Shown in pieces: positions 1 to 64,000 of a stretch of 64,000 nucleotides of DNA (position 1 is its first letter; each line of letters begins with the position of its first letter). The position numbers were made by a program, and so were the translations under genes. The notes under the pieces were generated by a model. The model was not told the origin of the DNA. It saw only the letters and a list, made by a program, of their open reading frames with translations, and made no database searches. Origin of the DNA: an uncultured Clostridia bacterium (GTDB lineage: Bacteria; Bacillota; Clostridia; Christensenellales; CAMQZB01); contig CAMQZB010000004.1 in assembly GCA_947039455.1 (NCBI GenBank), positions 39,990-103,989 of the forward strand, in the 5' to 3' direction.

Positions 1-111
1 ATTGATATGCAAAAACAACCACGTGGAACACGTATCTTTGGACCTATCGCTCGTGAATTGAGAGATAGAGATTATATGAAGATTATTTCACTTGCACCAG
101 AAGTTATTTAG
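1..111 (+). CDS. rplN: 50S ribosomal protein L14, C-terminal fragment
   Basis: The window opens inside this gene. Frame 1 reads the typical L14 C-terminus ([19 protein letters not shown] and a final SLAPEVI) up to TAG. L14 binds 23S rRNA at the interface near L3 and L19. It is followed after 15 bp by rplX with its own GGAGG site, as in every S10-spc operon. Only the last 36 residues are present, so nothing can be said about the start. Confidence 0.95.
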
Positions 112-126
112 TAGGAGGAGAACAAT

Positions 127-516
127 ATGAATAGTTTGACTGTAAAGAAAGGCGATAATGTTCTTGTTCTTACTGGAAAAGACAAGGGTAAAACAGGAGA
201 AATCCTAGCTTGTGATCCAAAGAGCAACAAAGTTATCGTGAAGAATATTAATATGCAAAAGAAAAACGTGAAAGCACGTAGCGCACAACAAGCGGGCGGA
301 ATCATCGACAAAGAAGGCGTTATTAACGCATCTAACGTTATGATTATTTGTCCTAAGTGCGACAAAGCAACAAGAGTAGCTAGTGGTGTAAACAAAGACG
401 GCAAAAAAGCTAGAATTTGTAAACATTGCGGCGCAGAGTTGAATTTCAAAACTGAATCTTCAAAGAAATCAGTTAAGAAACCAGCTAAGAAGGCAGTAGC
501 CGAGATCCAAGCATAG
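127..516 (+). CDS. rplX: 50S ribosomal protein L24
   Basis: L24 is an early 23S rRNA assembly initiator. The N-terminal KOW motif ([18 protein letters not shown]) is at residues 7-24, followed by the usual CPKC-containing C-terminal part. At 129 aa it is longer than the roughly 100 aa usual in Firmicutes; the extra part is a Lys/Ala-rich tail ([19 protein letters not shown]) after residue about 108, probably a flexible rRNA-contacting extension. The start is fixed by GGAGGAG just upstream. It is co-transcribed with rplN and rplE. Confidence 0.97.
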
Positions 517-527
517 GAGGGTATGAC

Positions 528-1121
528 ATGGCAAACGCAAAAGTAAATGAAGCTGTGAACGTAGCTCCAGCTAGTGACAAAAACAGAGTTGAAATTTTCT
601 ACAAAGCAGAAGTAATTCAACAAATGGTTAAGAAATTCGGATACAAAAATGTTAATCAAGTCCCAAGACTTGTTAAGATTGTTGTAAACGCAGGTCTTGG
701 TGATGTTAAAGATAATCCAAAAGCAATACAAACTGCTATCGCTGAATTGGCAACAATCAGTGGACAAAAAGTAGTTCCAACTAAAGCAAAGAAATCAGTA
801 GCTAACTTTAAAGTTAGAAAAGACATGATTATTGGAGCAAAAGTTGATCTAAGAGGAAAAAGAATGTACGAATTCTTTGACAAATTAGTTTCAATCGCGC
901 TTCCAAGAGTACGTGACTTTAAGGGTGTTTCAGACAAGTCTTTCGACGGTCGCGGAAACTACGCTATGGGCGTTAAAGAGCAATTGATTTTTCCAGAAAT
1001 TTCATACGATCAAGTTGATTTGATTAGAGGTTTCGATATTTGCGTAGTTACTACTGCAAAAACAGACGACGAGGCTAGAGAGTTGTTAAGACTTCTTGGT
1101 GTGCCTTTCGTTCGTGCTTAG
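528..1121 (+). CDS. rplE: 50S ribosomal protein L5
   Basis: L5 binds 5S rRNA and forms part of the central protuberance. The family signatures [12 protein letters not shown], the [15 protein letters not shown] stretch and the [10 protein letters not shown] motif are all present. The protein is 197 aa, about 18 longer than the typical 179, because of an extra N-terminal segment ([19 protein letters not shown]). The upstream GGAGGGTATGAC supports this start rather than a later one. It lies between rplX and rpsN. Confidence 0.97.
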
Positions 1122-1135
1122 GAGGATTATTTAAT

Positions 1136-1321
1136 ATGGCAAGAAAAGCAATGATTAATAAACAGCAAAAAACTCCAAAGTTTTCTACTCGTGGATACAC
1201 AAGATGTTCAATTTGTGGAAGACCGCATGCAGTTTTGAAAAAATATGGAATTTGCAGAATCTGCTTCAGAGAATTGGCTTACAAAGGTCAAATCCCTGGC
1301 GTTAGAAAAGCAAGCTGGTAA
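1136..1321 (+). CDS. rpsN: 30S ribosomal protein S14, type Z (zinc-binding)
   Basis: This is the short zinc-ribbon S14 of Gram-positives (61 aa). Two CxxC pairs (CSIC and CRIC) lie around residues 24-43, so it is the zinc-containing form rather than the cysteine-free 89-aa form. It sits in the 3' head domain of the 30S subunit. GGAGGATTATTTAAT precedes the ATG. Its place between rplE and rpsH is canonical. Confidence 0.97.
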
Positions 1322-1339
1322 TAAGGAGGTATATACATT

Positions 1340-1738
1340 ATGATGGTAACAGATCCAATCGCTGATATGCTAACTAGAATCAGAAATGCACAAACTGCAA
1401 AACACGATACTGTAGCAATCCCAGGTTCAAAAGTAAAAAAAGCTTTAGCTAAAATTTTGCTTGAAGAGGGCTACGTTCAAACTGTGGAATTTGTAGATGA
1501 AGGCATTAATGGCATAATCAGAATTACATTAAAATATGGCGCTAAAAGAGATGCTTGTATTACAGGTATCAGAAGAATATCCAAACCAGGTTTGCGTGTA
1601 TACGTAAACTGCGAAAAACTTCCTAAAGTACTAGGCGGACTTGGAATTGCAATTATTTCTACTTCAAGAGGAATCATGACAGATAGAAATGCAAGAACAA
1701 TTAAGTCAGGCGGCGAAGTTTTGGCTTACGTTTGGTAA
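1340..1738 (+). CDS. rpsH: 30S ribosomal protein S8
   Basis: S8 is a primary 16S rRNA-binding protein and, in many bacteria, the translational regulator of the spc operon. The N-terminus [15 protein letters not shown] and the C-terminal [13 protein letters not shown] signature are intact in 132 aa. Two adjacent ATGs are possible (1340 or 1343); the GGAGGT upstream does not separate them. No obvious S8 target hairpin was looked for beyond visual inspection. Confidence 0.97.
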
Positions 1739-1754
1739 TCAGGGGGTATAGAGC

Positions 1755-2300
1755 ATGTCAAGAATAGGCAATAAGGTAATCGCTATACCTGCTAATGTTA
1801 CAGTTTCATTTGCGAATGAAGTTATAACAGTTAAAGGACCAAAAGGTACTTTGACACAAGGTATGGACGACAAAAATATCGTTATGAAAATTGAAGGAAG
1901 CGAAATCCGTTTCTCAAGATTAAATGACGAAAAAGAAGTAAGAAGCAAACATGGTTTGTACAGAGCTTTGACATTCAACATGATTCAAGGTGTAACTGAA
2001 GGGTTCCAAAAGAATCTTCTTGTAAACGGCGTAGGTTTTAAAGTAGCTGTAGCAGGAACGAAATTAACTTTGAACATCGGATTTTCACACACAGTTGAAG
2101 TAATCGCTCCAGAAGGAATCACACTTTCATGCCCAACAATTACAGAAATCGCCGTTAACGGAATTGATAAAGTAAAAGTTGGCCACATGGCAGCATCAAT
2201 TCGTGCTTTGAGAAAACCTGAACCATATCATGGTTACGGAATTCAATACAAAGACGAAATCGTTGCAAGAAAAGAAGGAAAAGCAGCAGGTAAGAAATAA
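1755..2300 (+). CDS. rplF: 50S ribosomal protein L6
   Basis: L6 sits near the GTPase-associated centre. It starts MSRIGNKVIAIPANVTV and contains the duplicated L6 fold, with the C-terminal KPEPYHGYGIQYKDE signature typical of the family. The length, 181 aa, is normal. GGGGGTATAGAGC precedes the start. It is followed not by the usual short spacer but by 193 bp of apparently structured DNA before rplR. Confidence 0.97.
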   Translation: MSRIGNKVIAIPANVTVSFANEVITVKGPKGTLTQGMDDKNIVMKIEGSEIRFSRLNDEKEVRSKHGLYRALTFNMIQGVTEGFQKNLLVNGVGFKVAVAGTKLTLNIGFSHTVEVIAPEGITLSCPTITEIAVNGIDKVKVGHMAASIRALRKPEPYHGYGIQYKDEIVARKEGKAAGKK

Positions 2301-2493
2301 TCGCTAGCGATTAATATTACATGAGGTTTAACCCAAAAAACTGCGCCTAGATAATATCTAAAAAATCGTCAACGGTATTCCTAAATACGGTGTCAGATTT
2401 TCGGCGTGAAAATACAAATAAAGTCGGATAGTTGGAAACCCAATCAAATTGAGTTTCCGCCTATATGCCGACAAAATTATAAAGGAGATAACT
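2301..2493 (+). promoter_or_regulatory. structured non-coding leader between rplF and rplR
   Basis: This spacer is 193 bp where the spc operon normally has 10-30 bp. It contains an 8-bp palindrome (CGCTAGCG), a small hairpin GTATT-CCTA-AATAC near 2380-2395, and a long imperfect hairpin at 2423-2472 in which GTCGGATAG pairs with CTATATGCCGAC around an inner GGAAAC/GTTTCC stem. No U-tract follows, so it is not a simple terminator. It ends at the AAAGGAG site of rplR. A cis-acting RNA element, for instance a processing site or an r-protein binding site, is an inference. Confidence 0.45.
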
Positions 2494-2862
2494 ATGATTT
2501 CACAAGTTAACAGAAACGCTGTTAGACTTAAAAGACATAAAAGAGTTCGTGGAAAAATCAGCGGAACAGCTGAAATGCCAAGAATAAGCGTTTATAGAAG
2601 TGCAATTCACGTGTATGCTCAATTAATCGACGACGTGGCGGGTGTTACAATCTGCGCATCATCATCAATGGAGAAAACTATGCGTACGGCTTTAAAAGGT
2701 GTAAACAAAGTAGAGCAAGCTAAATTGATAGGTATGGACCTAGCGAAAAAAGCTATTGCTAAAAATGTTACTGCAGCTGTCTATGACAGAGGTGGATATC
2801 TTTATACTGGAAGAGTAAAAGCTCTTGCTGATGGCGCCCGTGAGGGTGGCTTGAAATTCTAA
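2494..2862 (+). CDS. rplR: 50S ribosomal protein L18
   Basis: L18 binds 5S rRNA together with L5. I place the start at [15 protein letters not shown] (122 aa), preceded by AAAGGAGATAACT. The ORF track opens 45 bp earlier with a non-L18 stretch that runs through the leader hairpin. The core [18 protein letters not shown] and the C-terminal [22 protein letters not shown] match the family. It is followed at 17 bp by rpsE. Confidence 0.97.
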
Positions 2863-2879
2863 AAAGGAGGACTGTTTAA

Positions 2880-3452
2880 ATGGAACGTAAAGAAAATAAC
2901 GGACAAAGACCTGAGAGAGATAATAACAATAAGGGCAGAAGAGACAGCCGTCCTAGAAGAAATCAAGATGACAAGGACGATTTAACTAAAAAACTTATCT
3001 GTATCAACAGAGTAACTAAAGTAGTTAAGGGTGGTAGAAACATGAGATTCGCCGCTTGTATGGTTGTTGGAGATGAAAAAGGAAACGTAGGTTTCGGAAT
3101 GGGAAAAGCGAAAGAAGTTCCTGTTGCTATTGAGAAAGCAGTTGCTGCAGCTAAAAGAAATATGTCAAAAATTTCTACTGTAAACACAACTATTCCTCAC
3201 CAAGTAAACGGAAAATTCGGACGTGGATTAGTTCTTATGATGCCAGCTGAAGAAGGAACTGGAGTAATCGCAGGTGGACCTGTGCGCTCAGTACTTGAAG
3301 CAGTAGGAATCAAAGATATTAGAACTAAATCTCGTGGAACAAACAACCCAATCAATGTAGTAAAAGCAACAATCGAAGGATTGAAGTCTTTGAGAACAAT
3401 TGAGGAAGTTGCAGCAATGCGTGGTAAAAAACCAAGCGACATTTTAGGCTAA
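2880..3452 (+). CDS. rpsE: 30S ribosomal protein S5
   Basis: S5 contributes to decoding accuracy and contacts S4 and S8. The double-stranded RNA-binding-like N-domain ([15 protein letters not shown]) and the C-domain ([19 protein letters not shown]) are intact. At 190 aa it is longer than the usual 166 because of a charged N-terminal extension of about 30 residues rich in Arg, Asn and Asp. GGAGG lies 9 bp before the ATG. Confidence 0.97.
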
Positions 3453-3464
3453 GGAGGAATAACA

Positions 3465-3656
3465 ATGGCAAACGAATTTAAAACAGTCAAGGTTACTCTT
3501 ACAAAGAGCTTAATTTCTTGCACTAAAGTACAAAAAGCAACAGTGGAAGCTTTGGGATTAACAAAGATTCGCACTTTCAAGGTACACACACTAACTCCAG
3601 CTATCCAAGGTATGATTTTCAGAGTAAAACACCTTGTAGCAGTTGAAGAAGTATAA
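3465..3656 (+). CDS. rpmD: 50S ribosomal protein L30
   Basis: This is a 63-aa L30 of the short bacterial type, with the LTKSLISCTKVQKATVEALG region that marks the family. It begins 12 bp after rpsE, with GGAGGAATAACA before the ATG. It is non-essential in some bacteria but kept here in its standard position before rplO. Confidence 0.94.
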   Translation: MANEFKTVKVTLTKSLISCTKVQKATVEALGLTKIRTFKVHTLTPAIQGMIFRVKHLVAVEEV

Positions 3657-3683
3657 GCTACCGATTATTGGAGGAATAGATAA

Positions 3684-4130
3684 ATGAGATTACACGATTT
3701 ATCACCTGCCGTAGGATCAACAACAGGTATTAAAAGACTTGGACGTGGTATCGGAAGCGGAAAGGGAAAAACAAGTGGAAAAGGACATAAAGGTCAAAAT
3801 GCTAGAGCAGGCGGAGGCGTGCGTCCGGGATTCGAAGGTGGTCAAATGCCTTTGTACCGTCGCCTACCTAAACGCGGATTTAATAATATATTCCGTAAAG
3901 AATATGTTATCGTAAATGTTTCTGCTTTAGAAGTATTTGAAGCAAATACAGTAATAACTCTTGAGTTGTTGTTGTTAAACGGATTGGTAAAAGATGTTAA
4001 AGAAAACAGTGGTTTAAAAGTTCTTGGAGAAGGACAACTTACTAAAGCTTTAACTATCAAAGCTGCAAAATTCACTGGTTCAGCTAAAGAGAAAATCGAA
4101 GCTGTAAGTGGAACTTGCGAGAGCATCTAA
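3684..4130 (+). CDS. rplO: 50S ribosomal protein L15
   Basis: L15 is a late assembly protein of the large subunit. The Gly/Arg-rich N-terminal arm ([19 protein letters not shown]) threads into 23S rRNA, and the [18 protein letters not shown] signature follows. The length, 148 aa, is normal. It precedes secY as in nearly all bacteria. Confidence 0.97.
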
Positions 4131-4174
4131 TTTAAATAACAATACTTCCCTGAATAAGGGAAATGGAGGTTACA

Positions 4175-5476
4175 ATGTTTGAAACATTAAAAAATTCCTT
4201 TAAAGTAAAGGATATAAGAAAGAAGATACTAATTACAATTGGTTTTGTTCTTTTGTATAGAGTAGGCTGTTTCATTCCAGTTCCGGGCATCAACCCTGAT
4301 GCTTTTGGAAGTTCAATTAGCGGAAATAGTTTCTTAGGAATTATGAGCGCAATTTCTGGTGGAGCATTGCAAAGTGGTACATTATTCGCAATGGGTATTG
4401 GACCATACATCAACGCATCCATCATAATGCAATTGTTAACAATTGGAATTCCAGCATTGGAAAGATTGTCAAAACAAGGCGAAACAGGAAGAAAGAAAAT
4501 TTCACAAATTACAAGATATGTAACATTAGGTCTTGCTATTATCCAATCAGTTGCAATTTTAATTGCTTCAGGAAAAAGCGGTCTTAACACAACAATTCTT
4601 GGTGAGAATATGGTATGGTTAACGTACGTTTCAGTAACACTAATTTTCGTAGCAGGTTCTGCATTAACAATGTGGATCGGTGAGAGAATTACTGAGAATG
4701 GAATTGGAAACGGAATCACTCTTCTAATCTTCGTTGGAATCTTGGCTACAGCAGGCTCAGCAATTATTGGACAATTTTCAGCAATCTTTGGTGGAAACAT
4801 CGCAGCATTGTGGTCATTACTTGGATTTATCGCAGTAGTAATCGTTATCTTCGCGGGTATCGTTACTGTAGATTTAGCAGTAAGAAAAATTCCAGTACAA
4901 TATGCTAAGCAAATGAAAGGTAGAAAAATGTATGGTGGGCAATCAACACACATTCCTATCAAAGTAAACGGTTCTGGTGTTTTGCCATTGATCTTTGCAT
5001 TCTCAATCATCAGCTTGCCTGATTTGATTATGGGATTGTTCTGGCCAGGAAGCACAGCACAAATCTGGTATACAACATATATCGGAACAGGAAGTTACGT
5101 TTATCCATTCTTGCTATCTGGATTAATTATATTCTTTGCATATTTCTATGCGATGATTCAATTCAACCCAGAAGACGTTGCTAAAAACATTCAACAACAC
5201 GGCGGATTTGTTCCTGGTATTAGACCAGGTAAACCAACTGGCGATCACTTGAAAAAAATCAGCAACAGAATAACATTGTTCGGTGCTTTGTACCTTGCAG
5301 TTATAGCACTTGTTCCATCATTGATCTTTAGAGCAATTGGCGGAGCGAATGGTCAAGGTCTTATTAATGCCTTCAGTACTACAGGACTACTAATCGTAGT
5401 TTCAGCAGCACTTGAATTCAATAATCAGTTGGAACAACAATTGATGATGAGACATTATAAAGGATTCTTGAAGTAA
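4175..5476 (+). CDS. secY: protein translocase subunit SecY
   Basis: SecY is the channel subunit of the Sec translocon. The protein is 433 aa with about ten hydrophobic segments. It has the N-terminal KKILITIGFVLLYRVGCFIPVPG region, the QLLTIGIPALERLSKQGE loop and the conserved cytosolic loop NPEDVAKNIQQHGGFVPGIRPG. I choose ATG 4175 over the track start at 4163 because GGAGG at 4165-4169 is then correctly spaced. It couples membrane protein export to the ribosomal operon. Confidence 0.97.
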   Translation: MFETLKNSFKVKDIRKKILITIGFVLLYRVGCFIPVPGINPDAFGSSISGNSFLGIMSAISGGALQSGTLFAMGIGPYINASIIMQLLTIGIPALERLSKQGETGRKKISQITRYVTLGLAIIQSVAILIASGKSGLNTTILGENMVWLTYVSVTLIFVAGSALTMWIGERITENGIGNGITLLIFVGILATAGSAIIGQFSAIFGGNIAALWSLLGFIAVVIVIFAGIVTVDLAVRKIPVQYAKQMKGRKMYGGQSTHIPIKVNGSGVLPLIFAFSIISLPDLIMGLFWPGSTAQIWYTTYIGTGSYVYPFLLSGLIIFFAYFYAMIQFNPEDVAKNIQQHGGFVPGIRPGKPTGDHLKKISNRITLFGALYLAVIALVPSLIFRAIGGANGQGLINAFSTTGLLIVVSAALEFNNQLEQQLMMRHYKGFLK

Positions 5477-5521
5477 AATATATATTTGCGTACGATTTAG
5501 TTAGTACGATTTAACTGCCGA

Positions 5522-5547
5522 AGTATCCGTTAGATTTAGCGGATACT
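5522..5547 (+). promoter_or_regulatory. hairpin in the secY-adk spacer
   Basis: An 8-bp perfect stem (AGTATCCG with CGGATACT) closes a 10-nt loop in the 101-bp spacer between secY and adk. No T-run follows it, so it is not a classical terminator. A duplicated GTACGATTTA lies just upstream. It may be an attenuator or mRNA-processing site. Confidence 0.35.
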
Positions 5548-5577
5548 CTGGTTCGTTATTATATGAAGAGGTTTCTT

Positions 5578-6198
5578 ATGAATATAATTTTATTAGGCGC
5601 ACCTGGTGCGGGAAAAGGAACACAAGCAAAAAGAATTTCAGAAAAGTATAAAATTGTACATATTTCAACTGGAGATATCTTCAGAGAGAATATTAAAAGC
5701 GGAACACCCCTTGGAGTTGAAGCAAAGAAACTTATTGACAAAGGTCAATTTGTTCCTGATGACTTGACTTGTCAAACTGTGGAAAGCAGACTTTCTAATT
5801 CTGACTGCAAAAATGGAGCTATGCTAGATGGTTTCCCAAGAAACCTATACCAAGCTGAGTTTCTTAAACAAATAACTAATATTGATAAGGTTATCAACAT
5901 TGCGGTTCCTCTTGAATGCTTAATGGCAAGGTTAACTGGCCGTCGTGTATGCAGAGAGTGTGGCGAAAGTTTTCACATTGATTCACTAAATGGCGAAACA
6001 AAATGTAGCTATTGTTCAGGTGAATTATATCAACGTGATGACGACAATGAAGAAGCTGTAGCAACAAGATTAGCTATTTACACTACAAAAACACAGGTAC
6101 TAATTGATTATTATGAAAAGTTAGGAGTTTTAAAAACTGTTGATGGATCAAAAGAAAAAAGTGATGTGTTTAAAGAAATCGAGGTTCTTTTAGACTAA
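5578..6198 (+). CDS. adk: adenylate kinase
   Basis: Adenylate kinase interconverts ATP and AMP with two ADP. The P-loop GAPGAGKGTQ is at residues 7-16, the AMP-binding STGDIFRENI and the LDGFPRN motif follow, and the LID domain carries a zinc-type Cys4 set (CRECG and CSYC). The start is ATG 5578 (206 aa), preceded by AGAGG; the upstream track start lacks a ribosome site. The stop codon overlaps the map start by one base (TAATG), so the two are translationally coupled. Confidence 0.97.
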   Translation: MNIILLGAPGAGKGTQAKRISEKYKIVHISTGDIFRENIKSGTPLGVEAKKLIDKGQFVPDDLTCQTVESRLSNSDCKNGAMLDGFPRNLYQAEFLKQITNIDKVINIAVPLECLMARLTGRRVCRECGESFHIDSLNGETKCSYCSGELYQRDDDNEEAVATRLAIYTTKTQVLIDYYEKLGVLKTVDGSKEKSDVFKEIEVLLD

Positions 6199-6947
6199 TG
6201 ATAATAATAAAAAATGCAAACGACATTGAGAAGATGAGAATCGCGGGAAAAATCGTAGGCGACACTTTAAGGTTACTTGAAGATAGCTTAAGACCTGGAA
6301 TTTCAACTTATGAACTTGATAAAATTGCTGAAACTTACATCAGAAAATCTGGTGCTATACCTTCATTTTTAGGGTATGGTGGTTTTCCAGGAAGTGTATG
6401 TATATCTATTGATGAAGAAGTTGTTCACGGAATACCTTCTAAAACTAGATATATTGAAGAAGGAATGCTAGTCAGCTTTGATGTTGGCGCGTTTATCGGA
6501 AATTTTCATGGAGATGCAGCCCGTTCTGTTGTGATTGGGAATGCTAGTGAGGAAAAAATTAAACTTTTGGAAGTAACTCGTGAGTGTTTCTTTAAAGGAA
6601 TTGAAAAATTCAACGAAGAAAACAGGATCGGAGATATTTCTTTTGCAATTCAACAACATGCAGAGTCTTTCGGTTACGGCGTTGTTCGTGACTTAGTAGG
6701 ACACGGTATTGGTAGTGAAATGCATGAAGACCCACAAGTTCCAAATTTTGGAAATGCTGGTCGTGGACTTAGATTGAAAGTGGGCATGGCTCTTGCCATT
6801 GAACCAATGATTAACCTAGGAACACACAAAGTAGATTTTAATCAAGAAGACGGTTGGACTGTAACTACAAGAGACAAAAAACCATCAGCGCATTATGAAA
6901 ACACAACTGTGTTGACTGATAACGGTGTTGAGATTTTGACTTTATAG
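6198..6947 (+). CDS. map: methionine aminopeptidase, type I
   Basis: This enzyme removes the initiator methionine from nascent proteins. The 249-aa protein has the pita-bread metalloprotease residues: H77 in VVHGIP, metal ligands D95, D106, H169 (GHGIG), E202 (IEPM) and E234 (YENT). There is no N-terminal zinc-finger extension. It overlaps adk by one base and is followed by the KOW protein and infA, the standard Gram-positive order. Confidence 0.96.
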   Translation: MIIIKNANDIEKMRIAGKIVGDTLRLLEDSLRPGISTYELDKIAETYIRKSGAIPSFLGYGGFPGSVCISIDEEVVHGIPSKTRYIEEGMLVSFDVGAFIGNFHGDAARSVVIGNASEEKIKLLEVTRECFFKGIEKFNEENRIGDISFAIQQHAESFGYGVVRDLVGHGIGSEMHEDPQVPNFGNAGRGLRLKVGMALAIEPMINLGTHKVDFNQEDGWTVTTRDKKPSAHYENTTVLTDNGVEILTL

Positions 6948-6961
6948 ATTGGAGGTTGTAA

Positions 6962-7258
6962 GTGCATAAACATCAAGTGCAAGAAGGACAAATTGTTGAG
7001 TCTGGAAGCGGACGAGACAAAGGTAGGCATTTTATAATTTATCAAGTTATTGACGAAGATTACGTAACAGTTGTTGACGGCAAGCTTAGAAAATTAGAAA
7101 AGCCAAAGAAGAAGAAAATCAAACATCTAATATTAAAACCACAAGTCATTTTGAAATTAGCTGAAAAAATTAAAGAGAAATCAACAATTTTTGATAGCGA
7201 AATTAGAGGTGCACTGAATGTTTTCAATAAGAAAGAGAGTGAAGGAGACGAAATCTAG
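6962..7258 (+). CDS. KOW-domain RNA-binding protein (L14e/L6e-like)
   Basis: This is a 98-aa protein with a GTG start, preceded by GGAGG at six bases. The N-terminal KOW-like segment ([20 protein letters not shown]) is followed by a Lys-rich stretch ([10 protein letters not shown]). Such genes occur between map and infA in many Clostridia and are annotated as ribosomal L14e/L6e/L27e-like. The position suggests a ribosome-associated or translation role, but I do not know a proven function. Its last base is shared with the infA start. Confidence 0.85.
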
Positions 7259-7479
7259 TGGCAAAAGATGATGTAATTGAAGCTCAAGGAGAAGTTCTTG
7301 AAGCGTTACCAAATGCGAATTTCAAAGTAAAGCTGTCTAACGGAATTGTTATCACAGCATATATATCTGGAAAATTACGTATGAACTATATTAAAATCAT
7401 ACCGGGCGACACAGTTTCAATCGAAATGAGTCCATATGATTTCACAAAAGGAAGAATTGTTTGGCGTAGTAAGAGCTAA
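7258..7479 (+). CDS. infA: translation initiation factor IF-1
   Basis: IF-1 occupies the ribosomal A site during initiation. The 73-aa S1-like OB fold begins [20 protein letters not shown] and ends [12 protein letters not shown], matching Gram-positive IF-1 almost residue by residue. It starts with GTG overlapping the preceding TAG by one base, which implies translational coupling to the KOW gene. Confidence 0.97.
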
Positions 7480-7483
7480 ATTC

Positions 7484-7512
7484 TTTACTTTTTAAAAAAA
7501 GTATGATATAAT
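7484..7512 (+). promoter_or_regulatory. internal sigma-A promoter upstream of rpmJ
   Basis: TTTACT and a perfect TATAAT are separated by 17 bp, immediately after infA. This would give a transcript starting near 7519 with a 130-nt leader before rpmJ and could separate alpha-operon expression from the spc operon. Confidence 0.65.
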
Positions 7513-7518
7513 AGTATA

Positions 7519-7649
7519 CGTGCGTGTATTCGCACCTACTTATATTCTTATAATTTAGTAGATAGACCGTTGAGGTAGAAGAACAAAGGCTTTGTTCGTT
7601 GAATTTTACTCCAAGGTTTAAATAATAAATATAATTGGAGGAAATGGAT
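7519..7649 (+). promoter_or_regulatory. structured 5' leader of rpmJ/rpsM transcript
   Basis: About 130 nt lie between the internal promoter and rpmJ. Two simple hairpins are visible: GTGCG-TGTATT-CGCAC near the 5' end, and GAACAAA paired with TTTGTTC around 7580-7600. No open reading frame is convincing. An r-protein autoregulatory leader is possible but unproven. Confidence 0.4.
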
Positions 7650-7766
7650 ATGAAAGTAAGACCATCTGTAAAACCAATGTGTGAAAAATGCAAGGTTATT
7701 AAAAGAGAAGGTAAAGTAATGGTTATTTGCAGCAAAAGCAAGAACCACAAACAAACACAAGGTTAA
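7650..7766 (+). CDS. rpmJ: 50S ribosomal protein L36
   Basis: This gene is too short for the ORF track. It encodes 38 aa beginning [17 protein letters not shown], with the zinc ligands C11, C14, C27 and H33 of the standard L36. It is one residue longer than the typical 37-aa protein because of an extra residue in the C-terminal loop (SKSKNHK). GGAGG lies about 7 bases before the ATG. Confidence 0.96.
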
Positions 7767-7935
7767 TTTTAAATTAACTTTAATTAAAATTTAGTCAAAA
7801 AGGTTATTATATATTTTTAAGTTCACTTCGATCGGTTGAACGGTACATGTTTTATGTTCCACCGCAAAGCATACTGCTACGTTTGGATGGATGATGATAT
7901 ATAAGAGCCCTAATAATAGCGGAGGTAAGAGATTT
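7767..7935 (+). promoter_or_regulatory. long leader between rpmJ and rpsM
   Basis: There are 169 bp here where Firmicutes usually have about 20-30. The segment includes complementary pieces (GTTCA with TGAAC around 7821-7842, and ACAT with ATGT around 7844-7857) suggesting a folded RNA, and it ends at GCGGAGGT, the rpsM ribosome site. The ORF track extends rpsM upstream into it, but those residues are not S13-like. It could bind an r-protein such as S4 to control the alpha operon; this is inference. Confidence 0.35.
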
Positions 7936-8304
7936 ATGGCACGTATTTCTGGCGTAGATTTGCCAAGAGAAAAACGACTTGAAATTGGATTAACGTACAT
8001 TTATGGTATCGGTCTTCCAACTTCGAAGAAAATTATTTCAGACATTGGTTTGAACCCAGACACAAGAGTAAACGATTTAACTGAAGGTGATGTCTCAAAA
8101 TTGAGAGAGTACATTGAGAAGAATCTTACTGTAGAGGGTGAAAGAAAAACAGAAGTTAGTTTGAACATCAAACGTTTGACGGAAATCGGTTGTTACCGTG
8201 GAGTTCGTCATAGAAAAGGACTTCCTGTAAGAGGCCAAAAGAGCAAAACAAATGCGCGTACTCGTAAGGGTCCAAAGCGTACTGTTGCTAAGAAGAAAGG
8301 ATAA
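7936..8304 (+). CDS. rpsM: 30S ribosomal protein S13
   Basis: S13 sits in the 30S head and contacts the P-site tRNA and L5. I start it at [17 protein letters not shown] (122 aa), with GGAGGT nine bases upstream; the longer track ORF adds a non-homologous 15 residues. The helix-two-turn-helix and the basic C-terminal tail ([15 protein letters not shown]) are present. Confidence 0.97.
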
Positions 8305-8318
8305 GGAGGACATTAACT

Positions 8319-8711
8319 ATGGCAAAAGAGAAAAAAGTAATTAGAAGACGTAGAGAAAATAAGAACATCGTTAAAGGTCAAGTTCACATTCAATCTTCAT
8401 TTAATAATACAATTGTAACAATCACTGATACATCTGGTAACACTATTTCTTGGTGTAGCGCAGGAACTTTAGGTTTCCGCGGTTCAAGAAAGAGCACTCC
8501 ATATGCAGCTCAACAAGCAGCAGAAGTTGCAGCGAAAGCAGCAAAAGAGCACGGTTTGAGATCTGTAGAAGTATTCGTAAAAGGTCCTGGACAAGGAAGA
8601 GAGTCAGCAATCAGAGCACTTCAAGTTTTAGAAATTGAAGTTACAATGATCCAAGACGTATCACCAATTCCGCACAACGGATGTCGTCCACCTAAACGTA
8701 GAAGAGTATAA
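8319..8711 (+). CDS. rpsK: 30S ribosomal protein S11
   Basis: S11 lies on the 30S platform next to S7. The protein is 130 aa, with the core [18 protein letters not shown] and the C-terminal [20 protein letters not shown] typical of the family. It lies 14 bp after rpsM with a strong AAGGAGG site. Confidence 0.97.
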
Positions 8712-8729
8712 TTGGAGGAGTAAAGAATT

Positions 8730-9320
8730 ATGGCAAGAGATAGATCACCTATTCTAAAAAGATGTAGATCCCTTCAATTGGATCCAATCTATTTAGGAAT
8801 TAGTAAGAAATCAAAGAAGAAAAATCTTAAAGAAGGCAAGAAAGTATCTGGATACGGATTGCAACTAAGAGAAAAGCAAAAAGCAAAATTCATCTATGGC
8901 GTTATGGAAGGTCAGTTTAAGCACTATTATGAGCTTGCTGATAAACAAAAAGGCATCACTGGTGAGAACATGTTAGTACTTTTGGAGAGACGTTTAGACA
9001 GTGTATGTTTCCGTATGCAAATCGGAACAAGCCGTCCTATGACTCGTCAATTAGTATCTCACGGACACGTAACTGTTAATGGACAATCTGTTGATATCCC
9101 TTCATACCTAGTGAAAGCTGGCGATGTTATCGGTATCAAAGAGAATAAAAGAGACAGTGAACACTTCAAACTTATGAGAACGGCTAAAAAGCCAAGCTGT
9201 CCAAAATGGCTTACTTTTGACCCTGAGAAGCTTGAAGGAAAAATTTTGGCTATGCCAGAACGTTCTGATATCGATGCTCCAATTGAAGAGCATATGATAG
9301 TTGAGTTATACTCTAAGTAA
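8730..9320 (+). CDS. rpsD: 30S ribosomal protein S4
   Basis: S4 nucleates assembly of the 16S 5' domain and in several bacteria represses the alpha operon. The 196-aa protein has the N-terminal globular part and an S4 RNA-binding domain (ERRLDSVCFRMQIGTSR to VNGQSVDIPSYLVKAGD). The N-terminus carries only one Cys in the usual zinc-finger area (RCRSLQLDP), so it is a zinc-free form. It is located between rpsK and rpoA. Confidence 0.97.
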   Translation: MARDRSPILKRCRSLQLDPIYLGISKKSKKKNLKEGKKVSGYGLQLREKQKAKFIYGVMEGQFKHYYELADKQKGITGENMLVLLERRLDSVCFRMQIGTSRPMTRQLVSHGHVTVNGQSVDIPSYLVKAGDVIGIKENKRDSEHFKLMRTAKKPSCPKWLTFDPEKLEGKILAMPERSDIDAPIEEHMIVELYSK

Positions 9321-9382
9321 AATATAGTAAATAAAAGCGTAAGCTTTTAAAATTAGATTAATTATAGGAGGATAACTTAATT

Positions 9383-10336
9383 ATGATGGAAATTAAGAAA
9401 CCGAAGATTACGGTTGAAGAATCAGAAGATAAATCCTCAGCGAAAATTGTCGTTGAACCTTTAGAAAGAGGGTTTGGTACGACATTGGGAAATGCGCTAA
9501 GAAGAATACTGTTATCATCACTCCCAGGATCTGCTGCAGTTGGAATTATGATTGAAGGCGTTAAGCACGAATTCTCTACTATTCCAGGTGTTACTGAAGA
9601 TGTTGCGGAAATCATTTTAAATCTAAAGAGACTTGCAATTAAAACTGCATCTACAAATCCAACATTCAGAAAATCTATTTTCATTCACCGTAAAGGACCT
9701 TGCGATGTAAGAGCCAGCGACGTGGAATTAGATGCTGAAGTTGAAGTTTTGAATCAAAGTGCATTTATTTGTCATCTTGACGAAGGCAGCTCATTAGATA
9801 TGGAAATCGTTGTTGGAAGAGGAAGGGGTTATTGTAACGCCAACTTTAACAAAAGCGAAAAAAATCCAATTGATTTCATTGCAATAGACTCAATATTTAC
9901 TCCTGTTAAGCATGTCAACTATAAAGTTGAAAGCACAAGAGTTGAGCAAAGCATTGATTATGACAAACTAACATTAGAAGTTAAAACAAATGGAACATTC
10001 TCTGCTAAAGAAATTATTAGTTTATCTGCAAAATTGATGGACGATCACATTAGACTTTTTGTCGAATTGGTTGACACAATGAGCGGAATGGATATTTTGG
10101 TTTCTAGAGAAGAAGACAAACAACAACGTGTGCTTGAAATGAGCATTGAAGATATGGACCTTTCAGTTCGTTCATTCAATTGCCTAAAGAGAGCTGGTAT
10201 TCACACTGTTGAGGATTTAACTAAGAAGACTGAAGACGACATGCTTAAGGTGAGAAACCTTGGAAGAAAATCTCTTGATGAGGTTATTCATAAGCTTGAA
10301 GGATATAGTCTAGGATTAAAAAATAACGAAGATTAG
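9383..10336 (+). CDS. rpoA: DNA-directed RNA polymerase alpha subunit
   Basis: The alpha subunit dimerises to nucleate RNA polymerase assembly. The N-terminal domain (GFGTTLGNALRRILLSSLPG) occupies residues about 20-230. The C-terminal domain, which binds UP elements and activators, has the helix-hairpin-helix signature (RSFNCLKRAGIHTVEDL and VRNLGRKSLDEV). The length is 317 aa. Two adjacent ATGs can start it; GGAGG lies 12 bases before the first. Confidence 0.97.
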   Translation: MMEIKKPKITVEESEDKSSAKIVVEPLERGFGTTLGNALRRILLSSLPGSAAVGIMIEGVKHEFSTIPGVTEDVAEIILNLKRLAIKTASTNPTFRKSIFIHRKGPCDVRASDVELDAEVEVLNQSAFICHLDEGSSLDMEIVVGRGRGYCNANFNKSEKNPIDFIAIDSIFTPVKHVNYKVESTRVEQSIDYDKLTLEVKTNGTFSAKEIISLSAKLMDDHIRLFVELVDTMSGMDILVSREEDKQQRVLEMSIEDMDLSVRSFNCLKRAGIHTVEDLTKKTEDDMLKVRNLGRKSLDEVIHKLEGYSLGLKNNED

Positions 10337-10348
10337 GAGGTTCCAACC

Positions 10349-10849
10349 GTGAGAAAACTTGGAAGAAGTAGTTCACACCGTAAATCAATGCTTAAAAACA
10401 TGGCAGCTGATTTATTATGGTATGGCAGAATTGAAACAACTTATTTCCGTGCAAAGGAAGTTGCTAGATATACAGAGAAATTGATCACCCTTGCTGTTAA
10501 CACATATGAGGACAAGATTGAAGTAACTAAAACAACTACTAGAGACGGTAACAAAGTCGAAATTAAAGTAATAAATGATGGTGGCAGAAAATTGGCAGCT
10601 AGAAGACATTTGATGGCTAACTTAGCTGACCTTCAAGAGCAACAAAAAGATAAAGAGTCAAAATCTGACTTCAAAGCTCGTACTAAAGACATTAATCACC
10701 CACTAATTGAAAAATTATTCAGTGAAATTGGTCCTAAGTATGCTGCTAGAAAATTAGAAAAAGGTCAAGGCGGTGGATATACTCGAGTATTGAAACTAGG
10801 CGAAAGACGTGGCGATGCTACTGAAATGGCAATCCTAGAACTTATTTAA
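10349..10849 (+). CDS. rplQ: 50S ribosomal protein L17 with internal insertions
   Basis: L17 closes the alpha operon. It has a GTG start with GGAGG eight bases upstream. The N-terminus (LGRSSSHRKSMLKNMA) and C-terminus (YTRVLKLGERRGDATEMA) are canonical. At 166 aa it exceeds the usual 112-127 aa because of two insertions, one around EVTKTTTRDGNKVEIKVI and one around QKDKESKSDFKARTKDI. They look like surface loops. A strong terminator follows. Confidence 0.95.
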   Translation: MRKLGRSSSHRKSMLKNMAADLLWYGRIETTYFRAKEVARYTEKLITLAVNTYEDKIEVTKTTTRDGNKVEIKVINDGGRKLAARRHLMANLADLQEQQKDKESKSDFKARTKDINHPLIEKLFSEIGPKYAARKLEKGQGGGYTRVLKLGERRGDATEMAILELI

Positions 10850-10869
10850 TTTCTAAATATTAAAATCAA

Positions 10870-10907
10870 AGACATATTGCAAAAGTTTTGCAGTGTGTCT
10901 TTTTTTT
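10870..10907 (+). terminator. rho-independent terminator of the ribosomal superoperon
   Basis: AGACATATTGCAAAA pairs with TTTTGCAGTGTGTCT (G-U pairs allowed) and is followed directly by a T7 run. It lies 20 bp after rplQ. Confidence 0.9.
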
Positions 10908-10993
10908 ATATTTAATTTGTGTATGCTAGTATGGTAAATTGTTGATTTTAGCGATATGTTAAGTATAGGTGACAAAGTTTAAATAAAAAGTGC

Positions 10994-11022
10994 TTGATAG
11001 TTCAAATAAATAATGATATACT
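10994..11022 (+). promoter_or_regulatory. sigma-A promoter of the HTH gene
   Basis: TTGATA and TATACT have a 17-bp spacer and lie 44 bp before the ATG at 11066. Confidence 0.65.
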
Positions 11023-11065
11023 TTTAATGAAATAACAAATATAAATTTTAATTTGGAGGAAAAAT

Positions 11066-11923
11066 ATGAGCATTGGAGAGAGATTGTATGAGCATAGAAA
11101 AAAACACGGATTTTCACAGGAGGAAATTGCTGATAAACTAGAAGTAAGTAGACAAACAGTTAGCAAGTGGGAAAACAATATGACAACACCAGAATTGTCA
11201 AAAGCTGTTGAGTTATGCAAGATATATGGAACAACGGTTGAATCACTTATGAGAGAAACTGATGAATTAAAAGAAAATTTCTACAATAGCAATAAGTTAG
11301 ATGGCGAAAATAATAATCAAGACATGAGTAATAATAGTGAAGCAAACAGCAAATGTTCTGAAACAATAGTGCATGAACATAGATATTTAAAAGGAAGTTG
11401 CCAGTATACCAGTAAAGCGAAAATAGGAAAGATTCCATTGATCCATGTAAATATTGGAATATTTCCAGATAAGAAAAAAGGAAATGGAATTGCAAAAGGA
11501 ATAATCGCAATTGGAAATGTGTCGGTAGGCGTAATTTCTATAGGATTCTTGCCAATTGGGTTAATAAGTATCGGCCTATTAGCGCTTGGTATACTTGGTG
11601 CTATTGGAACTGTTGCGGTTGGCCTGTACTCTTTTGGGGCAGTAGCCTTTGGAATGATGAGTTTTGGTGCAATTTCAATTGGATATATGTCAGTAGGTGC
11701 TGTTGCAATCGGAAATTATAGTATAGGCGCTGCAGCAATAGCTAATGAAATAGCAGTTGGAGCATACGCTAGTGGAATGATTGCTTTTGGTGAAGAAGCC
11801 GTAGGGACGCATGTGTATATCTATGATGTGAATTCTGGTGCAGAAGTTCTTCAGGCAATTAAATCGCATTTGCCAGAGATGCAAAGTTGGATATACAAAA
11901 TTTTTCACATGGTATTGATATAA
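11066..11923 (+). CDS. Xre-type HTH protein with C-terminal Gly-Ile/Ala-Gly repeat domain
   Basis: This is a 285-aa protein. Residues 1-65 form a Cro/C1-type helix-turn-helix (FSQEEIADKLEVSRQTVSKWE), so it probably binds DNA. A polar Asn-rich linker follows (about 75-110). Residues about 140-255 are a run of short hydrophobic repeats of the form S-x-G-x-x-[AS]-[IF]-G, which could form a glycine-rich beta-helix or pack in the membrane. Related proteins occur in Clostridia, but I know no function. GGAGG precedes the ATG. It stands alone between two other transcription units. Confidence 0.75.
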   Translation: MSIGERLYEHRKKHGFSQEEIADKLEVSRQTVSKWENNMTTPELSKAVELCKIYGTTVESLMRETDELKENFYNSNKLDGENNNQDMSNNSEANSKCSETIVHEHRYLKGSCQYTSKAKIGKIPLIHVNIGIFPDKKKGNGIAKGIIAIGNVSVGVISIGFLPIGLISIGLLALGILGAIGTVAVGLYSFGAVAFGMMSFGAISIGYMSVGAVAIGNYSIGAAAIANEIAVGAYASGMIAFGEEAVGTHVYIYDVNSGAEVLQAIKSHLPEMQSWIYKIFHMVLI

Positions 11924-12021
11924 GATACAATTTTATGCAAAATTAAATCAATTTTACTGCGTATAATTCATATTTAATATGAGGATAATGGTGTGTGTTT
12001 AAATTTAGCAATATATAAATA

Positions 12022-12049
12022 TTGACAAAATTATAAAATATGTTATAAT
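12022..12049 (+). promoter_or_regulatory. sigma-A promoter of the DUF3784-like gene
   Basis: Consensus TTGACA and TATAAT are separated by 16 bp, 24 bp before the ATG at 12074. Confidence 0.75.
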
Positions 12050-12073
12050 TAGAATAAAATGGAGGGGTATAAT

Positions 12074-12388
12074 ATGTTAACTGGATTAATATTGTTTTCA
12101 GTGTTTGGAATATTAATAATGGTTTTAGGTTTAATAGTTTGGAAAAAACAAAAAATATCACTTATTCATGACTATCATTGTACTAAGGTTTCTGCTGAAA
12201 ATGTAGAAAAATACTGTGCGACAATGGGAAAGGGCATCATATTAATTGGTGCTGGGCTTATTGGTTGTGGTGTAATTAATTATTTCGCAAGTATGATTTA
12301 TGGATTCAGTATATTAGCAGTTTCTTTTATTATTGCCTTTGTGATAATGGGCAAGGCTCAAAAGAAATACAATGGTGGTTGGTTTTAA
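12074..12388 (+). CDS. small membrane protein, DUF3784-like
   Basis: This is a 104-aa protein with three hydrophobic segments: residues about 1-24, 58-78 and 80-98. The short loop after the first helix (KKQKISLIHDYHCTKVSAENVEKY) resembles the YN-x-M/S-x-E pattern of DUF3784 proteins. I place the start at ATG 12074, since GGAGGGG is 8 bases upstream; the track start at 12059 overlaps that site. Function is unknown. Confidence 0.65.
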   Translation: MLTGLILFSVFGILIMVLGLIVWKKQKISLIHDYHCTKVSAENVEKYCATMGKGIILIGAGLIGCGVINYFASMIYGFSILAVSFIIAFVIMGKAQKKYNGGWF

Positions 12389-12515
12389 TTCATACATACA
12401 AAACGGAAATATATAGCTTTTTGTAACAACTAACGGCTTATGAATACATATATATAAGTCAAAAGATTTAAACAATAATATCAAAAGCTATTAAATTACA
12501 ATATTATAGTAGAAT

Positions 12516-12561
12516 ATAAAAACAGGCAAACCTAGTTAATTAGGTTTGCCTGTTTTTTTTT
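12516..12561. terminator. bidirectional terminator between the DUF3784-like gene and dnaA
   Basis: A near-perfect long stem (AAACAGGCAAACCTA with TAGGTTTGCCTGTTT) has a T9 run on the plus side and an A-run on the other, so it can stop transcription from both converging genes. Confidence 0.88.
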
Positions 12562-12661
12562 AATTTAGTAAGTAAATCGTATTATAGAACGATCATTTTT
12601 GTGAAAAAGTGTTGCAGTGAACGTCTTATAATTTTAACTTATAAACAATAAGTTGAAATTA

Positions 12662-14017
12662 TTAATTTCCGTTAATCATGTTTCTAATGTCTTTTAATTG
12701 AACAGCAAGTTTTGCATCATCAATTTGTTTGTTAGTTATTTTATCACGAGCGTGGATAACGGTTGTATGATCACGACCGCCGAAAATTTGACCAATAGAT
12801 GCAAGAGGCAGTGATAAGAATTCAAGAATTAAGAAAATTGCAATTTGTCTTGGTTCTACAATTTCTTTAGTTTTCTTTTTAGAAACGATATCGTCACGAG
12901 TGATGTTGAAATATTTGCAAGTGGCGTTGATAATAGTATCAGCGGACATTTGCACTTTTTTGTGGTCGATATAATCTTTTAAAGATTCACTAGCAAGTTC
13001 AATTGTTATATCTTGATTAAGCATTTTTGCATACAGTGAAACTCGAGACAATAAGCTTTCCATTTCACGAATATTTGATTCAACCCGTTCAGCGATCAGG
13101 AAGAACACATCTCTTGGAATAACATATCTTTCTTGTTCCGCTTTCATTTGCAAAATAGCAACCTTAGTTTCAATAGAAGGTGGTTGAACATCAGCAATAA
13201 TACCCCACTCAAAACGAGTGCGAAGACGTTCTTCTAATGAAGGAATGTCTTTTGGCATACGATCTGAAGTCAAAATGATTTGACGATTTTCGTTGTGAAG
13301 TTCATTGAAAGTGTGGAAAAGTTCTTCTTGTACTGAAGGTTTATTTTCAAAGAATTGTACGTCGTCGATCATTAATACATCGGCAGTACGGTAATTTTCT
13401 TTAAAAGCTTGCATATTTGAGTACTGATTTGGTGTGTTGTTTTTTGAAGGTATCAAAGCAGAAATAAATTCGTTAGTGAACTTTTCGCTTGTTGTATACA
13501 CTAACCTTTTATTCGGATTAAATTGCTTGATATAGTTTCCTATAGCGTGCATGATATGTGTTTTGCCTAAACCAACGCCACCGTATATGAACAATGGATT
13601 ATATCTAACTCCAGGAAATTCAGCAACTGCACGAGCGGCAGCGTGAACAAATTTATTAGAGTCACCAACCACGAAAGAGTCGAAAGTGTATTTCGGCAAA
13701 AGGGAAACGCCCTCTGGTACAGCAACTTCAACATTTGTTGGTTTTGGAATCCTATTCATGTCTGATTGGAATTCTTCACAGATTAGATCAACATCATTTA
13801 CAAATAAATCTTGTTGTTGAATAGCCGTTCTTATTTTGTCTAGGTAATTATCTGAAATTACAGCATAAGCCATTTTAGACGGAGCGGAAAGAACAAGTTT
13901 GTTGTCCACAATGTCCACAGGCGTCAAATTTTCTAGCCATGCTTGAAAACAGTATACATTTACAACCGTTTCCAATGATTTTAATGATTTTTCCCAAATA
14001 GAGTTTGGTGTTAACAT
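12662..14017 (-). CDS. dnaA: chromosomal replication initiator DnaA
   Basis: DnaA binds 9-mer boxes and opens the origin. The 451-aa protein has domain I (residues 1-80), a short linker, the AAA+ domain III with Walker A GGVGLGKTH at 146-154 and Walker B MIDDVQF, and domain IV with the DnaA-box-reading signature GGRDHTTVIHARDKI near 412. The start is ATG with GAGG ten bases upstream. It is unusually oriented away from recF, and dnaN is not next to it. Confidence 0.97.
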   Translation of the reverse strand: MLTPNSIWEKSLKSLETVVNVYCFQAWLENLTPVDIVDNKLVLSAPSKMAYAVISDNYLDKIRTAIQQQDLFVNDVDLICEEFQSDMNRIPKPTNVEVAVPEGVSLLPKYTFDSFVVGDSNKFVHAAARAVAEFPGVRYNPLFIYGGVGLGKTHIMHAIGNYIKQFNPNKRLVYTTSEKFTNEFISALIPSKNNTPNQYSNMQAFKENYRTADVLMIDDVQFFENKPSVQEELFHTFNELHNENRQIILTSDRMPKDIPSLEERLRTRFEWGIIADVQPPSIETKVAILQMKAEQERYVIPRDVFFLIAERVESNIREMESLLSRVSLYAKMLNQDITIELASESLKDYIDHKKVQMSADTIINATCKYFNITRDDIVSKKKTKEIVEPRQIAIFLILEFLSLPLASIGQIFGGRDHTTVIHARDKITNKQIDDAKLAVQLKDIRNMINGN

Positions 14018-14027
14018 ATATAACCTC

Positions 14028-14057
14028 TTGAATTTATTATTATTTTTGTGCTATAAT
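14028..14057 (+). promoter_or_regulatory. putative recF promoter
   Basis: TTGAAT and TATAAT are spaced by 18 bp and point rightwards toward recF. The downstream leader would contain the DnaA box at 14079. Confidence 0.5.
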
Positions 14058-14078
14058 GTAAGTAGTAGAAAAACACAA

Positions 14079-14087
14079 TGTGCATAA
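14079..14087 (-). promoter_or_regulatory. DnaA box (TTATGCACA on the minus strand)
   Basis: TGTGCATAA on the plus strand is the exact complement of TTATGCACA, which fits the TTATNCACA consensus. It lies in the 153-bp dnaA-recF spacer. Confidence 0.7.
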
Positions 14088-14110
14088 CTTTCTTACACTG
14101 TTAATATTGT

Positions 14111-14139
14111 ACTATAGTTTTCCACAAAAATAAAGTAAA
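14111..14139 (-). promoter_or_regulatory. putative dnaA promoter with a DnaA box in its spacer
   Basis: On the minus strand TTTACT and TATAGT are separated by 17 bp. The spacer contains TGTGGAAAA, the complement of TTTTCCACA (14118-14126), one mismatch from the TTATCCACA DnaA box. Binding of DnaA there would repress its own gene, the common autoregulation scheme. Confidence 0.55.
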
Positions 14140-14170
14140 AAATGAGACAAAACAAGAAAAAGTAAAAAAT

Positions 14171-15262
14171 ATGTATATTAATAAACTAGAATTGAACAAT
14201 TTCAGAAATTACAGTCAGGAAGAAGTGTATTTAGCCAATGGTCTAAACATTATTTCAGGCAAAAACGCCCAAGGAAAAACTAATTTAGTTGAGGCGATTT
14301 ATTTGCTGTCCACCGGTGGGTCTCCACGCACTGCAAACGATAAAGAATTAATAAAAATTGGAGCTGAACGTGCTAGAATTTTCGGAAACGTAATGTGGGA
14401 AAGCGGTGACAGACAGATAGAAATGATATTGTCTAGGAAAGAAAAAAAGCGTGCTACAGTAAATGGCATGAATATAGCGAAAATTGGAGAGCTTCTTGGA
14501 AACATGAACACGGTATATTTTTCTCCAGATGAAATGGGTCTAATAAAAGATTCACCCGACTATAGAAGACGGTTTATGGATATAGACTTATGTCAGTTGT
14601 CTCGTTCGTATTTTTACACGCTCCATAAATACAATAAAATTTTAAAGCAAAGAAATGCGCTACTAAAAGGCGATAAAAAAAACAGCGCAAAAGAACTTAT
14701 CGGAATTTACAATCAGCAATTGGCAGGAGAGGGTGCGAAATTAATTAAGCAACGTAAATCATTTTGCCAAAATATTTCTCTTTACGCAAGTGAAATTCAC
14801 GGCAGTCTATCCGGCATGGTGGAAGAGCTTGTGATAAGTTATCAAACATCAGCGGAAGGGGATTCTGAAAGCGATATTGCTAGTTCACTTATACAACAGC
14901 TTGAACGCAATTTTGAAAGAGATTTGCGATTGGGCTATACTTCAGTAGGGGCTCAAAGAGACGATATTAAAATTATGTTGTCAGGAATAGACGTTAGGAC
15001 ATACGGTTCTCAAGGTCAACAACGTACTGCAACTTTGTCAATGAAGCTTGCTGAAATCGAAGTTTTTAATAATATTAATCGAGAAAAGCCCATACTTCTA
15101 CTTGACGATGTTTTGTCGGAATTAGACGAAAACCGACGCAGTCAACTAATAAAACGTGCTGAAAATTTGCAAACCATTATTACTTGCACCAACGCGGAAG
15201 TGATTAAAAATAAAGGTCTTTCTATAGTTGTGGATAACGGCAAGATAGTAAATAAAAAATAA
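14171..15262 (+). CDS. recF: DNA replication and repair protein RecF
   Basis: RecF is an SMC-like ATPase that helps load RecA at gaps. The 363-aa protein has Walker A GKNAQGKTN at 30-38, the ABC-type signature GSQGQQRTATLSMKLAE and Walker B ILLLDDVLSELD. There is no strong Shine-Dalgarno, only an A/G-rich stretch. It is directly divergent from dnaA and has its own terminator, so it is not obviously co-transcribed with gyrB. Confidence 0.96.
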   Translation: MYINKLELNNFRNYSQEEVYLANGLNIISGKNAQGKTNLVEAIYLLSTGGSPRTANDKELIKIGAERARIFGNVMWESGDRQIEMILSRKEKKRATVNGMNIAKIGELLGNMNTVYFSPDEMGLIKDSPDYRRRFMDIDLCQLSRSYFYTLHKYNKILKQRNALLKGDKKNSAKELIGIYNQQLAGEGAKLIKQRKSFCQNISLYASEIHGSLSGMVEELVISYQTSAEGDSESDIASSLIQQLERNFERDLRLGYTSVGAQRDDIKIMLSGIDVRTYGSQGQQRTATLSMKLAEIEVFNNINREKPILLLDDVLSELDENRRSQLIKRAENLQTIITCTNAEVIKNKGLSIVVDNGKIVNKK

Positions 15263-15279
15263 AGGATATAGTAAACCTT

Positions 15280-15318
15280 GGACTTATGGCAAAATTTGTC
15301 ATAAGTTCTATTTTTTTT
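15280..15318 (+). terminator. terminator after recF
   Basis: GGACTTATGGCAAA pairs with TTTGTCATAAGTTC and is followed by a T8 run. The rest of the 310-bp recF-gyrB gap is AT-rich and shows only the gyr promoter; I saw no DnaA boxes in it. Confidence 0.8.
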
Positions 15319-15454
15319 GTACAAAAGGCGAAATACCTTAAAATTGATATGTGTGTTTAATTTTCATTAAAATGTAGTATAGTTGTAGGGATTTAGCAAT
15401 ATAGGTGAAATATTGTCAATTTTTGGCTTATTTCTAATTTAAGACAATTTTTGC

Positions 15455-15483
15455 TTGTAAAATCGTGTAAAAAGTGATAAAAT
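15455..15483 (+). promoter_or_regulatory. putative gyrBA promoter
   Basis: TTGTAA and TAAAAT have a 17-bp spacer and lie 90 bp before gyrB, in an AT-rich region. Confidence 0.5.
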
Positions 15484-15572
15484 ATAATAAGTGCTATATA
15501 CTCTAAAATGGGTATGTGAAGCTAAATTAATTGTGATAAAAAAAAGTAAAATAAATTAAAACGGAGGATAGA

Positions 15573-17480
15573 ATGGAGAAAGTTCAACATGAATATGGCG
15601 AGCAAGAAATTCAAGTTCTAGAAGGCTTGGATCCAGTAAGAAAACGCCCGGGAATGTACATTGGTTCAACTGACGAACGTGGGTTGCATCACTTAATAAC
15701 GGAAATTGTAGATAATAGTATCGATGAGGCTCTTGCAGGGTTTTGCGACACTATTTCGATTGTAATAAATAAAGACGGAAGCTGTAGCGTAGAAGATAAC
15801 GGACGTGGAATTCCAACAGGTATCCACAAACAAGAAGGTATTTCTGCGGTGGAACTTGTATTAACAAAACTACACGCAGGCGGAAAATTCGGTGGCGGTG
15901 GATATAAAATATCTGGCGGACTTCACGGAGTTGGATTGTCAGTAGTAAACGCACTTTCAGAGTGGCTCACGGTTGAAGTAAGTCAAAACGGACAACATCA
16001 CAAACAAGAATACAACAGAGGTGTCCCAATGGCTCCGCTTAAAGTTGTAGGTGATGCTGATAAATCAGGAACTAAGATTACATTCATGCCAGATGATGAA
16101 ATATTTGATGCAATTGAGTTTAAATATGATCAAACAAAAGCAAGAATTAGAGAGATTGCATATTTGAACCGTGGTCTTACGATTCATATGGAAGACACTC
16201 GTGAAGGGATTGAGAAGAAAGATACGTTCCATTACGAAGGCGGAATCAGCCAATTCGTTGAGAATTTAAATAAAAACAAAGAAACAATATTTGAAACGCC
16301 ACTATATATAGAAGAAAAGCACGGTGAAAATATTGTTGAAATCGCAATGCAATATAACGATGGATACAGCGAAACTATTTATACTTACGCAAACAATATC
16401 AACACTGAGGAAGGCGGAGCTCATTTAGACGGATTTAAACAATCCCTTACTAGAATTGTTAATAATTATGGTAAAGAAAGTAAGGTCCTAAAAGATGACG
16501 AAGCATTAACTGGTGACGACGTTCGTGAAGGTTTGGTAGCAATAATTTCAGTTAAACTTCCTGAACCACAGTTCGAGGGGCAAACTAAAACTAAACTTGG
16601 AAACGCTGACATGAGAGCGTCAGTAACTAAAGCTATGAACGACAAGTTCGCTAGTTTTTTAGAAGAAAATCCAGTTTTAGCCAAAGAAATTATTATGAAA
16701 AGCATGACTGCGAAAAAAGCTCGTGAAGCTGCTCGTAAAGCACGTGAAGATACTAGACGTAAAAACGTTTTAGAATTCACTACACTTCCAGGAAAACTTT
16801 CTGACTGTACTGAAAAGAACGCAAAATTCTGCGAAATTTTCATTGTAGAGGGAGATTCTGCCGGTGGTACAGCTAAGCAAGGTCGTGATAGAAGATTCCA
16901 AGCGATTTTGCCACTACGTGGAAAGATTTTGAACGTAGAGAAAGCAAGAGAAGCAAGAATATTTGAGAATACGGAAATTAAAGCGATGATCACTGCATTT
17001 GGTTGTGGTATCAATCAACAATGTAAAGTTGAAGATTTGAGATATGATAGAATCGTTTGCATGACCGATGCCGACGTTGACGGAAGTCATATCAGAATTT
17101 TGCTTTTAACATTCTTCTTTAGATTTATGCGTCCACTTGTTGAGGGCGGACATATCTATATTGCTCAACCACCGTTGTATAAAATCACTAAAAACAAAAA
17201 CGTAAGATATGCTTATAGTGATGAAGAAATGCAAGCTATTACTGAGGAAATCGGTAAAAAAGGCGTGGATTTACAAAGATACAAAGGTCTTGGAGAGATG
17301 AATGCAATTCAACTTTGGGATACTACAATGGATCCTGAACACAGAATTTTGTTGCAAGTTACAATGGACGATGCAGTTTTGGCTGATGAAATTTTCAACA
17401 CGTTAATGGGTGAAAAACCTGAACTTAGACGTGAATTTATCAACAATAACGCAAAATTAGTTGCTGAACTTGATGTATAA
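15573..17480 (+). CDS. gyrB: DNA gyrase subunit B
   Basis: GyrB provides the ATPase and part of the cleavage site of the negative-supercoiling gyrase. The GHKL ATPase motifs are EIVDNSIDEALAG, DNGRGIPTGIH and GGLHGVGLSVVNALS. The TOPRIM domain has EGDSAGGTAKQGRDR and the metal site DADVDGSHI, then QRYKGLGEMN. The 635 aa are normal for Gram-positives. A strong GGAGGATAGA precedes ATG. gyrA follows at 10 bp. Confidence 0.98.
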   Translation: MEKVQHEYGEQEIQVLEGLDPVRKRPGMYIGSTDERGLHHLITEIVDNSIDEALAGFCDTISIVINKDGSCSVEDNGRGIPTGIHKQEGISAVELVLTKLHAGGKFGGGGYKISGGLHGVGLSVVNALSEWLTVEVSQNGQHHKQEYNRGVPMAPLKVVGDADKSGTKITFMPDDEIFDAIEFKYDQTKARIREIAYLNRGLTIHMEDTREGIEKKDTFHYEGGISQFVENLNKNKETIFETPLYIEEKHGENIVEIAMQYNDGYSETIYTYANNINTEEGGAHLDGFKQSLTRIVNNYGKESKVLKDDEALTGDDVREGLVAIISVKLPEPQFEGQTKTKLGNADMRASVTKAMNDKFASFLEENPVLAKEIIMKSMTAKKAREAARKAREDTRRKNVLEFTTLPGKLSDCTEKNAKFCEIFIVEGDSAGGTAKQGRDRRFQAILPLRGKILNVEKAREARIFENTEIKAMITAFGCGINQQCKVEDLRYDRIVCMTDADVDGSHIRILLLTFFFRFMRPLVEGGHIYIAQPPLYKITKNKNVRYAYSDEEMQAITEEIGKKGVDLQRYKGLGEMNAIQLWDTTMDPEHRILLQVTMDDAVLADEIFNTLMGEKPELRREFINNNAKLVAELDV

Positions 17481-17490
17481 GGAGTAAATA

Positions 17491-20058
17491 ATGGCTAAAC
17501 AAAAAGATAAATCAATGAATTACGAGGAATTGCTTAGCAAAACCATAATAAAGAAAATCAAGGTTGAAGATGAGATGCAAAAATCGTTTATTGCTTATGC
17601 AATGGCGGTAAACGTATCACGTGCGATTCCTGATGTTCGAGACGGTTTGAAGCCAGTACATAGACGTATTCTTTACGCTATGGGAAGCAATTTAGGATTA
17701 TATTCAGATAAACCATATAGAAAATGTGCGAAAATCGTCGGTGAAGTACTAGGTAACTATCACCCACACGGCGACACTGCTGTTTACGAGGCAATCGTAA
17801 GAATGGCACAACCATTCTCTATGAGATACCCACTGGTTGATGGACACGGAAACTTCGGTTCTGTGGACGGAGACCCTGCTGCCGCTCAAAGGTATACAGA
17901 GGCGAGATTGGCGAAGATTTCTACTGAAATGCTTCGTGATATTGACAAAGAAACGGTAGATTTCTATCCCAACTTTGACGAAACTTGTATGCAACCAAGA
18001 GTTTTACCATCAAGATTTCCATGTTTACTTGTAAACGGATCAAGTGGTATTGCCGTTGGTATGGCTACAAATATCCCTCCTCACAACTTAAATGAAGTAG
18101 TAAATGCGATTATTGCGCAAATTGATAATCCTGAAATAACTCTTGACGAATTAATGCAAATCCTTCCTGCACCAGATTTCCCTACAGGCGGAATCTTAAT
18201 GGGAAGAGCTGCTGTGCGTCAAGCTTACAGAACAGGTCAAGGCGGTTATGTGCTTCGTGCAAAAACAGATATTGAAGAGCTTCATGACGGTTCAAGACAA
18301 AAAATTATTGTTACTGAATTGCCGTATCAAGTAAATAAAGCTAAACTTATCGAGCAAATTGCGGATATGATTAAGCAGAAAAAAATCGAAGGTATTTCTG
18401 GTATCAACGACGAGTCTGACCGTGAGGGAATGAGAATTTCTATTGATATTAAACGTGATGCAAACGCGCAAGTAGTTTTAAATCACCTTTACAAACATTC
18501 GAATTTACAAGTGGGTTCAGGAATTACACTTCTTGCACTTGTAGACGGCGAGCCAAAGATTTTACCATTATTGGATATTAATAATCATTATATTAATCAC
18601 CAAAAAGAAGTAATTGAAAGACGTACTCGTTATGATTTAGTAAGAGCGGAAGAGCGTGAACACATTGTTGGTGGTTTGATTATCGCACAACAAAATATCG
18701 ACGAAGTTATTGCTATTATCAAAAAATCTAAAGACAAGTCTGACGCACAAGGCAAATTGATTGAAAGATTTATTTTGTCAGAACGTCAAGCAAATGCTAT
18801 ATTGGACATGAGATTGTCAAGATTGACTAGCCTTGAAGTTGATTCATTGCAAAGAGAATTGGAACAATTGAAAATCACTATTGCTGACTTGAAAGATATC
18901 TTGGCAACGCCTGCAAGAATTATGCAAATCGTAAAAGACGAATTAAATGAAATCGTAGAGAAATTTGGTGACGAAAGAAGAACTGAAATTTCTATGGACT
19001 TCGGTGAAATTGACATTGCGGACATGATTGAAGAGGAAGAAATCGTAATCTCAATGACAAAGCAAGGTTACATCAAGAGAATTCCTTCTGGCGAATATAA
19101 ATCTCAACGTCGTGGTGGACGTGGCGTAACTGCTCATAAACCAAAAGACGAAGATTATGTAAGAAGCATGCTGGTAACAACTACCCACACGGATATTTTG
19201 TTCTTTACCGATTTCGGTAAAGTGTATTGTATCAAGGGTTATGAAATACCTGAAGCACAACGTCAAGCACGTGGAAGAGCAATTATTAACTTGTTGCCAT
19301 TCGCTCAAGACGAAACGGTAACGGCTATTATTCCAGTTGCTGATTACGAAAACGGCTTCTTAATGACTGTTTCCAACCATGGATTAATCAAAAAGACGCC
19401 TATTAAAGAGTATGAAAGTATTAGAAAAGGCGGAAAGATTGCTGCGGTTCTTGAAGAGGGCGACAAGCTTAGAGCTGTACTTAAAACTACTGGCGAAAAC
19501 GAATTGCTTATTGCTACCCACAGAGGTAAGTGTATCAGATTCAGCGAAAAAGATGTTCGTTCTATGGGTCGTGCAACTAAAGGCGTTAAGAGTATGTCTC
19601 TAAACAACGGCGATTATATCGTTGATATGTTGATCGTTGACGAAGCTGCGAAAGTGTTGACTGTAACTGAAAATGGATACGGAAAACGTACACCGCTTAC
19701 CGACTACAGACTTCAAGGTCGTGCTGGTAAAGGTGTTAAAGCGGGTGAATTGAACGATAAAACTGGTCTTCTAGTTTCACTTCAAATCATTGGTGATGAG
19801 GACGATGTTCTTATTATCTCAGACGACGGTACTATGATTAGAACAAGAGCGGAAGAAATTTCTACTATGTCAAGAGACACTATTGGTGTTCGTTTGATGA
19901 AAGTAGGCGAAAGCACTAAAGTCACTTCAATCGCTATTCTTGCTCGTGAAGAGGAAGAAGAAATCTCCGAAACCGAAGAAAACGAAAACGATTCTACTGA
20001 AACAAACAACGCAACTGAAACAGTAGCAACTACTGATACTGCAGTGACAGAAGAATAA
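17491..20058 (+). CDS. gyrA: DNA gyrase subunit A
   Basis: GyrA makes and rejoins the double-strand break. The catalytic Tyr is Y135 ([10 protein letters not shown]), and the quinolone region reads [18 protein letters not shown], with Thr and Glu at the positions equivalent to E. coli S83 and D87. The C-terminal beta-pinwheel carries the GyrA box QRRGGRG, marking it as gyrase rather than topoisomerase IV. An acidic and Thr-rich tail (about 40 residues) ends the 855-aa protein. It shares an operon with gyrB. Confidence 0.98.
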
Positions 20059-20086
20059 TATTTATTTTGGATTTATAGTCAAGGTT

Positions 20087-20163
20087 ACATGGGGCTTCAC
20101 CCCAAACCCCACAAGGGGCAGTAACCCTTGACCCCATAATGTTTTGAAAAAAACTAGCTAAGA
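20087..20163 (+). repeat. GGGGTTTGGGG-type intergenic repeat, copy 1
   Basis: Starts ACATGGGGCTTCACCCCAAA and ends ACCCTTGACCCCATAATG, continuing into the terminator half-stem ACTAGCTAAG. It holds internal inverted repeats (GGGGCTTCACCCC and ACAAGGGGCAGTAACCCTTG). It is nearly identical to copy 2, 116 bp downstream. Confidence 0.85.
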
Positions 20164-20186
20164 GTATCTTGGCTAGTTTTTTTTTG
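20148..20186 (+). terminator. terminator downstream of gyrA
   Basis: AACTAGCTAAGA pairs with TCTTGGCTAGTT and is followed by a T9 run. It sits between repeat copies 1 and 2; a decayed version (ACTAGCTAAGC plus T-run) follows copy 2. Confidence 0.85.
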
Positions 20187-20202
20187 TTTAATTGTTAAGA
20201 AA

Positions 20203-20279
20203 CATGGGGCTTCACCCCAAACCCCACAAGGGTCAGTAACCCTTGACCCCATAATGTTTTGTAAAAGACTAGCTAAGCA
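20203..20279 (+). repeat. GGGGTTTGGGG-type intergenic repeat, copy 2
   Basis: It repeats copy 1 with very few changes (GGGTCAG for GGGGCAG) and carries the same flanking ACTAGCTAAG. The pair looks like a tandem duplication of repeat plus terminator. Confidence 0.85.
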
Positions 20280-20371
20280 TTTTTTAGGTAGAATTTTTAT
20301 ATAACCAAAAGCAAACACATAAATAAATCACACCCAAAAAGAAGCGACAGCACAAAAACCGCTTAAAAAAG

Positions 20372-20424
20372 TGGGTCAAGGGGCTCAGTCCCTTGCGGGG
20401 TTTGGGGCGGAGCTCCATTTTCCT
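20372..20424 (-). repeat. GGGGTTTGGGG-type intergenic repeat, copy 3 (inverted)
   Basis: TGGGTCAAGGGGCTCAGTCC followed by CTTGCGGGGTTTGGGGCGGA is the reverse-complement form of copies 1 and 2, with divergence. The 423-bp gyrA-to-20482 gap is almost filled by these three copies and a terminator. Confidence 0.75.
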
Positions 20425-20481
20425 TAATAAAAAAATCAAACAAAAAAGTCTTTTATGTAAACATACAGCATAAGTTATGAT

Positions 20482-21489
20482 ATGAAAAAATATAGAAAAA
20501 TTATAATAGTAGCGATTCTTGTGGCAGTTATGTGTATGTGTCCTTTGGTGGGCGGGTTTGAGCATGTGAAAAATTATGAAGAAACGCAAACGATCTTCGT
20601 TGAAATGTGGCACGTGGACACCTTTGCTGGTGGCAAGAATTCTCGTGGTGAGTTCTTAAAAAACGTAGCAGTTGACTATAATAAAACTCACAAAAGTGAG
20701 TTTATTGTGGTAACGGTGAAAACGGAAGAAGAACTTCTTGAAAGCCTTAGAAAAGGCGAAAAACCTGATATGATATCCTTTGGGACAGGTGTTGGTGAAG
20801 AGGTTTTGCAGTATTTAGAAAAGTATGAAGGTGGAATTTACGCAAGCGATAATTTTGTCAATGCGGTAAGCTATGGTGGAGAGATTATGGCAGTACCTTG
20901 GGCAAGCGGTGGATATTTCAGGTTCGGAACAGGTGGTGGAGTAACCTATGGAAAGGAAGATTGCACTTCTCCGTTAATGGCGGAATATTTTTCTGAAGGG
21001 GAAGCTTTGAGTGGGGAAATTACTTTGCAGAATTTAAGTGACTTTGACAGTTATTTAAGGTATTTGGAAGGTGGCGGTACTTTGATTGGCTCTCAACGAG
21101 ACCTGGTGCGGATAGAACAAAGAATTGACGCAGGAAAACTAAATCCAATGGAGATTGTAGCACTGACTGAGTATACTGACTTGGTGCAAGCGATTGGTTT
21201 GGTAGACGGCATTGAAGATGATAAAAAAGCTGTTTCAATGGGGTATTTAGAGTACTTGCAAAGTGATAGCGTACAAAAGAATATAAGTAAATTGCGTATG
21301 TTCTCAACTACTGGAATAGAGATGTATTCAATAGACGGCTTTAGTGAGATGGAAAAAAACATAGGTAATATAAAAGTTCCGTGCATTTTCACGGCTAATG
21401 AAGTCTTGAAAAATCACGACAAACTTGCATTGAATGCAATAAATGGAGATAAAGAAGCACAGGAAGTTATCCGCAAAGTCTTTGAATAA
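20482..21489 (+). CDS. secreted/membrane-anchored solute-binding-protein-like protein
   Basis: This is a 335-aa protein. Residues 1-25 form a signal peptide or anchor (IIIVAILVAVMCMCPLVGG); two Cys lie there but without a good lipobox. The mature part resembles type-1 extracellular solute-binding proteins (EMWHVDTFAGGKNSRGEFLK, then KPDMISFGTG and GGEIMAVPWASGGYF). No permease or ATPase gene is next to it, so its transport partner, if any, is elsewhere. No clear ribosome site is seen before the ATG. Confidence 0.65.
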   Translation: MKKYRKIIIVAILVAVMCMCPLVGGFEHVKNYEETQTIFVEMWHVDTFAGGKNSRGEFLKNVAVDYNKTHKSEFIVVTVKTEEELLESLRKGEKPDMISFGTGVGEEVLQYLEKYEGGIYASDNFVNAVSYGGEIMAVPWASGGYFRFGTGGGVTYGKEDCTSPLMAEYFSEGEALSGEITLQNLSDFDSYLRYLEGGGTLIGSQRDLVRIEQRIDAGKLNPMEIVALTEYTDLVQAIGLVDGIEDDKKAVSMGYLEYLQSDSVQKNISKLRMFSTTGIEMYSIDGFSEMEKNIGNIKVPCIFTANEVLKNHDKLALNAINGDKEAQEVIRKVFE

Positions 21490-21646
21490 TGTGGATAAGT
21501 GTAAAAAGGGTTGGGTAAATATTGATATGATAAAATATTGCGGAATATATAAATATTCAAAATACGTATAGTAAAAGCATTTTTGTAGCAAAAATAGACG
21601 ATTTAGTGGAAATAATGATGATTTGGGTGGTAATGAGGAGTTGGTA

Positions 21647-22555
21647 ATGGAAGAAAATCAAAGATTGTTGGGGTATATACAAAACTTGAAGAAGCGGTGT
21701 ATAGAGTTTGTGGAAAAGCCAAGATTGAAAGAGTATACGACAGTTGGGATTGGTGGAAAAGTTGGGGTGGTAGTTGAACCAAAATCAGCGTGGCAAATAG
21801 CTCAAGCCACAGCACTAGCAAAAAAATGGCAGTTGAAAACAAAAATTATTGGTGGTGGAAGTAATATTGTTGGGGTGGATGAAGAGAGTAATCTTGTGGT
21901 TGTACGTATAGGAAGTGATTTTGGAAATATAATATGTGAGAGCGAAAAAATTTTGGTGGAAGCAGGTGCTAGTATTGGTGGGGTACAAAATTTTGCATTG
22001 AAAAACAACCTTGGTGGATTGGAAAAATTTGTGGGGATACCTGCAACTATCGGCGGTTTTGTGGCAATGAACGGTGGAGCTTTTGGAGTTTCGGTTTGTG
22101 ACGTGATTGAAAGCGTAACAGTATTAAAAAATGGTGAGCAAATTAAAATTTTAAAAAAAGATTGTGATTTTTCATATAGGCATAGTAGATTTCAAAATAG
22201 TGGTGAAGTGATAGTTCAGGTAGTTTTAGGGTTGGAGAAAAGAAAAACTGCTGAAATAATAAGGACCACTAGGGATTTTATGGAAATCAGAAGAAATAAG
22301 CAACCGCATAATGTGAAAACATTTGGAAGCGTATTTAAAAATCCTGTGGGAGAATATGCAGGAAAATTAATAGAATCCGTGGGATTAAAGGGATATAGAG
22401 AGGGGGATTGCAGATTTTCTCCAAAGCATGGAAATTTTATTGAAAATTTAGGTAATGGAAATCGCTCAGAGGTTAATAAACTTATAGACACCGCACGCGA
22501 AAAAGTGTATAATATATATAAAATAGAACTAGAGCAAGAAGTGTTATTCTTGTAA
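21647..22555 (+). CDS. murB: UDP-N-acetylenolpyruvoylglucosamine reductase
   Basis: MurB makes UDP-MurNAc in peptidoglycan synthesis using FAD and NADPH. It is 302 aa from ATG 21647, which has GAGGAG seven bases upstream; the track start at 21623 is TTG without such a site. It has the FAD loop TVGIGGKVG and IIGGGSNI, the catalytic serine region GSVFKNPVGEYAGKLIE and the terminal Glu in LEQEVLFL. It abuts the PHP gene. Confidence 0.95.
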   Translation: MEENQRLLGYIQNLKKRCIEFVEKPRLKEYTTVGIGGKVGVVVEPKSAWQIAQATALAKKWQLKTKIIGGGSNIVGVDEESNLVVVRIGSDFGNIICESEKILVEAGASIGGVQNFALKNNLGGLEKFVGIPATIGGFVAMNGGAFGVSVCDVIESVTVLKNGEQIKILKKDCDFSYRHSRFQNSGEVIVQVVLGLEKRKTAEIIRTTRDFMEIRRNKQPHNVKTFGSVFKNPVGEYAGKLIESVGLKGYREGDCRFSPKHGNFIENLGNGNRSEVNKLIDTAREKVYNIYKIELEQEVLFL

Positions 22556-23326
22556 ATGAGGAAAGTTTTGATTATTGCAGATTATCATACTCATACCGTC
22601 TTTAGTCACGGCAAGGGGACAATAGAAGAAAATGTAGAACGTGCAAGATTGATGGGGCTGAAAGAAGTTGCCATCACTGACCACGGGCTTAATCATATGG
22701 TTTTTGGGTTGAGTGATAGAAAGCTAATTAAAATGAGAAAAATTATAGACGATTTAAACGATAAATATCAAGATATAAAGGTGTTATTAGGAGTAGAATC
22801 AAATATTATTTCAAGAAGTGGCGTAATTGATATTAAACCACATGAATTTCAGTTGTTTGACATAGTACTTTGCGGATATCACAAGGTGGTATGGGGCAAA
22901 AACCTTACAGAAACCGTGAAATTTATAGGTAAAAACGATATTATGCAAGTGTTTAATAAAGCGGACAAGCCAAGTTTGGTAAAAGCTAACACAAAAACCC
23001 TAATAGAAAGTGTTATGAACAATCCAATTGACGTATTGACACACCCTAACCACGACATGGTAATCGACCCAGTAGAAGTGGCAAAAGTTGCTAGGGATTA
23101 TGGTACGTATTACGAATTAAACGGAAAAAAGATAAATGTTTCTGACGAAGTATTGCAAAAAATAGCTGATACTGGAGTGGAATTTATAATCAATTCAGAC
23201 GCACATACAGCGAACCGAGTGGGAGAAGTTAATTTTCCGCTGGAAGTTATGAAACGGGTAGGGATTAGAGAAAGTCAAGTTGCGAATTTTAACAAAATTC
23301 CTAAATTTAGAAGCCAAGGAAGATAA
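22556..23326 (+). CDS. PHP-domain phosphoesterase
   Basis: This is a 256-aa metal-dependent PHP protein: ADYHTHTVFSHGKGT gives the first metal-binding motif, then AITDHGLNH, GVESNIISRSG, LTHPNHDMVIDP and a final INSDAHTANRVGE. Proteins of this class hydrolyse phosphate esters; the substrate of this one is unknown. It starts one base after the murB stop and abuts whiA, so all three are co-translated. PHP genes at this locus are usual in Clostridia. Confidence 0.85.
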   Translation: MRKVLIIADYHTHTVFSHGKGTIEENVERARLMGLKEVAITDHGLNHMVFGLSDRKLIKMRKIIDDLNDKYQDIKVLLGVESNIISRSGVIDIKPHEFQLFDIVLCGYHKVVWGKNLTETVKFIGKNDIMQVFNKADKPSLVKANTKTLIESVMNNPIDVLTHPNHDMVIDPVEVAKVARDYGTYYELNGKKINVSDEVLQKIADTGVEFIINSDAHTANRVGEVNFPLEVMKRVGIRESQVANFNKIPKFRSQGR

Positions 23327-24280
23327 ATGTCATTTACAAGTAAAACAAAACAAGAAATATTGAAATCAAAACTATTGGACAAACCCTCAATAGGATTCAC
23401 CTCTGCAGTAATTCATACGGCGGGGAGTTTGTCCTACTCAAATGACGGTTGGGGATTTGAGTTTTCTTCTGAAAGTAAGCAATTAATAAACAAAACAGTA
23501 AAATTTGTGAAAGAATTGTTTGATGAAGAGCAAAGAATTATTGTTGACTCAAATATAAGCCCAAACAAAAAAAACGTATATTTAGTGCGATATTCAGGAG
23601 AAAGAGCCTGTGAAATCATGGAGACGTTGCGTATAATGGATAGGACGGAAGAGCTTGAAATTATTTATGGAGTGGAAGAAGGTTTGTTTGAAACTGATGT
23701 TGACGAAAAGCTATACATAATAGGTGCGTTTCTTGGTTGCGGTTCAATTAGCGTACCAGAAACGGAAGGGGAGAGCGGTTATCACCTTGAGTTTGCTTTT
23801 TCAAACGGTGTTATGGCAGACGATTTCGCAAGTTTACTTCTTAGAAATGGGTTCAATCCAAAGTTTGCAAATAGACGAGAAAAATGTCTGATTTACTTTA
23901 AGGATAAAGACAGTATTTTGGATATGCTGTCCTATATGCAAGCAATGTCGGCGGTAATTGTTATTAACGAAATTGTGGCGGAGCGGATTACAAGAAACAA
24001 AGTTAACCGTCAAATGAATTGCCAACTTGCGAACATTGACAAAGCAGTTAAGGCGGCGGAAAGGCAAATTGAGGCGATTGATTACATAGAAAAAACCGTG
24101 GGTCTTGATTCTATCGATGAGAAGTTGAAAGAAATTTCATTGCTTCGTCGAAAGAATTATGATGTGGGATTAGAGGAGCTTGGGGCTATGATTTCACCGC
24201 CAATTAGCAAAAGTGGTGTTAATCATCGTCTTAGAAAAATAGTTCAAATTGCACAAAAAATTAAGGGCAATGAAACTTAA
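23327..24280 (+). CDS. whiA: sporulation/cell-division regulator WhiA
   Basis: WhiA combines an N-terminal LAGLIDADG homing-endonuclease-like fold with a C-terminal HTH. The protein is 317 aa, with MSFTSKTKQEILKSKLLDK at the N-terminus, FLGCGSISVPETEGESGYHLE in the LAGLIDADG part and the HTH LEELGAMISPPISKSGVNHR near the end. It follows the PHP gene directly. The usual partners rapZ and the YvcK-type gene are not between murB and whiA here. Confidence 0.95.
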   Translation: MSFTSKTKQEILKSKLLDKPSIGFTSAVIHTAGSLSYSNDGWGFEFSSESKQLINKTVKFVKELFDEEQRIIVDSNISPNKKNVYLVRYSGERACEIMETLRIMDRTEELEIIYGVEEGLFETDVDEKLYIIGAFLGCGSISVPETEGESGYHLEFAFSNGVMADDFASLLLRNGFNPKFANRREKCLIYFKDKDSILDMLSYMQAMSAVIVINEIVAERITRNKVNRQMNCQLANIDKAVKAAERQIEAIDYIEKTVGLDSIDEKLKEISLLRRKNYDVGLEELGAMISPPISKSGVNHRLRKIVQIAQKIKGNET

Positions 24281-24382
24281 ATTATTGAAATATAACAAAA
24301 TCAGTTAAGAAAAGCGATAGATTATTTATTAGAAAAAATAAATTAATCTTGAAAACATAGATAAAATGCGAGGAAGAAACAA

Positions 24383-27300
24383 ATGGGAAATTTTGCACAT
24401 CTGCACGTTCACACGGAATATAGTTTGTTGGACGGTGCTGCAAGAATAGAGAAATTAGTTGAAAAATGCAAGGAGCTAGGACAAGAAGCGGTAGCAATTA
24501 CCGACCATGGCGTTATGTACGGCGTGGTGCAGTTCTACAAAAAATGCAAAAAAGAAGGAATAAAACCTATTATTGGTTGTGAATTATACGTTGTTTCGGA
24601 CATGAAAGCAAGAAATATACGTGAGCATCGTGATCATATTGTGCTATTGGCAAAGGATGAAGAGGGCTACAGAAATATAGTAAAATTAGACAGTCTTGCC
24701 TTTGTAGAAGGTTATTATGTAAAGCCAAGAATTGACACAGAGCTATTGAAAAAACATGCAAAAGGCGTGATTTGTTTAACAGGTTGTTTGGCTGGTCACA
24801 TACCTCAAGCGATGATGCAAGGACAAGATCAAGAGGCAGAGCGTTATTTGCTTGAGCTGAAAGAAGTTTTTGGCGATGATTTATACGTGGAAATACAAGA
24901 CCACGGAATTCATGAACAAAAAATGACAAATCCAAAGCTAATTGAGCTTGCGAGAAAGCACAGTGTAAAGCTAGTAGCCACAAACGACGTGCATTATATT
25001 GAAAAAAGACAAAGCGAAATGCACGATGTTCTGTTGTGTATTCAAACTGGTGCAAAACTTTCTGACGAAAAAAGAATGAGTTTTTCAACCAATGAGTTTT
25101 ACTTGAAAACGGAAGAAGAAATGCGTGCTCTTTTCGCTTATGCTGAAGATGCCATTGATAATACCAAAGAAATTGTAGACAAATGTAATTGCGAATTGTC
25201 TTTCTATATGCCACTTTTGCCTGATTATATTCCTGATAACGGAATGAGTGGAGAAGAATATTTACGTGAATTGACGTTTCAAGGATTAGAGCGAAGGTAC
25301 GGGGAAATCACGGACGCAATAAGAGAACGTGCGGAATTTGAGCTGAATATCGTAGTAACAATGGGGTTCATAGAGTACTTTTTGATTGTTTGGGATTTCA
25401 TAAATTACGCAAAGATGAACGGTATTCCAGTAGGTTATGGCCGTGGATCAGGTGTAGGAAGTATCGTTGCATACGCAACAGGAATCACTAACGTTGACCC
25501 TCTTAGATTTAAGCTGTTCTTCGAGCGGTTTCTTAATCCAGAACGTGTATCTATGCCCGATTTTGATATCGATTTTTGCTGTGATCGACGTGGAGAAGTT
25601 ATAAATTACGTAACAAAAAAATACGGTTCAAGTAACGTAAGTCAAATTATCACCTTTGGTAGATTGCAACCGAAAAACGCAATCAGAGATACCGCTCGTG
25701 TGTATGAAATACCGCTACAAGAAGTGGATAAAGTAACGAAATTAATTCCTATGTCCCCAGCTCTTAAAACTACTTTGAAAAAACTGTTTATTAAAGACGA
25801 AAAAACAGGAGTTCCACCAATTCACGTGCCTGAATTGCTTCAAATATACGAAGAAAATGATATGATGCATCGTATAATTGATATGGCGATAGAGATTGAG
25901 GGCATGCCTAGAAACACTTCTATGCACGCTGCAGGCGTAGTTATTTGCGGAAAAACCATTTCGGATTTCGTGCCACTACAAAGAAACGGTGATAATATAA
26001 CAACTCAATTTACAATGACGGAAGTTGAGGAGTTAGGATTGTTGAAAATGGACTTTTTGGGTCTAATCACTTTGACGGATTTGAAAAAAGCAGGGGATTA
26101 TGTAGAAGAAAACTTTGAAATCAAAGTGGATTTTGATAAATTGCCTGACGATGATCAAAATGTATATAAACTTATTGGAGAGGGTAGCACTGAGGGCGTA
26201 TTCCAGTTGGAAAGTGCGGGAATGAAGAAGTTCATGCAAAAACTAAAACCCAAATCCATGGAAGATATAATTGCCGGAATTTCCCTTTTCAGACCAGGTC
26301 CAATGGATTCTATTCCTGATTATATCAACGGAAAAAACAATCCATCAAAAGTAGAGTACGCTTCACCGATTTTGAAAGAAATTCTTGACGTAACATACGG
26401 CGTAATAATTTATCAAGAGCAAGTTATGCAAATTGTGCAAAAATTAGCGGGTTATTCACTTGGTCAAGCGGATATTATTCGACGTGCCATGAGTAAAAAG
26501 AAGGCTTCAGAAATGGAGTTGCACAGAAAATTATTCATTCATGGCGGCATTGAACCATCTAAGCAAGTGCAAATCGAAGGCGCGTTAAAACGTGGACTTG
26601 ATGCGGAAACTGCAGGCCATTTGTTTGACAAAATGGAAACATTTGCGTCATACGCTTTTAACAAATCTCACGCAGCCGCATATGCAACAATATCTTATCA
26701 AACAGCGTACTTCATGCGTTACTACCCTTGTGAATTTTTCTGTTCAGTACTAAATAATAGAATAGCAAAATTAGAAGAAATCACTAAATATACATCTTAC
26801 GCAAAAGACAAGGGTATCGAAATTTTGCCACCAGATATTAACGATTCAGTTGCACACTTTAGAGCATTAAAAGGCGGAAAATTACGTTACGGCATTGCGG
26901 CGATAAAGAACGTAGGCGAGGCTGTAGTACAAGAAATAATCAAAGAAAGAGCAAACGGCGAATTCGTTGACCTTGCGGATTTCTTTGTAAGATGTAGCGA
27001 TAAATTAAATAAAAAAATGGTTGAGAACTTGATAAAAGCTGGTGGACTAGATTGTTTTGGCAAAAAGCGTTCACAATTACTAGCAATATTTGAAAGAAGT
27101 CTTGACATTATTTCTAAAGACAAAAAGAACAAAGCGGACGGACAGCTTTCTATGTTTGGAAGTCTAATTGAGGATAGCGGAATTGAGATTGAATACCCTG
27201 AAATGGCGGAAATTCCAGACAGAGAACGATTGGAAATGGAGCGAGAGGTGCTTGGAATATATGTATCAGGTCACCCACTTGATCAATATAAAGATAAAAT

Positions 27301-27925
27301 AAATGCAATGGCATTTAATACTTCTAAACTGCCAATTCTTGGTGAGGAAGAGGAAGAAGTTCACATTGAAATTGAAGAAGGTGAGGACGTTGCTGTTGGT
27401 GACGTAGTTCCAAAAGACGTGAACCCCTATGTGAATGAAAGGGTTGTAATGGCCGGAATTTTAAAAGAATTAACCCAAGTAATGACTAAAAGTCAAAAGA
27501 TCATGAAATACGGTAAATTCGAAGATCTACATTCTAGTATTGATATTATCTTTTTCCCACGTGTTTTTGACGAGTATAAAGAGTTGATAGAAAATGGTGT
27601 ACCTGTGGAAGTTACTGGACGTATTACTATTAAAAATGACACAGTATATCAAATGAACGCAGAAAAAATTAAACCACTTGGGAATGAAATATCGGGCAAA
27701 GCAAACGAAAATCAAGCAAAGAATAAGCGATTATTTGTTAAAATTGACGACGAAAGAACCTTTGATGACATGCAAGAAATAATGTTGTCATACGAAGGAT
27801 TCACGGAAGTTGTGGTGAAATACAATGGAAAAGCCATGGGGTTGCCGTATAAAGTAAGCGTTACAAAAGGGCTTATGGAAGAACTAATTACTATTATTGA
27901 TGAAAATAACATAATATATCAGTAA
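24383..27925 (+). CDS. dnaE: DNA polymerase III subunit alpha, DnaE type
   Basis: This is a replicative-type polymerase of 1180 aa. It has an N-terminal PHP domain (HLHVHTEYSLLDGAARI), and the catalytic Asp pair lies in PDFDIDFCCDRRGE near residue 392. It also has GYGRGSGVGSIVAYA, the helix-hairpin-helix region around YAFNKSHAAAYA, and an OB domain near the end. In Gram-positives with PolC, DnaE extends primers on the lagging strand; PolC is not in this window. It precedes pfkA, a common clostridial linkage. Confidence 0.97.
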   Translation: MGNFAHLHVHTEYSLLDGAARIEKLVEKCKELGQEAVAITDHGVMYGVVQFYKKCKKEGIKPIIGCELYVVSDMKARNIREHRDHIVLLAKDEEGYRNIVKLDSLAFVEGYYVKPRIDTELLKKHAKGVICLTGCLAGHIPQAMMQGQDQEAERYLLELKEVFGDDLYVEIQDHGIHEQKMTNPKLIELARKHSVKLVATNDVHYIEKRQSEMHDVLLCIQTGAKLSDEKRMSFSTNEFYLKTEEEMRALFAYAEDAIDNTKEIVDKCNCELSFYMPLLPDYIPDNGMSGEEYLRELTFQGLERRYGEITDAIRERAEFELNIVVTMGFIEYFLIVWDFINYAKMNGIPVGYGRGSGVGSIVAYATGITNVDPLRFKLFFERFLNPERVSMPDFDIDFCCDRRGEVINYVTKKYGSSNVSQIITFGRLQPKNAIRDTARVYEIPLQEVDKVTKLIPMSPALKTTLKKLFIKDEKTGVPPIHVPELLQIYEENDMMHRIIDMAIEIEGMPRNTSMHAAGVVICGKTISDFVPLQRNGDNITTQFTMTEVEELGLLKMDFLGLITLTDLKKAGDYVEENFEIKVDFDKLPDDDQNVYKLIGEGSTEGVFQLESAGMKKFMQKLKPKSMEDIIAGISLFRPGPMDSIPDYINGKNNPSKVEYASPILKEILDVTYGVIIYQEQVMQIVQKLAGYSLGQADIIRRAMSKKKASEMELHRKLFIHGGIEPSKQVQIEGALKRGLDAETAGHLFDKMETFASYAFNKSHAAAYATISYQTAYFMRYYPCEFFCSVLNNRIAKLEEITKYTSYAKDKGIEILPPDINDSVAHFRALKGGKLRYGIAAIKNVGEAVVQEIIKERANGEFVDLADFFVRCSDKLNKKMVENLIKAGGLDCFGKKRSQLLAIFERSLDIISKDKKNKADGQLSMFGSLIEDSGIEIEYPEMAEIPDRERLEMEREVLGIYVSGHPLDQYKDKINAMAFNTSKLPILGEEEEEVHIEIEEGEDVAVGDVVPKDVNPYVNERVVMAGILKELTQVMTKSQKIMKYGKFEDLHSSIDIIFFPRVFDEYKELIENGVPVEVTGRITIKNDTVYQMNAEKIKPLGNEISGKANENQAKNKRLFVKIDDERTFDDMQEIMLSYEGFTEVVVKYNGKAMGLPYKVSVTKGLMEELITIIDENNIIYQ

Positions 27926-28033
27926 AACAGTAGGATATAATGGAAAAATTTGATACAATTTAAATCTAATTCAGTTTAAAAAAAATATATTTGATTAATA
28001 CTATAGATAAAATAAATTACAGTAAGGAGTGCT

Positions 28034-28996
28034 ATGAAAAAAATTGGAGTTTTAACAAGCGGAGGCGACGCTCCGGGAATGAATTCAGCTATTAGAGCAG
28101 TAGTTCGTTCAGGAATTGAAATGGGAATGGAAGTATACGGAATAAAACGTGGATTTGCAGGACTGCTTTCAGGGGAAATCATTGAGATGAACAGAAAATC
28201 TGTGTCAGGAATTATTCAACGTGGTGGCACAATATTATATTCTGCAAGATGTATAGAGTTCAAAGAGCAAGCACAACAAAAAATTGCTGTTGATAAAATT
28301 AAAGAACTAGGTCTTGACGGATTGGTAACAATCGGTGGTGACGGAACGTTCCAAGGCGCAAGATCTCTTAGTGTAAACTGGGATATTCCAACTATTGGAA
28401 TCCCTGGAACTATCGACAATGACTTGGCATACACTGATTTTACTCTAGGTTTCGATACCGCTTGTAACACAGCGATAAATTGTATAAACAATTTGCGTGA
28501 TACTATGAATTCTCACAGACGAGTAAGCGTAGTTGAAGTTATGGGAAGAAACTGTGGCGATATAGCTTTGTATTCAGGTATTTCATCTGGGGCTGAAGTT
28601 GTAATTATTCCAGAAGTTAAAATTGAGATGTCAGAAATCGTTGAAAGATTGCAAGCAAGCCGTAGACGTGGTAAATCTTCTAATATTATCGTGTTAGCTG
28701 AGGGCGCTGGTAACGCAATGGAATATGCGAAACAAATAGAAGAGGCGACAGGCATGACTGTTCGTGGACAAAACCTTGGGCATATTCTTCGTGGTGGATC
28801 TCCATCAATGGTTGATAGAATGCTAGGTGTTCAATTCGGTTACCGTGCAGTGCAATTGCTAAACAAAGGTATCGGAAACAGGGTTATCGGTACGAGAAAT
28901 GAGCAAATTGTTGATTTAGATATCGTAGAAGCACTGGCGCAAAAATATGAATACAAAAAAGATTTATACGAAGCATCAAAAGTTCTTTGTATGTAA
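28034..28996 (+). CDS. pfkA: ATP-dependent 6-phosphofructokinase
   Basis: This enzyme phosphorylates fructose 6-phosphate in glycolysis. The protein is 320 aa, the usual bacterial size. GGDGTFQGA at 101-109 has Gly at the position that marks ATP use, and PGTIDNDLAYTD at 124-135 contains the catalytic Asp. ATP loop TSGGDAPGMN is at the N-terminus. AAGGAGTGCT precedes ATG. It is one of two Pfk-type genes in the window. Confidence 0.96.
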   Translation: MKKIGVLTSGGDAPGMNSAIRAVVRSGIEMGMEVYGIKRGFAGLLSGEIIEMNRKSVSGIIQRGGTILYSARCIEFKEQAQQKIAVDKIKELGLDGLVTIGGDGTFQGARSLSVNWDIPTIGIPGTIDNDLAYTDFTLGFDTACNTAINCINNLRDTMNSHRRVSVVEVMGRNCGDIALYSGISSGAEVVIIPEVKIEMSEIVERLQASRRRGKSSNIIVLAEGAGNAMEYAKQIEEATGMTVRGQNLGHILRGGSPSMVDRMLGVQFGYRAVQLLNKGIGNRVIGTRNEQIVDLDIVEALAQKYEYKKDLYEASKVLCM

Positions 28997-29062
28997 TTTA
29001 AAGAAAATATGCTTTTGACCTTTATCGATAATGAAAAATGTCAAAAGGAATCAAATCAAAGA

Positions 29063-29105
29063 TAACGAGTATCGCAAAATTAGTTTTTGAGATACTTGTT
29101 TTCTT
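29063..29105 (+). terminator. terminator after pfkA
   Basis: AACGAGTATC pairs with GATACTTGTT around a 14-nt loop, with a short T-rich tail. It separates pfkA from rlmD. Confidence 0.65.
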
Positions 29106-29142
29106 ATTAAGAACAAAAGAAATATAAAAAAATTGGTGGATT

Positions 29143-30576
29143 ATGAAAAAAAATGAAGTGGTTATACTAACAATTGAAAATTATGGAGACGGTGGAGAGG
29201 GTGTAGCTAGAGTTGATGGAATGGCAGTTTTTATTCCCTTTGCTATGATTGGCGAAGTCTGTGAAGTTGTTATTATTTTAGTTAAAAAGAATTACGCAAT
29301 TGGAAAAATTCAAAAAATCATTGAAAAAGACCAAGGTCGTTGTGAACCATTTTGCAGCGTATTCGGAAAATGTGGTGGTTGTCAAATTCAACACATGGAC
29401 AAAGACGCACAAAGTGATTTTAAAAGAAAAAAAGTGCAAGATTGTATGACAAGAATAGGTTTTCTTCAATGCCAAGTTGAGGAAACTGTGGTGGGAGAAA
29501 AAACAAGAAGATACAGAAATAAATTGCAACTTCCACTAGCTGATAACAACGGACTTGTGGGCGGTTTTTACGCACCGTTCTCTCATAGAATGGTAGAAAT
29601 CAATGATTGCGAAATACAAGATGAAGAAAGCCTAAGTGTTTTTCACGCATTACGGTTGTATAGTAACCTAACTGATGTAAAAGCCTATGACGAGAGATCA
29701 CACAAAGGACTTTTGCGACATTTAGTAGTAAGAAACAGTCAAAACGGTATGTTAATTACTATTGTTATCAACGGAAATTTCTTACCACAATCGGACGTTT
29801 TAATTAGAGAGATAGATAAATTAGGATTGAATTATGGTCTATATATTAATGAAAACACGGAAATGACAAATGTAATTACAAGTGAAAAATACACTCACCT
29901 TACGGGATTGAAAGAGCTAAATCAAAATGACGATGGTTTGGAATATTCAGTTATGCCACAATCATTTTTACAAGTAAACGAAGAAATTAAAGACGAAATT
30001 TATCAAAGAGCTGTAGTGGAAGGTGAAATCACGGCAAATGATGTGGTTGTAAATGCCTATTCTGGAGCTGGACTGCTTACTGCGTATTTTGCAAAAATTT
30101 CAAAATTTTGTTATGGAATTGAGATTATTGCTGAAGCTACTGCATCCGCGGATAAGTTAGCCAAAGACAATGGATTAGTCAGTAAAATGAAAAATGTAAC
30201 AGGCGATTGCAAAGAAGTTCTAAAAAAATTAATTCCAAAACTAAAAAAGCAAAGAGCGTTAGATTTGGAATTAGGGAAAAACGTCGGTAGTATCATTTTT
30301 GTGCTAGACCCACCGCGTAAAGGTGTCGACTCGGATATTTTAGAAGAACTTTTGAAACTTCTTCCGGATAAAATTATATATATAAGTTGCAATCCAGCAT
30401 CACTTGCTCGTGATGTAGGAATGCTTGTTGGTAATTTAGCAGTAACTTCAAAAGGATTGCTAAAGACTGAAGATCTAAAGAAAATTAGCAAATATAAAGT
30501 AAAATCCGTAACGCCATACGATATGTTCCCACAAACAAAACACGTTGAAGCACTTTGTGTTTTAGAGTTGAACTAA
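29143..30576 (+). CDS. rlmD: 23S rRNA (uracil-5-)-methyltransferase, RlmD/RumA family
   Basis: The enzyme methylates uridines in 23S rRNA with SAM. It has an N-terminal TRAM domain (residues 1-60) and a 4Fe-4S ligand set CEPFCSVFGKCGGC, with the key Cys at 71, 77 and 80. The SAM-binding core NAYSGAGLLTAYFA, the DPPRKGVDSD motif and the catalytic Cys in YISCNPASLARD follow. It is 477 aa. Gram-positive members may have RlmCD dual specificity. Confidence 0.9.
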   Translation: MKKNEVVILTIENYGDGGEGVARVDGMAVFIPFAMIGEVCEVVIILVKKNYAIGKIQKIIEKDQGRCEPFCSVFGKCGGCQIQHMDKDAQSDFKRKKVQDCMTRIGFLQCQVEETVVGEKTRRYRNKLQLPLADNNGLVGGFYAPFSHRMVEINDCEIQDEESLSVFHALRLYSNLTDVKAYDERSHKGLLRHLVVRNSQNGMLITIVINGNFLPQSDVLIREIDKLGLNYGLYINENTEMTNVITSEKYTHLTGLKELNQNDDGLEYSVMPQSFLQVNEEIKDEIYQRAVVEGEITANDVVVNAYSGAGLLTAYFAKISKFCYGIEIIAEATASADKLAKDNGLVSKMKNVTGDCKEVLKKLIPKLKKQRALDLELGKNVGSIIFVLDPPRKGVDSDILEELLKLLPDKIIYISCNPASLARDVGMLVGNLAVTSKGLLKTEDLKKISKYKVKSVTPYDMFPQTKHVEALCVLELN

Positions 30577-30732
30577 AATCAAAGCAAAGTGTGACGGAAT
30601 TATAGACGATATACTTATATATTTTAATATGCTTTGAAAAATTACGATTTTAGAAAACCAAGTAACTCAGCAAAATGAATCTGACGATAGAGATAGTGAT
30701 TTACTCAAGATTTATTTCTGAAATATAATATA

Positions 30733-30777
30733 AAAAGAACCAAAAGTTGTTAAATACAACCTCTGGTTCTTTTTTTT
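30733..30777. terminator. bidirectional terminator between rlmD and the AEC gene
   Basis: AAAGAACCA pairs with TGGTTCTTT and an inner GTTGT pairs with ACAAC. T8 lies on the plus side and A5 on the other, serving converging genes. Confidence 0.85.
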
Positions 30778-30826
30778 GTTTAGAATAAAACATGCTACTT
30801 TAAAATAGCTTTGAGTATTAATATTA

Positions 30827-31765
30827 TCAAATCAAATTTAGATATTTTAATGTTGCAATACAGATGAAAATAGTTATAATTGATATGATCGAGTCGAAAA
30901 CTACAATCTGACTTGCCAGTTCATCATTTGATTTTGAATTTTGTGCCATTGTATATGTAGAAACAGCCGTAGGACTTGCAAACATAGCCATTAGAGCGGA
31001 TAGTTCCATACCTCTAAATCCAAATAACACACTGATTGGTATGAAAATTAGTGGCACAATGAGGAGTTTACCAATTACACAAATGCTAAGAAGCTTCTTA
31101 TACTTGCCAACTCTCCCAAAGTTAAAACTGCCACCAAGAACGATTAGCGCAAGTGGGGTTGCTACACCAGCAACATCTGAGATTGTGTCTTCAAAAAGCA
31201 AAGGCATTTTAATTCCAGTAACAATAAAAAGGAAACCTAAAACAGAACTAATTATTAAAGGGTTTTTTAAAACTTGCTTAATAATGTCAATTGGCTTTTG
31301 TTTATTATTTGAAAATACTCCAAGAGCAACAACTGAAAGTAGATTAAATAGCGGTATCACAAAAGCAATTAAGATTACCGTTGTGCTTGTGTTAGCGCTA
31401 CCATAAAGTGCAGTTGCAATTGGCAGTCCAAATAAAATATAATTACTACGAAAAATACCCTGTATCATAACTCCACGATTTGTATTTTTAGGTTCAATTA
31501 AAGGTATAACTATCATTAAAATAATGAATGCAGCGACAACGCAACACATTGCAAATATAATTAACTTAGCTGAAAAACCCCCACTAAAATCGCTTGTATA
31601 TATGTTTATAAACAGTAATGTTGGTAAAAATACTTTAAAGCAAAGAGCGTTAAGTTGTTTTAAAAACGGTTCATTGAATATTCCAACAATTTTAAGGGTA
31701 TATCCAATAACCATCATGAAAAACAAAGGGAACACAACAGAAGCTGAAAGTAAAATGTTATTCAT
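30827..31765 (-). CDS. AEC-family transporter (auxin efflux carrier-like)
   Basis: This is a 312-aa protein with about ten membrane segments, in the AEC permease family. Family features include the N-terminal FFMMVIGYTLKIVGI and the late MAMFASPTAVSTYTMAQ. Members export or import organic acids such as malate or malonate; the substrate cannot be told from sequence. Its start overlaps the VOC gene end by 8 bp, so it is the third gene of a minus-strand operon. Confidence 0.85.
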   Translation of the reverse strand: MNNILLSASVVFPLFFMMVIGYTLKIVGIFNEPFLKQLNALCFKVFLPTLLFINIYTSDFSGGFSAKLIIFAMCCVVAAFIILMIVIPLIEPKNTNRGVMIQGIFRSNYILFGLPIATALYGSANTSTTVILIAFVIPLFNLLSVVALGVFSNNKQKPIDIIKQVLKNPLIISSVLGFLFIVTGIKMPLLFEDTISDVAGVATPLALIVLGGSFNFGRVGKYKKLLSICVIGKLLIVPLIFIPISVLFGFRGMELSALMAMFASPTAVSTYTMAQNSKSNDELASQIVVFDSIISIITIFICIATLKYLNLI

Positions 31766-32129
31766 AACTACAAAATTCTATTAAATTTCCATCGAAATCT
31801 CTAATGTAAATTGAGTTCATCTCACCCTTTACGCCCGTTCTTTTTACTACGCCAAGCTCAATATTAAACCCTTTAGCTTCAAGTTGTGTTTTATATAAAT
31901 CAATATTTCCTGATATTTCAAAGCAGACATCTGAACTGCCGGATTTGATATTTAATGCGTGAGGTGAAAGCTCTTTGCTAAAAATGTGTACATTAATTTT
32001 AAAATCCCCAGCATAAAGTTCATACCTTGTGCCACAATCTTTAACGTGAAACCCCAATCTACCATAGAAATCAAGTGTCTTAGAAATGTTTTTAGTAGTA
32101 ATTACAAAATGATCTATTTTCTTAATCAT
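31758..32129 (-). CDS. VOC-family (glyoxalase/bleomycin resistance-like) protein
   Basis: This 123-aa single-module vicinal oxygen chelate protein starts MIKKIDHFVITTKNISKTL and ends IYIRDFDGNLIEFCSYE. The usual metal ligands His7 (IDHF) and the final Glu (LIEF) are present, so it could bind a metal. Substrate is unknown. It lies between the PEBP and AEC genes in the same operon; GGAG precedes its start. Confidence 0.85.
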   Translation of the reverse strand: MIKKIDHFVITTKNISKTLDFYGRLGFHVKDCGTRYELYAGDFKINVHIFSKELSPHALNIKSGSSDVCFEISGNIDLYKTQLEAKGFNIELGVVKRTGVKGEMNSIYIRDFDGNLIEFCSYE

Positions 32130-32145
32130 ATGGTTTGTATCTCCT

Positions 32146-32649
32146 TTAGTTATTATAAGTACCTTTTAATGTAAATTGTTCAAGAATGTGTCCATCCATT
32201 TTTTTATAAAGGTCATTATAAAAGAATCCATTTTCAAGATCAAGTGTTGTATCAAGGGCATAAACGTGAATCTCATATGTATGCGGAGCATCGGGAGGTG
32301 CCATTCCACCATAAAAACTAGACAGTTCTTTTGATTGTTGTCCACCCTGCATGCTTGTCCAACTATTAACGCCTTGCACAAAATTAGTTGCAGTTTGGCT
32401 CTCATTTTCAAGGATTTCGGTGCGTGTGATGTTCGCAGCAGTCCAATGAATCCACGAAAAACCACCACTTACTGGGTATGCATCTTTATCTTCTAAAACC
32501 ACAGCATAAGATACTGCAGTCTTTGGCGCGTTCTCAATTTTAAAAGGTAGTGAATATATTGGCATACCATTTTCGTTAAAGTGTTCACCAAATTTACCAT
32601 ATTTTTTGTCAATTATTCCATCTTTAATTCCTGTACTTGTTACTATCAT
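32146..32649 (-). CDS. YbhB/YbcL-family Raf kinase inhibitor-like protein (PEBP)
   Basis: This is a 167-aa phosphatidylethanolamine-binding-protein fold. The marks are AVVLEDKDAYPVSGGFSWIHW and the anion-site region YGGMAPPDAPHTYEIHVYAL. I start it at ATG 32649, where GGAGG is 8 bases upstream; the track uses an upstream TTG. Function of bacterial members is poorly known. It is the first gene of the PEBP-VOC-AEC operon under a likely HxlR regulator. Confidence 0.85.
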   Translation of the reverse strand: MIVTSTGIKDGIIDKKYGKFGEHFNENGMPIYSLPFKIENAPKTAVSYAVVLEDKDAYPVSGGFSWIHWTAANITRTEILENESQTATNFVQGVNSWTSMQGGQQSKELSSFYGGMAPPDAPHTYEIHVYALDTTLDLENGFFYNDLYKKMDGHILEQFTLKGTYNN

Positions 32650-32698
32650 TTCTTGTTCCTCCAATTTTGTGTCATATCCAATAATTTACGGATAGAAT

Positions 32699-32718
32699 TG
32701 CTGTTGTAATAACAGCAG
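32699..32718. promoter_or_regulatory. inverted repeat upstream of the PEBP gene (possible HxlR operator)
   Basis: TGCTGTTGTAATAACAGCA has CTGTT/AACAG arms around a 5-bp centre. On the minus strand it overlaps the -10 of a plausible promoter (TTGAAT, 17 bp, TACAAC). A regulator bound here would block RNA polymerase. Confidence 0.45.
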
Positions 32719-32810
32719 ACAATTAATTCAACTGTCGTCAATTTTCTTCGAATTTATTAGTTTGACTTATTATGTATATAGCATAACACAAAAAAGCAGT
32801 CTTGTAAATT

Positions 32811-32828
32811 ACCCACTTTTTTGTGGGT
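32811..32828. repeat. palindrome between hxlR and the PEBP gene
   Basis: ACCCAC-TTTTTT-GTGGGT is a perfect 6-bp inverted repeat just past the hxlR terminator. It may be a second operator or part of a terminator. Confidence 0.4.
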
Positions 32829-32832
32829 ATAG

Positions 32833-32870
32833 AAAAAAGGAATCAACACCTTAAGTGACAATTCCTTTTT
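32833..32870 (-). terminator. terminator overlapping the 3' end of hxlR
   Basis: Read on the minus strand, AAGGAAT pairs with ATTCCTT and is followed by T6; the hxlR stop codon lies in the loop. Confidence 0.65.
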
Positions 32871-33213
32871 CATAGAGAATTTCGGACATGCCATTCTCGA
32901 GCATAAATTCAATTCCTATTTTTTGCATGATTATTAGTGCTTTTATTAACTCATTTCCTCTATCATCAGTTAAAAAATATTCAACCTTTAATGGGTAAAC
33001 GTCAAAAGTGTTTTTGCCAACTAACCCATATTCAATCAGCTCTTTCAATTGCTCTAAAAGCATTTTTTGAGTAATTCCATTGATATCTTTTTTTAATTGT
33101 GATAGAGATGTGTTGCCAAGTCGTAATCTCCAAAGTATAATTGGTTTCCATTTTCCCTTAATCATATCATGACTTAACTCTAAAGGACATGTATAGTTTT
33201 CACGCAATTTCAT
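32851..33213 (-). CDS. HxlR-family transcriptional regulator
   Basis: This is a 120-aa winged-helix regulator. The N-terminal Cys (YTCPLELSHDMIKGKWK), conserved and redox- or aldehyde-sensing in this family, and the HTH (TQKMLLEQLKELIEYGLV) are present. HxlR proteins often respond to electrophiles or thiol oxidants. It lies upstream of the PEBP-VOC-AEC genes on the same strand and probably controls them through the inverted repeat in between. GGAGG precedes ATG. Confidence 0.88.
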   Translation of the reverse strand: MKLRENYTCPLELSHDMIKGKWKPIILWRLRLGNTSLSQLKKDINGITQKMLLEQLKELIEYGLVGKNTFDVYPLKVEYFLTDDRGNELIKALIIMQKIGIEFMLENGMSEILYEKGIVT

Positions 33214-33302
33214 AAAGTTACCTCCGAATAATTATTTTGCTATTAGATTTAGTGAGACTAGCCTTAGTATTATACCATAAAATAACATTAACTTCAATTA
33301 TA

Positions 33303-33331
33303 TTGATTAAATATTAATTTGCTGTTATAAT
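33303..33331 (+). promoter_or_regulatory. sigma-A promoter of the ylmH-like gene
   Basis: TTGATT and TATAAT are spaced by 17 bp, about 100 bp upstream of the GTG start at 33435. Confidence 0.65.
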
Positions 33332-33434
33332 GTATCTAGAAGCGTAGAAATGCGTTATGTTCAAGAAGTGAAACAACTATCAAAACTAGAATGGTTTTTG
33401 GTTATAAAATAATTAAGCACTGGAGGTTTGAAGA

Positions 33435-34172
33435 GTGGAAGATCTGAAAAATAGAATTAATGATTTGGCAAATAGAAGTTATGAAAAAAATGTTTTCGTT
33501 TTTTCACAATTTCTAAATGCAAGTGAACTTGCGGAAGTGTCAGATTCTAAAATAAAGTTTGTTGAGATTGTGAAAAGTGGTGCGGTGGATTTTGCGGAAC
33601 GAAAAATGTTGCGATTTGGCAATGAAAACTTTCATGGTAAAGCGGAATTTCCCATTTCAATCATTATGATTTCCCCAATATCAAATAAATTCGCCGATGA
33701 GATAACTCACCGTGACTGCCTTGGTGCAATAATGAATCTTGGAATAGTGCGAGAGAAAATCGGTGATATATTTGTAAATGGCAAAAACGCATTTATAATA
33801 GCTGAAAAGAAAATAGCGGAATACATCATTGAAAATTTAAACAAAATAAAGAGAAACAACATAAAATGCGATATAGTGGAGAGCGTCCCAATGTCTTTCG
33901 CTCCCAAATGCGAACTAATGCGTTTGTCGGTATCAACACCGAGAATTGACAGCGTGGTGGCGAAACTGTTTAACCTATCAAGGGAAAGCAGTTTAGAATT
34001 GTTTAGGGAAAAGAAAATTTTCCTTGACGCAACGGTGCAAGAAAGCAATAGTAAATTACTTGTTGAAAACCAAGTAGTAAGCGTAAGGGGGTACGGAAAA
34101 TTCAGATTTATTGGGGAATGCGGAGTATCAAAAAAAGGTAAAAAGTATATTGAACTAGAAAAATTTATCTAA
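33435..34172 (+). CDS. ylmH: YlmH-like S4-domain RNA-binding protein
   Basis: This is a 245-aa protein with an N-terminal YlmH-specific domain (IKFVEIVKSG, HRDCLGAIMNLGIVREKIGDI) and a C-terminal S4 RNA-binding domain (SRESSLELFREKKIFLDATV to VSVRGYGKFRF). YlmH associates with the large subunit and rescues stalled ribosomes in Bacillus. It is normally in the divisome cluster with sepF and divIVA; here it is alone. GTG start with GGAGG eight bases upstream. Confidence 0.88.
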   Translation: MEDLKNRINDLANRSYEKNVFVFSQFLNASELAEVSDSKIKFVEIVKSGAVDFAERKMLRFGNENFHGKAEFPISIIMISPISNKFADEITHRDCLGAIMNLGIVREKIGDIFVNGKNAFIIAEKKIAEYIIENLNKIKRNNIKCDIVESVPMSFAPKCELMRLSVSTPRIDSVVAKLFNLSRESSLELFREKKIFLDATVQESNSKLLVENQVVSVRGYGKFRFIGECGVSKKGKKYIELEKFI

Positions 34173-34177
34173 AGAAA

Positions 34178-34213
34178 AAACAATGCAATCATTAAGACTG
34201 CATTGTTTTTTTT
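34178..34213. terminator. bidirectional terminator
   Basis: AAACAATGCA pairs with TGCATTGTTT, with T8 on one side and A6 on the other, between the converging ylmH-like and aldo/keto reductase genes. Confidence 0.88.
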
Positions 34214-34249
34214 CTTTATTAAATTGTAATCATAGAATATAAGAAAAAG

Positions 34250-35407
34250 TTATTTCGAATCGCAAGAAAAGATTAATCTTGCTTTTTTCATGTTTTCTCG
34301 TATTTTTACGCCAAAGGGACAGTTCGGTTCGCATTTTCCACACATAATACAATTATCCGCGTTAGTTTTCATAGCAAAATAATGTTGCTTAACTGTGTCA
34401 GGAAGAGCGTCTTGCTGAGATGCCAAATCGGTAAATTTAGTAACAGCAGCAATGTCAATATGTGAGGGGCAAGGCTGACAATGATTGCAATACATACATC
34501 TGCCAGTCATGTTTATAGCATTGTTTGTAGCAAATATATGCCCATAATTTTTTAGTTCATCAGGCAAATCGTAGTAGCGAACTGCTTCCACAACTTCAGG
34601 AACAGTATGGCAACCAACTATAACAACCTTAACACCATTGCGAGAAAGACCATAGTGAATACATTGCGGAACAGTCATAGCAACACCAAAAGGCGAACTT
34701 TCTGCTGATAAAAGGCTACCAGCCCCAAGTGGTTTCATAACAGTGATAGCAACCCCAAGGTTTTCGCAAGCTGTATACAGTTGTTGCCTAGCTTCATCAA
34801 CAATCCAATCGCTTTCTTTAAAATCTTTGTATTCCATCAAATCTTCAATATCGGTATCAGATTTTTCCATGTCGTAAGCAGGATTAATGCTGAACATCAG
34901 CACGTCAATAAGTCCGCTTTCCACAGCTTTTAAAGCAATGATTGGATTGTGGGAGCTCATGCCAATATGTCCAATTACGCCATTTGATTTTAGCTCTTTA
35001 GCGTATTCGATAATTTCAGTATTAAAAACGGATGCGTAGTCCTCATCACTATCAACGTAATGAATCATGCCGATGTCGATATAATTAGTGTGAAGTCTAG
35101 CAAGTAAATCGTTGAAAGATTTTTTAGTTTTAACAATATCACGAGTTCTTCCATATTGTTCATCTTCAAAAACAGTACATAGATGCCCTTGAATAACAAA
35201 CTTGTCACGACGGCCATCTAAAGCTATTCCAAGATTATCACGAGTAGGAGCTTGAGGCATAAAAATATCGATAAAATTCATTCCATTTTCAATAGCTGAA
35301 TCAATAATTTCAGTACACGCTACAGCGGAAAGTCCGTTAAACCATTCTCCACCAAGACCAATTTCTCCAACCTTCAATCCAGTACGTCCCAGTATTCTAT
35401 ATTTCAT
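34250..35407 (-). CDS. aldo/keto reductase with C-terminal ferredoxin-like domain
   Basis: The 385-aa protein has a TIM-barrel aldo/keto reductase domain (residues 1-280, starting MKYRILGRTGLKVGEIGLGG). An iron-sulfur part follows, with CMYCNHCQPCP and CIMCGKCEPNCPFG, consistent with 4Fe-4S binding. Such fusions are common in anaerobes and probably pass electrons between ferredoxin and an NAD(P)-type site; the substrate is unknown. It is monocistronic. Confidence 0.9.
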   Translation of the reverse strand: MKYRILGRTGLKVGEIGLGGEWFNGLSAVACTEIIDSAIENGMNFIDIFMPQAPTRDNLGIALDGRRDKFVIQGHLCTVFEDEQYGRTRDIVKTKKSFNDLLARLHTNYIDIGMIHYVDSDEDYASVFNTEIIEYAKELKSNGVIGHIGMSSHNPIIALKAVESGLIDVLMFSINPAYDMEKSDTDIEDLMEYKDFKESDWIVDEARQQLYTACENLGVAITVMKPLGAGSLLSAESSPFGVAMTVPQCIHYGLSRNGVKVVIVGCHTVPEVVEAVRYYDLPDELKNYGHIFATNNAINMTGRCMYCNHCQPCPSHIDIAAVTKFTDLASQQDALPDTVKQHYFAMKTNADNCIMCGKCEPNCPFGVKIRENMKKARLIFSCDSK

Positions 35408-35531
35408 AAATCACCATAATCCAAATATATTTATTTTTATACGTTATTGACATTAATCCAATAATAGTATAAACTACTTATGGAAAATAGTATAGACTAA
35501 AGAGCGGAAAAAGTCAATTTAAGATAAATAG

Positions 35532-35560
35532 TTGATCTGACATTGAAAATTCTTTAAAAT
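35532..35560 (+). promoter_or_regulatory. promoter of the small DUF3006-like gene
   Basis: TTGATC and TAAAAT are separated by 17 bp, 30 bp before ATG 35591. Confidence 0.55.
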
Positions 35561-35590
35561 AGATTACAGCAGTATGATAGAGGTGGGATT

Positions 35591-35755
35591 ATGGAAAAAA
35601 AGTATGTAGTAAAAGAAGTCTGTGGTGATTACGCAATATTGTTTGATGAAACTCAAGAACAGGTTAATATATCAACGTTTTTATTACCCAGTGATATAGT
35701 TCAAGGGGATGTATTGGTAAGCACTATTCCGTTTCAGTACGAATTAGTTAGATAA
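35591..35755 (+). CDS. small DUF3006-like protein
   Basis: This 54-aa gene is missing from the ORF track because of its length. It starts MEKKYVVKEVCGDYAILFDE and ends with STIPFQYELVR. The pattern (KEVxGDYAxLxDExGxxxN, LPxxxxxGDVL) resembles DUF3006, a small beta-barrel-like family of unknown role. GAGGTGGGATT precedes the ATG and a promoter is in place, so it is probably real. Confidence 0.7.
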   Translation: MEKKYVVKEVCGDYAILFDETQEQVNISTFLLPSDIVQGDVLVSTIPFQYELVR

Positions 35756-35910
35756 TCAAACCAAAATTTATCAAATAAGGGTGGAACTTATCTAAATAGG
35801 ACTGCAAATCGAAAGTTCAGTCAACAATAAATAACTCCATTAAATAAAAAGCAGATATATGAAACTAGAAATAAATCAAATAAGAAATATAATAATCTAT
35901 TAAAAACAGT

Positions 35911-35940
35911 AAAAAAAACAGTCCTTTTGGACTGTTTTTC
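35911..35940. terminator. bidirectional terminator in the 318-bp gap before the second pfk
   Basis: AAAAACAGTCC-TTTT-GGACTGTTTTT is a perfect stem, serving the small gene and the converging pfk. The rest of the 35756-36073 gap is AT-rich and I see nothing else in it. Confidence 0.88.
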
Positions 35941-36073
35941 ACTGTTTTGTTAATAAATTACAATATTTGCAAAAAAATTCGTTGACAAAATATTGTAATA
36001 AATTGTATGAAATTTAGTTAAAATATTATATTAAGAAAAACATTTTTCAAAAAATTAAAAAATTGAAAGGTAA

Positions 36074-37144
36074 TTAATCTCCGAAAGAAATACCTAAACT
36101 TCTTCCTATTTCAATTAATTGATGATGCTCAGGAACAAATTTAGTTTTCCCAGCAACTTCAGAAAGTTCATTAGCAACAACCACGTTGTCAACCATGGCA
36201 ACGGTTACGCCGAAGTTCTTTTTTAAAATTAGTTCAGCAGCGTAAGCTCCAAAACGAGTTGAAAGCAACCTATCGTAAGCAGAAGGGATACCGCCACGCT
36301 GAATGTGTCCAGGAATACATGGACGAGCGGTGAAGTTAGTTTCCGCCTCGATAGCTTTAGTGATTTTAAAAACAGCATTTCCTGATTCGGCACGCAATTT
36401 TTCTCTAGCTTTTTTCTTCATAGTCGCCTCTTCAGTGCTCATAGCCCCCTCAGCAACAGCAATTATTGAGAAATCTTTGCTACGTTTTCCACGTTCTTTA
36501 ATTTTAGCAATAATTTTTTTCATATCGTATGGAATTTCAGGCAAAAGAATAACATCAGCACCACCAGCGATACCAGAATAAAGCGTAAGCCAACCAGCTT
36601 TGTTTCCCATAACTTCCATAACCATACATCTTCCATGAGAAGAAGCGGTAGTATGCAGTTTGTCGATACAGTCAGTGGCAACGTCAACAGCAGAGTGGAA
36701 CCCGAAAGTGACATCAGTACCGAAAATGTCGTTGTCGATAGTTTTAGGCAGCCCAATAATGTTCAAACCTTCGTCAGCAAGAAGTCCAGCAGTTTTGTGA
36801 CTACCGTTACCCCCAAGAATAAGTAAGCAATCCAAGCCCATTTTCTTGTAGTTGTCCTTCATGCATTTAAGTTTATCAACATTGTCGTCTTCCACAACTT
36901 GCATAAGCTTAAAAGGTGTGCGACTTGTGCCTAAAATAGTCCCACCAATAGTAAGAATACCTGAAAAGTCAGATTGATTTAATGTTTTATATTCACCACG
37001 AATAAGACCGCCAAAGCCATCTTGAATTCCAATAAATTCCACGTCTTTCATAGTGTGGTAAGCAGCTTTCGCAACTCCACGAATAACGGCGTTCAAACCA
37101 GGGCAGTCGCCACCAGCAGTTAATATTCCAATTCTAATTCCCAT
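36074..37144 (-). CDS. 6-phosphofructokinase paralogue, GGNGS type
   Basis: This is a second phosphofructokinase-fold protein, 356 aa. The ATP-loop is LTAGGDCPGLN. The site that reads GGDG in the first enzyme reads GGNGSHKT at 111-118, so the Mg-contacting Asp is Asn, and PKTIDND (133-139) has Lys in place of Gly, a feature of pyrophosphate-type or group III enzymes. The phosphoryl donor could be ATP or PPi. It is monocistronic, with GGAGG before ATG. The presence of ppk1 next door may be relevant. Confidence 0.88.
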   Translation of the reverse strand: MGIRIGILTAGGDCPGLNAVIRGVAKAAYHTMKDVEFIGIQDGFGGLIRGEYKTLNQSDFSGILTIGGTILGTSRTPFKLMQVVEDDNVDKLKCMKDNYKKMGLDCLLILGGNGSHKTAGLLADEGLNIIGLPKTIDNDIFGTDVTFGFHSAVDVATDCIDKLHTTASSHGRCMVMEVMGNKAGWLTLYSGIAGGADVILLPEIPYDMKKIIAKIKERGKRSKDFSIIAVAEGAMSTEEATMKKKAREKLRAESGNAVFKITKAIEAETNFTARPCIPGHIQRGGIPSAYDRLLSTRFGAYAAELILKKNFGVTVAMVDNVVVANELSEVAGKTKFVPEHHQLIEIGRSLGISFGD

Positions 37145-37180
37145 AGCAAAATCCTCCTTGCGTTTTGAACCGCTATCTAT

Positions 37181-37209
37181 AGTTTACCACTAGACGCAAT
37201 ATTTTTCAA
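37181..37209 (-). promoter_or_regulatory. promoter of the second pfk
   Basis: On the minus strand TTGAAA and TAAACT are spaced by 17 bp, 36 bp before the start codon. Confidence 0.5.
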
Positions 37210-37358
37210 CAAAATTTACAATATATAAGAGTAAAATGTGAAAATAATTAAAAAATAATTAAAAAAAAGCTTATTTTGCTATTTTTTTTCATAAACCCCC
37301 TTTTCAAAAGCGGATTTATAGTGTATTATATATAGTAAAAGAACATGGGGGAAACAAA

Positions 37359-39434
37359 GTGAAAAATTCATGCTATATAGAACGAGATATTTCTCTTGTT
37401 CGTTTCAATAAAAGAGTTGCAGAGGAGGCGTCGATTAAGACGTCGCCTATTTTCGAACGCTTTAAATTCCTTTCAATTTTTAATTCAAATATGAGAGAGT
37501 TTTACCAAATCAGAGTAGGTTCAATGTTCGATGACTTGGCAAAGGAAAAAGAAGATACAGAAAAATACCGTAACATAGAAAATTTATTGTCACAAGTATT
37601 ACAAGAAACTAAAAAGGCAAACAGCTTTGCTGCCAAAACTTACTTTGATATAGTAGAGGATTTTCAAAAATTTGGATTTAATTTAATTAATTTTTCAATG
37701 GAAATTGAAGATAGTAAACCCTTAAAAGATTATTTCAAAAAAAATGTATTGCCGATACTGTCACCTAGAATTGTTGCTAAAAATGATGTTTTTATGCACT
37801 TAGAAACGGATGACGTGACTTTAGCTGTGGAATTTGCTAAAGATGGGAAGCCTGTTTTTGGACTGTGTTCTCTTCCTGGCAATATGGAAAAAGTGTTTAT
37901 AGAAAAAGACCAGAGCGGTTTTTCCGTGCATTTAGTTGAGGACATAATTCTAAAATACGCTGATAAAATTTTTGGTGGAATGAAAATTAAACAAGCGTGC
38001 TTAATAAAGCTAGTGCGAAATGCTGATATTGATGTTGATGAAGCTAGAGGCAATGTGGGTGGGTACCGAAACATGTTGTCCTTACTGTTGAACCGTAGGT
38101 CGTCACTTTATCCTGTGAGAATAGACTTTAAAGGCGATTTTTCTGGGGATATGAAAAATTTCATTGTGAAACGCACAAAATTCATAGGCAATCATATTTT
38201 TAAATCAAAATCGCCACTTGATTTTTCATTTGTAAAAGATATAGAAGATTTTGCACACTTTGCAGGAATTGTTACAAAAAGTAACTTGAAAGGGTTGGAT
38301 TCGGTGAAATTCACACCATGTGAAAATTTAGAGTACCAAAACGCACCATCAATTATTGAGTATGCAAAAGAAAAAGATATGTTGTTCAATTATCCCTACA
38401 ACACAATGAAACCATTCTTGCGTTTTATGGAAGAGTGTTCGGTAAACAAGGCAGTCAAGGTTATAAAAATGACGCTTTACCGCGTTAGTAGTAATTCAGC
38501 TATCGTTAATAGTTTATGTAAAGCCGCTGAAAACGGAAAGAAAGTCACTGTTTTGATTGAATTAAAAGCACGTTTTGACGAAATAAACAACATTGAAGTT
38601 TCTAGACAATTACAGCAAGCTGGTTGTTCGGTGCATTTAGGCGTAGCTGGATATAAGGTCCACAGCAAAATTGTGACAGTGGAATTTAAGGATAAATCCG
38701 CATTAACATATATTGGCACAGGAAACTTCCATGAAGTTACGGTTAAATTATACTCCGATTTAGGAATTTTAACTGCCGATCCAATAGTTGCTAAAGACGC
38801 AAATATGTTCTTTGATGAAATAACATTAAAAGGTGCTGAAGACCATTATGAAAAACTTCTAGTAACACCACATTATTGCAAAAACCAACTTCTCGACCTT
38901 GTGGATAATGAAATGTTGAAAGTTTCAAAAGGCAAAAAGGGTTCTATAACTATCAAATGCAACGCACTTACTCATGTTGAATTTATCGAAAAATTAGTTG
39001 AAGCGTCCAAAGTGGGTGTGGAAATTCAATTGATAGTGCGTGGCGCTTGCATGCTTTTGCCTGGAGTTTTGGGGGAAACGGAAAATATCACACTTCGCTC
39101 AATTGTTGGTGAGTTTTTGGAACATACTCGTATTTATAAATTCGGCGAAGGTGCAACGGCCAAAATTATCATTGGCAGTTGTGATATAATGACACGTAAT
39201 CTTGATCACCGATTTGAAATATCTTATATGGTGGAAGATAAAAATATTAAGAGCAAGATAAATAATATCTTGAAAGTTCAACTAAAAGATAATGTAAAAG
39301 CACGTATTTGCGATAGCGAAGGCGAATATTACACAATTAATTGCGAAAAGAAAAGAAAAGTCCACAGCCAAAACTACATGAAACGTAGAGCGGTAACTGA
39401 AAATAAAAAGTTTCAAAAATCTATAAAAAAATAA
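37359..39434 (+). CDS. ppk1: polyphosphate kinase 1
   Basis: Ppk1 reversibly makes polyphosphate from ATP. It is 691 aa from a GTG start. The N-terminal domain (ERDISLVRFNKRVAEEA) and two phospholipase-D-like catalytic domains are present. The phosphorylated His is H435 in GYKVHSKIVTVE and the second catalytic His is H589 in FLEHTRIYKF. The gene diverges from the second pfk. It ends in a Lys-rich tail. Confidence 0.95.
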   Translation: MKNSCYIERDISLVRFNKRVAEEASIKTSPIFERFKFLSIFNSNMREFYQIRVGSMFDDLAKEKEDTEKYRNIENLLSQVLQETKKANSFAAKTYFDIVEDFQKFGFNLINFSMEIEDSKPLKDYFKKNVLPILSPRIVAKNDVFMHLETDDVTLAVEFAKDGKPVFGLCSLPGNMEKVFIEKDQSGFSVHLVEDIILKYADKIFGGMKIKQACLIKLVRNADIDVDEARGNVGGYRNMLSLLLNRRSSLYPVRIDFKGDFSGDMKNFIVKRTKFIGNHIFKSKSPLDFSFVKDIEDFAHFAGIVTKSNLKGLDSVKFTPCENLEYQNAPSIIEYAKEKDMLFNYPYNTMKPFLRFMEECSVNKAVKVIKMTLYRVSSNSAIVNSLCKAAENGKKVTVLIELKARFDEINNIEVSRQLQQAGCSVHLGVAGYKVHSKIVTVEFKDKSALTYIGTGNFHEVTVKLYSDLGILTADPIVAKDANMFFDEITLKGAEDHYEKLLVTPHYCKNQLLDLVDNEMLKVSKGKKGSITIKCNALTHVEFIEKLVEASKVGVEIQLIVRGACMLLPGVLGETENITLRSIVGEFLEHTRIYKFGEGATAKIIIGSCDIMTRNLDHRFEISYMVEDKNIKSKINNILKVQLKDNVKARICDSEGEYYTINCEKKRKVHSQNYMKRRAVTENKKFQKSIKK

Positions 39435-39460
39435 GTTGAAATGCTAAATTTTAATACAAA

Positions 39461-39494
39461 TAAAAAGCCCTACCTAATTAAAGGTAGGGCTTTT
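39461..39494. terminator. terminator after ppk1
   Basis: AAAAGCCCTACCT pairs with AGGTAGGGCTTTT. Both flanks allow it to serve ppk1 and the converging flavodiiron gene. Confidence 0.88.
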
Positions 39495-39618
39495 GAATTT
39501 CAAATAAAATGTGCTAGATTAAACAAAATGTGTCGATAAAATGACTTACTTTAAATAGTTTGTATCAAATTAAATAATATATAAAGGACATAATCAAATA
39601 ATAATATTTACTTATTAC

Positions 39619-40773
39619 TTATTTAGCAAATTGTTTAGCGATTTCTTGAAGTTGCTCTTTGTTTAAAAGTGACATAGCTGATTTGATAGAAACTACAGGC
39701 TCAATGATTTCAACTTCTTTCATAGTCTCAATTATTGCACGCATGTGTTTTCCAGACATAGGAGCCCAAGTTCCATTTTCAATTAAAGCAACTTGTCTTT
39801 TTTGGTAATTCTTGCCTTTCAAATGATGTAAGAAAGTTTCCATAGCAGGGAAAATTCCACCGTCATATGTAGGTGCAGCAAAAACTATTTTACCGTATCT
39901 GAAAGCGTCTTCCAAAGCTTCCGCCATGTCTTCTCTTGCTAAGTCGGCAGTGGCAACTTTAGTGCAACCATTTGCTTTAAGCATTTCAGCAAGTTCTAAA
40001 ACAGCAGTCTTTGTGTTTCCGTAGATTGAAGAGTATGCAATAAACACACCTTCGCTCTCAACGCCATAAGTGCTCCACGTATTATATAGATTCAAATAAT
40101 GATCTAAATTTTCTTTTAAAACAGGTCCGTGTAAAGGGCAAATAGTTTGGATATCTAAGTTTGCAAGTTTTTTGAAAAGCATTTGAATTTGTTGACCATA
40201 TTTTCCAACGATGTTGAAATAATAACGTCTAGCTTCACAATCCCAAGCCTCGTCAGCATCGCTTGCGCCAAATTTTCCGAAAGCGTCAGCAGAGAACAAA
40301 ACTTTCTCTTGTGATTCATAAGAAACCATAACTTCAGGCCAGTGAACCATTGGTGCAAAAGTGAAGTTTAAAGTGTGATTTCCAAGCTCAAGTTTATCTC
40401 CGTCCACAACAATAATTTGACGTTCTTCAAAAGCAGTTCCGAAAAATTGTTTCATAAATTGAAAAGTTTTAGCGTTTCCAATAATTTTTATGTTAGGGAA
40501 TTTGTCAACAATTGATTGAATGTTTGAAGAGTGATCAGGCTCCATGTGAGATACCACAAGATAGTCGATTGACCTGTCCCCAAGGACTTCTTTGATATTT
40601 TCAAGCCATTTTTCAGAAACAACATTGTCAACAGTGTCAAGCAAAGCAACTTTTTCGTCTAGAATTAAGTAAGAGTTGTATGCCATACCGTTAGGCACTA
40701 TGTATTGACCTTCGAACAAGTCTTGAGACCTATCGTTAGCACCTACATTATAAATCGAATTAGTAATTTTCAT
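39619..40773 (-). CDS. flavodiiron protein (FprA-type oxygen/NO reductase)
   Basis: This is a 384-aa protein with an N-terminal metallo-beta-lactamase-like di-iron domain (H76xE78xD80H81 in SHMEPDHSSN, then PMVHWPEVM, FSADAFGKFG and CPLHGP). A C-terminal flavodoxin domain (IAYSSIYGNTKTAVLELAEML) follows. These enzymes reduce O2 or NO to protect anaerobes. There is no fused rubredoxin. It is monocistronic, with GGAGG before ATG. Confidence 0.95.
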   Translation of the reverse strand: MKITNSIYNVGANDRSQDLFEGQYIVPNGMAYNSYLILDEKVALLDTVDNVVSEKWLENIKEVLGDRSIDYLVVSHMEPDHSSNIQSIVDKFPNIKIIGNAKTFQFMKQFFGTAFEERQIIVVDGDKLELGNHTLNFTFAPMVHWPEVMVSYESQEKVLFSADAFGKFGASDADEAWDCEARRYYFNIVGKYGQQIQMLFKKLANLDIQTICPLHGPVLKENLDHYLNLYNTWSTYGVESEGVFIAYSSIYGNTKTAVLELAEMLKANGCTKVATADLAREDMAEALEDAFRYGKIVFAAPTYDGGIFPAMETFLHHLKGKNYQKRQVALIENGTWAPMSGKHMRAIIETMKEVEIIEPVVSIKSAMSLLNKEQLQEIAKQFAK

Positions 40774-40903
40774 AAGTTCACCTCCGTGATTACCTTTAGT
40801 ATACTCGCAAACGTAAAAAAAATCAAGTGACTACTACAAGAATTGGTAAATTTTTATACAAAGAATAAAATATATGATAAATAAAAATATTACCAAAAAA
40901 CTA

Positions 40904-40932
40904 TTGACAATAAGATATTTATATGATATCAT
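40904..40932 (+). promoter_or_regulatory. sigma-A promoter of the SPFH gene
   Basis: Perfect TTGACA and TATCAT are separated by 17 bp, 29 bp before the ATG. Confidence 0.75.
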
Positions 40933-40961
40933 ATTGATATTAAAACTATAGGAGAAAAATA

Positions 40962-41921
40962 ATGAATAAAAGTTCAAATGAAAATATGTATAATGAAAAA
41001 TTAATCAAACCATTTAGCGGTTGGTTGATGTTGTTGATAATCTTGGTTATTGACCTATTGTTGGGTGCGGTAATCTTTGTTGGGTTTGCAACGGACAACG
41101 TAGTGCTTTTTGGCGTGATGATTGGCGTAACAGTGGTGTTTACAATAATCATGCTTTGCGGTCTTAGCATAGTCAAGCCAAATGAAGCAATGGTGTGCTT
41201 GTTGTTTGGTAAATATTGTGGCACTGTAAAAACTGAAGGATTCTTTTTTATTAATCCATTTGTGTCAAACTTTAATCCAGGAAGAAAAATCATATTAAAT
41301 AAAGACGGAGTTGCGGTAGGCGTAGGTCCTAGAAAAATTTCTTTGAAAGCTATGACTCTTGATAATGGAAAGCAAAAAGTAAATGATTTTAACGGTAACC
41401 CTATTGAAATCGGAGTAATAGTAATTTGGCAAATCAAAGATACTGCACGTGCGGTTTTCAACGTTGAAAACTATAACGAATATGTATCAATTCAAGCGGA
41501 CGCTACAATTCGTAACATTGCAAGACAGTTTCCTTATGATATTCCAAATGGAAAAGATGACGAGCTGTCATTGCGTGGAAGTTCACTAGAAATTTCTCAA
41601 AAATTGTGTGATGAATTGCAAGAAAAATTGTTAGAAGCGGGCATTGAAATCGTTGATGCAAAAATTTCTCACCTTGCATATTCACAAGAAATCGCAGCGG
41701 CAATGTTGCAACGTCAACAAGCTCAAGCGATCGTTGACGCTCGCACAATCATTGTTGAAGGTGCTGTGGGAATGGTGCAACTTGCTATTGATAAGTTAAG
41801 CGAAGATAACATTATCGAACTTGACGACGAAAGAAAAGCACAAATGGTAACCAACCTTCTTGTGGTTCTTTGTAGCAATAAAGACGCACAACCAACCGTT
41901 AATAGCGGTAGTTTGTACTAA
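40962..41921 (+). CDS. SPFH/Band 7 membrane protein
   Basis: This is a 319-aa protein with two N-terminal membrane helices (residues about 20-45 and 50-75) and then an SPFH domain (IVKPNEAMVCLLFGKYCGTV, VIWQIKDTARAVFNVENY, and the coiled YSQEIAAAMLQRQQAQAIVDA). Flotillin-like proteins organise membrane domains; the specific role here is unknown. It is followed after 18 bp by a small Arc-type gene that probably shares its transcript. Confidence 0.88.
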   Translation: MNKSSNENMYNEKLIKPFSGWLMLLIILVIDLLLGAVIFVGFATDNVVLFGVMIGVTVVFTIIMLCGLSIVKPNEAMVCLLFGKYCGTVKTEGFFFINPFVSNFNPGRKIILNKDGVAVGVGPRKISLKAMTLDNGKQKVNDFNGNPIEIGVIVIWQIKDTARAVFNVENYNEYVSIQADATIRNIARQFPYDIPNGKDDELSLRGSSLEISQKLCDELQEKLLEAGIEIVDAKISHLAYSQEIAAAMLQRQQAQAIVDARTIIVEGAVGMVQLAIDKLSEDNIIELDDERKAQMVTNLLVVLCSNKDAQPTVNSGSLY

Positions 41922-41939
41922 GGTTGAAGGAGCTTGTAA

Positions 41940-42173
41940 ATGAAAGATAAAAAACAATTAATATTAAGAATAAATCACAACCTTTGGGAAGAGTTAACTC
42001 GAATTTCAGATGACGAATGTCGCTCTTTGAATGGTCAAATTGAGTATATTCTAACACAAGCAGTTAGAAACAAACGCACAAAAGAAAAAATTCTTGTTGA
42101 AACCCTAATTTCCGATTTATCGGAAAGTGACGCGGGAATCGTGATACGCAATCTTAACAACATGAACCTATAA
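41940..42173 (+). CDS. Arc/CopG-like ribbon-helix-helix protein
   Basis: This is a 77-aa protein resembling an Arc/MetJ-type ribbon-helix-helix: beta strand KKQLILRINHNLWEEL and helices DDECRSLNGQIEYILTQAV. It begins 18 bp after the SPFH gene; such SPFH-Arc pairs occur in Firmicutes. It may autoregulate the operon or act as an adaptor. There is no toxin gene beside it, so I do not call it an antitoxin. Confidence 0.75.
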   Translation: MKDKKQLILRINHNLWEELTRISDDECRSLNGQIEYILTQAVRNKRTKEKILVETLISDLSESDAGIVIRNLNNMNL

Positions 42174-42215
42174 ACCTTACATCGCAAAATAAAAACTTTT
42201 AGTTTGTTTTATTTT

Positions 42216-42249
42216 AAGCCTACTTGACATCAAATCAAGTAGGCTTTTT
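42216..42249 (+). terminator. terminator of the SPFH-Arc operon
   Basis: AAGCCTACTTGA pairs with TCAAGTAGGCTT around a short loop and is followed by T5. Confidence 0.88.
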
Positions 42250-42335
42250 GCGTTTTATTATAACCATATGTCAAAACCCTAAACAAAAAAAACAACACAA
42301 ACTAAAAAATATATCACCCCCCAACTCAACATGTT

Positions 42336-42570
42336 CACCAGCCAAACCAGTCCGCAACTCCAACACGTCCACCAGCCAAACCAGTCCGCAACTCCAACAC
42401 GTCCACCAGCCCAACCAGTCCGCAACTCCAACACGTCCACCAGCCCAACCAGTCAGCAACTCAACATGTTCACCAGCCAAACCAGTCAGCAACTCCAACA
42501 TGTCCACCAGCCAAACCAGTCCACAACCCAACCAGTCCACAACCCAACCAGTCCACAAACCTAATCAGTC
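42336..42570. repeat. 34-bp tandem repeat (minisatellite), C/A-rich and G-poor
   Basis: About five head-to-tail copies of a 34-bp unit beginning CACCAGCCAAACCAGTCCGC (starts 42336, 42370, 42404, 42438, 42471; the fourth is 33 bp), then shorter 15-bp units CCAACCAGTCCACAA. There are no spacers between copies, so it is not CRISPR. All frames stay open because of composition. 34 is not a multiple of three, so the reading frame rotates from unit to unit, which argues against coding. It lies in a 700-bp gap between terminators. Confidence 0.9.
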
Positions 42571-42654
42571 CACAACACCATCAAATCCGCCAATCCAATA
42601 AACCCAAACCAACCCACAAACCTGTCCCATCGCCCAAAAAAAATACCCCCCAAA

Positions 42655-42728
42655 AAGGGTCAAGGGTTTCGACCCTTGTGAGGTTAAGGGCTCACAGCCC
42701 TTATGGAGTTTGAGGCAAAGCCTCATAT
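42655..42728 (-). repeat. GGGGTTTGGGG-type intergenic repeat, diverged copy 4
   Basis: AAGGGTCAAGGGTTTCGACC, then AAGGGCTCACAGCCCTTATG and GAGTTTGAGGCAAAGCCTC. It shares the serial hairpin plan (CAAGGG/CCCTTG, AGGGCT/AGCCCT, GAGGC/GCCTC) with copies near 20 kb. Confidence 0.65.
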
Positions 42729-42789
42729 ATCTAACGAACCAACCAAAACATCACAGCAATTACCCTCCCAACCAAAACACAAAACACAA

Positions 42790-42825
42790 AAAAAGACATA
42801 TCAAAAAATGATATGTCTTTTAAAA
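42790..42825 (-). terminator. terminator after ptsI
   Basis: AAAAGACATATCA pairs with TGATATGTCTTTT; read on the minus strand it is followed by a T7 run. Confidence 0.85.
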
Positions 42826-42872
42826 TTCACAAAAAGAATATAAGCGTAATAGCTAATATAAAACCCGTGAGA

Positions 42873-44501
42873 TTATTTAGTTTTAGTTGTGCAGTTGATG
42901 ATGGTTTTCTTTAAGTTAAGAATCTTTGAAGGAGAAACTGATAATTCGTCAATACCGATACTCATATAGAAATCGGTAAGTTCTAAGTCGCCAGCGCTTT
43001 CGCCACAGATACCGCACCAAATGCCGTTCTCACGAGCAGAAATAGCAGTAAGTTCAATCATTTTAAGAACAGCTTCATTTCTTGAATCAAAAAGTTTTTC
43101 AACGTTAGTATTCATACGATCAACAGCAAGAGTGTATTGAGTAAGATCGTTAGTGCCGATAGAGAAGAAAGAAACTTCTTTAGCAAGTTTGTCCGCGATC
43201 ATAACTGAAGCTGGAGTTTCGATCATAACGCCAAGTTCCAAATCTTCTTTAAAAGGAACACCTTCTTCTTTTAATTGAGTTTTGATGTATTCTAAAAGGC
43301 GTTTTGCGTCTTGAAGTTGAGATAAATGAGAAACCATAGGGAACATGATAGACATGTTTCCGTAATGTGAAGCACGAAGCAACGCACGTAGTTGAGTTTC
43401 AAAAATCTTAGGTTCATTTAAGCAAATTCTGATGGCACGGTAACCAAGAGCAGGATTTTCTTCGTCAGGAATACCGAAATAAGAAGCCTGTTTGTCAGCA
43501 CCAAGATCAAGGGTTCTGATGATAACGTTCAAAGGGCTTAAACGCTGAACAACTTCCTTGTATATTTCAAATTGCTCATCTTCAGTAGGGAATTTATCAG
43601 ACTCAAGGTAAATAAACTCACTTCTAAACAAACCAACGCAGTCCGCATCGTTGTTAAGAACTTCGTCGATATCAGAAAGAGAGCCGATGTTAGCACCGAC
43701 TTTAACGCCGTGCCCGTCTTTAGTTATGGCTTTTTTGCCGATGTATTCTTTCAAGCCTTCTTTCACAGAGTTTTGACGAGCGATCATGTCGTTGTAGTTT
43801 GCTAGGATAGTGCTAGTAGGGTCGATAACGATTTTACCAGTGTCACCATCAATAGCAATTTTTCCGTCAAGAGGAATATCTTCAAAAGCCTCACGAAGAT
43901 TTACAACTGCAGGAATACCCATAGTACGAGCAAGAATAGCAGAGTGAGAAGTGTTTGAACCGAATTTAGTAACAAACCCAACCACGTTGTTTTTATCAAG
44001 TTTAACCGTTTCAGAAGGAAGAAGATCTTCCGCAACAACGATAAGTTTCCCAGTAAGAGACAAGTCGGTTTCCTTAATGCCTTTCAAAATTTTCAAAATC
44101 CTGTTGGAAATATCCATAATGTCAGCAGATCTAGCGCTCATATAAGGATCGTCCATAGCAAGGAACATGTCTGCGATCATGTTTCTAACAGTGAAAACAG
44201 CAAATTCAGCATTTTTATGGTCATTAATCATTTCAATGCAACCGTCACAAAAATCAGGATCGTCCACAAGCATTTTGTGAACTTCAAATACTTGGGCAGT
44301 GTTGTAGTCGGCAACAAGGGCATGTTGGTAAAGCTTGTCAAGTTGAGTTATAGCCTCAAGTTTAGCATGAGTAAAACGATCAAGCTCTTTTTCGATATCA
44401 GTGATGACGGTATCCTCCACAGATAAATCGTGTTTGATCATGTAGTAAATATCACCAACTGCAACGCCTTGAGAAGCGCCTCTTCCGTTTAATATTCTCA
44501 T
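42873..44501 (-). CDS. ptsI: phosphoenolpyruvate-protein phosphotransferase, Enzyme I
   Basis: Enzyme I takes phosphate from PEP and gives it to HPr. It is 542 aa from ATG 44501, with GGAGGG just upstream; the track start is an upstream TTG. The phospho-His is H186 in GSNTSHSAILARTMGIP, and the PEP-binding domain has MIETPASV, SIGTNDLTQY and the Cys in CGICGESAGD. It is separate from ptsH, which lies divergently upstream; in Bacillus the two form one operon. Confidence 0.96.
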   Translation of the reverse strand: MRILNGRGASQGVAVGDIYYMIKHDLSVEDTVITDIEKELDRFTHAKLEAITQLDKLYQHALVADYNTAQVFEVHKMLVDDPDFCDGCIEMINDHKNAEFAVFTVRNMIADMFLAMDDPYMSARSADIMDISNRILKILKGIKETDLSLTGKLIVVAEDLLPSETVKLDKNNVVGFVTKFGSNTSHSAILARTMGIPAVVNLREAFEDIPLDGKIAIDGDTGKIVIDPTSTILANYNDMIARQNSVKEGLKEYIGKKAITKDGHGVKVGANIGSLSDIDEVLNNDADCVGLFRSEFIYLESDKFPTEDEQFEIYKEVVQRLSPLNVIIRTLDLGADKQASYFGIPDEENPALGYRAIRICLNEPKIFETQLRALLRASHYGNMSIMFPMVSHLSQLQDAKRLLEYIKTQLKEEGVPFKEDLELGVMIETPASVMIADKLAKEVSFFSIGTNDLTQYTLAVDRMNTNVEKLFDSRNEAVLKMIELTAISARENGIWCGICGESAGDLELTDFYMSIGIDELSVSPSKILNLKKTIINCTTKTK

Positions 44502-44542
44502 AATTCCCTCCAAATAATTTTTATAAAAGTTCTATTGTAGTA

Positions 44543-44571
44543 ATTGTATAATCTATTAGCGTTATTGTCAA
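44543..44571 (-). promoter_or_regulatory. ptsI promoter
   Basis: On the minus strand TTGACA and TACAAT are separated by 17 bp, 42 bp from the start codon. Confidence 0.72.
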
Positions 44572-44642
44572 TAGTTTTATAGGTGAAAATTATCGAAAAA
44601 TGTGTAATCTTTGTTGAAACTCATATTAAACTATTGTAATAC

Positions 44643-44671
44643 TTGACAAACCGTGCTAAATTGCATACATT
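44643..44671 (+). promoter_or_regulatory. ptsH promoter
   Basis: TTGACA and TACATT have a 17-bp spacer. It faces away from the ptsI promoter about 70 bp to the left and gives a leader of about 100 nt. Confidence 0.65.
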
Positions 44672-44780
44672 ATTATAGTAAAGTAAAAAACAAATACAAA
44701 TCAGGCTAAAATTTGCTTAGGCGAAAATTAGCAAAAATACAAGAAAAGTAAAAGAAATTACAGATACAAGGAGAGTTTTT

Positions 44781-45053
44781 ATGTTAAGTGAAAAAATATT
44801 AGTAAGTAATAAGTCGGGGTTACATGCCCGTCCAGCAATGGCATTCGTTCAAACTGCATTGAAGTTTCAATCAGAAATCACATTTTGCAAAACTACAAAT
44901 CCAGAAATAATAAAAAAGGCTAAATCAGTGATTGCGGTTATGTCCGTTGCTGCTAAGTTTGGGGATGAGATTGAAATATTCGCAGAAGGTGTTGACGAGA
45001 AAGAAGCTGTTGCTGCACTGGTTGAATTAATTAAATCAGGTTGTGGAGAATAG
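44781..45053 (+). CDS. ptsH: phosphocarrier protein HPr
   Basis: HPr carries phosphate from Enzyme I to sugar-specific EII proteins. It is 90 aa. The catalytic His is H15 in SGLHARPAM, and S49 in KKAKSVIAVMSV is equivalent to the regulatory Ser46 phosphorylated by HPr kinase in Gram-positives. It ends KSGCGE. GGAGAG precedes ATG. It is followed after 18 bp by a hydrolase gene, probably on the same transcript. Confidence 0.93.
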   Translation: MLSEKILVSNKSGLHARPAMAFVQTALKFQSEITFCKTTNPEIIKKAKSVIAVMSVAAKFGDEIEIFAEGVDEKEAVAALVELIKSGCGE

Positions 45054-45071
45054 TCTAGGGTTTAAAAAATT

Positions 45072-45818
45072 ATGAATAGACATAAAGCGATAAAAATAAT
45101 AAAAGAGGACAACAATACTGCTGTCCTCTTTGTTCATGGCTTTTTAGAAAGCCCCTGTCAGTTTGAGGATTTCATTGAAATATCAAAGGAAAAGCATACT
45201 GTGTTTAACGTTCTTCTTCATGGACATGGTGGATCTGCGAAAAACTTTAAATCAAGTAATATAAAATCATGGGTCGAAAGTGTAGATGTTTTTTTAGAAG
45301 AGCTTAGAGCGATGGGGAAAAAAGTATTTATTGTGACCCACTCTATGGGCGGATTAATAGCATTGCAGTTGCAAGAAAAATATGCTGATATAATAGTGGG
45401 TATGTTTTTAATTAGCGTACCACTTAGAATTTGGTGTAGGTTCAGTGGTGTGTTTAATGGAGCAAAGATTGTGTTTTCCAAAAAGAAAAACGACCCGAAA
45501 TTAACAGCAGGGAGAAACGTTCACAGTGTGGAAGTTTCTAATATTTTTCAGTATGTTTATTACGTTCCAAAACTTTTTGAGCTTTTAAAGTTTTCAAGGA
45601 TAAGTCGAAGAAATGTGGAAAAAGTGTCCGTTCCTACAACGTTAGTCAGCTCGAAATTTGACGAATATGTTTCAATAAGGTCAAATAAATTCTTTTTGAG
45701 CATGAATAATGTGGATAAACTATACCTTAATAAATCCGCACACTTTTATTTTCAAGAAACAGATAGGCAAATAATGTTGGATTTGTTTAAAGAAAAATTG
45801 AAAGTATTTGAAAAATAG
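45072..45818 (+). CDS. alpha/beta-hydrolase (esterase/lipase-like)
   Basis: This is a 248-aa alpha/beta-hydrolase fold: the oxyanion region VLFVHGFLESPCQFEDF, nucleophile S91 in VTHSMGGLIA, an Asp in SSKFDEYVS and a His in KSAHFYFQE complete the triad. It resembles carboxylesterases of the Est30 type. Substrate is unknown. It begins 18 bp after ptsH without a good ribosome site, so coupling to ptsH is plausible. Confidence 0.82.
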   Translation: MNRHKAIKIIKEDNNTAVLFVHGFLESPCQFEDFIEISKEKHTVFNVLLHGHGGSAKNFKSSNIKSWVESVDVFLEELRAMGKKVFIVTHSMGGLIALQLQEKYADIIVGMFLISVPLRIWCRFSGVFNGAKIVFSKKKNDPKLTAGRNVHSVEVSNIFQYVYYVPKLFELLKFSRISRRNVEKVSVPTTLVSSKFDEYVSIRSNKFFLSMNNVDKLYLNKSAHFYFQETDRQIMLDLFKEKLKVFEK

Positions 45819-45897
45819 TGAAATTCCGTATACATAAAACTGTGTTTTAGTGTATTATAATAAGAGAAAAGCAATATAGTATCAAGAAAAACGTTCT

Positions 45898-46066
45898 TTT
45901 AGGCCGTTTCGCCTTGATTGAAAAGGGAATACAGTTAAATTCTGTAACTGCCACTGCAACTGTAATTAGTTAGCAATAGCCCATATCCACTGAAATTGTA
46001 TAGCAATTTTGGGAAGGGGTGCTGTTGTGTTAGTAACTATAAGTCAGGAGACCTGCTTTATTGCCA
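45898..46066 (+). ncRNA. cobalamin (B12) riboswitch
   Basis: The hallmark sequences are in order: AAAAGGGAA, the hairpin ACAG-TTAAATT-CTGT, the B12 box-like core CCACTGCAACTGTAATTAG, CCACTG, GGGAAGG, and the 3' signature AGTCAGGAGACCTGC. It binds adenosyl- or methylcobalamin and normally turns off expression when B12 is plentiful. A TATAAT at 45856-45861 could be its -10, though the -35 is poor. The downstream seven-gene operon has ECF transport genes, consistent with B12 uptake. Confidence 0.93.
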
Positions 46067-46085
46067 CATAGCATTTTCGGTGGAA

Positions 46086-46211
46086 ATGTGCAAATGTATT
46101 GAATGTGGTTTAGATTATGATAGTTATTTAACGCAAAAAAGCAATGAATCGTTGCGAATTTTGTGGTTTTATGAGCTAGTTATGAATATGAAATCTACTA
46201 ACAATATATAA
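46086..46211 (+). CDS. possible small Cys-rich ORF in the riboswitch expression platform
   Basis: A 41-codon frame starts MCKCIECGLDYDSYL and ends MNMKSTNNI, between the aptamer and the terminator. Three Cys in CxCxxC spacing would allow metal binding. The ribosome site (GGTGGAA, too close to ATG) is poor, and no homologue is recognised. It may be chance; I list it because of its position. Confidence 0.2.
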   Translation: MCKCIECGLDYDSYLTQKSNESLRILWFYELVMNMKSTNNI

Positions 46212-46215
46212 ATGC

Positions 46216-46251
46216 AAGAATCATCGTGTTTTAGGGTGGTTCTTTTTTTTT
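46216..46251 (+). terminator. terminator of the cobalamin riboswitch expression platform
   Basis: AAGAATCA pairs with TGGTTCTT (one G-U) followed by a T9 run, 67 bp before the first structural gene. It lies 150 nt after the aptamer, so the aptamer probably acts through an intermediate anti-terminator. Confidence 0.65.
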
Positions 46252-46318
46252 GGTGAAAAATCCAAAAAGATACTGAATGTAGGAAATGGAAAAATATTAG
46301 TTTAGGAGATTTTGAATT

Positions 46319-49300
46319 ATGAGAAAAGTTAGTAAAAGAGTATTAAGTGTAGCGCTTGCAATGGTGCTTGTGATAGGGTTTGTGTTCACGGGAATGCCAG
46401 CTTTTGATTTTACGGTATTTGCAAGTGAGCTTCCAGCCATTGATCCAACTACTGGAATTTTGAACGTTGAAAACACGAACAAAGACATGGTTTTAATAAA
46501 AGTAAATTTCGCTCACAACGGACAACCGTTAGAAGGAGCAGAGGCAGGTTATATTTTCGCGGAACAAAAAGAGTTTGTTGAGTGGTTTGATTTAAAAGCC
46601 TATGGATTAGGTGCGTTAAATCAATATAAAACAGTGAACGGTGTGGAGGTTTTAATAAAAAGACCTACAGCATTGCATGCAATAATTATGTTACATGAAA
46701 ACGAGTTGGTGAACAACCAACATGGCGTTCCTGAATCAGAATTAAAAACATTAGATGACTTTTTCCAAATCGAAAATGGCGTAATAACTAAATTTTGGGG
46801 AAATGCAACTTCATCAACAGCTTTGCTGATAAACGATACTTTCCCATGTGTGGAAGGCGGAGAAAAAGCAACCCCTGACAAAATTTTATTAGAAGATAAC
46901 TTAGTTTTAACTGTAGGAACTTTCAATAATAATTCATTTAAAGAAACAGGTGAGTTCTTGTATTTTAATAGCAATAATAATACGGTTATTGAAGCTGGAA
47001 CTGCAACTGAATTTAATTTACAAGGCACAAAAATTTCGGAAGTAATGGTAAATGGAAGTGCAAGCAAAACGGGGGACGATCTTTTACCAAATGTTTGGGA
47101 GAGATTGACCATTGGTTACGCAACGCAAATTGACATGGCTCATGGAACTTTTGTGGAAATCAAAGCTAAAGACATTGATACGGTAAATAGCACGGTATCA
47201 GTGAAAATTCCTACTGCTGGGTACTATTATATAATGGCATATGACAAAAACCACGGAAAAGATAACGCAGTTTTCGCTCCAGCAGTAATTCCTATCCAAG
47301 TAATGGGAGAAGCGGATTTTGCTATAGCTAAAGCAAGAACACTTCGAGAAAGTCAAATTAGAAGCGAGTTCCGTGATAATGTAGACTACCAAGAAAATTT
47401 ATATACAGCTACGGAATTTTCTAAATTAATAAAAGCAAGAGACAATGCAATTAATTCTTTGAGATATGAAAATACAGTGGAAAGCATAATGGCTGTTACC
47501 CCTGACTACCCAATTTATCCAACGGTTATGACAATAGTTCAACAGGCTGAAATAGCACAAGCAAAAACTGTTAAAATAGCGGAAGTTCAAGGAAAATTTC
47601 AAACTGACTATAGTGTTTCTGAGTATACGGACAAGAATTTTCGAATTATTATGAATGAAAAAGCCACAATCGTAGATGAGATACAAGATATAAAAAACAT
47701 TGAAGATGTTGCGATATTTATTCCAAAATATCCAACCGCAATAAGTAAATTGCCATTAACTATTAATAGAGAAGAAAAAGACGCTATGAAGAAAGAAGTA
47801 GCGGATTATTTAGATATAACGGAATATAGAGCATCAGACAAAGCTGAAATAGCAGAAATAATTGCAAGTGCGGAAAACTTTATTGACGCCACTGCAACGG
47901 AAAACCGTACTGCTAATGTTGGAAATGTGAAAAAAGTATTTGATAAAGTAGATGAAACAAAAACTTTGTTGTTTGGTATTGAAACGGATTATGACCTAAC
48001 GCAAATTGAAAATGGTTGGGTGAATTTCCGTGGTAATAGCGAAAACATGGCTGTTGTTGATTATGATTTTTCAACAAGTGAAAAGGAAAGCGAATTGCTT
48101 TGGAAAAAGAAATATGGGTCATGGATGGGCGGATCTCCAAGTGTGCAAATTATAGTAGACGATGCCTTGATTTTTGTATCTTCAAAAACTATTATTAAGC
48201 TTGACTTGCTAACGGGCGAGCCTGTTAGAAACGAAAAGGGTGAAGCTGTGGAAGGAACTATGGTGGAAAGTTCAAACTGGGGCTACACTCCACCGATTTA
48301 TGCTCGTGGCATGATAATTTGCGGATTAGCTAACGGCACGGTGCAAGCGTTTGATGCGGAAACACTGGAGTCGCTTTGGGTTTATACTGATCCACTTGGG
48401 GGACAATCTTTGACACCAATTGCTTATTCTGACGGAAATATCTATACTGGGTTTTGGAACTTGGAAGAAGGCGACGCTAACTATGTTTGTATAAATATTG
48501 AAGATGAAAACAAAAATAGCACTAACGAAGAAAAGATTGCAACATGGAGCCACACAAACAAAGGCGGTTACTATTGGACTGGCGCACTTGTTGTTGGCGA
48601 CTATCTAGTTGTTGGTTCGGACAACGGAGAAAGGGAGTTTGCGGAAGAAGATATCAATGCAAATTCAACATTATTTGTGTTTAATAAATACACAGGAGCG
48701 GTGGAACATAGCTATCAAATCAGCGGTGACCAACGTTCAGGAATAGCATACGAAAGTGGCAATATATATTTCACCACAAAAAACGGATATATACACAAAG
48801 GCGCAATAAATGAAAACACGGGAGCGATTACAAACCTAAAATCAGTAAAAGCACCATTTGGATCAGAGCTTACAAGCACGCCAGTAGTTTTTGACGGAAG
48901 AATGTATCTAGGTGGCGGTTCAGGAGTGGGAAGTGGCGGTGCTGTGATGGTGCTAGATGCCAATAACCTAACGGAAATTTACCGTGCAAGTATGCCCGGT
49001 TACGGACAAGGTTCAATCTTGCTGTCAACTGTGGATTATAAAAAACCAGGTGACGATGTTTATATCTATTCCACATACAATTCATACCCAGGCGGTATTT
49101 CAATGCTAGTTGACAACAAAAATATAACAAGCAATGAAAAATCTGAAATGGTGGATATATACATACCAGAAAGTGCAGATCAAAACTATGGAATAACAAG
49201 TATTATTGGAAGCGGCAATGGAGTTTTATATTACAAAAACGACTCAGGAAACGTATTTGCCGTAGGTAATAAAACGGCTAACTCAGATGTTGGTGAAGTA

Positions 49301-49771
49301 ATTCCAATTAAAGAAAACCACATTGTTTTAAGTTCTATCATGGCTGAAATGAAGTCAAATGGAATGAAAATCGTAACTGCAGACCTGTCAGCGGTGGGGT
49401 ATATAACAAGAGATATTCTGGAAATGCAACAAAAAACAGGTAAAGATTTAGTATTGAAATTTAAACAAGGACAAGTTTTGATAACTGCAGAAATGGCGAA
49501 AAGCATAGATTATGAAGAAGTAAATTATGACTTTGACCAATTAATTCAGCTGTTTGGGGCGGACATTGCCATTGATACAGTTCCAATTCCAATGCCAGAA
49601 AAAACGGAAGTTGAGGCAACTCATGAAGAGTATATAAATACAAAATTAATCAATATTACGCTAATAACTCTAGCGGTTGCAGCAGGAGCTGGTGTGGTTG
49701 CCACAGCAACAGTATTGACAATACAAAAAAAACGTAGAAAAGTATCAAATATAGATAAGAACAAAAATTAA
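46319..49771 (+). CDS. surface protein with signal peptide, PQQ-like beta-propeller and C-terminal membrane anchor
   Basis: First gene of the B12-riboswitch operon, 1150 aa. A signal peptide covers residues 1-36 (VLSVALAMVLVIGFVFTGMP). Residues about 40-335 are beta-rich. Helical, FIVAR-like segments (AKARTLRESQIRSEFRDNV) lie at about 335-560. Residues about 590-1010 resemble a PQQ/outer-membrane-assembly-type propeller with repeats such as GTVQAFDAETLESLWVYTD and SDGNIYTGFWN. A further small domain precedes a membrane helix at about 1110-1135 and a basic tail (QKKRRK). The protein is therefore displayed outside the cell. Its role in B12 uptake is not known; a binding or docking platform is possible. 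Confidence 0.85.
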   Translation: MRKVSKRVLSVALAMVLVIGFVFTGMPAFDFTVFASELPAIDPTTGILNVENTNKDMVLIKVNFAHNGQPLEGAEAGYIFAEQKEFVEWFDLKAYGLGALNQYKTVNGVEVLIKRPTALHAIIMLHENELVNNQHGVPESELKTLDDFFQIENGVITKFWGNATSSTALLINDTFPCVEGGEKATPDKILLEDNLVLTVGTFNNNSFKETGEFLYFNSNNNTVIEAGTATEFNLQGTKISEVMVNGSASKTGDDLLPNVWERLTIGYATQIDMAHGTFVEIKAKDIDTVNSTVSVKIPTAGYYYIMAYDKNHGKDNAVFAPAVIPIQVMGEADFAIAKARTLRESQIRSEFRDNVDYQENLYTATEFSKLIKARDNAINSLRYENTVESIMAVTPDYPIYPTVMTIVQQAEIAQAKTVKIAEVQGKFQTDYSVSEYTDKNFRIIMNEKATIVDEIQDIKNIEDVAIFIPKYPTAISKLPLTINREEKDAMKKEVADYLDITEYRASDKAEIAEIIASAENFIDATATENRTANVGNVKKVFDKVDETKTLLFGIETDYDLTQIENGWVNFRGNSENMAVVDYDFSTSEKESELLWKKKYGSWMGGSPSVQIIVDDALIFVSSKTIIKLDLLTGEPVRNEKGEAVEGTMVESSNWGYTPPIYARGMIICGLANGTVQAFDAETLESLWVYTDPLGGQSLTPIAYSDGNIYTGFWNLEEGDANYVCINIEDENKNSTNEEKIATWSHTNKGGYYWTGALVVGDYLVVGSDNGEREFAEEDINANSTLFVFNKYTGAVEHSYQISGDQRSGIAYESGNIYFTTKNGYIHKGAINENTGAITNLKSVKAPFGSELTSTPVVFDGRMYLGGGSGVGSGGAVMVLDANNLTEIYRASMPGYGQGSILLSTVDYKKPGDDVYIYSTYNSYPGGISMLVDNKNITSNEKSEMVDIYIPESADQNYGITSIIGSGNGVLYYKNDSGNVFAVGNKTANSDVGEVIPIKENHIVLSSIMAEMKSNGMKIVTADLSAVGYITRDILEMQQKTGKDLVLKFKQGQVLITAEMAKSIDYEEVNYDFDQLIQLFGADIAIDTVPIPMPEKTEVEATHEEYINTKLINITLITLAVAAGAGVVATATVLTIQKKRRKVSNIDKNKN

Positions 49772-49828
49772 TTGTTCATATATAAAATAGATTAATAAAA
49801 AGTTGATGATCGCATTGTGGAGGAAATA

Positions 49829-50749
49829 ATGAACAAAAAAATATTAAGTATAGCGTTATCCCTTATTTTGATGCTAGCAGTATTTACAGGCTGTGTTGCT
49901 GGGGAATCGGATATAAATAAAGACGAAAACAATGGTGATTTACATGACATAATAGAAACGCCCGTTGTCCCAACTTCTGAACCTACTGCTGAACCTATAA
50001 CTACTAAAGCTCCAACGGGTGGCGGTGGCGGTTCTGGTGGCGGTGGAAGCGGTGGAAGTGGCGGAGGTGGAACTACTCCAGAATTGCCAGAAATAACTAT
50101 TACAATGTCTCTAGAAGCCTTCACTATCGGTTTAGGATATATCATAGAACCAATGTCAGTTACTCTGCCAAAAGGCAAAACCCATACAGCAAAAGAAGCA
50201 CTATTTCAATTTTTTAAAGCTAATGGCGTAACACCAGAAGGCAACGATGACAACGATTACGGTACATACTATATGTCGTCAATTTCAAGTGATAACATAA
50301 ATAAAAGCGGATGTAAAATACCCCAACTATTACTTGACAAAGGTGTTGTGGACCTAGGTTCAGACGCGCTAGAAAAATCATTAGGGCAAGGTGATTATTC
50401 AATCGGCTCAGGGTGGATGTATTCAGTGGACAACAATTTCCCTAGCAAAGGTTTTGCGGATTACCAAATTAATGACGGTGATGTTATGAGAATTCAGTTC
50501 ACAACAGCCTTAGGCTGTGACCTAGTGGGAAGGGGTTTTGTGGAAGGTGACGGACGGTTTTTCGGAAATGCAGGAGATAAAACCGCACTAACTAAATTAG
50601 TGGGAAAAATCAACAGCGAAAACAACATAACAATAAAAAACAGCAACGAATATATAACAGCAATAGAGGTTTTACAGGAACTTAACACATCAGTTGAATC
50701 CGTTGAAACTACTTATAATAATTTAAAAACACAATACGAGAAGAAATAG
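49829..50749 (+). CDS. DUF4430 (transcobalamin C-terminal-like) lipoprotein
   Basis: A 306-aa lipoprotein; I start at ATG 49829 with GGAGG five bases upstream. Cys22 follows a signal sequence (FTGC). A Pro/Thr linker and a Gly/Ser run (64-82) act as a tether. Residues 90-232 are a DUF4430 domain, with GSGWMYSVDNNFPSKG and DGDVMRIQF. The same fold forms the C-terminal beta domain of transcobalamin and intrinsic factor. A helical tail follows. It probably helps bind cobalamin at the cell surface. Eight bp separate it from the next gene. Confidence 0.88.
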   Translation: MNKKILSIALSLILMLAVFTGCVAGESDINKDENNGDLHDIIETPVVPTSEPTAEPITTKAPTGGGGGSGGGGSGGSGGGGTTPELPEITITMSLEAFTIGLGYIIEPMSVTLPKGKTHTAKEALFQFFKANGVTPEGNDDNDYGTYYMSSISSDNINKSGCKIPQLLLDKGVVDLGSDALEKSLGQGDYSIGSGWMYSVDNNFPSKGFADYQINDGDVMRIQFTTALGCDLVGRGFVEGDGRFFGNAGDKTALTKLVGKINSENNITIKNSNEYITAIEVLQELNTSVESVETTYNNLKTQYEKK

Positions 50750-50757
50750 GTAAATTT

Positions 50758-52653
50758 ATGAAAAAAGCGAACTCAATAATCGGAATAATCCTTGTGATTG
50801 CACTAATATTCACTGGACTATCAACAAAAACAGCCGTAGCATATGGTGACGAGAATTTTAATAGAAAAGATATTTTTGCGGTTGATAGTTTAATTGAAGA
50901 TGTGATTAATTGGAAGAAAAGCAATATGGGCTATGAAGTGACAGAGTCTCTATTTCAAGACGAGTTTTTAGAAATGGCAGGTTCAACTTCAGGGGATTGG
51001 TACGCAATGGCACTTGGTCGATATGGTTATGAGGATAACTACGGAAGTTATCTTGGGGTAATTGATGACTACATTGAAACAGAGTATAAAACTGATGCGA
51101 AACTAGATATTTACAAAGCAACCGAATGGCAAAGAATAGGTCTAGCAATAACAGCAGTTGGCGGAAATCCAAAAGCTTTTTCTAACTTTGAAGGTTCGCC
51201 AATTGACTTAGTGTCGGATGGTTCTTACAATCGTGGTTTAGTGCAAAGCCCAGGTCGACAAGGCATTAACGGTTGGATATACGGACTAATTTTCATGGAT
51301 AGCAAAAGATACGAAATTCCTGATACTGCTAATGACACAAGAGAAGATTTTATTTTGGAATTGTTGAAACTACAGCTAGCGGACGGCGGATTTGCACTTA
51401 TGGGCAATAAATCCGATGTGGACATAACCGCAATGACACTGCAAGCACTAGCACCATACTACAATAGTGAAAGAGAGTTTTCCTATGTTTCAGCAAAAAT
51501 AAAAGACGAAAAAGGTGAGTTTATCCCCCAAGTAAAGACAGTTCGTGAAGTAGTAGATGAAAGTGTTCTGTTTTTGTCAAGTACTCAGAATGAAACAGGA
51601 ACTTTCGCCAGTTGGGGTAGCGAAAACAGCGAAAGTAGTAGTCAAGTAATTCTTGCATTAACAGCGTTGAGAATAGACCCTCACAACGATCAACGCTTTG
51701 TGAAAAACGACAAGTCCGCCATTGATGGATTGTTAACATTCAAGCAAAATGACGGCGGTTTTACACATTCTTATAGTTTCGATAGTGAAAATCCTAATGC
51801 GGTACCAAGTGTTTCCTCGTCAATGGCAAGCGAGCAAGCGCTTTGTGCATTGATTTCCTACGATAGATTTCTTAGTAATCAAAGAACATTCTACGATATG
51901 CGTGAAGATTTCACGGTGGAGGAAATAGCACAAATTAGTGCTGTTGAAAAGTCTATTGAAAGGCTGAACCAAAACTCAACCAAACTAGAAATTCAACAGA
52001 TAGTTTCTACACTAGAAGAAAGTAACATAACGGATTTATCTTATGTAAACAATTATTGGAATCTTTCAGCTTATGCAAAAAAACACCATGTGAAATTGCT
52101 TGCCGAGAAGGAAATCTATCAAGGAAATCAGGAAGAATTAATTGAAAACATTGTGGCATTTACTGATGTGAACGTAAAGCAAGTGGAAGCGTTAATTGAT
52201 TATGAAAATCTTACAACGGAAAATTACGTTGAAGTTGTGCATTTAATGTATTTGCTTGAAAATACCAACGAGTTCCAAAAGAAAAACCAATATAAAACTA
52301 TTGTTGATAAAGCGTATAATCATATCCAATCTATCAAAAGCGAAATTGAATATATTAACATGAAAATCACTACAGAGCTTTATCCATTTAGCAAATTATC
52401 CTTAAAAGACAAGGCAGTTTGCGAAGAAATTTTCAATAGATACGAAAATTTAAGCCAAGTAGATAAGGGTGAAGTAACACACATTGATGATTTAATAAGA
52501 GCGAAAACTCAGCTTGACAATCTCACAACGGCATGGATTATAGGTGGTGGTCTATCAGCAATTTCACTTGTAGTTATTGCGATTGTTGTTATTAGAATTA
52601 GAAAAAGACAAAAAGTGAAAAGAAGTATGGAAATGGAAGAAAGTCAGGAGTAA
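50758..52653 (+). CDS. alpha/alpha-toroid (prenyltransferase/squalene-cyclase-like) surface protein
   Basis: The protein is 631 aa with a signal peptide (IIGIILVIALIFTGLST, then AVAYG). Residues about 45-385 form an alpha/alpha toroid with repeated QLADGGFALMG, STQNETGTFASWG and KQNDGGFTHSYS motifs, as in squalene-cyclase-like folds. It lacks an obvious DxDD catalytic acid motif, so it is unlikely to be a cyclase. Helical repeats follow (about 385-590), then a membrane helix (591-613) and basic tail. Flanked by two DUF4430 genes, it corresponds to the alpha6/alpha6 barrel half of transcobalamin-type proteins. Its stop is 2 bp from the next start. Confidence 0.85.
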   Translation: MKKANSIIGIILVIALIFTGLSTKTAVAYGDENFNRKDIFAVDSLIEDVINWKKSNMGYEVTESLFQDEFLEMAGSTSGDWYAMALGRYGYEDNYGSYLGVIDDYIETEYKTDAKLDIYKATEWQRIGLAITAVGGNPKAFSNFEGSPIDLVSDGSYNRGLVQSPGRQGINGWIYGLIFMDSKRYEIPDTANDTREDFILELLKLQLADGGFALMGNKSDVDITAMTLQALAPYYNSEREFSYVSAKIKDEKGEFIPQVKTVREVVDESVLFLSSTQNETGTFASWGSENSESSSQVILALTALRIDPHNDQRFVKNDKSAIDGLLTFKQNDGGFTHSYSFDSENPNAVPSVSSSMASEQALCALISYDRFLSNQRTFYDMREDFTVEEIAQISAVEKSIERLNQNSTKLEIQQIVSTLEESNITDLSYVNNYWNLSAYAKKHHVKLLAEKEIYQGNQEELIENIVAFTDVNVKQVEALIDYENLTTENYVEVVHLMYLLENTNEFQKKNQYKTIVDKAYNHIQSIKSEIEYINMKITTELYPFSKLSLKDKAVCEEIFNRYENLSQVDKGEVTHIDDLIRAKTQLDNLTTAWIIGGGLSAISLVVIAIVVIRIRKRQKVKRSMEMEESQE

Positions 52654-52655
52654 TT

Positions 52656-53201
52656 ATGAAAAAAGATTTAGTTGCTATTGCGGTTGTGGTATTTATTTTA
52701 GTAATATTACTTAGCGGTACGAAAATTCAGTCGGTGGACGATTATTATTTAACCCACATCGATGAAATAACTGATGACAGCGAAACTATCTATATTTCTA
52801 TAGATTGCAAAACGGTTTTGGATAATTGGGATAAGCTAGACGAGAGTCTGCAAAACGAGAAATTCATTCCAGCGGAGGGGATTGTGCTAGAAAAAAGCCA
52901 GTATGTTTTACGCCCTGATGACAATGCGTTTGACGTGTTGGATCGAGCAATACGGCACAATGAAATTCAAATGGAAGCTGTTTATAGTAAGGGTTTCGGA
53001 AGCAACTACGTGAAAGGGATAAATCATTTATACGAATTCAGCTGTGGCGAATTGTCAGGGTGGATGTATAAAGTCAATGGTGAATTTCCAAGCTACGGAG
53101 CAAGTAAGTATGAATTGCAAGACGGAGACTATGTTGAATGGGTTTATAGTTGCGATTTGGGGCGCGATGTAGGAAGTGAATGGGGGGCGCAAACAGCATG
53201 A
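52656..53201 (+). CDS. membrane-anchored DUF4430 (transcobalamin C-terminal-like) protein
   Basis: This is a 181-aa protein. Residues 4-22 form an N-terminal hydrophobic segment without a lipobox Cys, so it is an uncleaved anchor or a signal. Residues about 45-170 are a DUF4430 domain with SGWMYKVNGEFPSYG and DGDYVEWVYS. It is the second beta-domain protein in the operon. Its TGA stop overlaps the EcfT start (ATGA), which ties its synthesis to the importer. It is likely the membrane-proximal cobalamin-handling protein. Confidence 0.88.
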   Translation: MKKDLVAIAVVVFILVILLSGTKIQSVDDYYLTHIDEITDDSETIYISIDCKTVLDNWDKLDESLQNEKFIPAEGIVLEKSQYVLRPDDNAFDVLDRAIRHNEIQMEAVYSKGFGSNYVKGINHLYEFSCGELSGWMYKVNGEFPSYGASKYELQDGDYVEWVYSCDLGRDVGSEWGAQTA

Positions 53202-54079
53202 AATATTTTCACAACTGCCACCCTGTGGTGATGTTCAGTTACCTAATAGGCGTAATATTTATAACAATGTTCACAATGAATCCAATCTTTATCGGAATAT
53301 CATTTCTATGTTCTATATCTTTTACATTCATGCTATTTGGTGCAAAAGAAACAGTGAAATCTTTGCTATTAGCAATGCCAATGATAATCATTATTGCATT
53401 AACAAATCCACTATTTGTTCACAAAGGCGAAACGGTTTTATTTTTTCTAAACAATAATCCAATGACACTAGAAGCAATGATATACGGATTATTCGCAGCA
53501 CTAATGTTAGTTTCAGTGTTCTATTGGTTCAAGTGTTACAACAGATTAATGACCAGTGATAAGTTTATATATTTATTCGGACAAGTAATTCCAAAATTAG
53601 CGTTAATGCTATCAATGATGTTAAATTTTGTACCGAAATTCATAAAGCAATTCAAGGCGGTAGACGAGAGTCAAAAAGCCATGGGAATATATTCAGGCAG
53701 TTCGTATACAGATAAGATAAAATGCAAATTTAGAGTATTATCAAGCTTAATAACATGGAGTTTGGAAAACTCAATTGAAACAGCTGACTCAATGAAAGCC
53801 CGTGGATACGGATTGAAAGGTCGAACAAGTTATAGTGTTTTTCCTTGGAAAACTAGCGATAAATTGTTAATGAGCTACTTCGGTGTAATGATAATAATCG
53901 TGACGGTGGGATTATTTACAGGATATGCGGACTTTGATTATTATCCAAAAATCACTAGAATGTCATTTGAAATTATTCCAATATTACTATATTTTGGCGG
54001 GTTTATTTTGATGTTTACATCTACAATCATGGAAATTAAGGAGAATATGTTATGGCATTACTTGAAATCAAAAATTTAA
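53198..54079 (+). CDS. ecfT: ECF transporter transmembrane subunit EcfT
   Basis: EcfT is the integral membrane coupling subunit of energy-coupling factor importers. The protein is 293 aa with about five to six hydrophobic segments. The two coupling-helix motifs are SQKAMG and SMKARGYG, the second being the canonical Ala-Arg-Gly. I start at ATG 53198, overlapping the preceding stop by 4 bp (ATGA). Its 3' end overlaps the ATPase gene by 28 bp. Confidence 0.9.
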   Translation: MKYFHNCHPVVMFSYLIGVIFITMFTMNPIFIGISFLCSISFTFMLFGAKETVKSLLLAMPMIIIIALTNPLFVHKGETVLFFLNNNPMTLEAMIYGLFAALMLVSVFYWFKCYNRLMTSDKFIYLFGQVIPKLALMLSMMLNFVPKFIKQFKAVDESQKAMGIYSGSSYTDKIKCKFRVLSSLITWSLENSIETADSMKARGYGLKGRTSYSVFPWKTSDKLLMSYFGVMIIIVTVGLFTGYADFDYYPKITRMSFEIIPILLYFGGFILMFTSTIMEIKENMLWHYLKSKI

Positions 54080-55731
54080 CATTCAAATACAACGGCGGAA
54101 AAGATAATGCACTTGAAAAGGTTAATCTAACAGTAAATGAGGGTGAATTTGTAGTGATTTGTGGCGAGTCAGGTTGTGGAAAAAGCACACTGTTGAAAAT
54201 GCTGAAAAAACAACTTGCCCCTGCAGGAGAAAAAACAGGCGAAATCTTATACGACGGTGTAGAAGTTGACGGTCTTCAAGAACGTGTTTCAGTAGCAGAG
54301 ATTGGCTACGTAATGCAAAATCCCGACAATCAAATCGTAACTGATAAAGTGTGGCATGAACTTGCTTTTGGGCTAGAGAGTATGGGCGAAAAAACTGATG
54401 TAATACGCAGAAAAGTAGCGGAAGTATCAGGGTTTTTCGGAATTAATAGTTGGTATAGGAAGAAAACTTCAGAGTTGTCGGGCGGACAAAAACAACTAGT
54501 AAATTTAGCGTCAATTATGGTAATGAATCCACGATTACTAATACTGGACGAACCCACAAGTCAACTAGACCCAATCGGTGCAATGGAATTTATATCAACC
54601 TTGCAAAAAATTAATATTGAGCTTGGAATGACTGTAATTTTAGTTGAACATAGGTTAGAAGACGTTTTTCCAATAGCGGACAAAGTTGTGGTAATGGATA
54701 AATCTAATATTTTAATGACAGATACCCCAACAAATATAGGTGCAAATTTAAGAAAAATTTCTACTCATAAAATGAACCTAGCAATGCCAACCGCAGTGCG
54801 AATTTTCGGACAGCTAGACTGTGATTGTGCCTGTCCAATTACTATTAAAGAAGGCAAGAATTTTTTGAAACGCAATTTTGAAAACAAAATCCGTTCTATA
54901 GAAGTGCAAACTGAAACTAACGAAAACAAAAATGTTGCATTGGAAATTTCTGAAGGATATTTTAGGTATGAAAGAGAAACGCCTGATGTTTTAAATAATC
55001 TTTCTTTAAAAGTTTATGAAAATGAATTCATGTGTATTTTGGGAGGAAATGGTTCGGGGAAAACCACAACTTTGAAAATTCTTTCAGGATTAAAGAAACT
55101 CTACAAAGGCAAACTACGTATTTGGGGCAAGAAAATAAAGGAATATAAAGGCACGGAGCTTTATAAAAACAACATATCCTTTCTACCGCAAAACCCTCAA
55201 ACGCTTTTTGTTAGAAGTACGGTAATTGAAGATTTAATGGAAGTTGTGGAGATTTTGAAGTTTGACAAAGAAGAAAGCCAAAAACTCATAGACGAAATTT
55301 CGGAAAAACTTGAAATCAGCCATTTACACAATCAGCACCCTTACGATTTATCTGGTGGTGAGCAACAAAAAGTAGCATTTGCTAAAATACTATTAACAAG
55401 ACCAAAAATTATTTTACTAGACGAACCAACTAAAGGAATGGACGCATATTCAAAAAAATCTTTGGCAGAAATAATATACAAGCTAAAAAGCGAAGGAATG
55501 ACGATCTGCATGGTAACTCATGATATTGAATTCGCAGGTGAATTTGCTGATAGATGTTGTATGTTTTTCGATGGACAAATAGTCTCATCAGCACCGCCGA
55601 TTGAGTTTTTCTCAACAAACACGTACTACACAACATCAGCAATGCGAATTTCAAGAGGATTTTTTGATAATTCAATTACCACAAGTATGGTTGTAAGGCT
55701 TTGTAAAAGTAACAATCGAAAATCAAATTGA
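54052..55731 (+). CDS. fused ECF transporter ATPase (EcfA-EcfA)
   Basis: The protein is 559 aa with two ABC domains. Domain 1 has Walker A GESGCGKST at 38-46, Q-loop VMQNPDNQ, signature LSGGQKQL, Walker B LLILDEPTSQLDP and H-loop VEHR. Domain 2 has GGNGSGKTT at 331-339, QNPQTLF, LSGGEQQKVAFAK, IILLDEPTKGMD and VTHD. Both sites look active. Most ECF systems encode the two ATPases separately; here they are one polypeptide. The gene overlaps ecfT. It powers uptake through EcfT and the S component. Confidence 0.92.
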   Translation: MALLEIKNLTFKYNGGKDNALEKVNLTVNEGEFVVICGESGCGKSTLLKMLKKQLAPAGEKTGEILYDGVEVDGLQERVSVAEIGYVMQNPDNQIVTDKVWHELAFGLESMGEKTDVIRRKVAEVSGFFGINSWYRKKTSELSGGQKQLVNLASIMVMNPRLLILDEPTSQLDPIGAMEFISTLQKINIELGMTVILVEHRLEDVFPIADKVVVMDKSNILMTDTPTNIGANLRKISTHKMNLAMPTAVRIFGQLDCDCACPITIKEGKNFLKRNFENKIRSIEVQTETNENKNVALEISEGYFRYERETPDVLNNLSLKVYENEFMCILGGNGSGKTTTLKILSGLKKLYKGKLRIWGKKIKEYKGTELYKNNISFLPQNPQTLFVRSTVIEDLMEVVEILKFDKEESQKLIDEISEKLEISHLHNQHPYDLSGGEQQKVAFAKILLTRPKIILLDEPTKGMDAYSKKSLAEIIYKLKSEGMTICMVTHDIEFAGEFADRCCMFFDGQIVSSAPPIEFFSTNTYYTTSAMRISRGFFDNSITTSMVVRLCKSNNRKSN

Positions 55732-55803
55732 ATTTAATTTCAGTAAAAGTAATATGATATGAAAACTAAAATAATGGAATAAAGAAAAAAAGAGGTAACT
55801 ATC

Positions 55804-56508
55804 GTGACATATGTAAAGAGAAAGAAGTTAATATTTAGCGTACTTATGTATTTCGTAGCAATCCCACTTACGATATTGTTGGGCGTGGTGTTGTTTAATG
55901 ACAGACAGTATTCAATAATATCGATTATCATAGCAGGATTAGCATGTTTGCCGTTTTTCATACGATTTGAGAAAAGCAATGCAAGTTCCAGAGAAATTAT
56001 AGTAATAGCAACAATGACCGCACTAGCAGTGGTAGGGCGAATAGTGTTTATGGCATTGCCGGGGTTCAAACCGGTAACGGCAATAGTAATAATCACAGCG
56101 ATAGCATTCGGAAAAGACGCAGGGTTTCTAACGGGTTCAATGTCAGCGTTAGTGTCGAACATATATTATGGACAAGGACCATGGACGCCGTTTCAAATGT
56201 TAGCATGGGGATTCATAGGCTTTCTTGCAGGGATGATCTTTTATAAAAAAGAAAAGCCAAATATGATATTGTTAATAGTAGTAGGAATAATAGGAGGGGT
56301 AATTTTCTCTCTAATGATGGACGTGTGGACGGTGCTTGCACTCGATGGTGCGTTCACAATGTCAAGGTACTTGATAGCGATTTCCACAAGCACTCCATTC
56401 ATGGTGCTTTACTCAGCATCAAATGCGGCATTTCTAGCACTTTTCACAAAGCCAATATTGGAAAAGCTCAACCGAATAAAAGTAAAGTACAAGGTGTTCA
56501 CAGCATAG
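55804..56508 (+). CDS. ECF transporter S component, probably cobalamin-specific
   Basis: This is a 234-aa membrane protein with about six helices. It has ECF S-component features: REIIVIATMTALAVVGRIVF for contact with EcfT, then FLTGSMSALVSNIYYGQGPW. It starts with GTG, GAGG eight bases upstream, 72 bp after the ATPase. Specificity for cobalamin is inferred from the upstream B12 riboswitch and the DUF4430 partners; the protein is reminiscent of CbrT-type S components, but I cannot prove the substrate from sequence. Confidence 0.82.
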   Translation: MTYVKRKKLIFSVLMYFVAIPLTILLGVVLFNDRQYSIISIIIAGLACLPFFIRFEKSNASSREIIVIATMTALAVVGRIVFMALPGFKPVTAIVIITAIAFGKDAGFLTGSMSALVSNIYYGQGPWTPFQMLAWGFIGFLAGMIFYKKEKPNMILLIVVGIIGGVIFSLMMDVWTVLALDGAFTMSRYLIAISTSTPFMVLYSASNAAFLALFTKPILEKLNRIKVKYKVFTA

Positions 56509-56532
56509 AAGTAGTCGATTTAACAAAAAAGC

Positions 56533-56564
56533 AAACAAACCGCAGATTATCTGCGGTTTGTTTT
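56533..56564 (+). terminator. terminator of the B12 operon
   Basis: AAACAAACCGCAG pairs with CTGCGGTTTGTTT around a 5-nt loop and ends in a short T-run, 24 bp after the S component. Confidence 0.85.
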
Positions 56565-56905
56565 GAATTAAATAGCGGTAATAAAATAGTGGAAAAACCT
56601 ATAAAAAAATTGCCTATATATATAATGTAAATGACAAACCAAAAAACAAGGTAAAAAAAACGTTGAAAAACCAAATAAACATAATCGCATAGAACAAGGA
56701 AAGTATCACTAAAATCCAAACCCCCTCCTAGAAAAAACGAAAAAAAGTGACAAGAAGGCAAATTTCATCATAAAATAGAAGTAGCGCGTGGACCGTTATA
56801 TAGTTAGTAGGAAGAAAAAAACTATAAAAATCATACTATTTTCAATAAAAACCATATATTATGAAAAAAAACACACAAAAAGTTATAAAAATTAACCCAA
56901 AACAC

Positions 56906-56934
56906 TTGAATAATTAAACTACACGTGCTATAAT
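56906..56934 (+). promoter_or_regulatory. promoter of lipoprotein 1
   Basis: TTGAAT and TATAAT are spaced by 17 bp, 137 bp before ATG 57072. The rest of the 56565-57071 gap is AT-rich with no gene; the leader contains CCAAGCACCAA at 56969. Confidence 0.65.
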
Positions 56935-57024
56935 AACATTAATGATTATTATTATGAGGAACTTGACGCCAAGCACCAAACTCCGTTGAAGAACCGATAT
57001 TAACTAAAATCAAGCAAATTAACA

Positions 57025-57151
57025 AAAAAAATAACTAAAACAAACTATTGATTTATTTTAGGAGGTAGTTTATGAAAAACAGAGTATTACGTTTAGCTAT
57101 CGTTGCACTTTTAGTAGTGGCAATGGTTCTAACTATGGCGGCATGTGGTGA
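57025..57151 (+). repeat. duplicated leader/signal-peptide cassette, copy 1
   Basis: About 127 bp from the A-run before ATAACTAAAACAAACTATTG to the codon after the lipobox Cys is identical to 60230-60356. It covers the ribosome site TTTTAGGAGGTAG and the first 26 codons. Confidence 0.92.
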
Positions 57152-59654
57152 GGATCCGGTTAACCCAACTCCAACTCCAGGCCCAGAAGTAACAACAACA
57201 CCTACACCAGACGACACGTCTAAACCAGATGAGACAGCAAAACCACCAGTTGGTTCTGATGAATCTCAATTGGAATCTAAATACGGCATCACATTCCCTG
57301 AATTTGATGGTAAATTAGCATTCGATTCTGAGTATGCAACGTACAACGTAGCTGGTGAAGATAATTTTGGTGATTACAAATTGGTAGCTAAGAAAAACGG
57401 TACCGATGCTAAAATCCAAATCGCTGTACCAGCTCCATTTGAAAACCAAGCTTACGATGCATTCCTTAACCAAAGCGGAAGCAAACAACCAAAAATTGAA
57501 GTAAACGTTGAAGGCACAGCTGCAAACGGTGATGATATTGACGTTGTAATTGAGCAATTATTGATGGATGGAAAACCAGCACCAGATGGTACAAACCTAG
57601 AGACTAAAGACCAATTGTACTTCGTTCCTGCTCATGCTGGAACTTACGTTGTAGAATATACAATCGAGTTCAGCGCTGACGCAAAATCTTATGGATTCTA
57701 TGCAGCAGAAGAGATCGAAGAAGAATATACAGTTGTAAAAACTTATGAAGTAGCAAAAATGAACGTTGAAGTAGAAGCGGTTAGTGATGTATTCTATGTA
57801 AAGACAGTACAAACTTTCCCAGCGGCACCAATCAACGTAGTAGAAATTGACATTGCTGATGATGCAGTATTAAACAAATCTGTTGAAGACTTTATCGTGA
57901 ATTCATTAAGAGGCGAAGACGGAGATTACAACTTATCAGTTGGAATTACAACTCCTGATTTAGCAGTAGCTGATAATTACCCACTTGAATTGTCATTCAC
58001 GTTTGATGGCGCTGCTGCTGAAGCATCTGATCTAGTATCAAATGATTTCAATGCAACATTCACAAACGGAACACGTTATGTATTCGACGAAGCTGACCAA
58101 GCAACTTTCAAAAGTTCAATGGAAGCTTTAAACAGATTGGTAAACAAATACACTGACGCTGACACTGGAAAAACTGAAGGTGCTGTTAATGTTGAAAAAC
58201 CTTTCGCAACAACTGACGATTTGAAATTGTTCATTGCAACTTACGAAGGTTTGGAATCAGACATCGCTGGAGCACTAGCTGTTGCCGCTTATGACGCTGA
58301 TCCATCTAGACAATTCAAACCAGAGAACAAATTAACTGCAAACACAGTTACTACTCAAGTAGCAGGAATCGCGGTTCAAAAAGCTAACCTTGAAAGATCT
58401 AACCTAGTAATCGAAGCTAAAGAGTTATACGAGATTTATCTTGGAAAACAATATAGCGACGCTGCTAAAAATGATTTCATTGCTTACATGCTTGGACTTG
58501 GCAGATTGCCAACAGTTCCTGGACTTGATTCAGATTACGCCTATGTATCAGCTCAAATAGCTGAGCCAAAAGCTACTGAAATTGTTGATACGTATGTAGA
58601 AGATATGCTAGAGGCATTTACAAAATCAGTTGCATTGTCTAAGACAGCTATGTTTGAATTCATTGAAACAATCAATCAATCAACAATTAACGCTGCTGAA
58701 AAAGCTTTAGCATCTGTTGTTGAAAAGTATGATGATCTTCCAGCTCACTTAAAAACTGGTGATAATGAAACTGCACTTCTTGCAGAGCAAGTTATGTATT
58801 ATGAAATGTCTACAAGATTCGAAACTTATACTTCAATTATTGAAGGTTTAGATTCTTATATTCACAAAACAGGTGCTCTTGATACGAAAGCAACTTTAAC
58901 AGCAATGGGCGAGTTGACAGGATTTAACTTTGACGCATCTGCGAAAAACGTTAATGTACCACAAGCTGTATGGGCTCCAAAAACAGGCGAAGGTATGCCA
59001 ACATTAGCTGAATTATTGTTCACTGTTGTTGATGTTAAAACAGGAGCAATTCCTGCTTCTGCTGACGTTACTATGGCACCAGTACTTCCAATTTTATTAA
59101 CTTCTGATGTAGCTACTGCTCAAAGAGTAATCATTGATTCATATATTGCTCTTGATGACGCTATCGTAGCTGCTCAAAAAGATATCATTTCAAAACTTGG
59201 AACAAAAATTACAGGTGCAGTTGCAACTCCAGATGGTACTCTTCTAGGATTCACTCTTACAGGTGCTACTGTTGATGCTTTAGCACTTCCTGATGCTTTC
59301 GCATCATACACTCCAGCAGGTGCCGATACTCAAGATGGATTTGTGTTCCATCAAGGTGAACAAGCAGATGCTTTATCTGTATTAGAGTCACTTAAAAAAT
59401 ATATCGCTGAGTTTGCACTTTTAAGTGTTGTTACTTTAGAAGATATTGATTTAGCTGATGGATCTACTGTAACAGGTGTTAAAGTACCATTCGTTGCTCT
59501 TGAAGATGATAGCTTAACAGTTGTTATTGAAGAAATTCTTACAGAAGCAATCGAAAATGTTGATCAATTTATTGAAGACTACAATGGTAAATCAGCTCTT
59601 AACAAAGCAACAGACACTAGTGCAGAATATGTGTATCCAACATTTACAGCTTAA
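57072..59654 (+). CDS. large lipoprotein 1 of unknown function
   Basis: This is an 860-aa protein. The signal peptide MKNRVLRLAIVALLVVAMVL ends in a lipobox with Cys25 (MAACG). A Pro/Thr/Asp linker (about 27-62) follows, then beta-rich modules (residues 75-345) and helical, FIVAR-like segments. It is rich in Ala, Val, Asp and Thr and poor in Cys. No known domain is recognised. It shares its leader and signal sequence with lipoprotein 2. Its adjacency to the B12 operon does not prove a link; a terminator separates them. Confidence 0.78.
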   Translation: MKNRVLRLAIVALLVVAMVLTMAACGEDPVNPTPTPGPEVTTTPTPDDTSKPDETAKPPVGSDESQLESKYGITFPEFDGKLAFDSEYATYNVAGEDNFGDYKLVAKKNGTDAKIQIAVPAPFENQAYDAFLNQSGSKQPKIEVNVEGTAANGDDIDVVIEQLLMDGKPAPDGTNLETKDQLYFVPAHAGTYVVEYTIEFSADAKSYGFYAAEEIEEEYTVVKTYEVAKMNVEVEAVSDVFYVKTVQTFPAAPINVVEIDIADDAVLNKSVEDFIVNSLRGEDGDYNLSVGITTPDLAVADNYPLELSFTFDGAAAEASDLVSNDFNATFTNGTRYVFDEADQATFKSSMEALNRLVNKYTDADTGKTEGAVNVEKPFATTDDLKLFIATYEGLESDIAGALAVAAYDADPSRQFKPENKLTANTVTTQVAGIAVQKANLERSNLVIEAKELYEIYLGKQYSDAAKNDFIAYMLGLGRLPTVPGLDSDYAYVSAQIAEPKATEIVDTYVEDMLEAFTKSVALSKTAMFEFIETINQSTINAAEKALASVVEKYDDLPAHLKTGDNETALLAEQVMYYEMSTRFETYTSIIEGLDSYIHKTGALDTKATLTAMGELTGFNFDASAKNVNVPQAVWAPKTGEGMPTLAELLFTVVDVKTGAIPASADVTMAPVLPILLTSDVATAQRVIIDSYIALDDAIVAAQKDIISKLGTKITGAVATPDGTLLGFTLTGATVDALALPDAFASYTPAGADTQDGFVFHQGEQADALSVLESLKKYIAEFALLSVVTLEDIDLADGSTVTGVKVPFVALEDDSLTVVIEEILTEAIENVDQFIEDYNGKSALNKATDTSAEYVYPTFTA

Positions 59655-59713
59655 TAGCTAAAAACTAAATATAAGCAAAGGGAACGCAAGTTAACTTTGT
59701 AAATAAATAGAGG

Positions 59714-59745
59714 AAAGGGCAAAGGATTTATTCTTTGCCCTTTTT
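59714..59745 (+). terminator. terminator after lipoprotein 1
   Basis: AAAGGGCAAAGGA pairs with TTCTTTGCCCTTT and ends in T5. The following 59746-60116 stretch has a C/A-rich patch and a hairpin ACCGCT/AGCGGT at 59808-59827, and no gene that I can support. Confidence 0.85.
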
Positions 59746-60116
59746 GCAACCCCAAAAACATCCCCACAAAAAAAACACACATAAGGTCAGACAGCAAAGA
59801 GTAACACACCGCTATCACTACAGCGGTATTGTCTAGAATTATAATTAAAATATATCATATAAACAAATAATACTTATAATGTAGACGAAAAGCGCCATAT
59901 GAAACGCGTTTATATTCAATTAACATCAAAAAGGTGAATAATACTTCGTTTGATAAACAAGAAAGACTAGGTATAAGGCGAAAAAAAATGGATTAAAGTG
60001 TACAACCCACATAGATTAGTGCGTGAAAACATATAGGAAAAACATGACAAATTAACAAAAACTATATAAATTGTACATAAAAACTATATTTAATATTATA
60101 AATAGGTGAAAAACTA

Positions 60117-60145
60117 TTGCATTTTAAACATTAATGTGTTATTAT
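60117..60145 (+). promoter_or_regulatory. promoter of lipoprotein 2
   Basis: TTGCAT and TATTAT are spaced by 17 bp, about 130 bp before ATG 60277, the same distance as for lipoprotein 1. The leader contains TTGGTGCTTGG at 60180, the reverse complement of the motif in leader 1. Confidence 0.55.
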
Positions 60146-60229
60146 ATTATCAACGACAGATTGTCAGTATTTAGTTGAGTTGGTGCTTGGGATAAATACG
60201 ACTATTTTGTAATGTTACAAATTAAAATT

Positions 60230-60356
60230 AAAAAAATAACTAAAACAAACTATTGATTTATTTTAGGAGGTAGTTTATGAAAAACAGAGTATTACGTTTA
60301 GCTATCGTTGCACTTTTAGTAGTGGCAATGGTTCTAACTATGGCGGCATGTGGTGA
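60230..60356 (+). repeat. duplicated leader/signal-peptide cassette, copy 2
   Basis: Identical to 57025-57151, at a constant offset of 3205 bp. Identity stops abruptly just past the lipobox Cys codon. Confidence 0.92.
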
Positions 60357-63129
60357 TCCAGTGGTAACACCAGATCCAACAACAACGCCAACAACAACAA
60401 CAACGCCTGACGGCACACCATCACCAGATGATACTTCTAAACCAGAAGTTCCTCTAGTAGGTGACGAAGCAATTGCAAAATCAACTTACGGAGTTGAAGT
60501 TATCAACGTTGAAAGCACTTATGCTAACAATGATAATTTCGTAATTTTGAAATATGATGTGAAATTGCTTGAAAATTACAAACTTACAATGGCAACAACG
60601 AACTTAGTAGCGGGATCAATTAACACAATTAAATTCCCATTCGAAGTTACTTCTAAAGTTTCATATGATGGAGACAACAAATTTGACTCAACTGCATTAA
60701 AGACACTTGGAGAGATTGTTCCAGTATTCATGAATGCTGATGGCAAATATGTAAGAGAAGTTGCAGCTAAAGCTGCAGTTGGAGATACTCCAGAGGTTAA
60801 AGCTGTAATCGCTCCAGCTGGAACAACTTTCTATCCAGCAGTTGCACTTTCTGATGCAGGTTTATATGAAGTTGAATTTTCAATTACTGCTACTGATCTA
60901 GGATTTGGATTCGGACAATTTGGATTTATCCAAGCTGACGAAGCTGAATATTCATTAATGGGAACTGCAAACATCGCAAAAGCTGATGTAGTTGTTGCTG
61001 CAAATGATTTCGTTCACGTAGTTGCTGATGCATCAACAGAAGTTGGCGCTATTACAAAAGTTAACCCATTCGATGTAAGAGCATTCGAGGAAAAGTCAGC
61101 AGCAACGTCTACTACGGATGCAGTATTGGAAAACTATTCTATAGTAGCAATTCCTACAAACACAGATTTGTCAGCAAATGCTGTTAATGAACTTTTAGCT
61201 GCTTTGAAAACTTCTAAAATGTCATTTGGTATTTCTTCAAGCGATGTTTATGATGTAACTAAAGTTTCTTCATTCGAGTTAGCAGTTAATTTATATGACA
61301 CTGATACTGCTGCAGTTAATGTTAAAGATGTCGTTAAAATCGATGAGCTTGTTGTTGGAAACTACAACGTAACTCTTGAAAACGGTACACAACATTTCAT
61401 CAGCAAATATGATTGGAACGTAGTACGTGATACTGCAACTTCAATCCTTGAAAGAGGAACTGTCGTAGTTGCTCCTGCTAAATCTGTTCCAGTTGCTGAT
61501 AAAGTAGCTCTTGCTAGAGCTCGTTACGACGCATTAACAGATGAGCAAAAAGTATTCTTCACTTCTGGTGCAATACTAAAGACTGGGTCTACTGATGCTA
61601 TTCTTGTTGAAAATGTAAATATTGGAACATTTGATTCTGACAAAGATTTTAAAGATGCTGATATGGATACTATAAACGGTATTGCCCTTTACAAATTATT
61701 GACTGCTGATGAGAAAATTATCTCTGACGCTAAAGTAGTTGCTGCATTTGATAAAGTAGCGGTAGATTCACTATTCATTAAATCTTTCGACAAAAAGTTC
61801 GAAGTTTCTAACGGAGAGCACAGAACTGCCTATGACACTTTAAATGCATATTTCCAAGCATTGTCTGACGAAGACAAAGCTATAGTAAAAAAAGCTGAAG
61901 GCAAAACTGGTATTGATACTCCTTATGAGAAATACAAGTCAGTAGCTGGAGCATTTGATATTGCAGCAGTTAATGAGGTTAAATCATTGATCAACGGATC
62001 TGCAGCTGCGTATAACACAGCTGTAGTAAAAGCAAAAGCTGAAGAAAAATTGTATGTTGCTGAAGAACTTGCTACAACAGTTTCTGGAAAAGGTTATCCT
62101 TTGATTTACTTGTCAACAAACAGTGAAAACGTTATGTCATTCACAGCTCTAGCTAGAACTGCTTATGACAAATTAACTGATTCACAAAAATTAGTTATGG
62201 CTATTAAACCTGATCCTGCTGATACTGATTTCGCTAAGTCACAAGACAATATGATGGCTACAGTTATAACTTATACAGATGTACTTGTTGCTCTTGAAAT
62301 GATGAACGACGTGATTGGATCAATGAAAGAAGTTGTTTCACATTACGCTTATTATGACTTGTCAACAAAAGATTCTCCAGCTTTCAGCTCTATCGACGCT
62401 ATCATTAGAGGTAAAAATACTACTAAAGATGCTGGTACTGGTGTGTTAGTAAATACAGATAAAACTTATTTCGCTGGTGCTTACGATAAACTACCTGGTT
62501 ATAATTTCGACGCAACTGTGCCTGCTACTGCTACTGCGGCTGGTTTTACTCCTGATTATTTAGATAGAAAGCTAGCATCCGCTGCTGAAGATATTCTTCG
62601 TGCATACGATCAAGATTCAGCTCATATGGACGCTGTTGTAGCTGAATATAAAGCTGCAATCGACTACGTAGTTGCTGGTGAAGCTTACAAAACTGCTGCG
62701 ATTGCTGCATTAAATGAGCTAATTGCTGTAGAATTCAGTGCTGATGATTATTCAGACGGACAAACATCTGCTGCAATATCTTCAAAGAACGATCTTCTTG
62801 AAGCTATTACTTTAGTAATAACTATGGAAGGCAAAGTTGATACAACTGTAGCTTCATCTGCTGATGCAACTAAAATTCATTTAGGTGCTGAATTCGCGAC
62901 AGCGGACACTATTCTTCTTACAGATATCGTTAAGATGACTGTTGGTGAATTATTAAGAGCTAACAAAGGCGATTCTTACGCAGAAGTTATTGAAGAGTTT
63001 GAGTCATTGTTTAACGTTGATAAAGCTTTCGACGAATATATCTCAGTAGGTACATTTACTCCTGCTGGTACTGGTACGGTAGCTGTTAAGAAGTATTTCT
63101 TCGAATCAACTAAAGTAACATTGGCTTAA
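60277..63129 (+). CDS. large lipoprotein 2 of unknown function
   Basis: This is a 950-aa protein with the same signal peptide and Cys25 as lipoprotein 1. A Thr/Pro linker (TTTPTTTTTPDGTPSPDD) is followed by beta-rich modules (about 70-370). Helical repeats follow, with recurrent YDxLTDEQKxF/YDKLTDSQKLV and AYFQALSDEDKAIV motifs, a pattern seen in FIVAR/albumin-binding-like helical bundles. No catalytic motif is visible. A surface structural or binding role is likely, but not proven. It is preceded by its own promoter and followed by a terminator. Confidence 0.78.
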   Translation: MKNRVLRLAIVALLVVAMVLTMAACGDPVVTPDPTTTPTTTTTPDGTPSPDDTSKPEVPLVGDEAIAKSTYGVEVINVESTYANNDNFVILKYDVKLLENYKLTMATTNLVAGSINTIKFPFEVTSKVSYDGDNKFDSTALKTLGEIVPVFMNADGKYVREVAAKAAVGDTPEVKAVIAPAGTTFYPAVALSDAGLYEVEFSITATDLGFGFGQFGFIQADEAEYSLMGTANIAKADVVVAANDFVHVVADASTEVGAITKVNPFDVRAFEEKSAATSTTDAVLENYSIVAIPTNTDLSANAVNELLAALKTSKMSFGISSSDVYDVTKVSSFELAVNLYDTDTAAVNVKDVVKIDELVVGNYNVTLENGTQHFISKYDWNVVRDTATSILERGTVVVAPAKSVPVADKVALARARYDALTDEQKVFFTSGAILKTGSTDAILVENVNIGTFDSDKDFKDADMDTINGIALYKLLTADEKIISDAKVVAAFDKVAVDSLFIKSFDKKFEVSNGEHRTAYDTLNAYFQALSDEDKAIVKKAEGKTGIDTPYEKYKSVAGAFDIAAVNEVKSLINGSAAAYNTAVVKAKAEEKLYVAEELATTVSGKGYPLIYLSTNSENVMSFTALARTAYDKLTDSQKLVMAIKPDPADTDFAKSQDNMMATVITYTDVLVALEMMNDVIGSMKEVVSHYAYYDLSTKDSPAFSSIDAIIRGKNTTKDAGTGVLVNTDKTYFAGAYDKLPGYNFDATVPATATAAGFTPDYLDRKLASAAEDILRAYDQDSAHMDAVVAEYKAAIDYVVAGEAYKTAAIAALNELIAVEFSADDYSDGQTSAAISSKNDLLEAITLVITMEGKVDTTVASSADATKIHLGAEFATADTILLTDIVKMTVGELLRANKGDSYAEVIEEFESLFNVDKAFDEYISVGTFTPAGTGTVAVKKYFFESTKVTLA

Positions 63130-63196
63130 TCAAAAATTGATTTAATCTAAAATTCACAGCAATGTGACTTGAAAACAAAATCATAAATATAAAATT

Positions 63197-63230
63197 ACGG
63201 AAAGGTATTTATTTGCCTTTCCGTTTTTTT
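63197..63230 (+). terminator. terminator after lipoprotein 2
   Basis: ACGGAAAGG pairs with CCTTTCCGT and is followed by T7. Confidence 0.88.
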
Positions 63231-63231
63231 A

Positions 63232-63465
63232 TACCCAAAATCCCATCCCCCCAAAGCCCATCCCCACAAAAGCCATCCCCCAAAGCCCCATCCCCACAAA
63301 GACCCACCCAACAGCACCACAGAAATTCCCCAACCAATATTCCACTATCCACCCAAACCAAAACTCAATTCCCCATCCCATAACGCCCCCCCCAATAGTT
63401 GCAAACTCTCCCAAAACCCACCCAACACCATTAAAAATACAAAAATTACCCAAATCAAACCACAT
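63232..63465. repeat. C/A-rich, G-poor low-complexity tract (G-runs on the minus strand)
   Basis: Degenerate repeats of CCCCAAAGCCC and ATCCCCACAAA fill the first 80 bp, followed by further CCCA-rich sequence. The minus strand carries closely spaced GGGG runs. The minus-strand ORF in the track (Gly/Trp/Phe-rich) reflects composition only. No gene is supported between 63231 and the T-box promoter. Confidence 0.8.
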
Positions 63466-63581
63466 AAGACTGAATTTTAATTAATAAAATGTAAACGCAC
63501 GAAAATATAATCTAAAACATAGACTTAATAATAAATGCCAATAAAATAATATTCCGAGAAAGAGAAATTTCACCAAAACAC

Positions 63582-63610
63582 TTGATTTTACCTATCAAAT
63601 GTGATATACT
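63582..63610 (+). promoter_or_regulatory. promoter of the T-box transcript
   Basis: TTGATT and TATACT have a 17-bp spacer, about 30 bp before the first T-box stem. Confidence 0.75.
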
Positions 63611-63639
63611 CTAATAAAATTGAATATATTTTTAAACTT

Positions 63640-63890
63640 ATGAGATAGAGTAGTAACGTATACCATTGAATTTTAAGAGAGCTTTTGGCGGTGTGATAAA
63701 AGCAATTCAACATACGTGAATGGACTATTGAGGGCATGGGCGAACACTTTTTGTTATTAGCTCCTGACGGCTACCGCACCGTTATCTGTGGAGGATATGA
63801 TTGTATCTGCTAAGGCTTTGGTTTTCCAAAGTGAATTTGGGTGGCAACACGGCTTTTCGTCCCATGCGGGTGATAGTTCCGTGTTTTTTT
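63640..63890 (+). ncRNA. T-box leader, specifier UGG (Trp)
   Basis: The leader has AGTAGTAACGTA at the 5' base of stem I, AGAGAGCT and GGTG in the distal part, and the specifier side GTGAATGGACTATT. ACGTAT pairs with ATACGT, and AGTAGT with ACTATT, leaving GAA-UGG in the specifier loop at 63721-63723. The T-box GGGTGGCAACACGG is at 63839-63852; its UGGC bulge pairs with GCCA, matching the G discriminator of tRNA-Trp. A terminator stem AACACGG/CCGTGTT with T7 ends at 63890. The regulated gene is beyond the window. Confidence 0.9.
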
Positions 63891-63950
63891 ATATTCTTTT
63901 ATTAATGTATAGTTTGGAATGAAATGTAATTGTTAATGTGAACGCAAGAA

Positions 63951-64000
63951 AATGGAGCTATTCGCCCCAAACCCCAACAAGGAGCACGCCCCTTGACCCA
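63951..64000 (+). repeat. GGGGTTTGGGG-type intergenic repeat, copy 5 (cut by window end)
   Basis: AATGGAGCTATTCGCCCCAA then ACCCCAACAAGGAGCACGCC and CCTTGACCCA follow the same order as copies near 20 kb (GGAGC, CCCCAAACCCC, CCCTTGACCC). It continues past the window. Confidence 0.7.

Follow-up and report, generated by a model that had tools for sequence, protein, structure and literature searches.

A candidate cobamide-capture beta-propeller in riboswitch-linked B12 loci of Clostridia

The first gene downstream of a cobalamin riboswitch in an uncultured Clostridia bacterium encodes a 1150-aa membrane-anchored propeller protein that very probably belongs to a B12-acquisition system. We favor, with somewhat better than even confidence, its assignment as a BtuG-like protein that captures cobamide (B12) at the cell surface for uptake. 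Our analysis adds that its propeller represents a family of its own, which occurs almost exclusively at B12 loci and has one conserved face. Apart from the ECF transporter, little is known of how Gram-positive gut bacteria capture B12 at their surface, and our searches of open-access full texts turned up no work on a Gram-positive B12 propeller.

Riboswitch and operon organization

Within the window, i.e. the whole stretch of 64,000 nucleotides that was analyzed, a cobalamin riboswitch aptamer (RF00174) containing the B12 box AAGTCAGGAGACCTGC was observed at 45874-46071 on the forward strand, scoring 84.9 bits (E 1.7e-19) against a gathering score of 31.5 bits. It was the sole cobalamin riboswitch found in the 1.85-Mb assembly. 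A hairpin with a 10-bp stem and a following T-run (46216-46251, +; RNA fold -10.8 kcal/mol, z -2.9), probably an intrinsic terminator, sits between the aptamer and the propeller gene, and judging from the sequence this layout is as expected for control by transcription termination.

The operon contains seven genes, with the propeller gene (46319-49771, +) first and the other six on the same strand with overlaps or gaps of at most 73 nt. These are a lipoprotein with a DUF4430 (transcobalamin-like beta-grasp) domain (49817-50749; PF14478, E 9e-8; lipobox read from the sequence), a membrane-anchored alpha/alpha toroid protein (50758-52653), a second DUF4430 protein (52656-53201; PF14478, E 4.5e-19), and a complete ECF transporter comprising a CbiQ-family T component (53180-54079; PF02361), a double ATPase (54052-55731; TIGR04520) and an S-component (55804-56508). 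The placement of the propeller under the riboswitch and beside DUF4430 and ECF genes, as read in the earlier note from the letters alone, was thus borne out. The two DUF4430 matches were the only ones in the genome. The best solved match to the S-component was 6fnp chain A (E 4.3e-9), a structure of the B12-specific ECF transporter ECF-CbrT (PMC5997447), and judged by its length this chain should be CbrT itself.

The toroid protein was modeled with an AlphaFold2 pLDDT of 79 and gave modest fold matches, with terpene cyclases and GH105 first in Foldseek and human transcobalamin (7qbe_C) at rank 36 (E 0.019). A profile match to squalene cyclase-type toroids was also obtained. A mixed alignment of toroid and DUF4430 proteins proved misaligned and was replaced by one of the toroid alone. 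A toroid combined with a DUF4430-type domain is the architecture of transcobalamin and intrinsic factor (PMC1796856), and together the DUF4430 and toroid proteins of the operon resemble the two halves of these carriers, a likeness that rests mainly on domain architecture given the low rank of 7qbe_C. At one B12-riboswitch ECF locus of a relative (L063, 3772-5511, minus strand) a prenyltransferase-type toroid (Prenyltrans, E 6e-7) was fused to DUF4430 (E 4e-17), in the order in which the animal carriers have these domains.

A corrin-ring synthesis pathway was not apparent in the genome, which is 92% complete, and scavenging therefore makes sense. A single TP-methylase match was observed, in a 273-aa frame, and is probably RsmI. 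B12-dependent enzymes were few: a single B12-binding radical SAM protein exceeded the cut-off, and a search of the genome for class I/II ribonucleotide reductases gave none.

Domain architecture of the propeller protein

The 1150-aa product had been described in the earlier note as a membrane-anchored extracellular protein with a likely PQQ-like beta-propeller, and both parts of this description held. Its parts are, in order, a signal peptide, an N-terminal domain, a helical linker, the propeller, a C-terminal module and a membrane span. Hydropathy located the signal peptide at residues ~1-35 and the span at residues ~1109-1136 (49643-49726, +), with a basic tail (KKRRK) behind it. The propeller is confined to residues ~557-988 (47987-49282, +). 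Several further large surface proteins encoded in this genome (L002-L005) share the C-terminal module (49286-49648), which is for this reason probably a general, lineage-specific surface module.

The N-terminal domain (residues ~37-336; 46427-47326, +) recurs in other proteins of B12 loci (phmmer, E down to 2e-15) and was absent from the control loci described below. The DUF4430 HMM gave no match to this domain of the window protein, and a weak profile-profile match to the DUF4430 core (hhalign probability 41%, E 2.8e-4) hints at a divergent, beta-grasp-like domain. A DUF4430 match was obtained in the N-terminal region of three relatives (L010, L011 and L013), in two of the three below the Pfam cut-off, and among the best 80 relatives the propeller was fused to DUF4430 in 16 loci. 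Many relatives bear Ig, dockerin, SLH or fn3 surface modules.

Propeller fold and conserved face

Pfam PQQ_2 matched the propeller above its cut-off (E 1.4e-8), and AlphaFold2 returned a confident model (pLDDT 89, pTM 0.88) whose best Foldseek matches were BamB and quinoproteins. The same groups ranked best when the PDB was searched with a profile of the propeller family (BamB, E 4e-19), and the 60 top-ranking matches (E up to 0.05) did not include a BtuG chain. As compared through these PDB profile matches, the window propeller appears to be of another lineage (BamB/PQQ type) than BtuG; it shares with BamB and PQQ_2 propellers the fold and a distant sequence relation. By our reading of the predicted strands the propeller has eight blades, the last of which is closed by an N-terminal strand.

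Conservation of the two faces was scored on a 29-member propeller alignment, with loops assigned by us from predicted secondary structure. On the face formed by the D-A and B-C loops 31 of 131 positions were highly conserved, versus 6 of 90 on the face formed by the A-B and C-D loops, where five of the six are glycines. The difference had a permutation p-value of about 0.0006, or 0.002 with well-occupied columns only. The residue types conserved on the D-A/B-C face include Q, Y, W, R, N, S and T, and the conserved set includes Q696, Y752, W753, R806, T852, T854, Q897, N921, Y957, N974 and D975. Such a polar and aromatic set is typical of a ligand site. A BtuG-like negative patch was also considered as a discriminator and dropped, the net charge being negative on both propeller faces.

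Association of the propeller family with B12 loci

We examined two samples of relatives. The first consisted of 35 propeller loci from genomes sampled across the order, class and phylum. An Rfam cobalamin riboswitch was observed within ~20 kb in 25 of these (more than 10 kb away in two cases), and 32 of the 35 had either a riboswitch or DUF4430, ECF or toroid neighbors; two of the three exceptions sit at contig ends. The second sample was the best 80 of about 200 places encoding relatives among 84,980 species, which were found with a propeller-only alignment. When the full 1150-aa protein served as the query, no relatives were retrieved, since most of the patterns used fell outside the conserved domain. 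In the second sample DUF4430, ECF-T, ECF-S or toroid genes were present in the fetched stretch for 69 of the 80 loci. A riboswitch model built in the course of the analysis, covering a short 3'-part and applied to contigs many of which end short, matched at 39 of the 80 (E <= 0.01). Of these 39 matches, 38 were same-strand, and in 18 the start of the propeller ORF lay no more than ~900 nt from the riboswitch.

In total 75 of these 80 loci had a riboswitch or B12-type neighbors. Twenty loci from the same class that encode other PQQ_2 propellers served as controls, and none had DUF4430, ECF-T, ECF-S or toroid neighbors. Rfam found no cobalamin riboswitch in the 12 control loci searched with it, and the riboswitch model found none in all 20. 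The contrast of 75 of 80 with 0 of 20 led us to reject hitch-hiking or chance placement of the propeller in B12 loci, and orthologues were not found widely apart from a riboswitch or DUF4430/ECF genes, the occurrence that the earlier note had said would speak against its reading. In the tree one branch parts the B12-linked propellers from the controls, with weak support (72/66).

Four of the five loci with neither feature were on stretches shorter than 10 kb. The fifth, from Acetitomaculum ruminis (L184), has three propeller-family genes in tandem (2-13232) and no other B12 genes in its 17-kb stretch. Relatives were observed in Blautia, Eubacterium, Emergencia and acetogens, many from animal guts, and also in Syntrophaceticus and Thermacetogenium. 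Other arrangements included two propellers within one ORF (L092, 9088-11736) and a propeller locus (L072, 2538-4588, minus strand) where about 2 kb contain three cobalamin riboswitches. A NiCo riboswitch was observed near one control propeller locus (L139, 11393-11463).

Proposed function and alternatives

In the model that we propose, low B12 would permit read-through of the terminator behind the riboswitch, as its anatomy suggests, and the whole operon would then be expressed. The propeller protein would be exported and kept in the membrane by its C-terminal span, and the conserved face of the eight-bladed propeller would take the cobamide. The DUF4430 and alpha/alpha toroid proteins would receive it from there and in turn load the CbrT-like ECF transporter. 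The toroid-DUF4430 fusion of L063 and the predicted fold of the window toroid support the proposed hand-over. That the propeller itself binds the cobamide we consider probable, by analogy with BtuG2. The small number of B12-dependent enzymes in the genome, the absence of a riboswitch match at about half of the best 80 loci and the lack of recognizable sequence similarity to BtuG in the PDB profile search count against this model.

In Bacteroides, the surface lipoprotein BtuG binds B12 by means of a propeller (PMC6143338, PMC10404256). BtuG2 holds cobalamin in the central cavity of the propeller, with polar contacts to the corrin amides and Trp/Tyr residues around the upper ligand (PMC10404256). 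Both BtuG and the window family are surface-exposed beta-propellers genetically linked to B12 transport genes, and the aromatics that line the BtuG2 pocket have a parallel in the conserved aromatic loops of the window family. A second B12-binding domain is present in some BtuG forms (BtuH in BtuG1), as the window family is associated with DUF4430. The two differ in that BtuG is seven-bladed whereas the window propeller is eight-bladed by our reading of the model, and in that BtuG, reported only from Bacteroidetes, is located at the outer membrane together with BtuB, a TonB transporter, whereas the window family is membrane-anchored, occurs in Clostridia and is accompanied by an ECF transporter.

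The earlier note knew of no established part for a propeller of this kind in B12 import. That statement has to be given up in view of BtuG and of Burroughs et al. 2007 (PMC1796856), who described a beta-propeller fused to a transcobalamin-like domain in Clostridium among low-GC Gram-positives and predicted B12 scavenging for such SLBB/DUF4430 operons. Their operons are of the same type as that of the window, with DUF4430 proteins, toroid fusions and CbiO/CbiQ transporters, and the window operon combines DUF4430 with a CbiO/CbiQ-type transporter as Gram-positive B12-scavenging operons do. In that study, however, the propeller was not defined as a B12-linked family, its linkage was not tested and the conserved face was not described. 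The window also has a CbrT-like S-component together with T and two ATPase domains, similar to ECF-CbrT of Lactobacillus delbrueckii, whose transport is B12-specific (PMC5997447). The cluster of the latter (nrdJ-cbrS-cbrT-pduO) is without surface binding proteins, whereas four extracellular proteins precede the transporter in the window.

Several alternatives to direct capture were weighed. The propeller might make no contact with B12 and act as a scaffold or tether, holding the DUF4430 and toroid binders together or to cell-wall polysaccharide. BamB, its closest solved relative, acts as a scaffold in outer-membrane assembly, whereas the window family is found at B12 loci in Clostridia, a class whose members mostly have no outer membrane. 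A possible tethering role for accessory domains fused to the DUF4430/SLBB family was suggested by Burroughs et al. 2007 (PMC1796856); the surface modules of many relatives point the same way, and the target of the conserved surface residues could be a partner protein or a glycan. Against this, conservation is gathered on the top face of the propeller and involves ligand-like residues, the window protein already has its own membrane anchor, and in one relative (L012) the gene product is just a membrane anchor and a propeller, with a separate DUF4430 gene adjoining. We regard a pure scaffold as possible but doubtful.

The animal-gut origin of many relatives would fit a receptor that docks corrinoid-carrying proteins, either host intrinsic factor/haptocorrin or corrinoid proteins of other bacteria, and strips them, as BtuG2 does when it takes B12 from intrinsic factor (PMC6143338). 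This seems unlikely, and a host protein is unlikely as a general target because relatives occur in Syntrophaceticus and Thermacetogenium, bacteria with no known association with animal guts. Adjacent cysteines, which form a vicinal disulfide at the PQQ site, are typical of PQQ-dependent dehydrogenases; the pair was present in 1 of the 29 propeller family members, and no PQQ-synthesis or electron-acceptor gene was recognized in the operon. A quinoprotein-type extracellular enzyme under B12 control, acting for example on the corrinoid or its lower ligand, is thus very improbable in spite of the fold and profile similarity to PQQ dehydrogenases. Among the roles listed in the earlier note (docking scaffold, binder of a host protein or corrinoid complex, B12-independent substitute function), a corrinoid-related surface role is the best reading, and we found no evidence in favor of the substitute function.

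If direct binding of a cobamide by the propeller is correct, the BtuG strategy would have arisen twice, and the family encoded at about 200 places in the species collection would be given a function that can be tested and that bears on competition for B12. We give roughly even chances to the broader proposal that Clostridia independently evolved a cobamide-capture propeller of the BamB/PQQ lineage, serving an ECF transporter and often fused to a transcobalamin-type domain, as a composite receptor convergent with BtuG.

Other features of the window

Elsewhere in the window a short ORF of Pro/Asn/Gln/Ser/Thr-rich repeats was observed at 42224-42601, a low-complexity stretch that is probably no ordinary gene. 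A T-box leader (RF00230, 110.7 bits) lies at 63631-63867, near the end of the window and of the contig.

Follow-up and report, generated by a model that had tools for sequence, protein, structure and literature searches.

Two neighbouring lipoprotein genes share an exactly repeated 127-bp leader, while the mature proteins encoded behind it have strongly diverged. This repeat is a real footprint of recent recombination in two tandem genes for orphan lipoproteins, a pair that is otherwise ordinary. The best reading of the pair, and one that we consider fairly probable, is that the two genes are old tandem paralogues whose leader was recently homogenised by gene conversion. If this is true, the locus offers a clean case of ordinary gene conversion that made the signal and ribosome site uniform in spite of the divergence of the proteins downstream; identity of two signal peptides is not, in itself, a sign of recent gene duplication.

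Both genes lie on the plus strand of the window, the 64,000-nucleotide stretch of DNA analysed here, and both are intact open reading frames. Gene 1 (57072-59654) encodes a predicted lipoprotein of 860 aa, made up of a signal, a Thr/Pro linker, an N-terminal domain and a C-terminal half, and gene 2 (60277-63129) encodes a predicted lipoprotein of 950 aa. The two proteins are predicted to be large surface lipoproteins, presumably exposed to the exterior. By direct base comparison, positions 57025-57151 (copy 1, plus strand) and 60230-60356 (copy 2, plus strand) are exactly identical over 127 bp at an offset of 3205, the exact match extending no further on either side, and the two copies form a tandem pair 3.2 kb apart. 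The match is far longer than chance would produce. The repeated cassette comprises 47 bp of the 5'UTR with an AGGAGG ribosome site, the signal peptide and the lipobox; its coding part is a 26-codon start (MKNRVLRLAIVALLVVAMVLTMAACG) that includes the lipobox Cys and the following Gly, and then two bases of the next codon. The preliminary description of this DNA, which had reported 127 bp of identity through the ribosome site, signal peptide and lipobox, is thereby borne out to the base. Its remark that identity stops at once holds for the exact match and is slightly overstated for the 3' side. Upstream of both cassettes the identity per 20 bp is at background (2-9/20), whereas downstream the first tens of bases, over the start of the linker, are 11-14/20 identical before background is reached, a residual likeness that is present because both proteins open with a Thr/Pro/Asp linker (GEDP/GDP). 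A repeat finder stretched the cassette pair to 179 nt at 88%.

Judging from sequence signals, the two genes seem to be transcribed as separate units, each having its own promoter-like site and probable terminator. Upstream of gene 1, a consensus scan identified TTGAAT-17-TATAAT with a TG before the second hexamer (56906-56934, plus strand), which has 10/12 consensus matches and is a sequence match, not proof of function. A weak promoter-like TTGCAT-17-TATTAT was recognised by eye upstream of gene 2 (60117-60145, plus strand); the consensus scan does not include this site and gives an overlapping TTTAAA-16-TATTAT at 60123-60150. Hairpins with T-runs were found by scan 3' of both genes. The one behind gene 1, a hairpin followed by a T-run at 59714-59743 that we read by eye on the plus strand, is a probable terminator, and the scan places the same stem on the minus strand; the one behind gene 2 is a terminator-like hairpin at 63197-63224 (plus strand, scan). 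The intergenic DNA that follows the genes, at 63230-63430 and also at 59745-59780, is almost pure A + C on the plus strand (ACCCAAAATCCCATCCCCCC...), a strong strand bias.

The preliminary description had called for a genome-wide search for further copies of the cassette. This search, run on the available genome (1.85 Mb in 31 contigs, 92% complete), returned the two copies only, and the next best match was 24 bp at 92%. In a sequence search the cassette was also absent from 60 related genomes, one per species and all from outside this bacterium's family, and from the viral contigs and genome contigs that were scanned. For the mature proteins, searches of 248 and 297 genomes of the order yielded no usable relatives, only short weak matches over the signal, linker and N-terminus, in G038 and G130. 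Nothing usable was returned by the scan of genome contigs, by a search of plasmids with protein 1, by a search of phages with protein 2 or by a search of the PDB, and Pfam and NCBIfam held no usable family for either protein, gene 1 being without a Pfam match above cut-off. No relative showing an ancestral arrangement of the pair came to light in these searches. We discounted a match to the NCBIfam entry 'invert_tail' (E 0.026-0.058, far below cut-off), which covers the signal and linker only; the term was absent from the literature searched. AlphaFold models of the mature parts had pLDDT below 30, and below 50 at every residue.

The two proteins were also compared with each other. The mature proteins align at about 28% identity. 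Full-length BLASTP of gene 1 against gene 2 gives 31% over 407 columns, a value helped by the signal, and without the signal and linker it gives an E value of only 0.054. In shuffle tests, the N-terminal mature domains without signal and linker reached a local score of 110 (Z about 8.7; 200 shuffles with mean 45.6, standard deviation 7.4 and maximum 76), and the C-terminal halves reached a Z of 2.3, that is, no detectable similarity. A full-length relative of gene 2, a protein of 990 aa (P0001, L081:4432-7404; Z 29), is encoded on contig C3; judged by its alignment, it is a clear, diverged paralogue of gene 2. Its gene is located close to genes resembling an amino-acid-type ABC transporter. 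When gene 2 and the C3 protein were combined into a profile, it matched the N-terminal domain of gene 1 with an E value of 2e-4, and hhalign assigned the same match a probability of only 47%. Outside the reading frames, the stretches downstream of the stop codons, which hold the terminator-like hairpins, align with a score of 37 against a maximum of 26 in 200 shuffles, partly on low-complexity sequence. Based on these comparisons, the two genes are probably paralogues that have diverged, and not a common leader placed before unrelated proteins, the evidence for gene 1 being modest. The two proteins had earlier been described as sharing architecture and not sequence: the layout is indeed the same, but the denial of sequence similarity was too strong, as the N-terminal domains are weakly but significantly similar.

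Under the gene conversion reading, the mature regions of these tandem paralogues would have diverged long ago, while the short leader would have stayed similar enough to serve as a recombination substrate. One leader copy would then recently have overwritten the other by homologous (RecA-type) gene conversion, and the sharp edges of the 127-bp tract would mark where usable homology ended, only the leader being alike enough to recombine. The type of event we infer, and either copy may have been the donor. Recent copying of the leader, the part of the earlier proposal of 'recent gene conversion or cassette shuffling' that stands, is favoured because 0 differences are found in 127 bp against strongly diverged flanks and mature regions; the absence of any difference at some 67 UTR and synonymous sites places the divergence below about 4.5% (95%). 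Gene conversion in tandem paralogues likewise produces one perfectly identical segment with diverged flanks in linked copies, whereas the tract seen here covers UTR and signal only and not much of the gene. As a side effect, the direct repeats could recombine with each other and delete gene 1 seamlessly, with the frame of gene 2 undisturbed, which would place the shared leader and gene 2 behind promoter 1.

It was proposed for the erp genes of Borrelia that a leader is transplanted, and a swap of this kind could have left a constant expression and export module that now serves two surface proteins here, with strains perhaps carrying other mature genes at the locus. We regard this as rather unlikely for the present pair. 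A constant leader in front of different C-terminal halves is what it would produce, and the Erp family demonstrates that such events happen: erp genes have a single ancestral leader sequence, while the rest of their reading frames are independent in origin and often recombine (PMC10016077). The Erp lipoproteins of Borrelia burgdorferi (OspE/OspF/Elp, with their 'upstream homology box') are indeed the closest known analogue, combining a constant leader peptide with strongly differing mature lipoproteins, a pattern that was attributed to recombination between loci (PMC10016077). However, Erp loci reside on many cp32 prophages, occur as many alleles and are preceded by a conserved promoter and operator, whereas the present pair consists of two genes in tandem on a single contig. 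A conserved promoter and operator of the Erp type is missing here, identity being at background upstream of 57025 and 60230, and the two genes have neither the promoter nor the upstream part of the 5'UTR in common. The mature N-terminal domains, in another difference from Erp, look homologous, and this also speaks against a swap. The shuffling half of the earlier proposal is not supported: against it, as against the swap, stand the presence of two copies only in the genome and the lack of silent mature cassettes or a recombinase nearby; there is no evidence for a larger shuffling system.

In a manner comparable to Borrelia Erp, though in an unrelated low-GC bacterium, the locus might also be an expression site, at which a constant 127-bp translation and export module would recombine with varied mature lipoprotein genes that differ among strains, a suggestion that we find quite doubtful. 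If strains exist that carry different mature genes downstream of the leader, this would be a surface-diversity locus in a little-known lineage.

Selection could instead hold the leader identical, for example for co-regulation through the ribosome site, a hairpin or the signal peptide. The identical block does sit in the 5'UTR and end just past the lipobox, near functional borders, and a weak possible AAACTA/TAGTTT hairpin may enclose the ribosome site (centroid fold, copy 2). However, synonymous sites are identical too, and the RNA folding of the leaders is no better than that of shuffles (z 0.18 and -0.33); Rfam contains no family at either leader. Functional constraint fails to explain the identity because the leader of the C3 paralogue differs almost everywhere, agreeing with the cassette at 46/127 positions. 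The starts of four further lipoproteins in the genome, which also have quite different leaders, match it at 44-56/127 positions, and lipoproteins here therefore do not need the cassette sequence. Overall, constraint is a very unlikely source of the repeat.

We think it highly improbable that a short-read assembler made the repeat or its identity. Many contig ends have overlaps of exactly 55 nt, either with another contig or with themselves, and the window itself ends where contig C4 ends, with contig C8 opening with the same 55 nt. De Bruijn assemblers leave k-long overlaps and pop bubbles, and the 55-nt overlaps are the signature of such an assembly with k = 55, and hence of short reads. The length of 127 was considered as an assembler k-mer length and rejected, as the contig-end overlaps are 55 nt. 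Since the 127-bp repeat is longer than k, its two copies would first have been merged in the assembly graph and separated at a later step. Such merging could have erased a SNP in the central ~17 nt, where it would be flanked by 55 identical bases to the left and to the right, but differences nearer to the edges of the repeat would likely have survived. Only one linear walk visits every edge of the graph A-R-B-R-D, which forces the order unless B is a separate circle; because this path is unique, the gene arrangement is probably right.

Clustered lipoprotein genes with near-identical 5'UTRs are also found in the Vpma system of Mycoplasma agalactiae and the Vsp system of M. bovis (PMC2268961). 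In M. agalactiae, the 72 nt before the vpma start codons differ at no more than 5 positions and hold Xer1-dependent inversion sites (PMC2268961). These loci, however, have an adjacent Xer1-type recombinase and six or more inverting genes, and vpma has a single promoter, whereas here there is a promoter-like site for each gene and no recombinase near the locus: inspection of the translations revealed no recombinase genes among the open reading frames of the window and the first 6 kb of contig C8. The two 5'UTRs of our pair contain an 11-bp inverted repeat (CCAAGCACCAA) at 56969-56979 and 60180-60190, 45 and 39 bp before the cassettes, which has just one other copy in the genome and which is near chance and at best suggestive. 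A site-specific inversion or phase-variation switch acting through this repeat, as in Mycoplasma vpma/vsp, is scarcely credible: the inverted pair is exact and lies at similar distances from both cassettes, and its length of 11 was reached by only 12/2000 shuffled UTR pairs, but it was found after the fact, the same length was reached by 73/300 shuffles of the full intergenic pair, the inversion would flip gene 1 and part gene 2 from its promoter, and no gene for a recombinase is close by.

Several other features were observed in the window and its surroundings. A cobalamin riboswitch (Rfam RF00174, 45874-46071) is located upstream of genes at 46319-56508 that encode a large propeller-like surface protein, two DUF4430 proteins, a 631-aa transcobalamin-like protein and an ECF transporter (T, fused A/A', S). 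Together, the riboswitch and these genes probably form an operon for the capture and import of B12. A T-box leader (Rfam RF00230, 63631-63867) lies at the end of contig C4, and the start of contig C8 carries genes resembling an ABC transporter substrate-binding lipoprotein and permease, which are the likely target of this T-box leader. Palindromic G+C-rich intergenic repeats of the form CCCCAAACCCC..AAGG..CCTTGACCC occur at 20087-20183 and 20202-20298 and throughout this low-GC genome; their core, CCCCTTGACCC, has 86 occurrences compared with 0 for a reversed control and is often found at contig ends. Finally, the repeat finder detected an array of 17/34-bp repeats (CAACTCCAACACGTCCACCAGCCAAACCAGTCCG) at 42288-42617, in an A/C-biased intergenic stretch.
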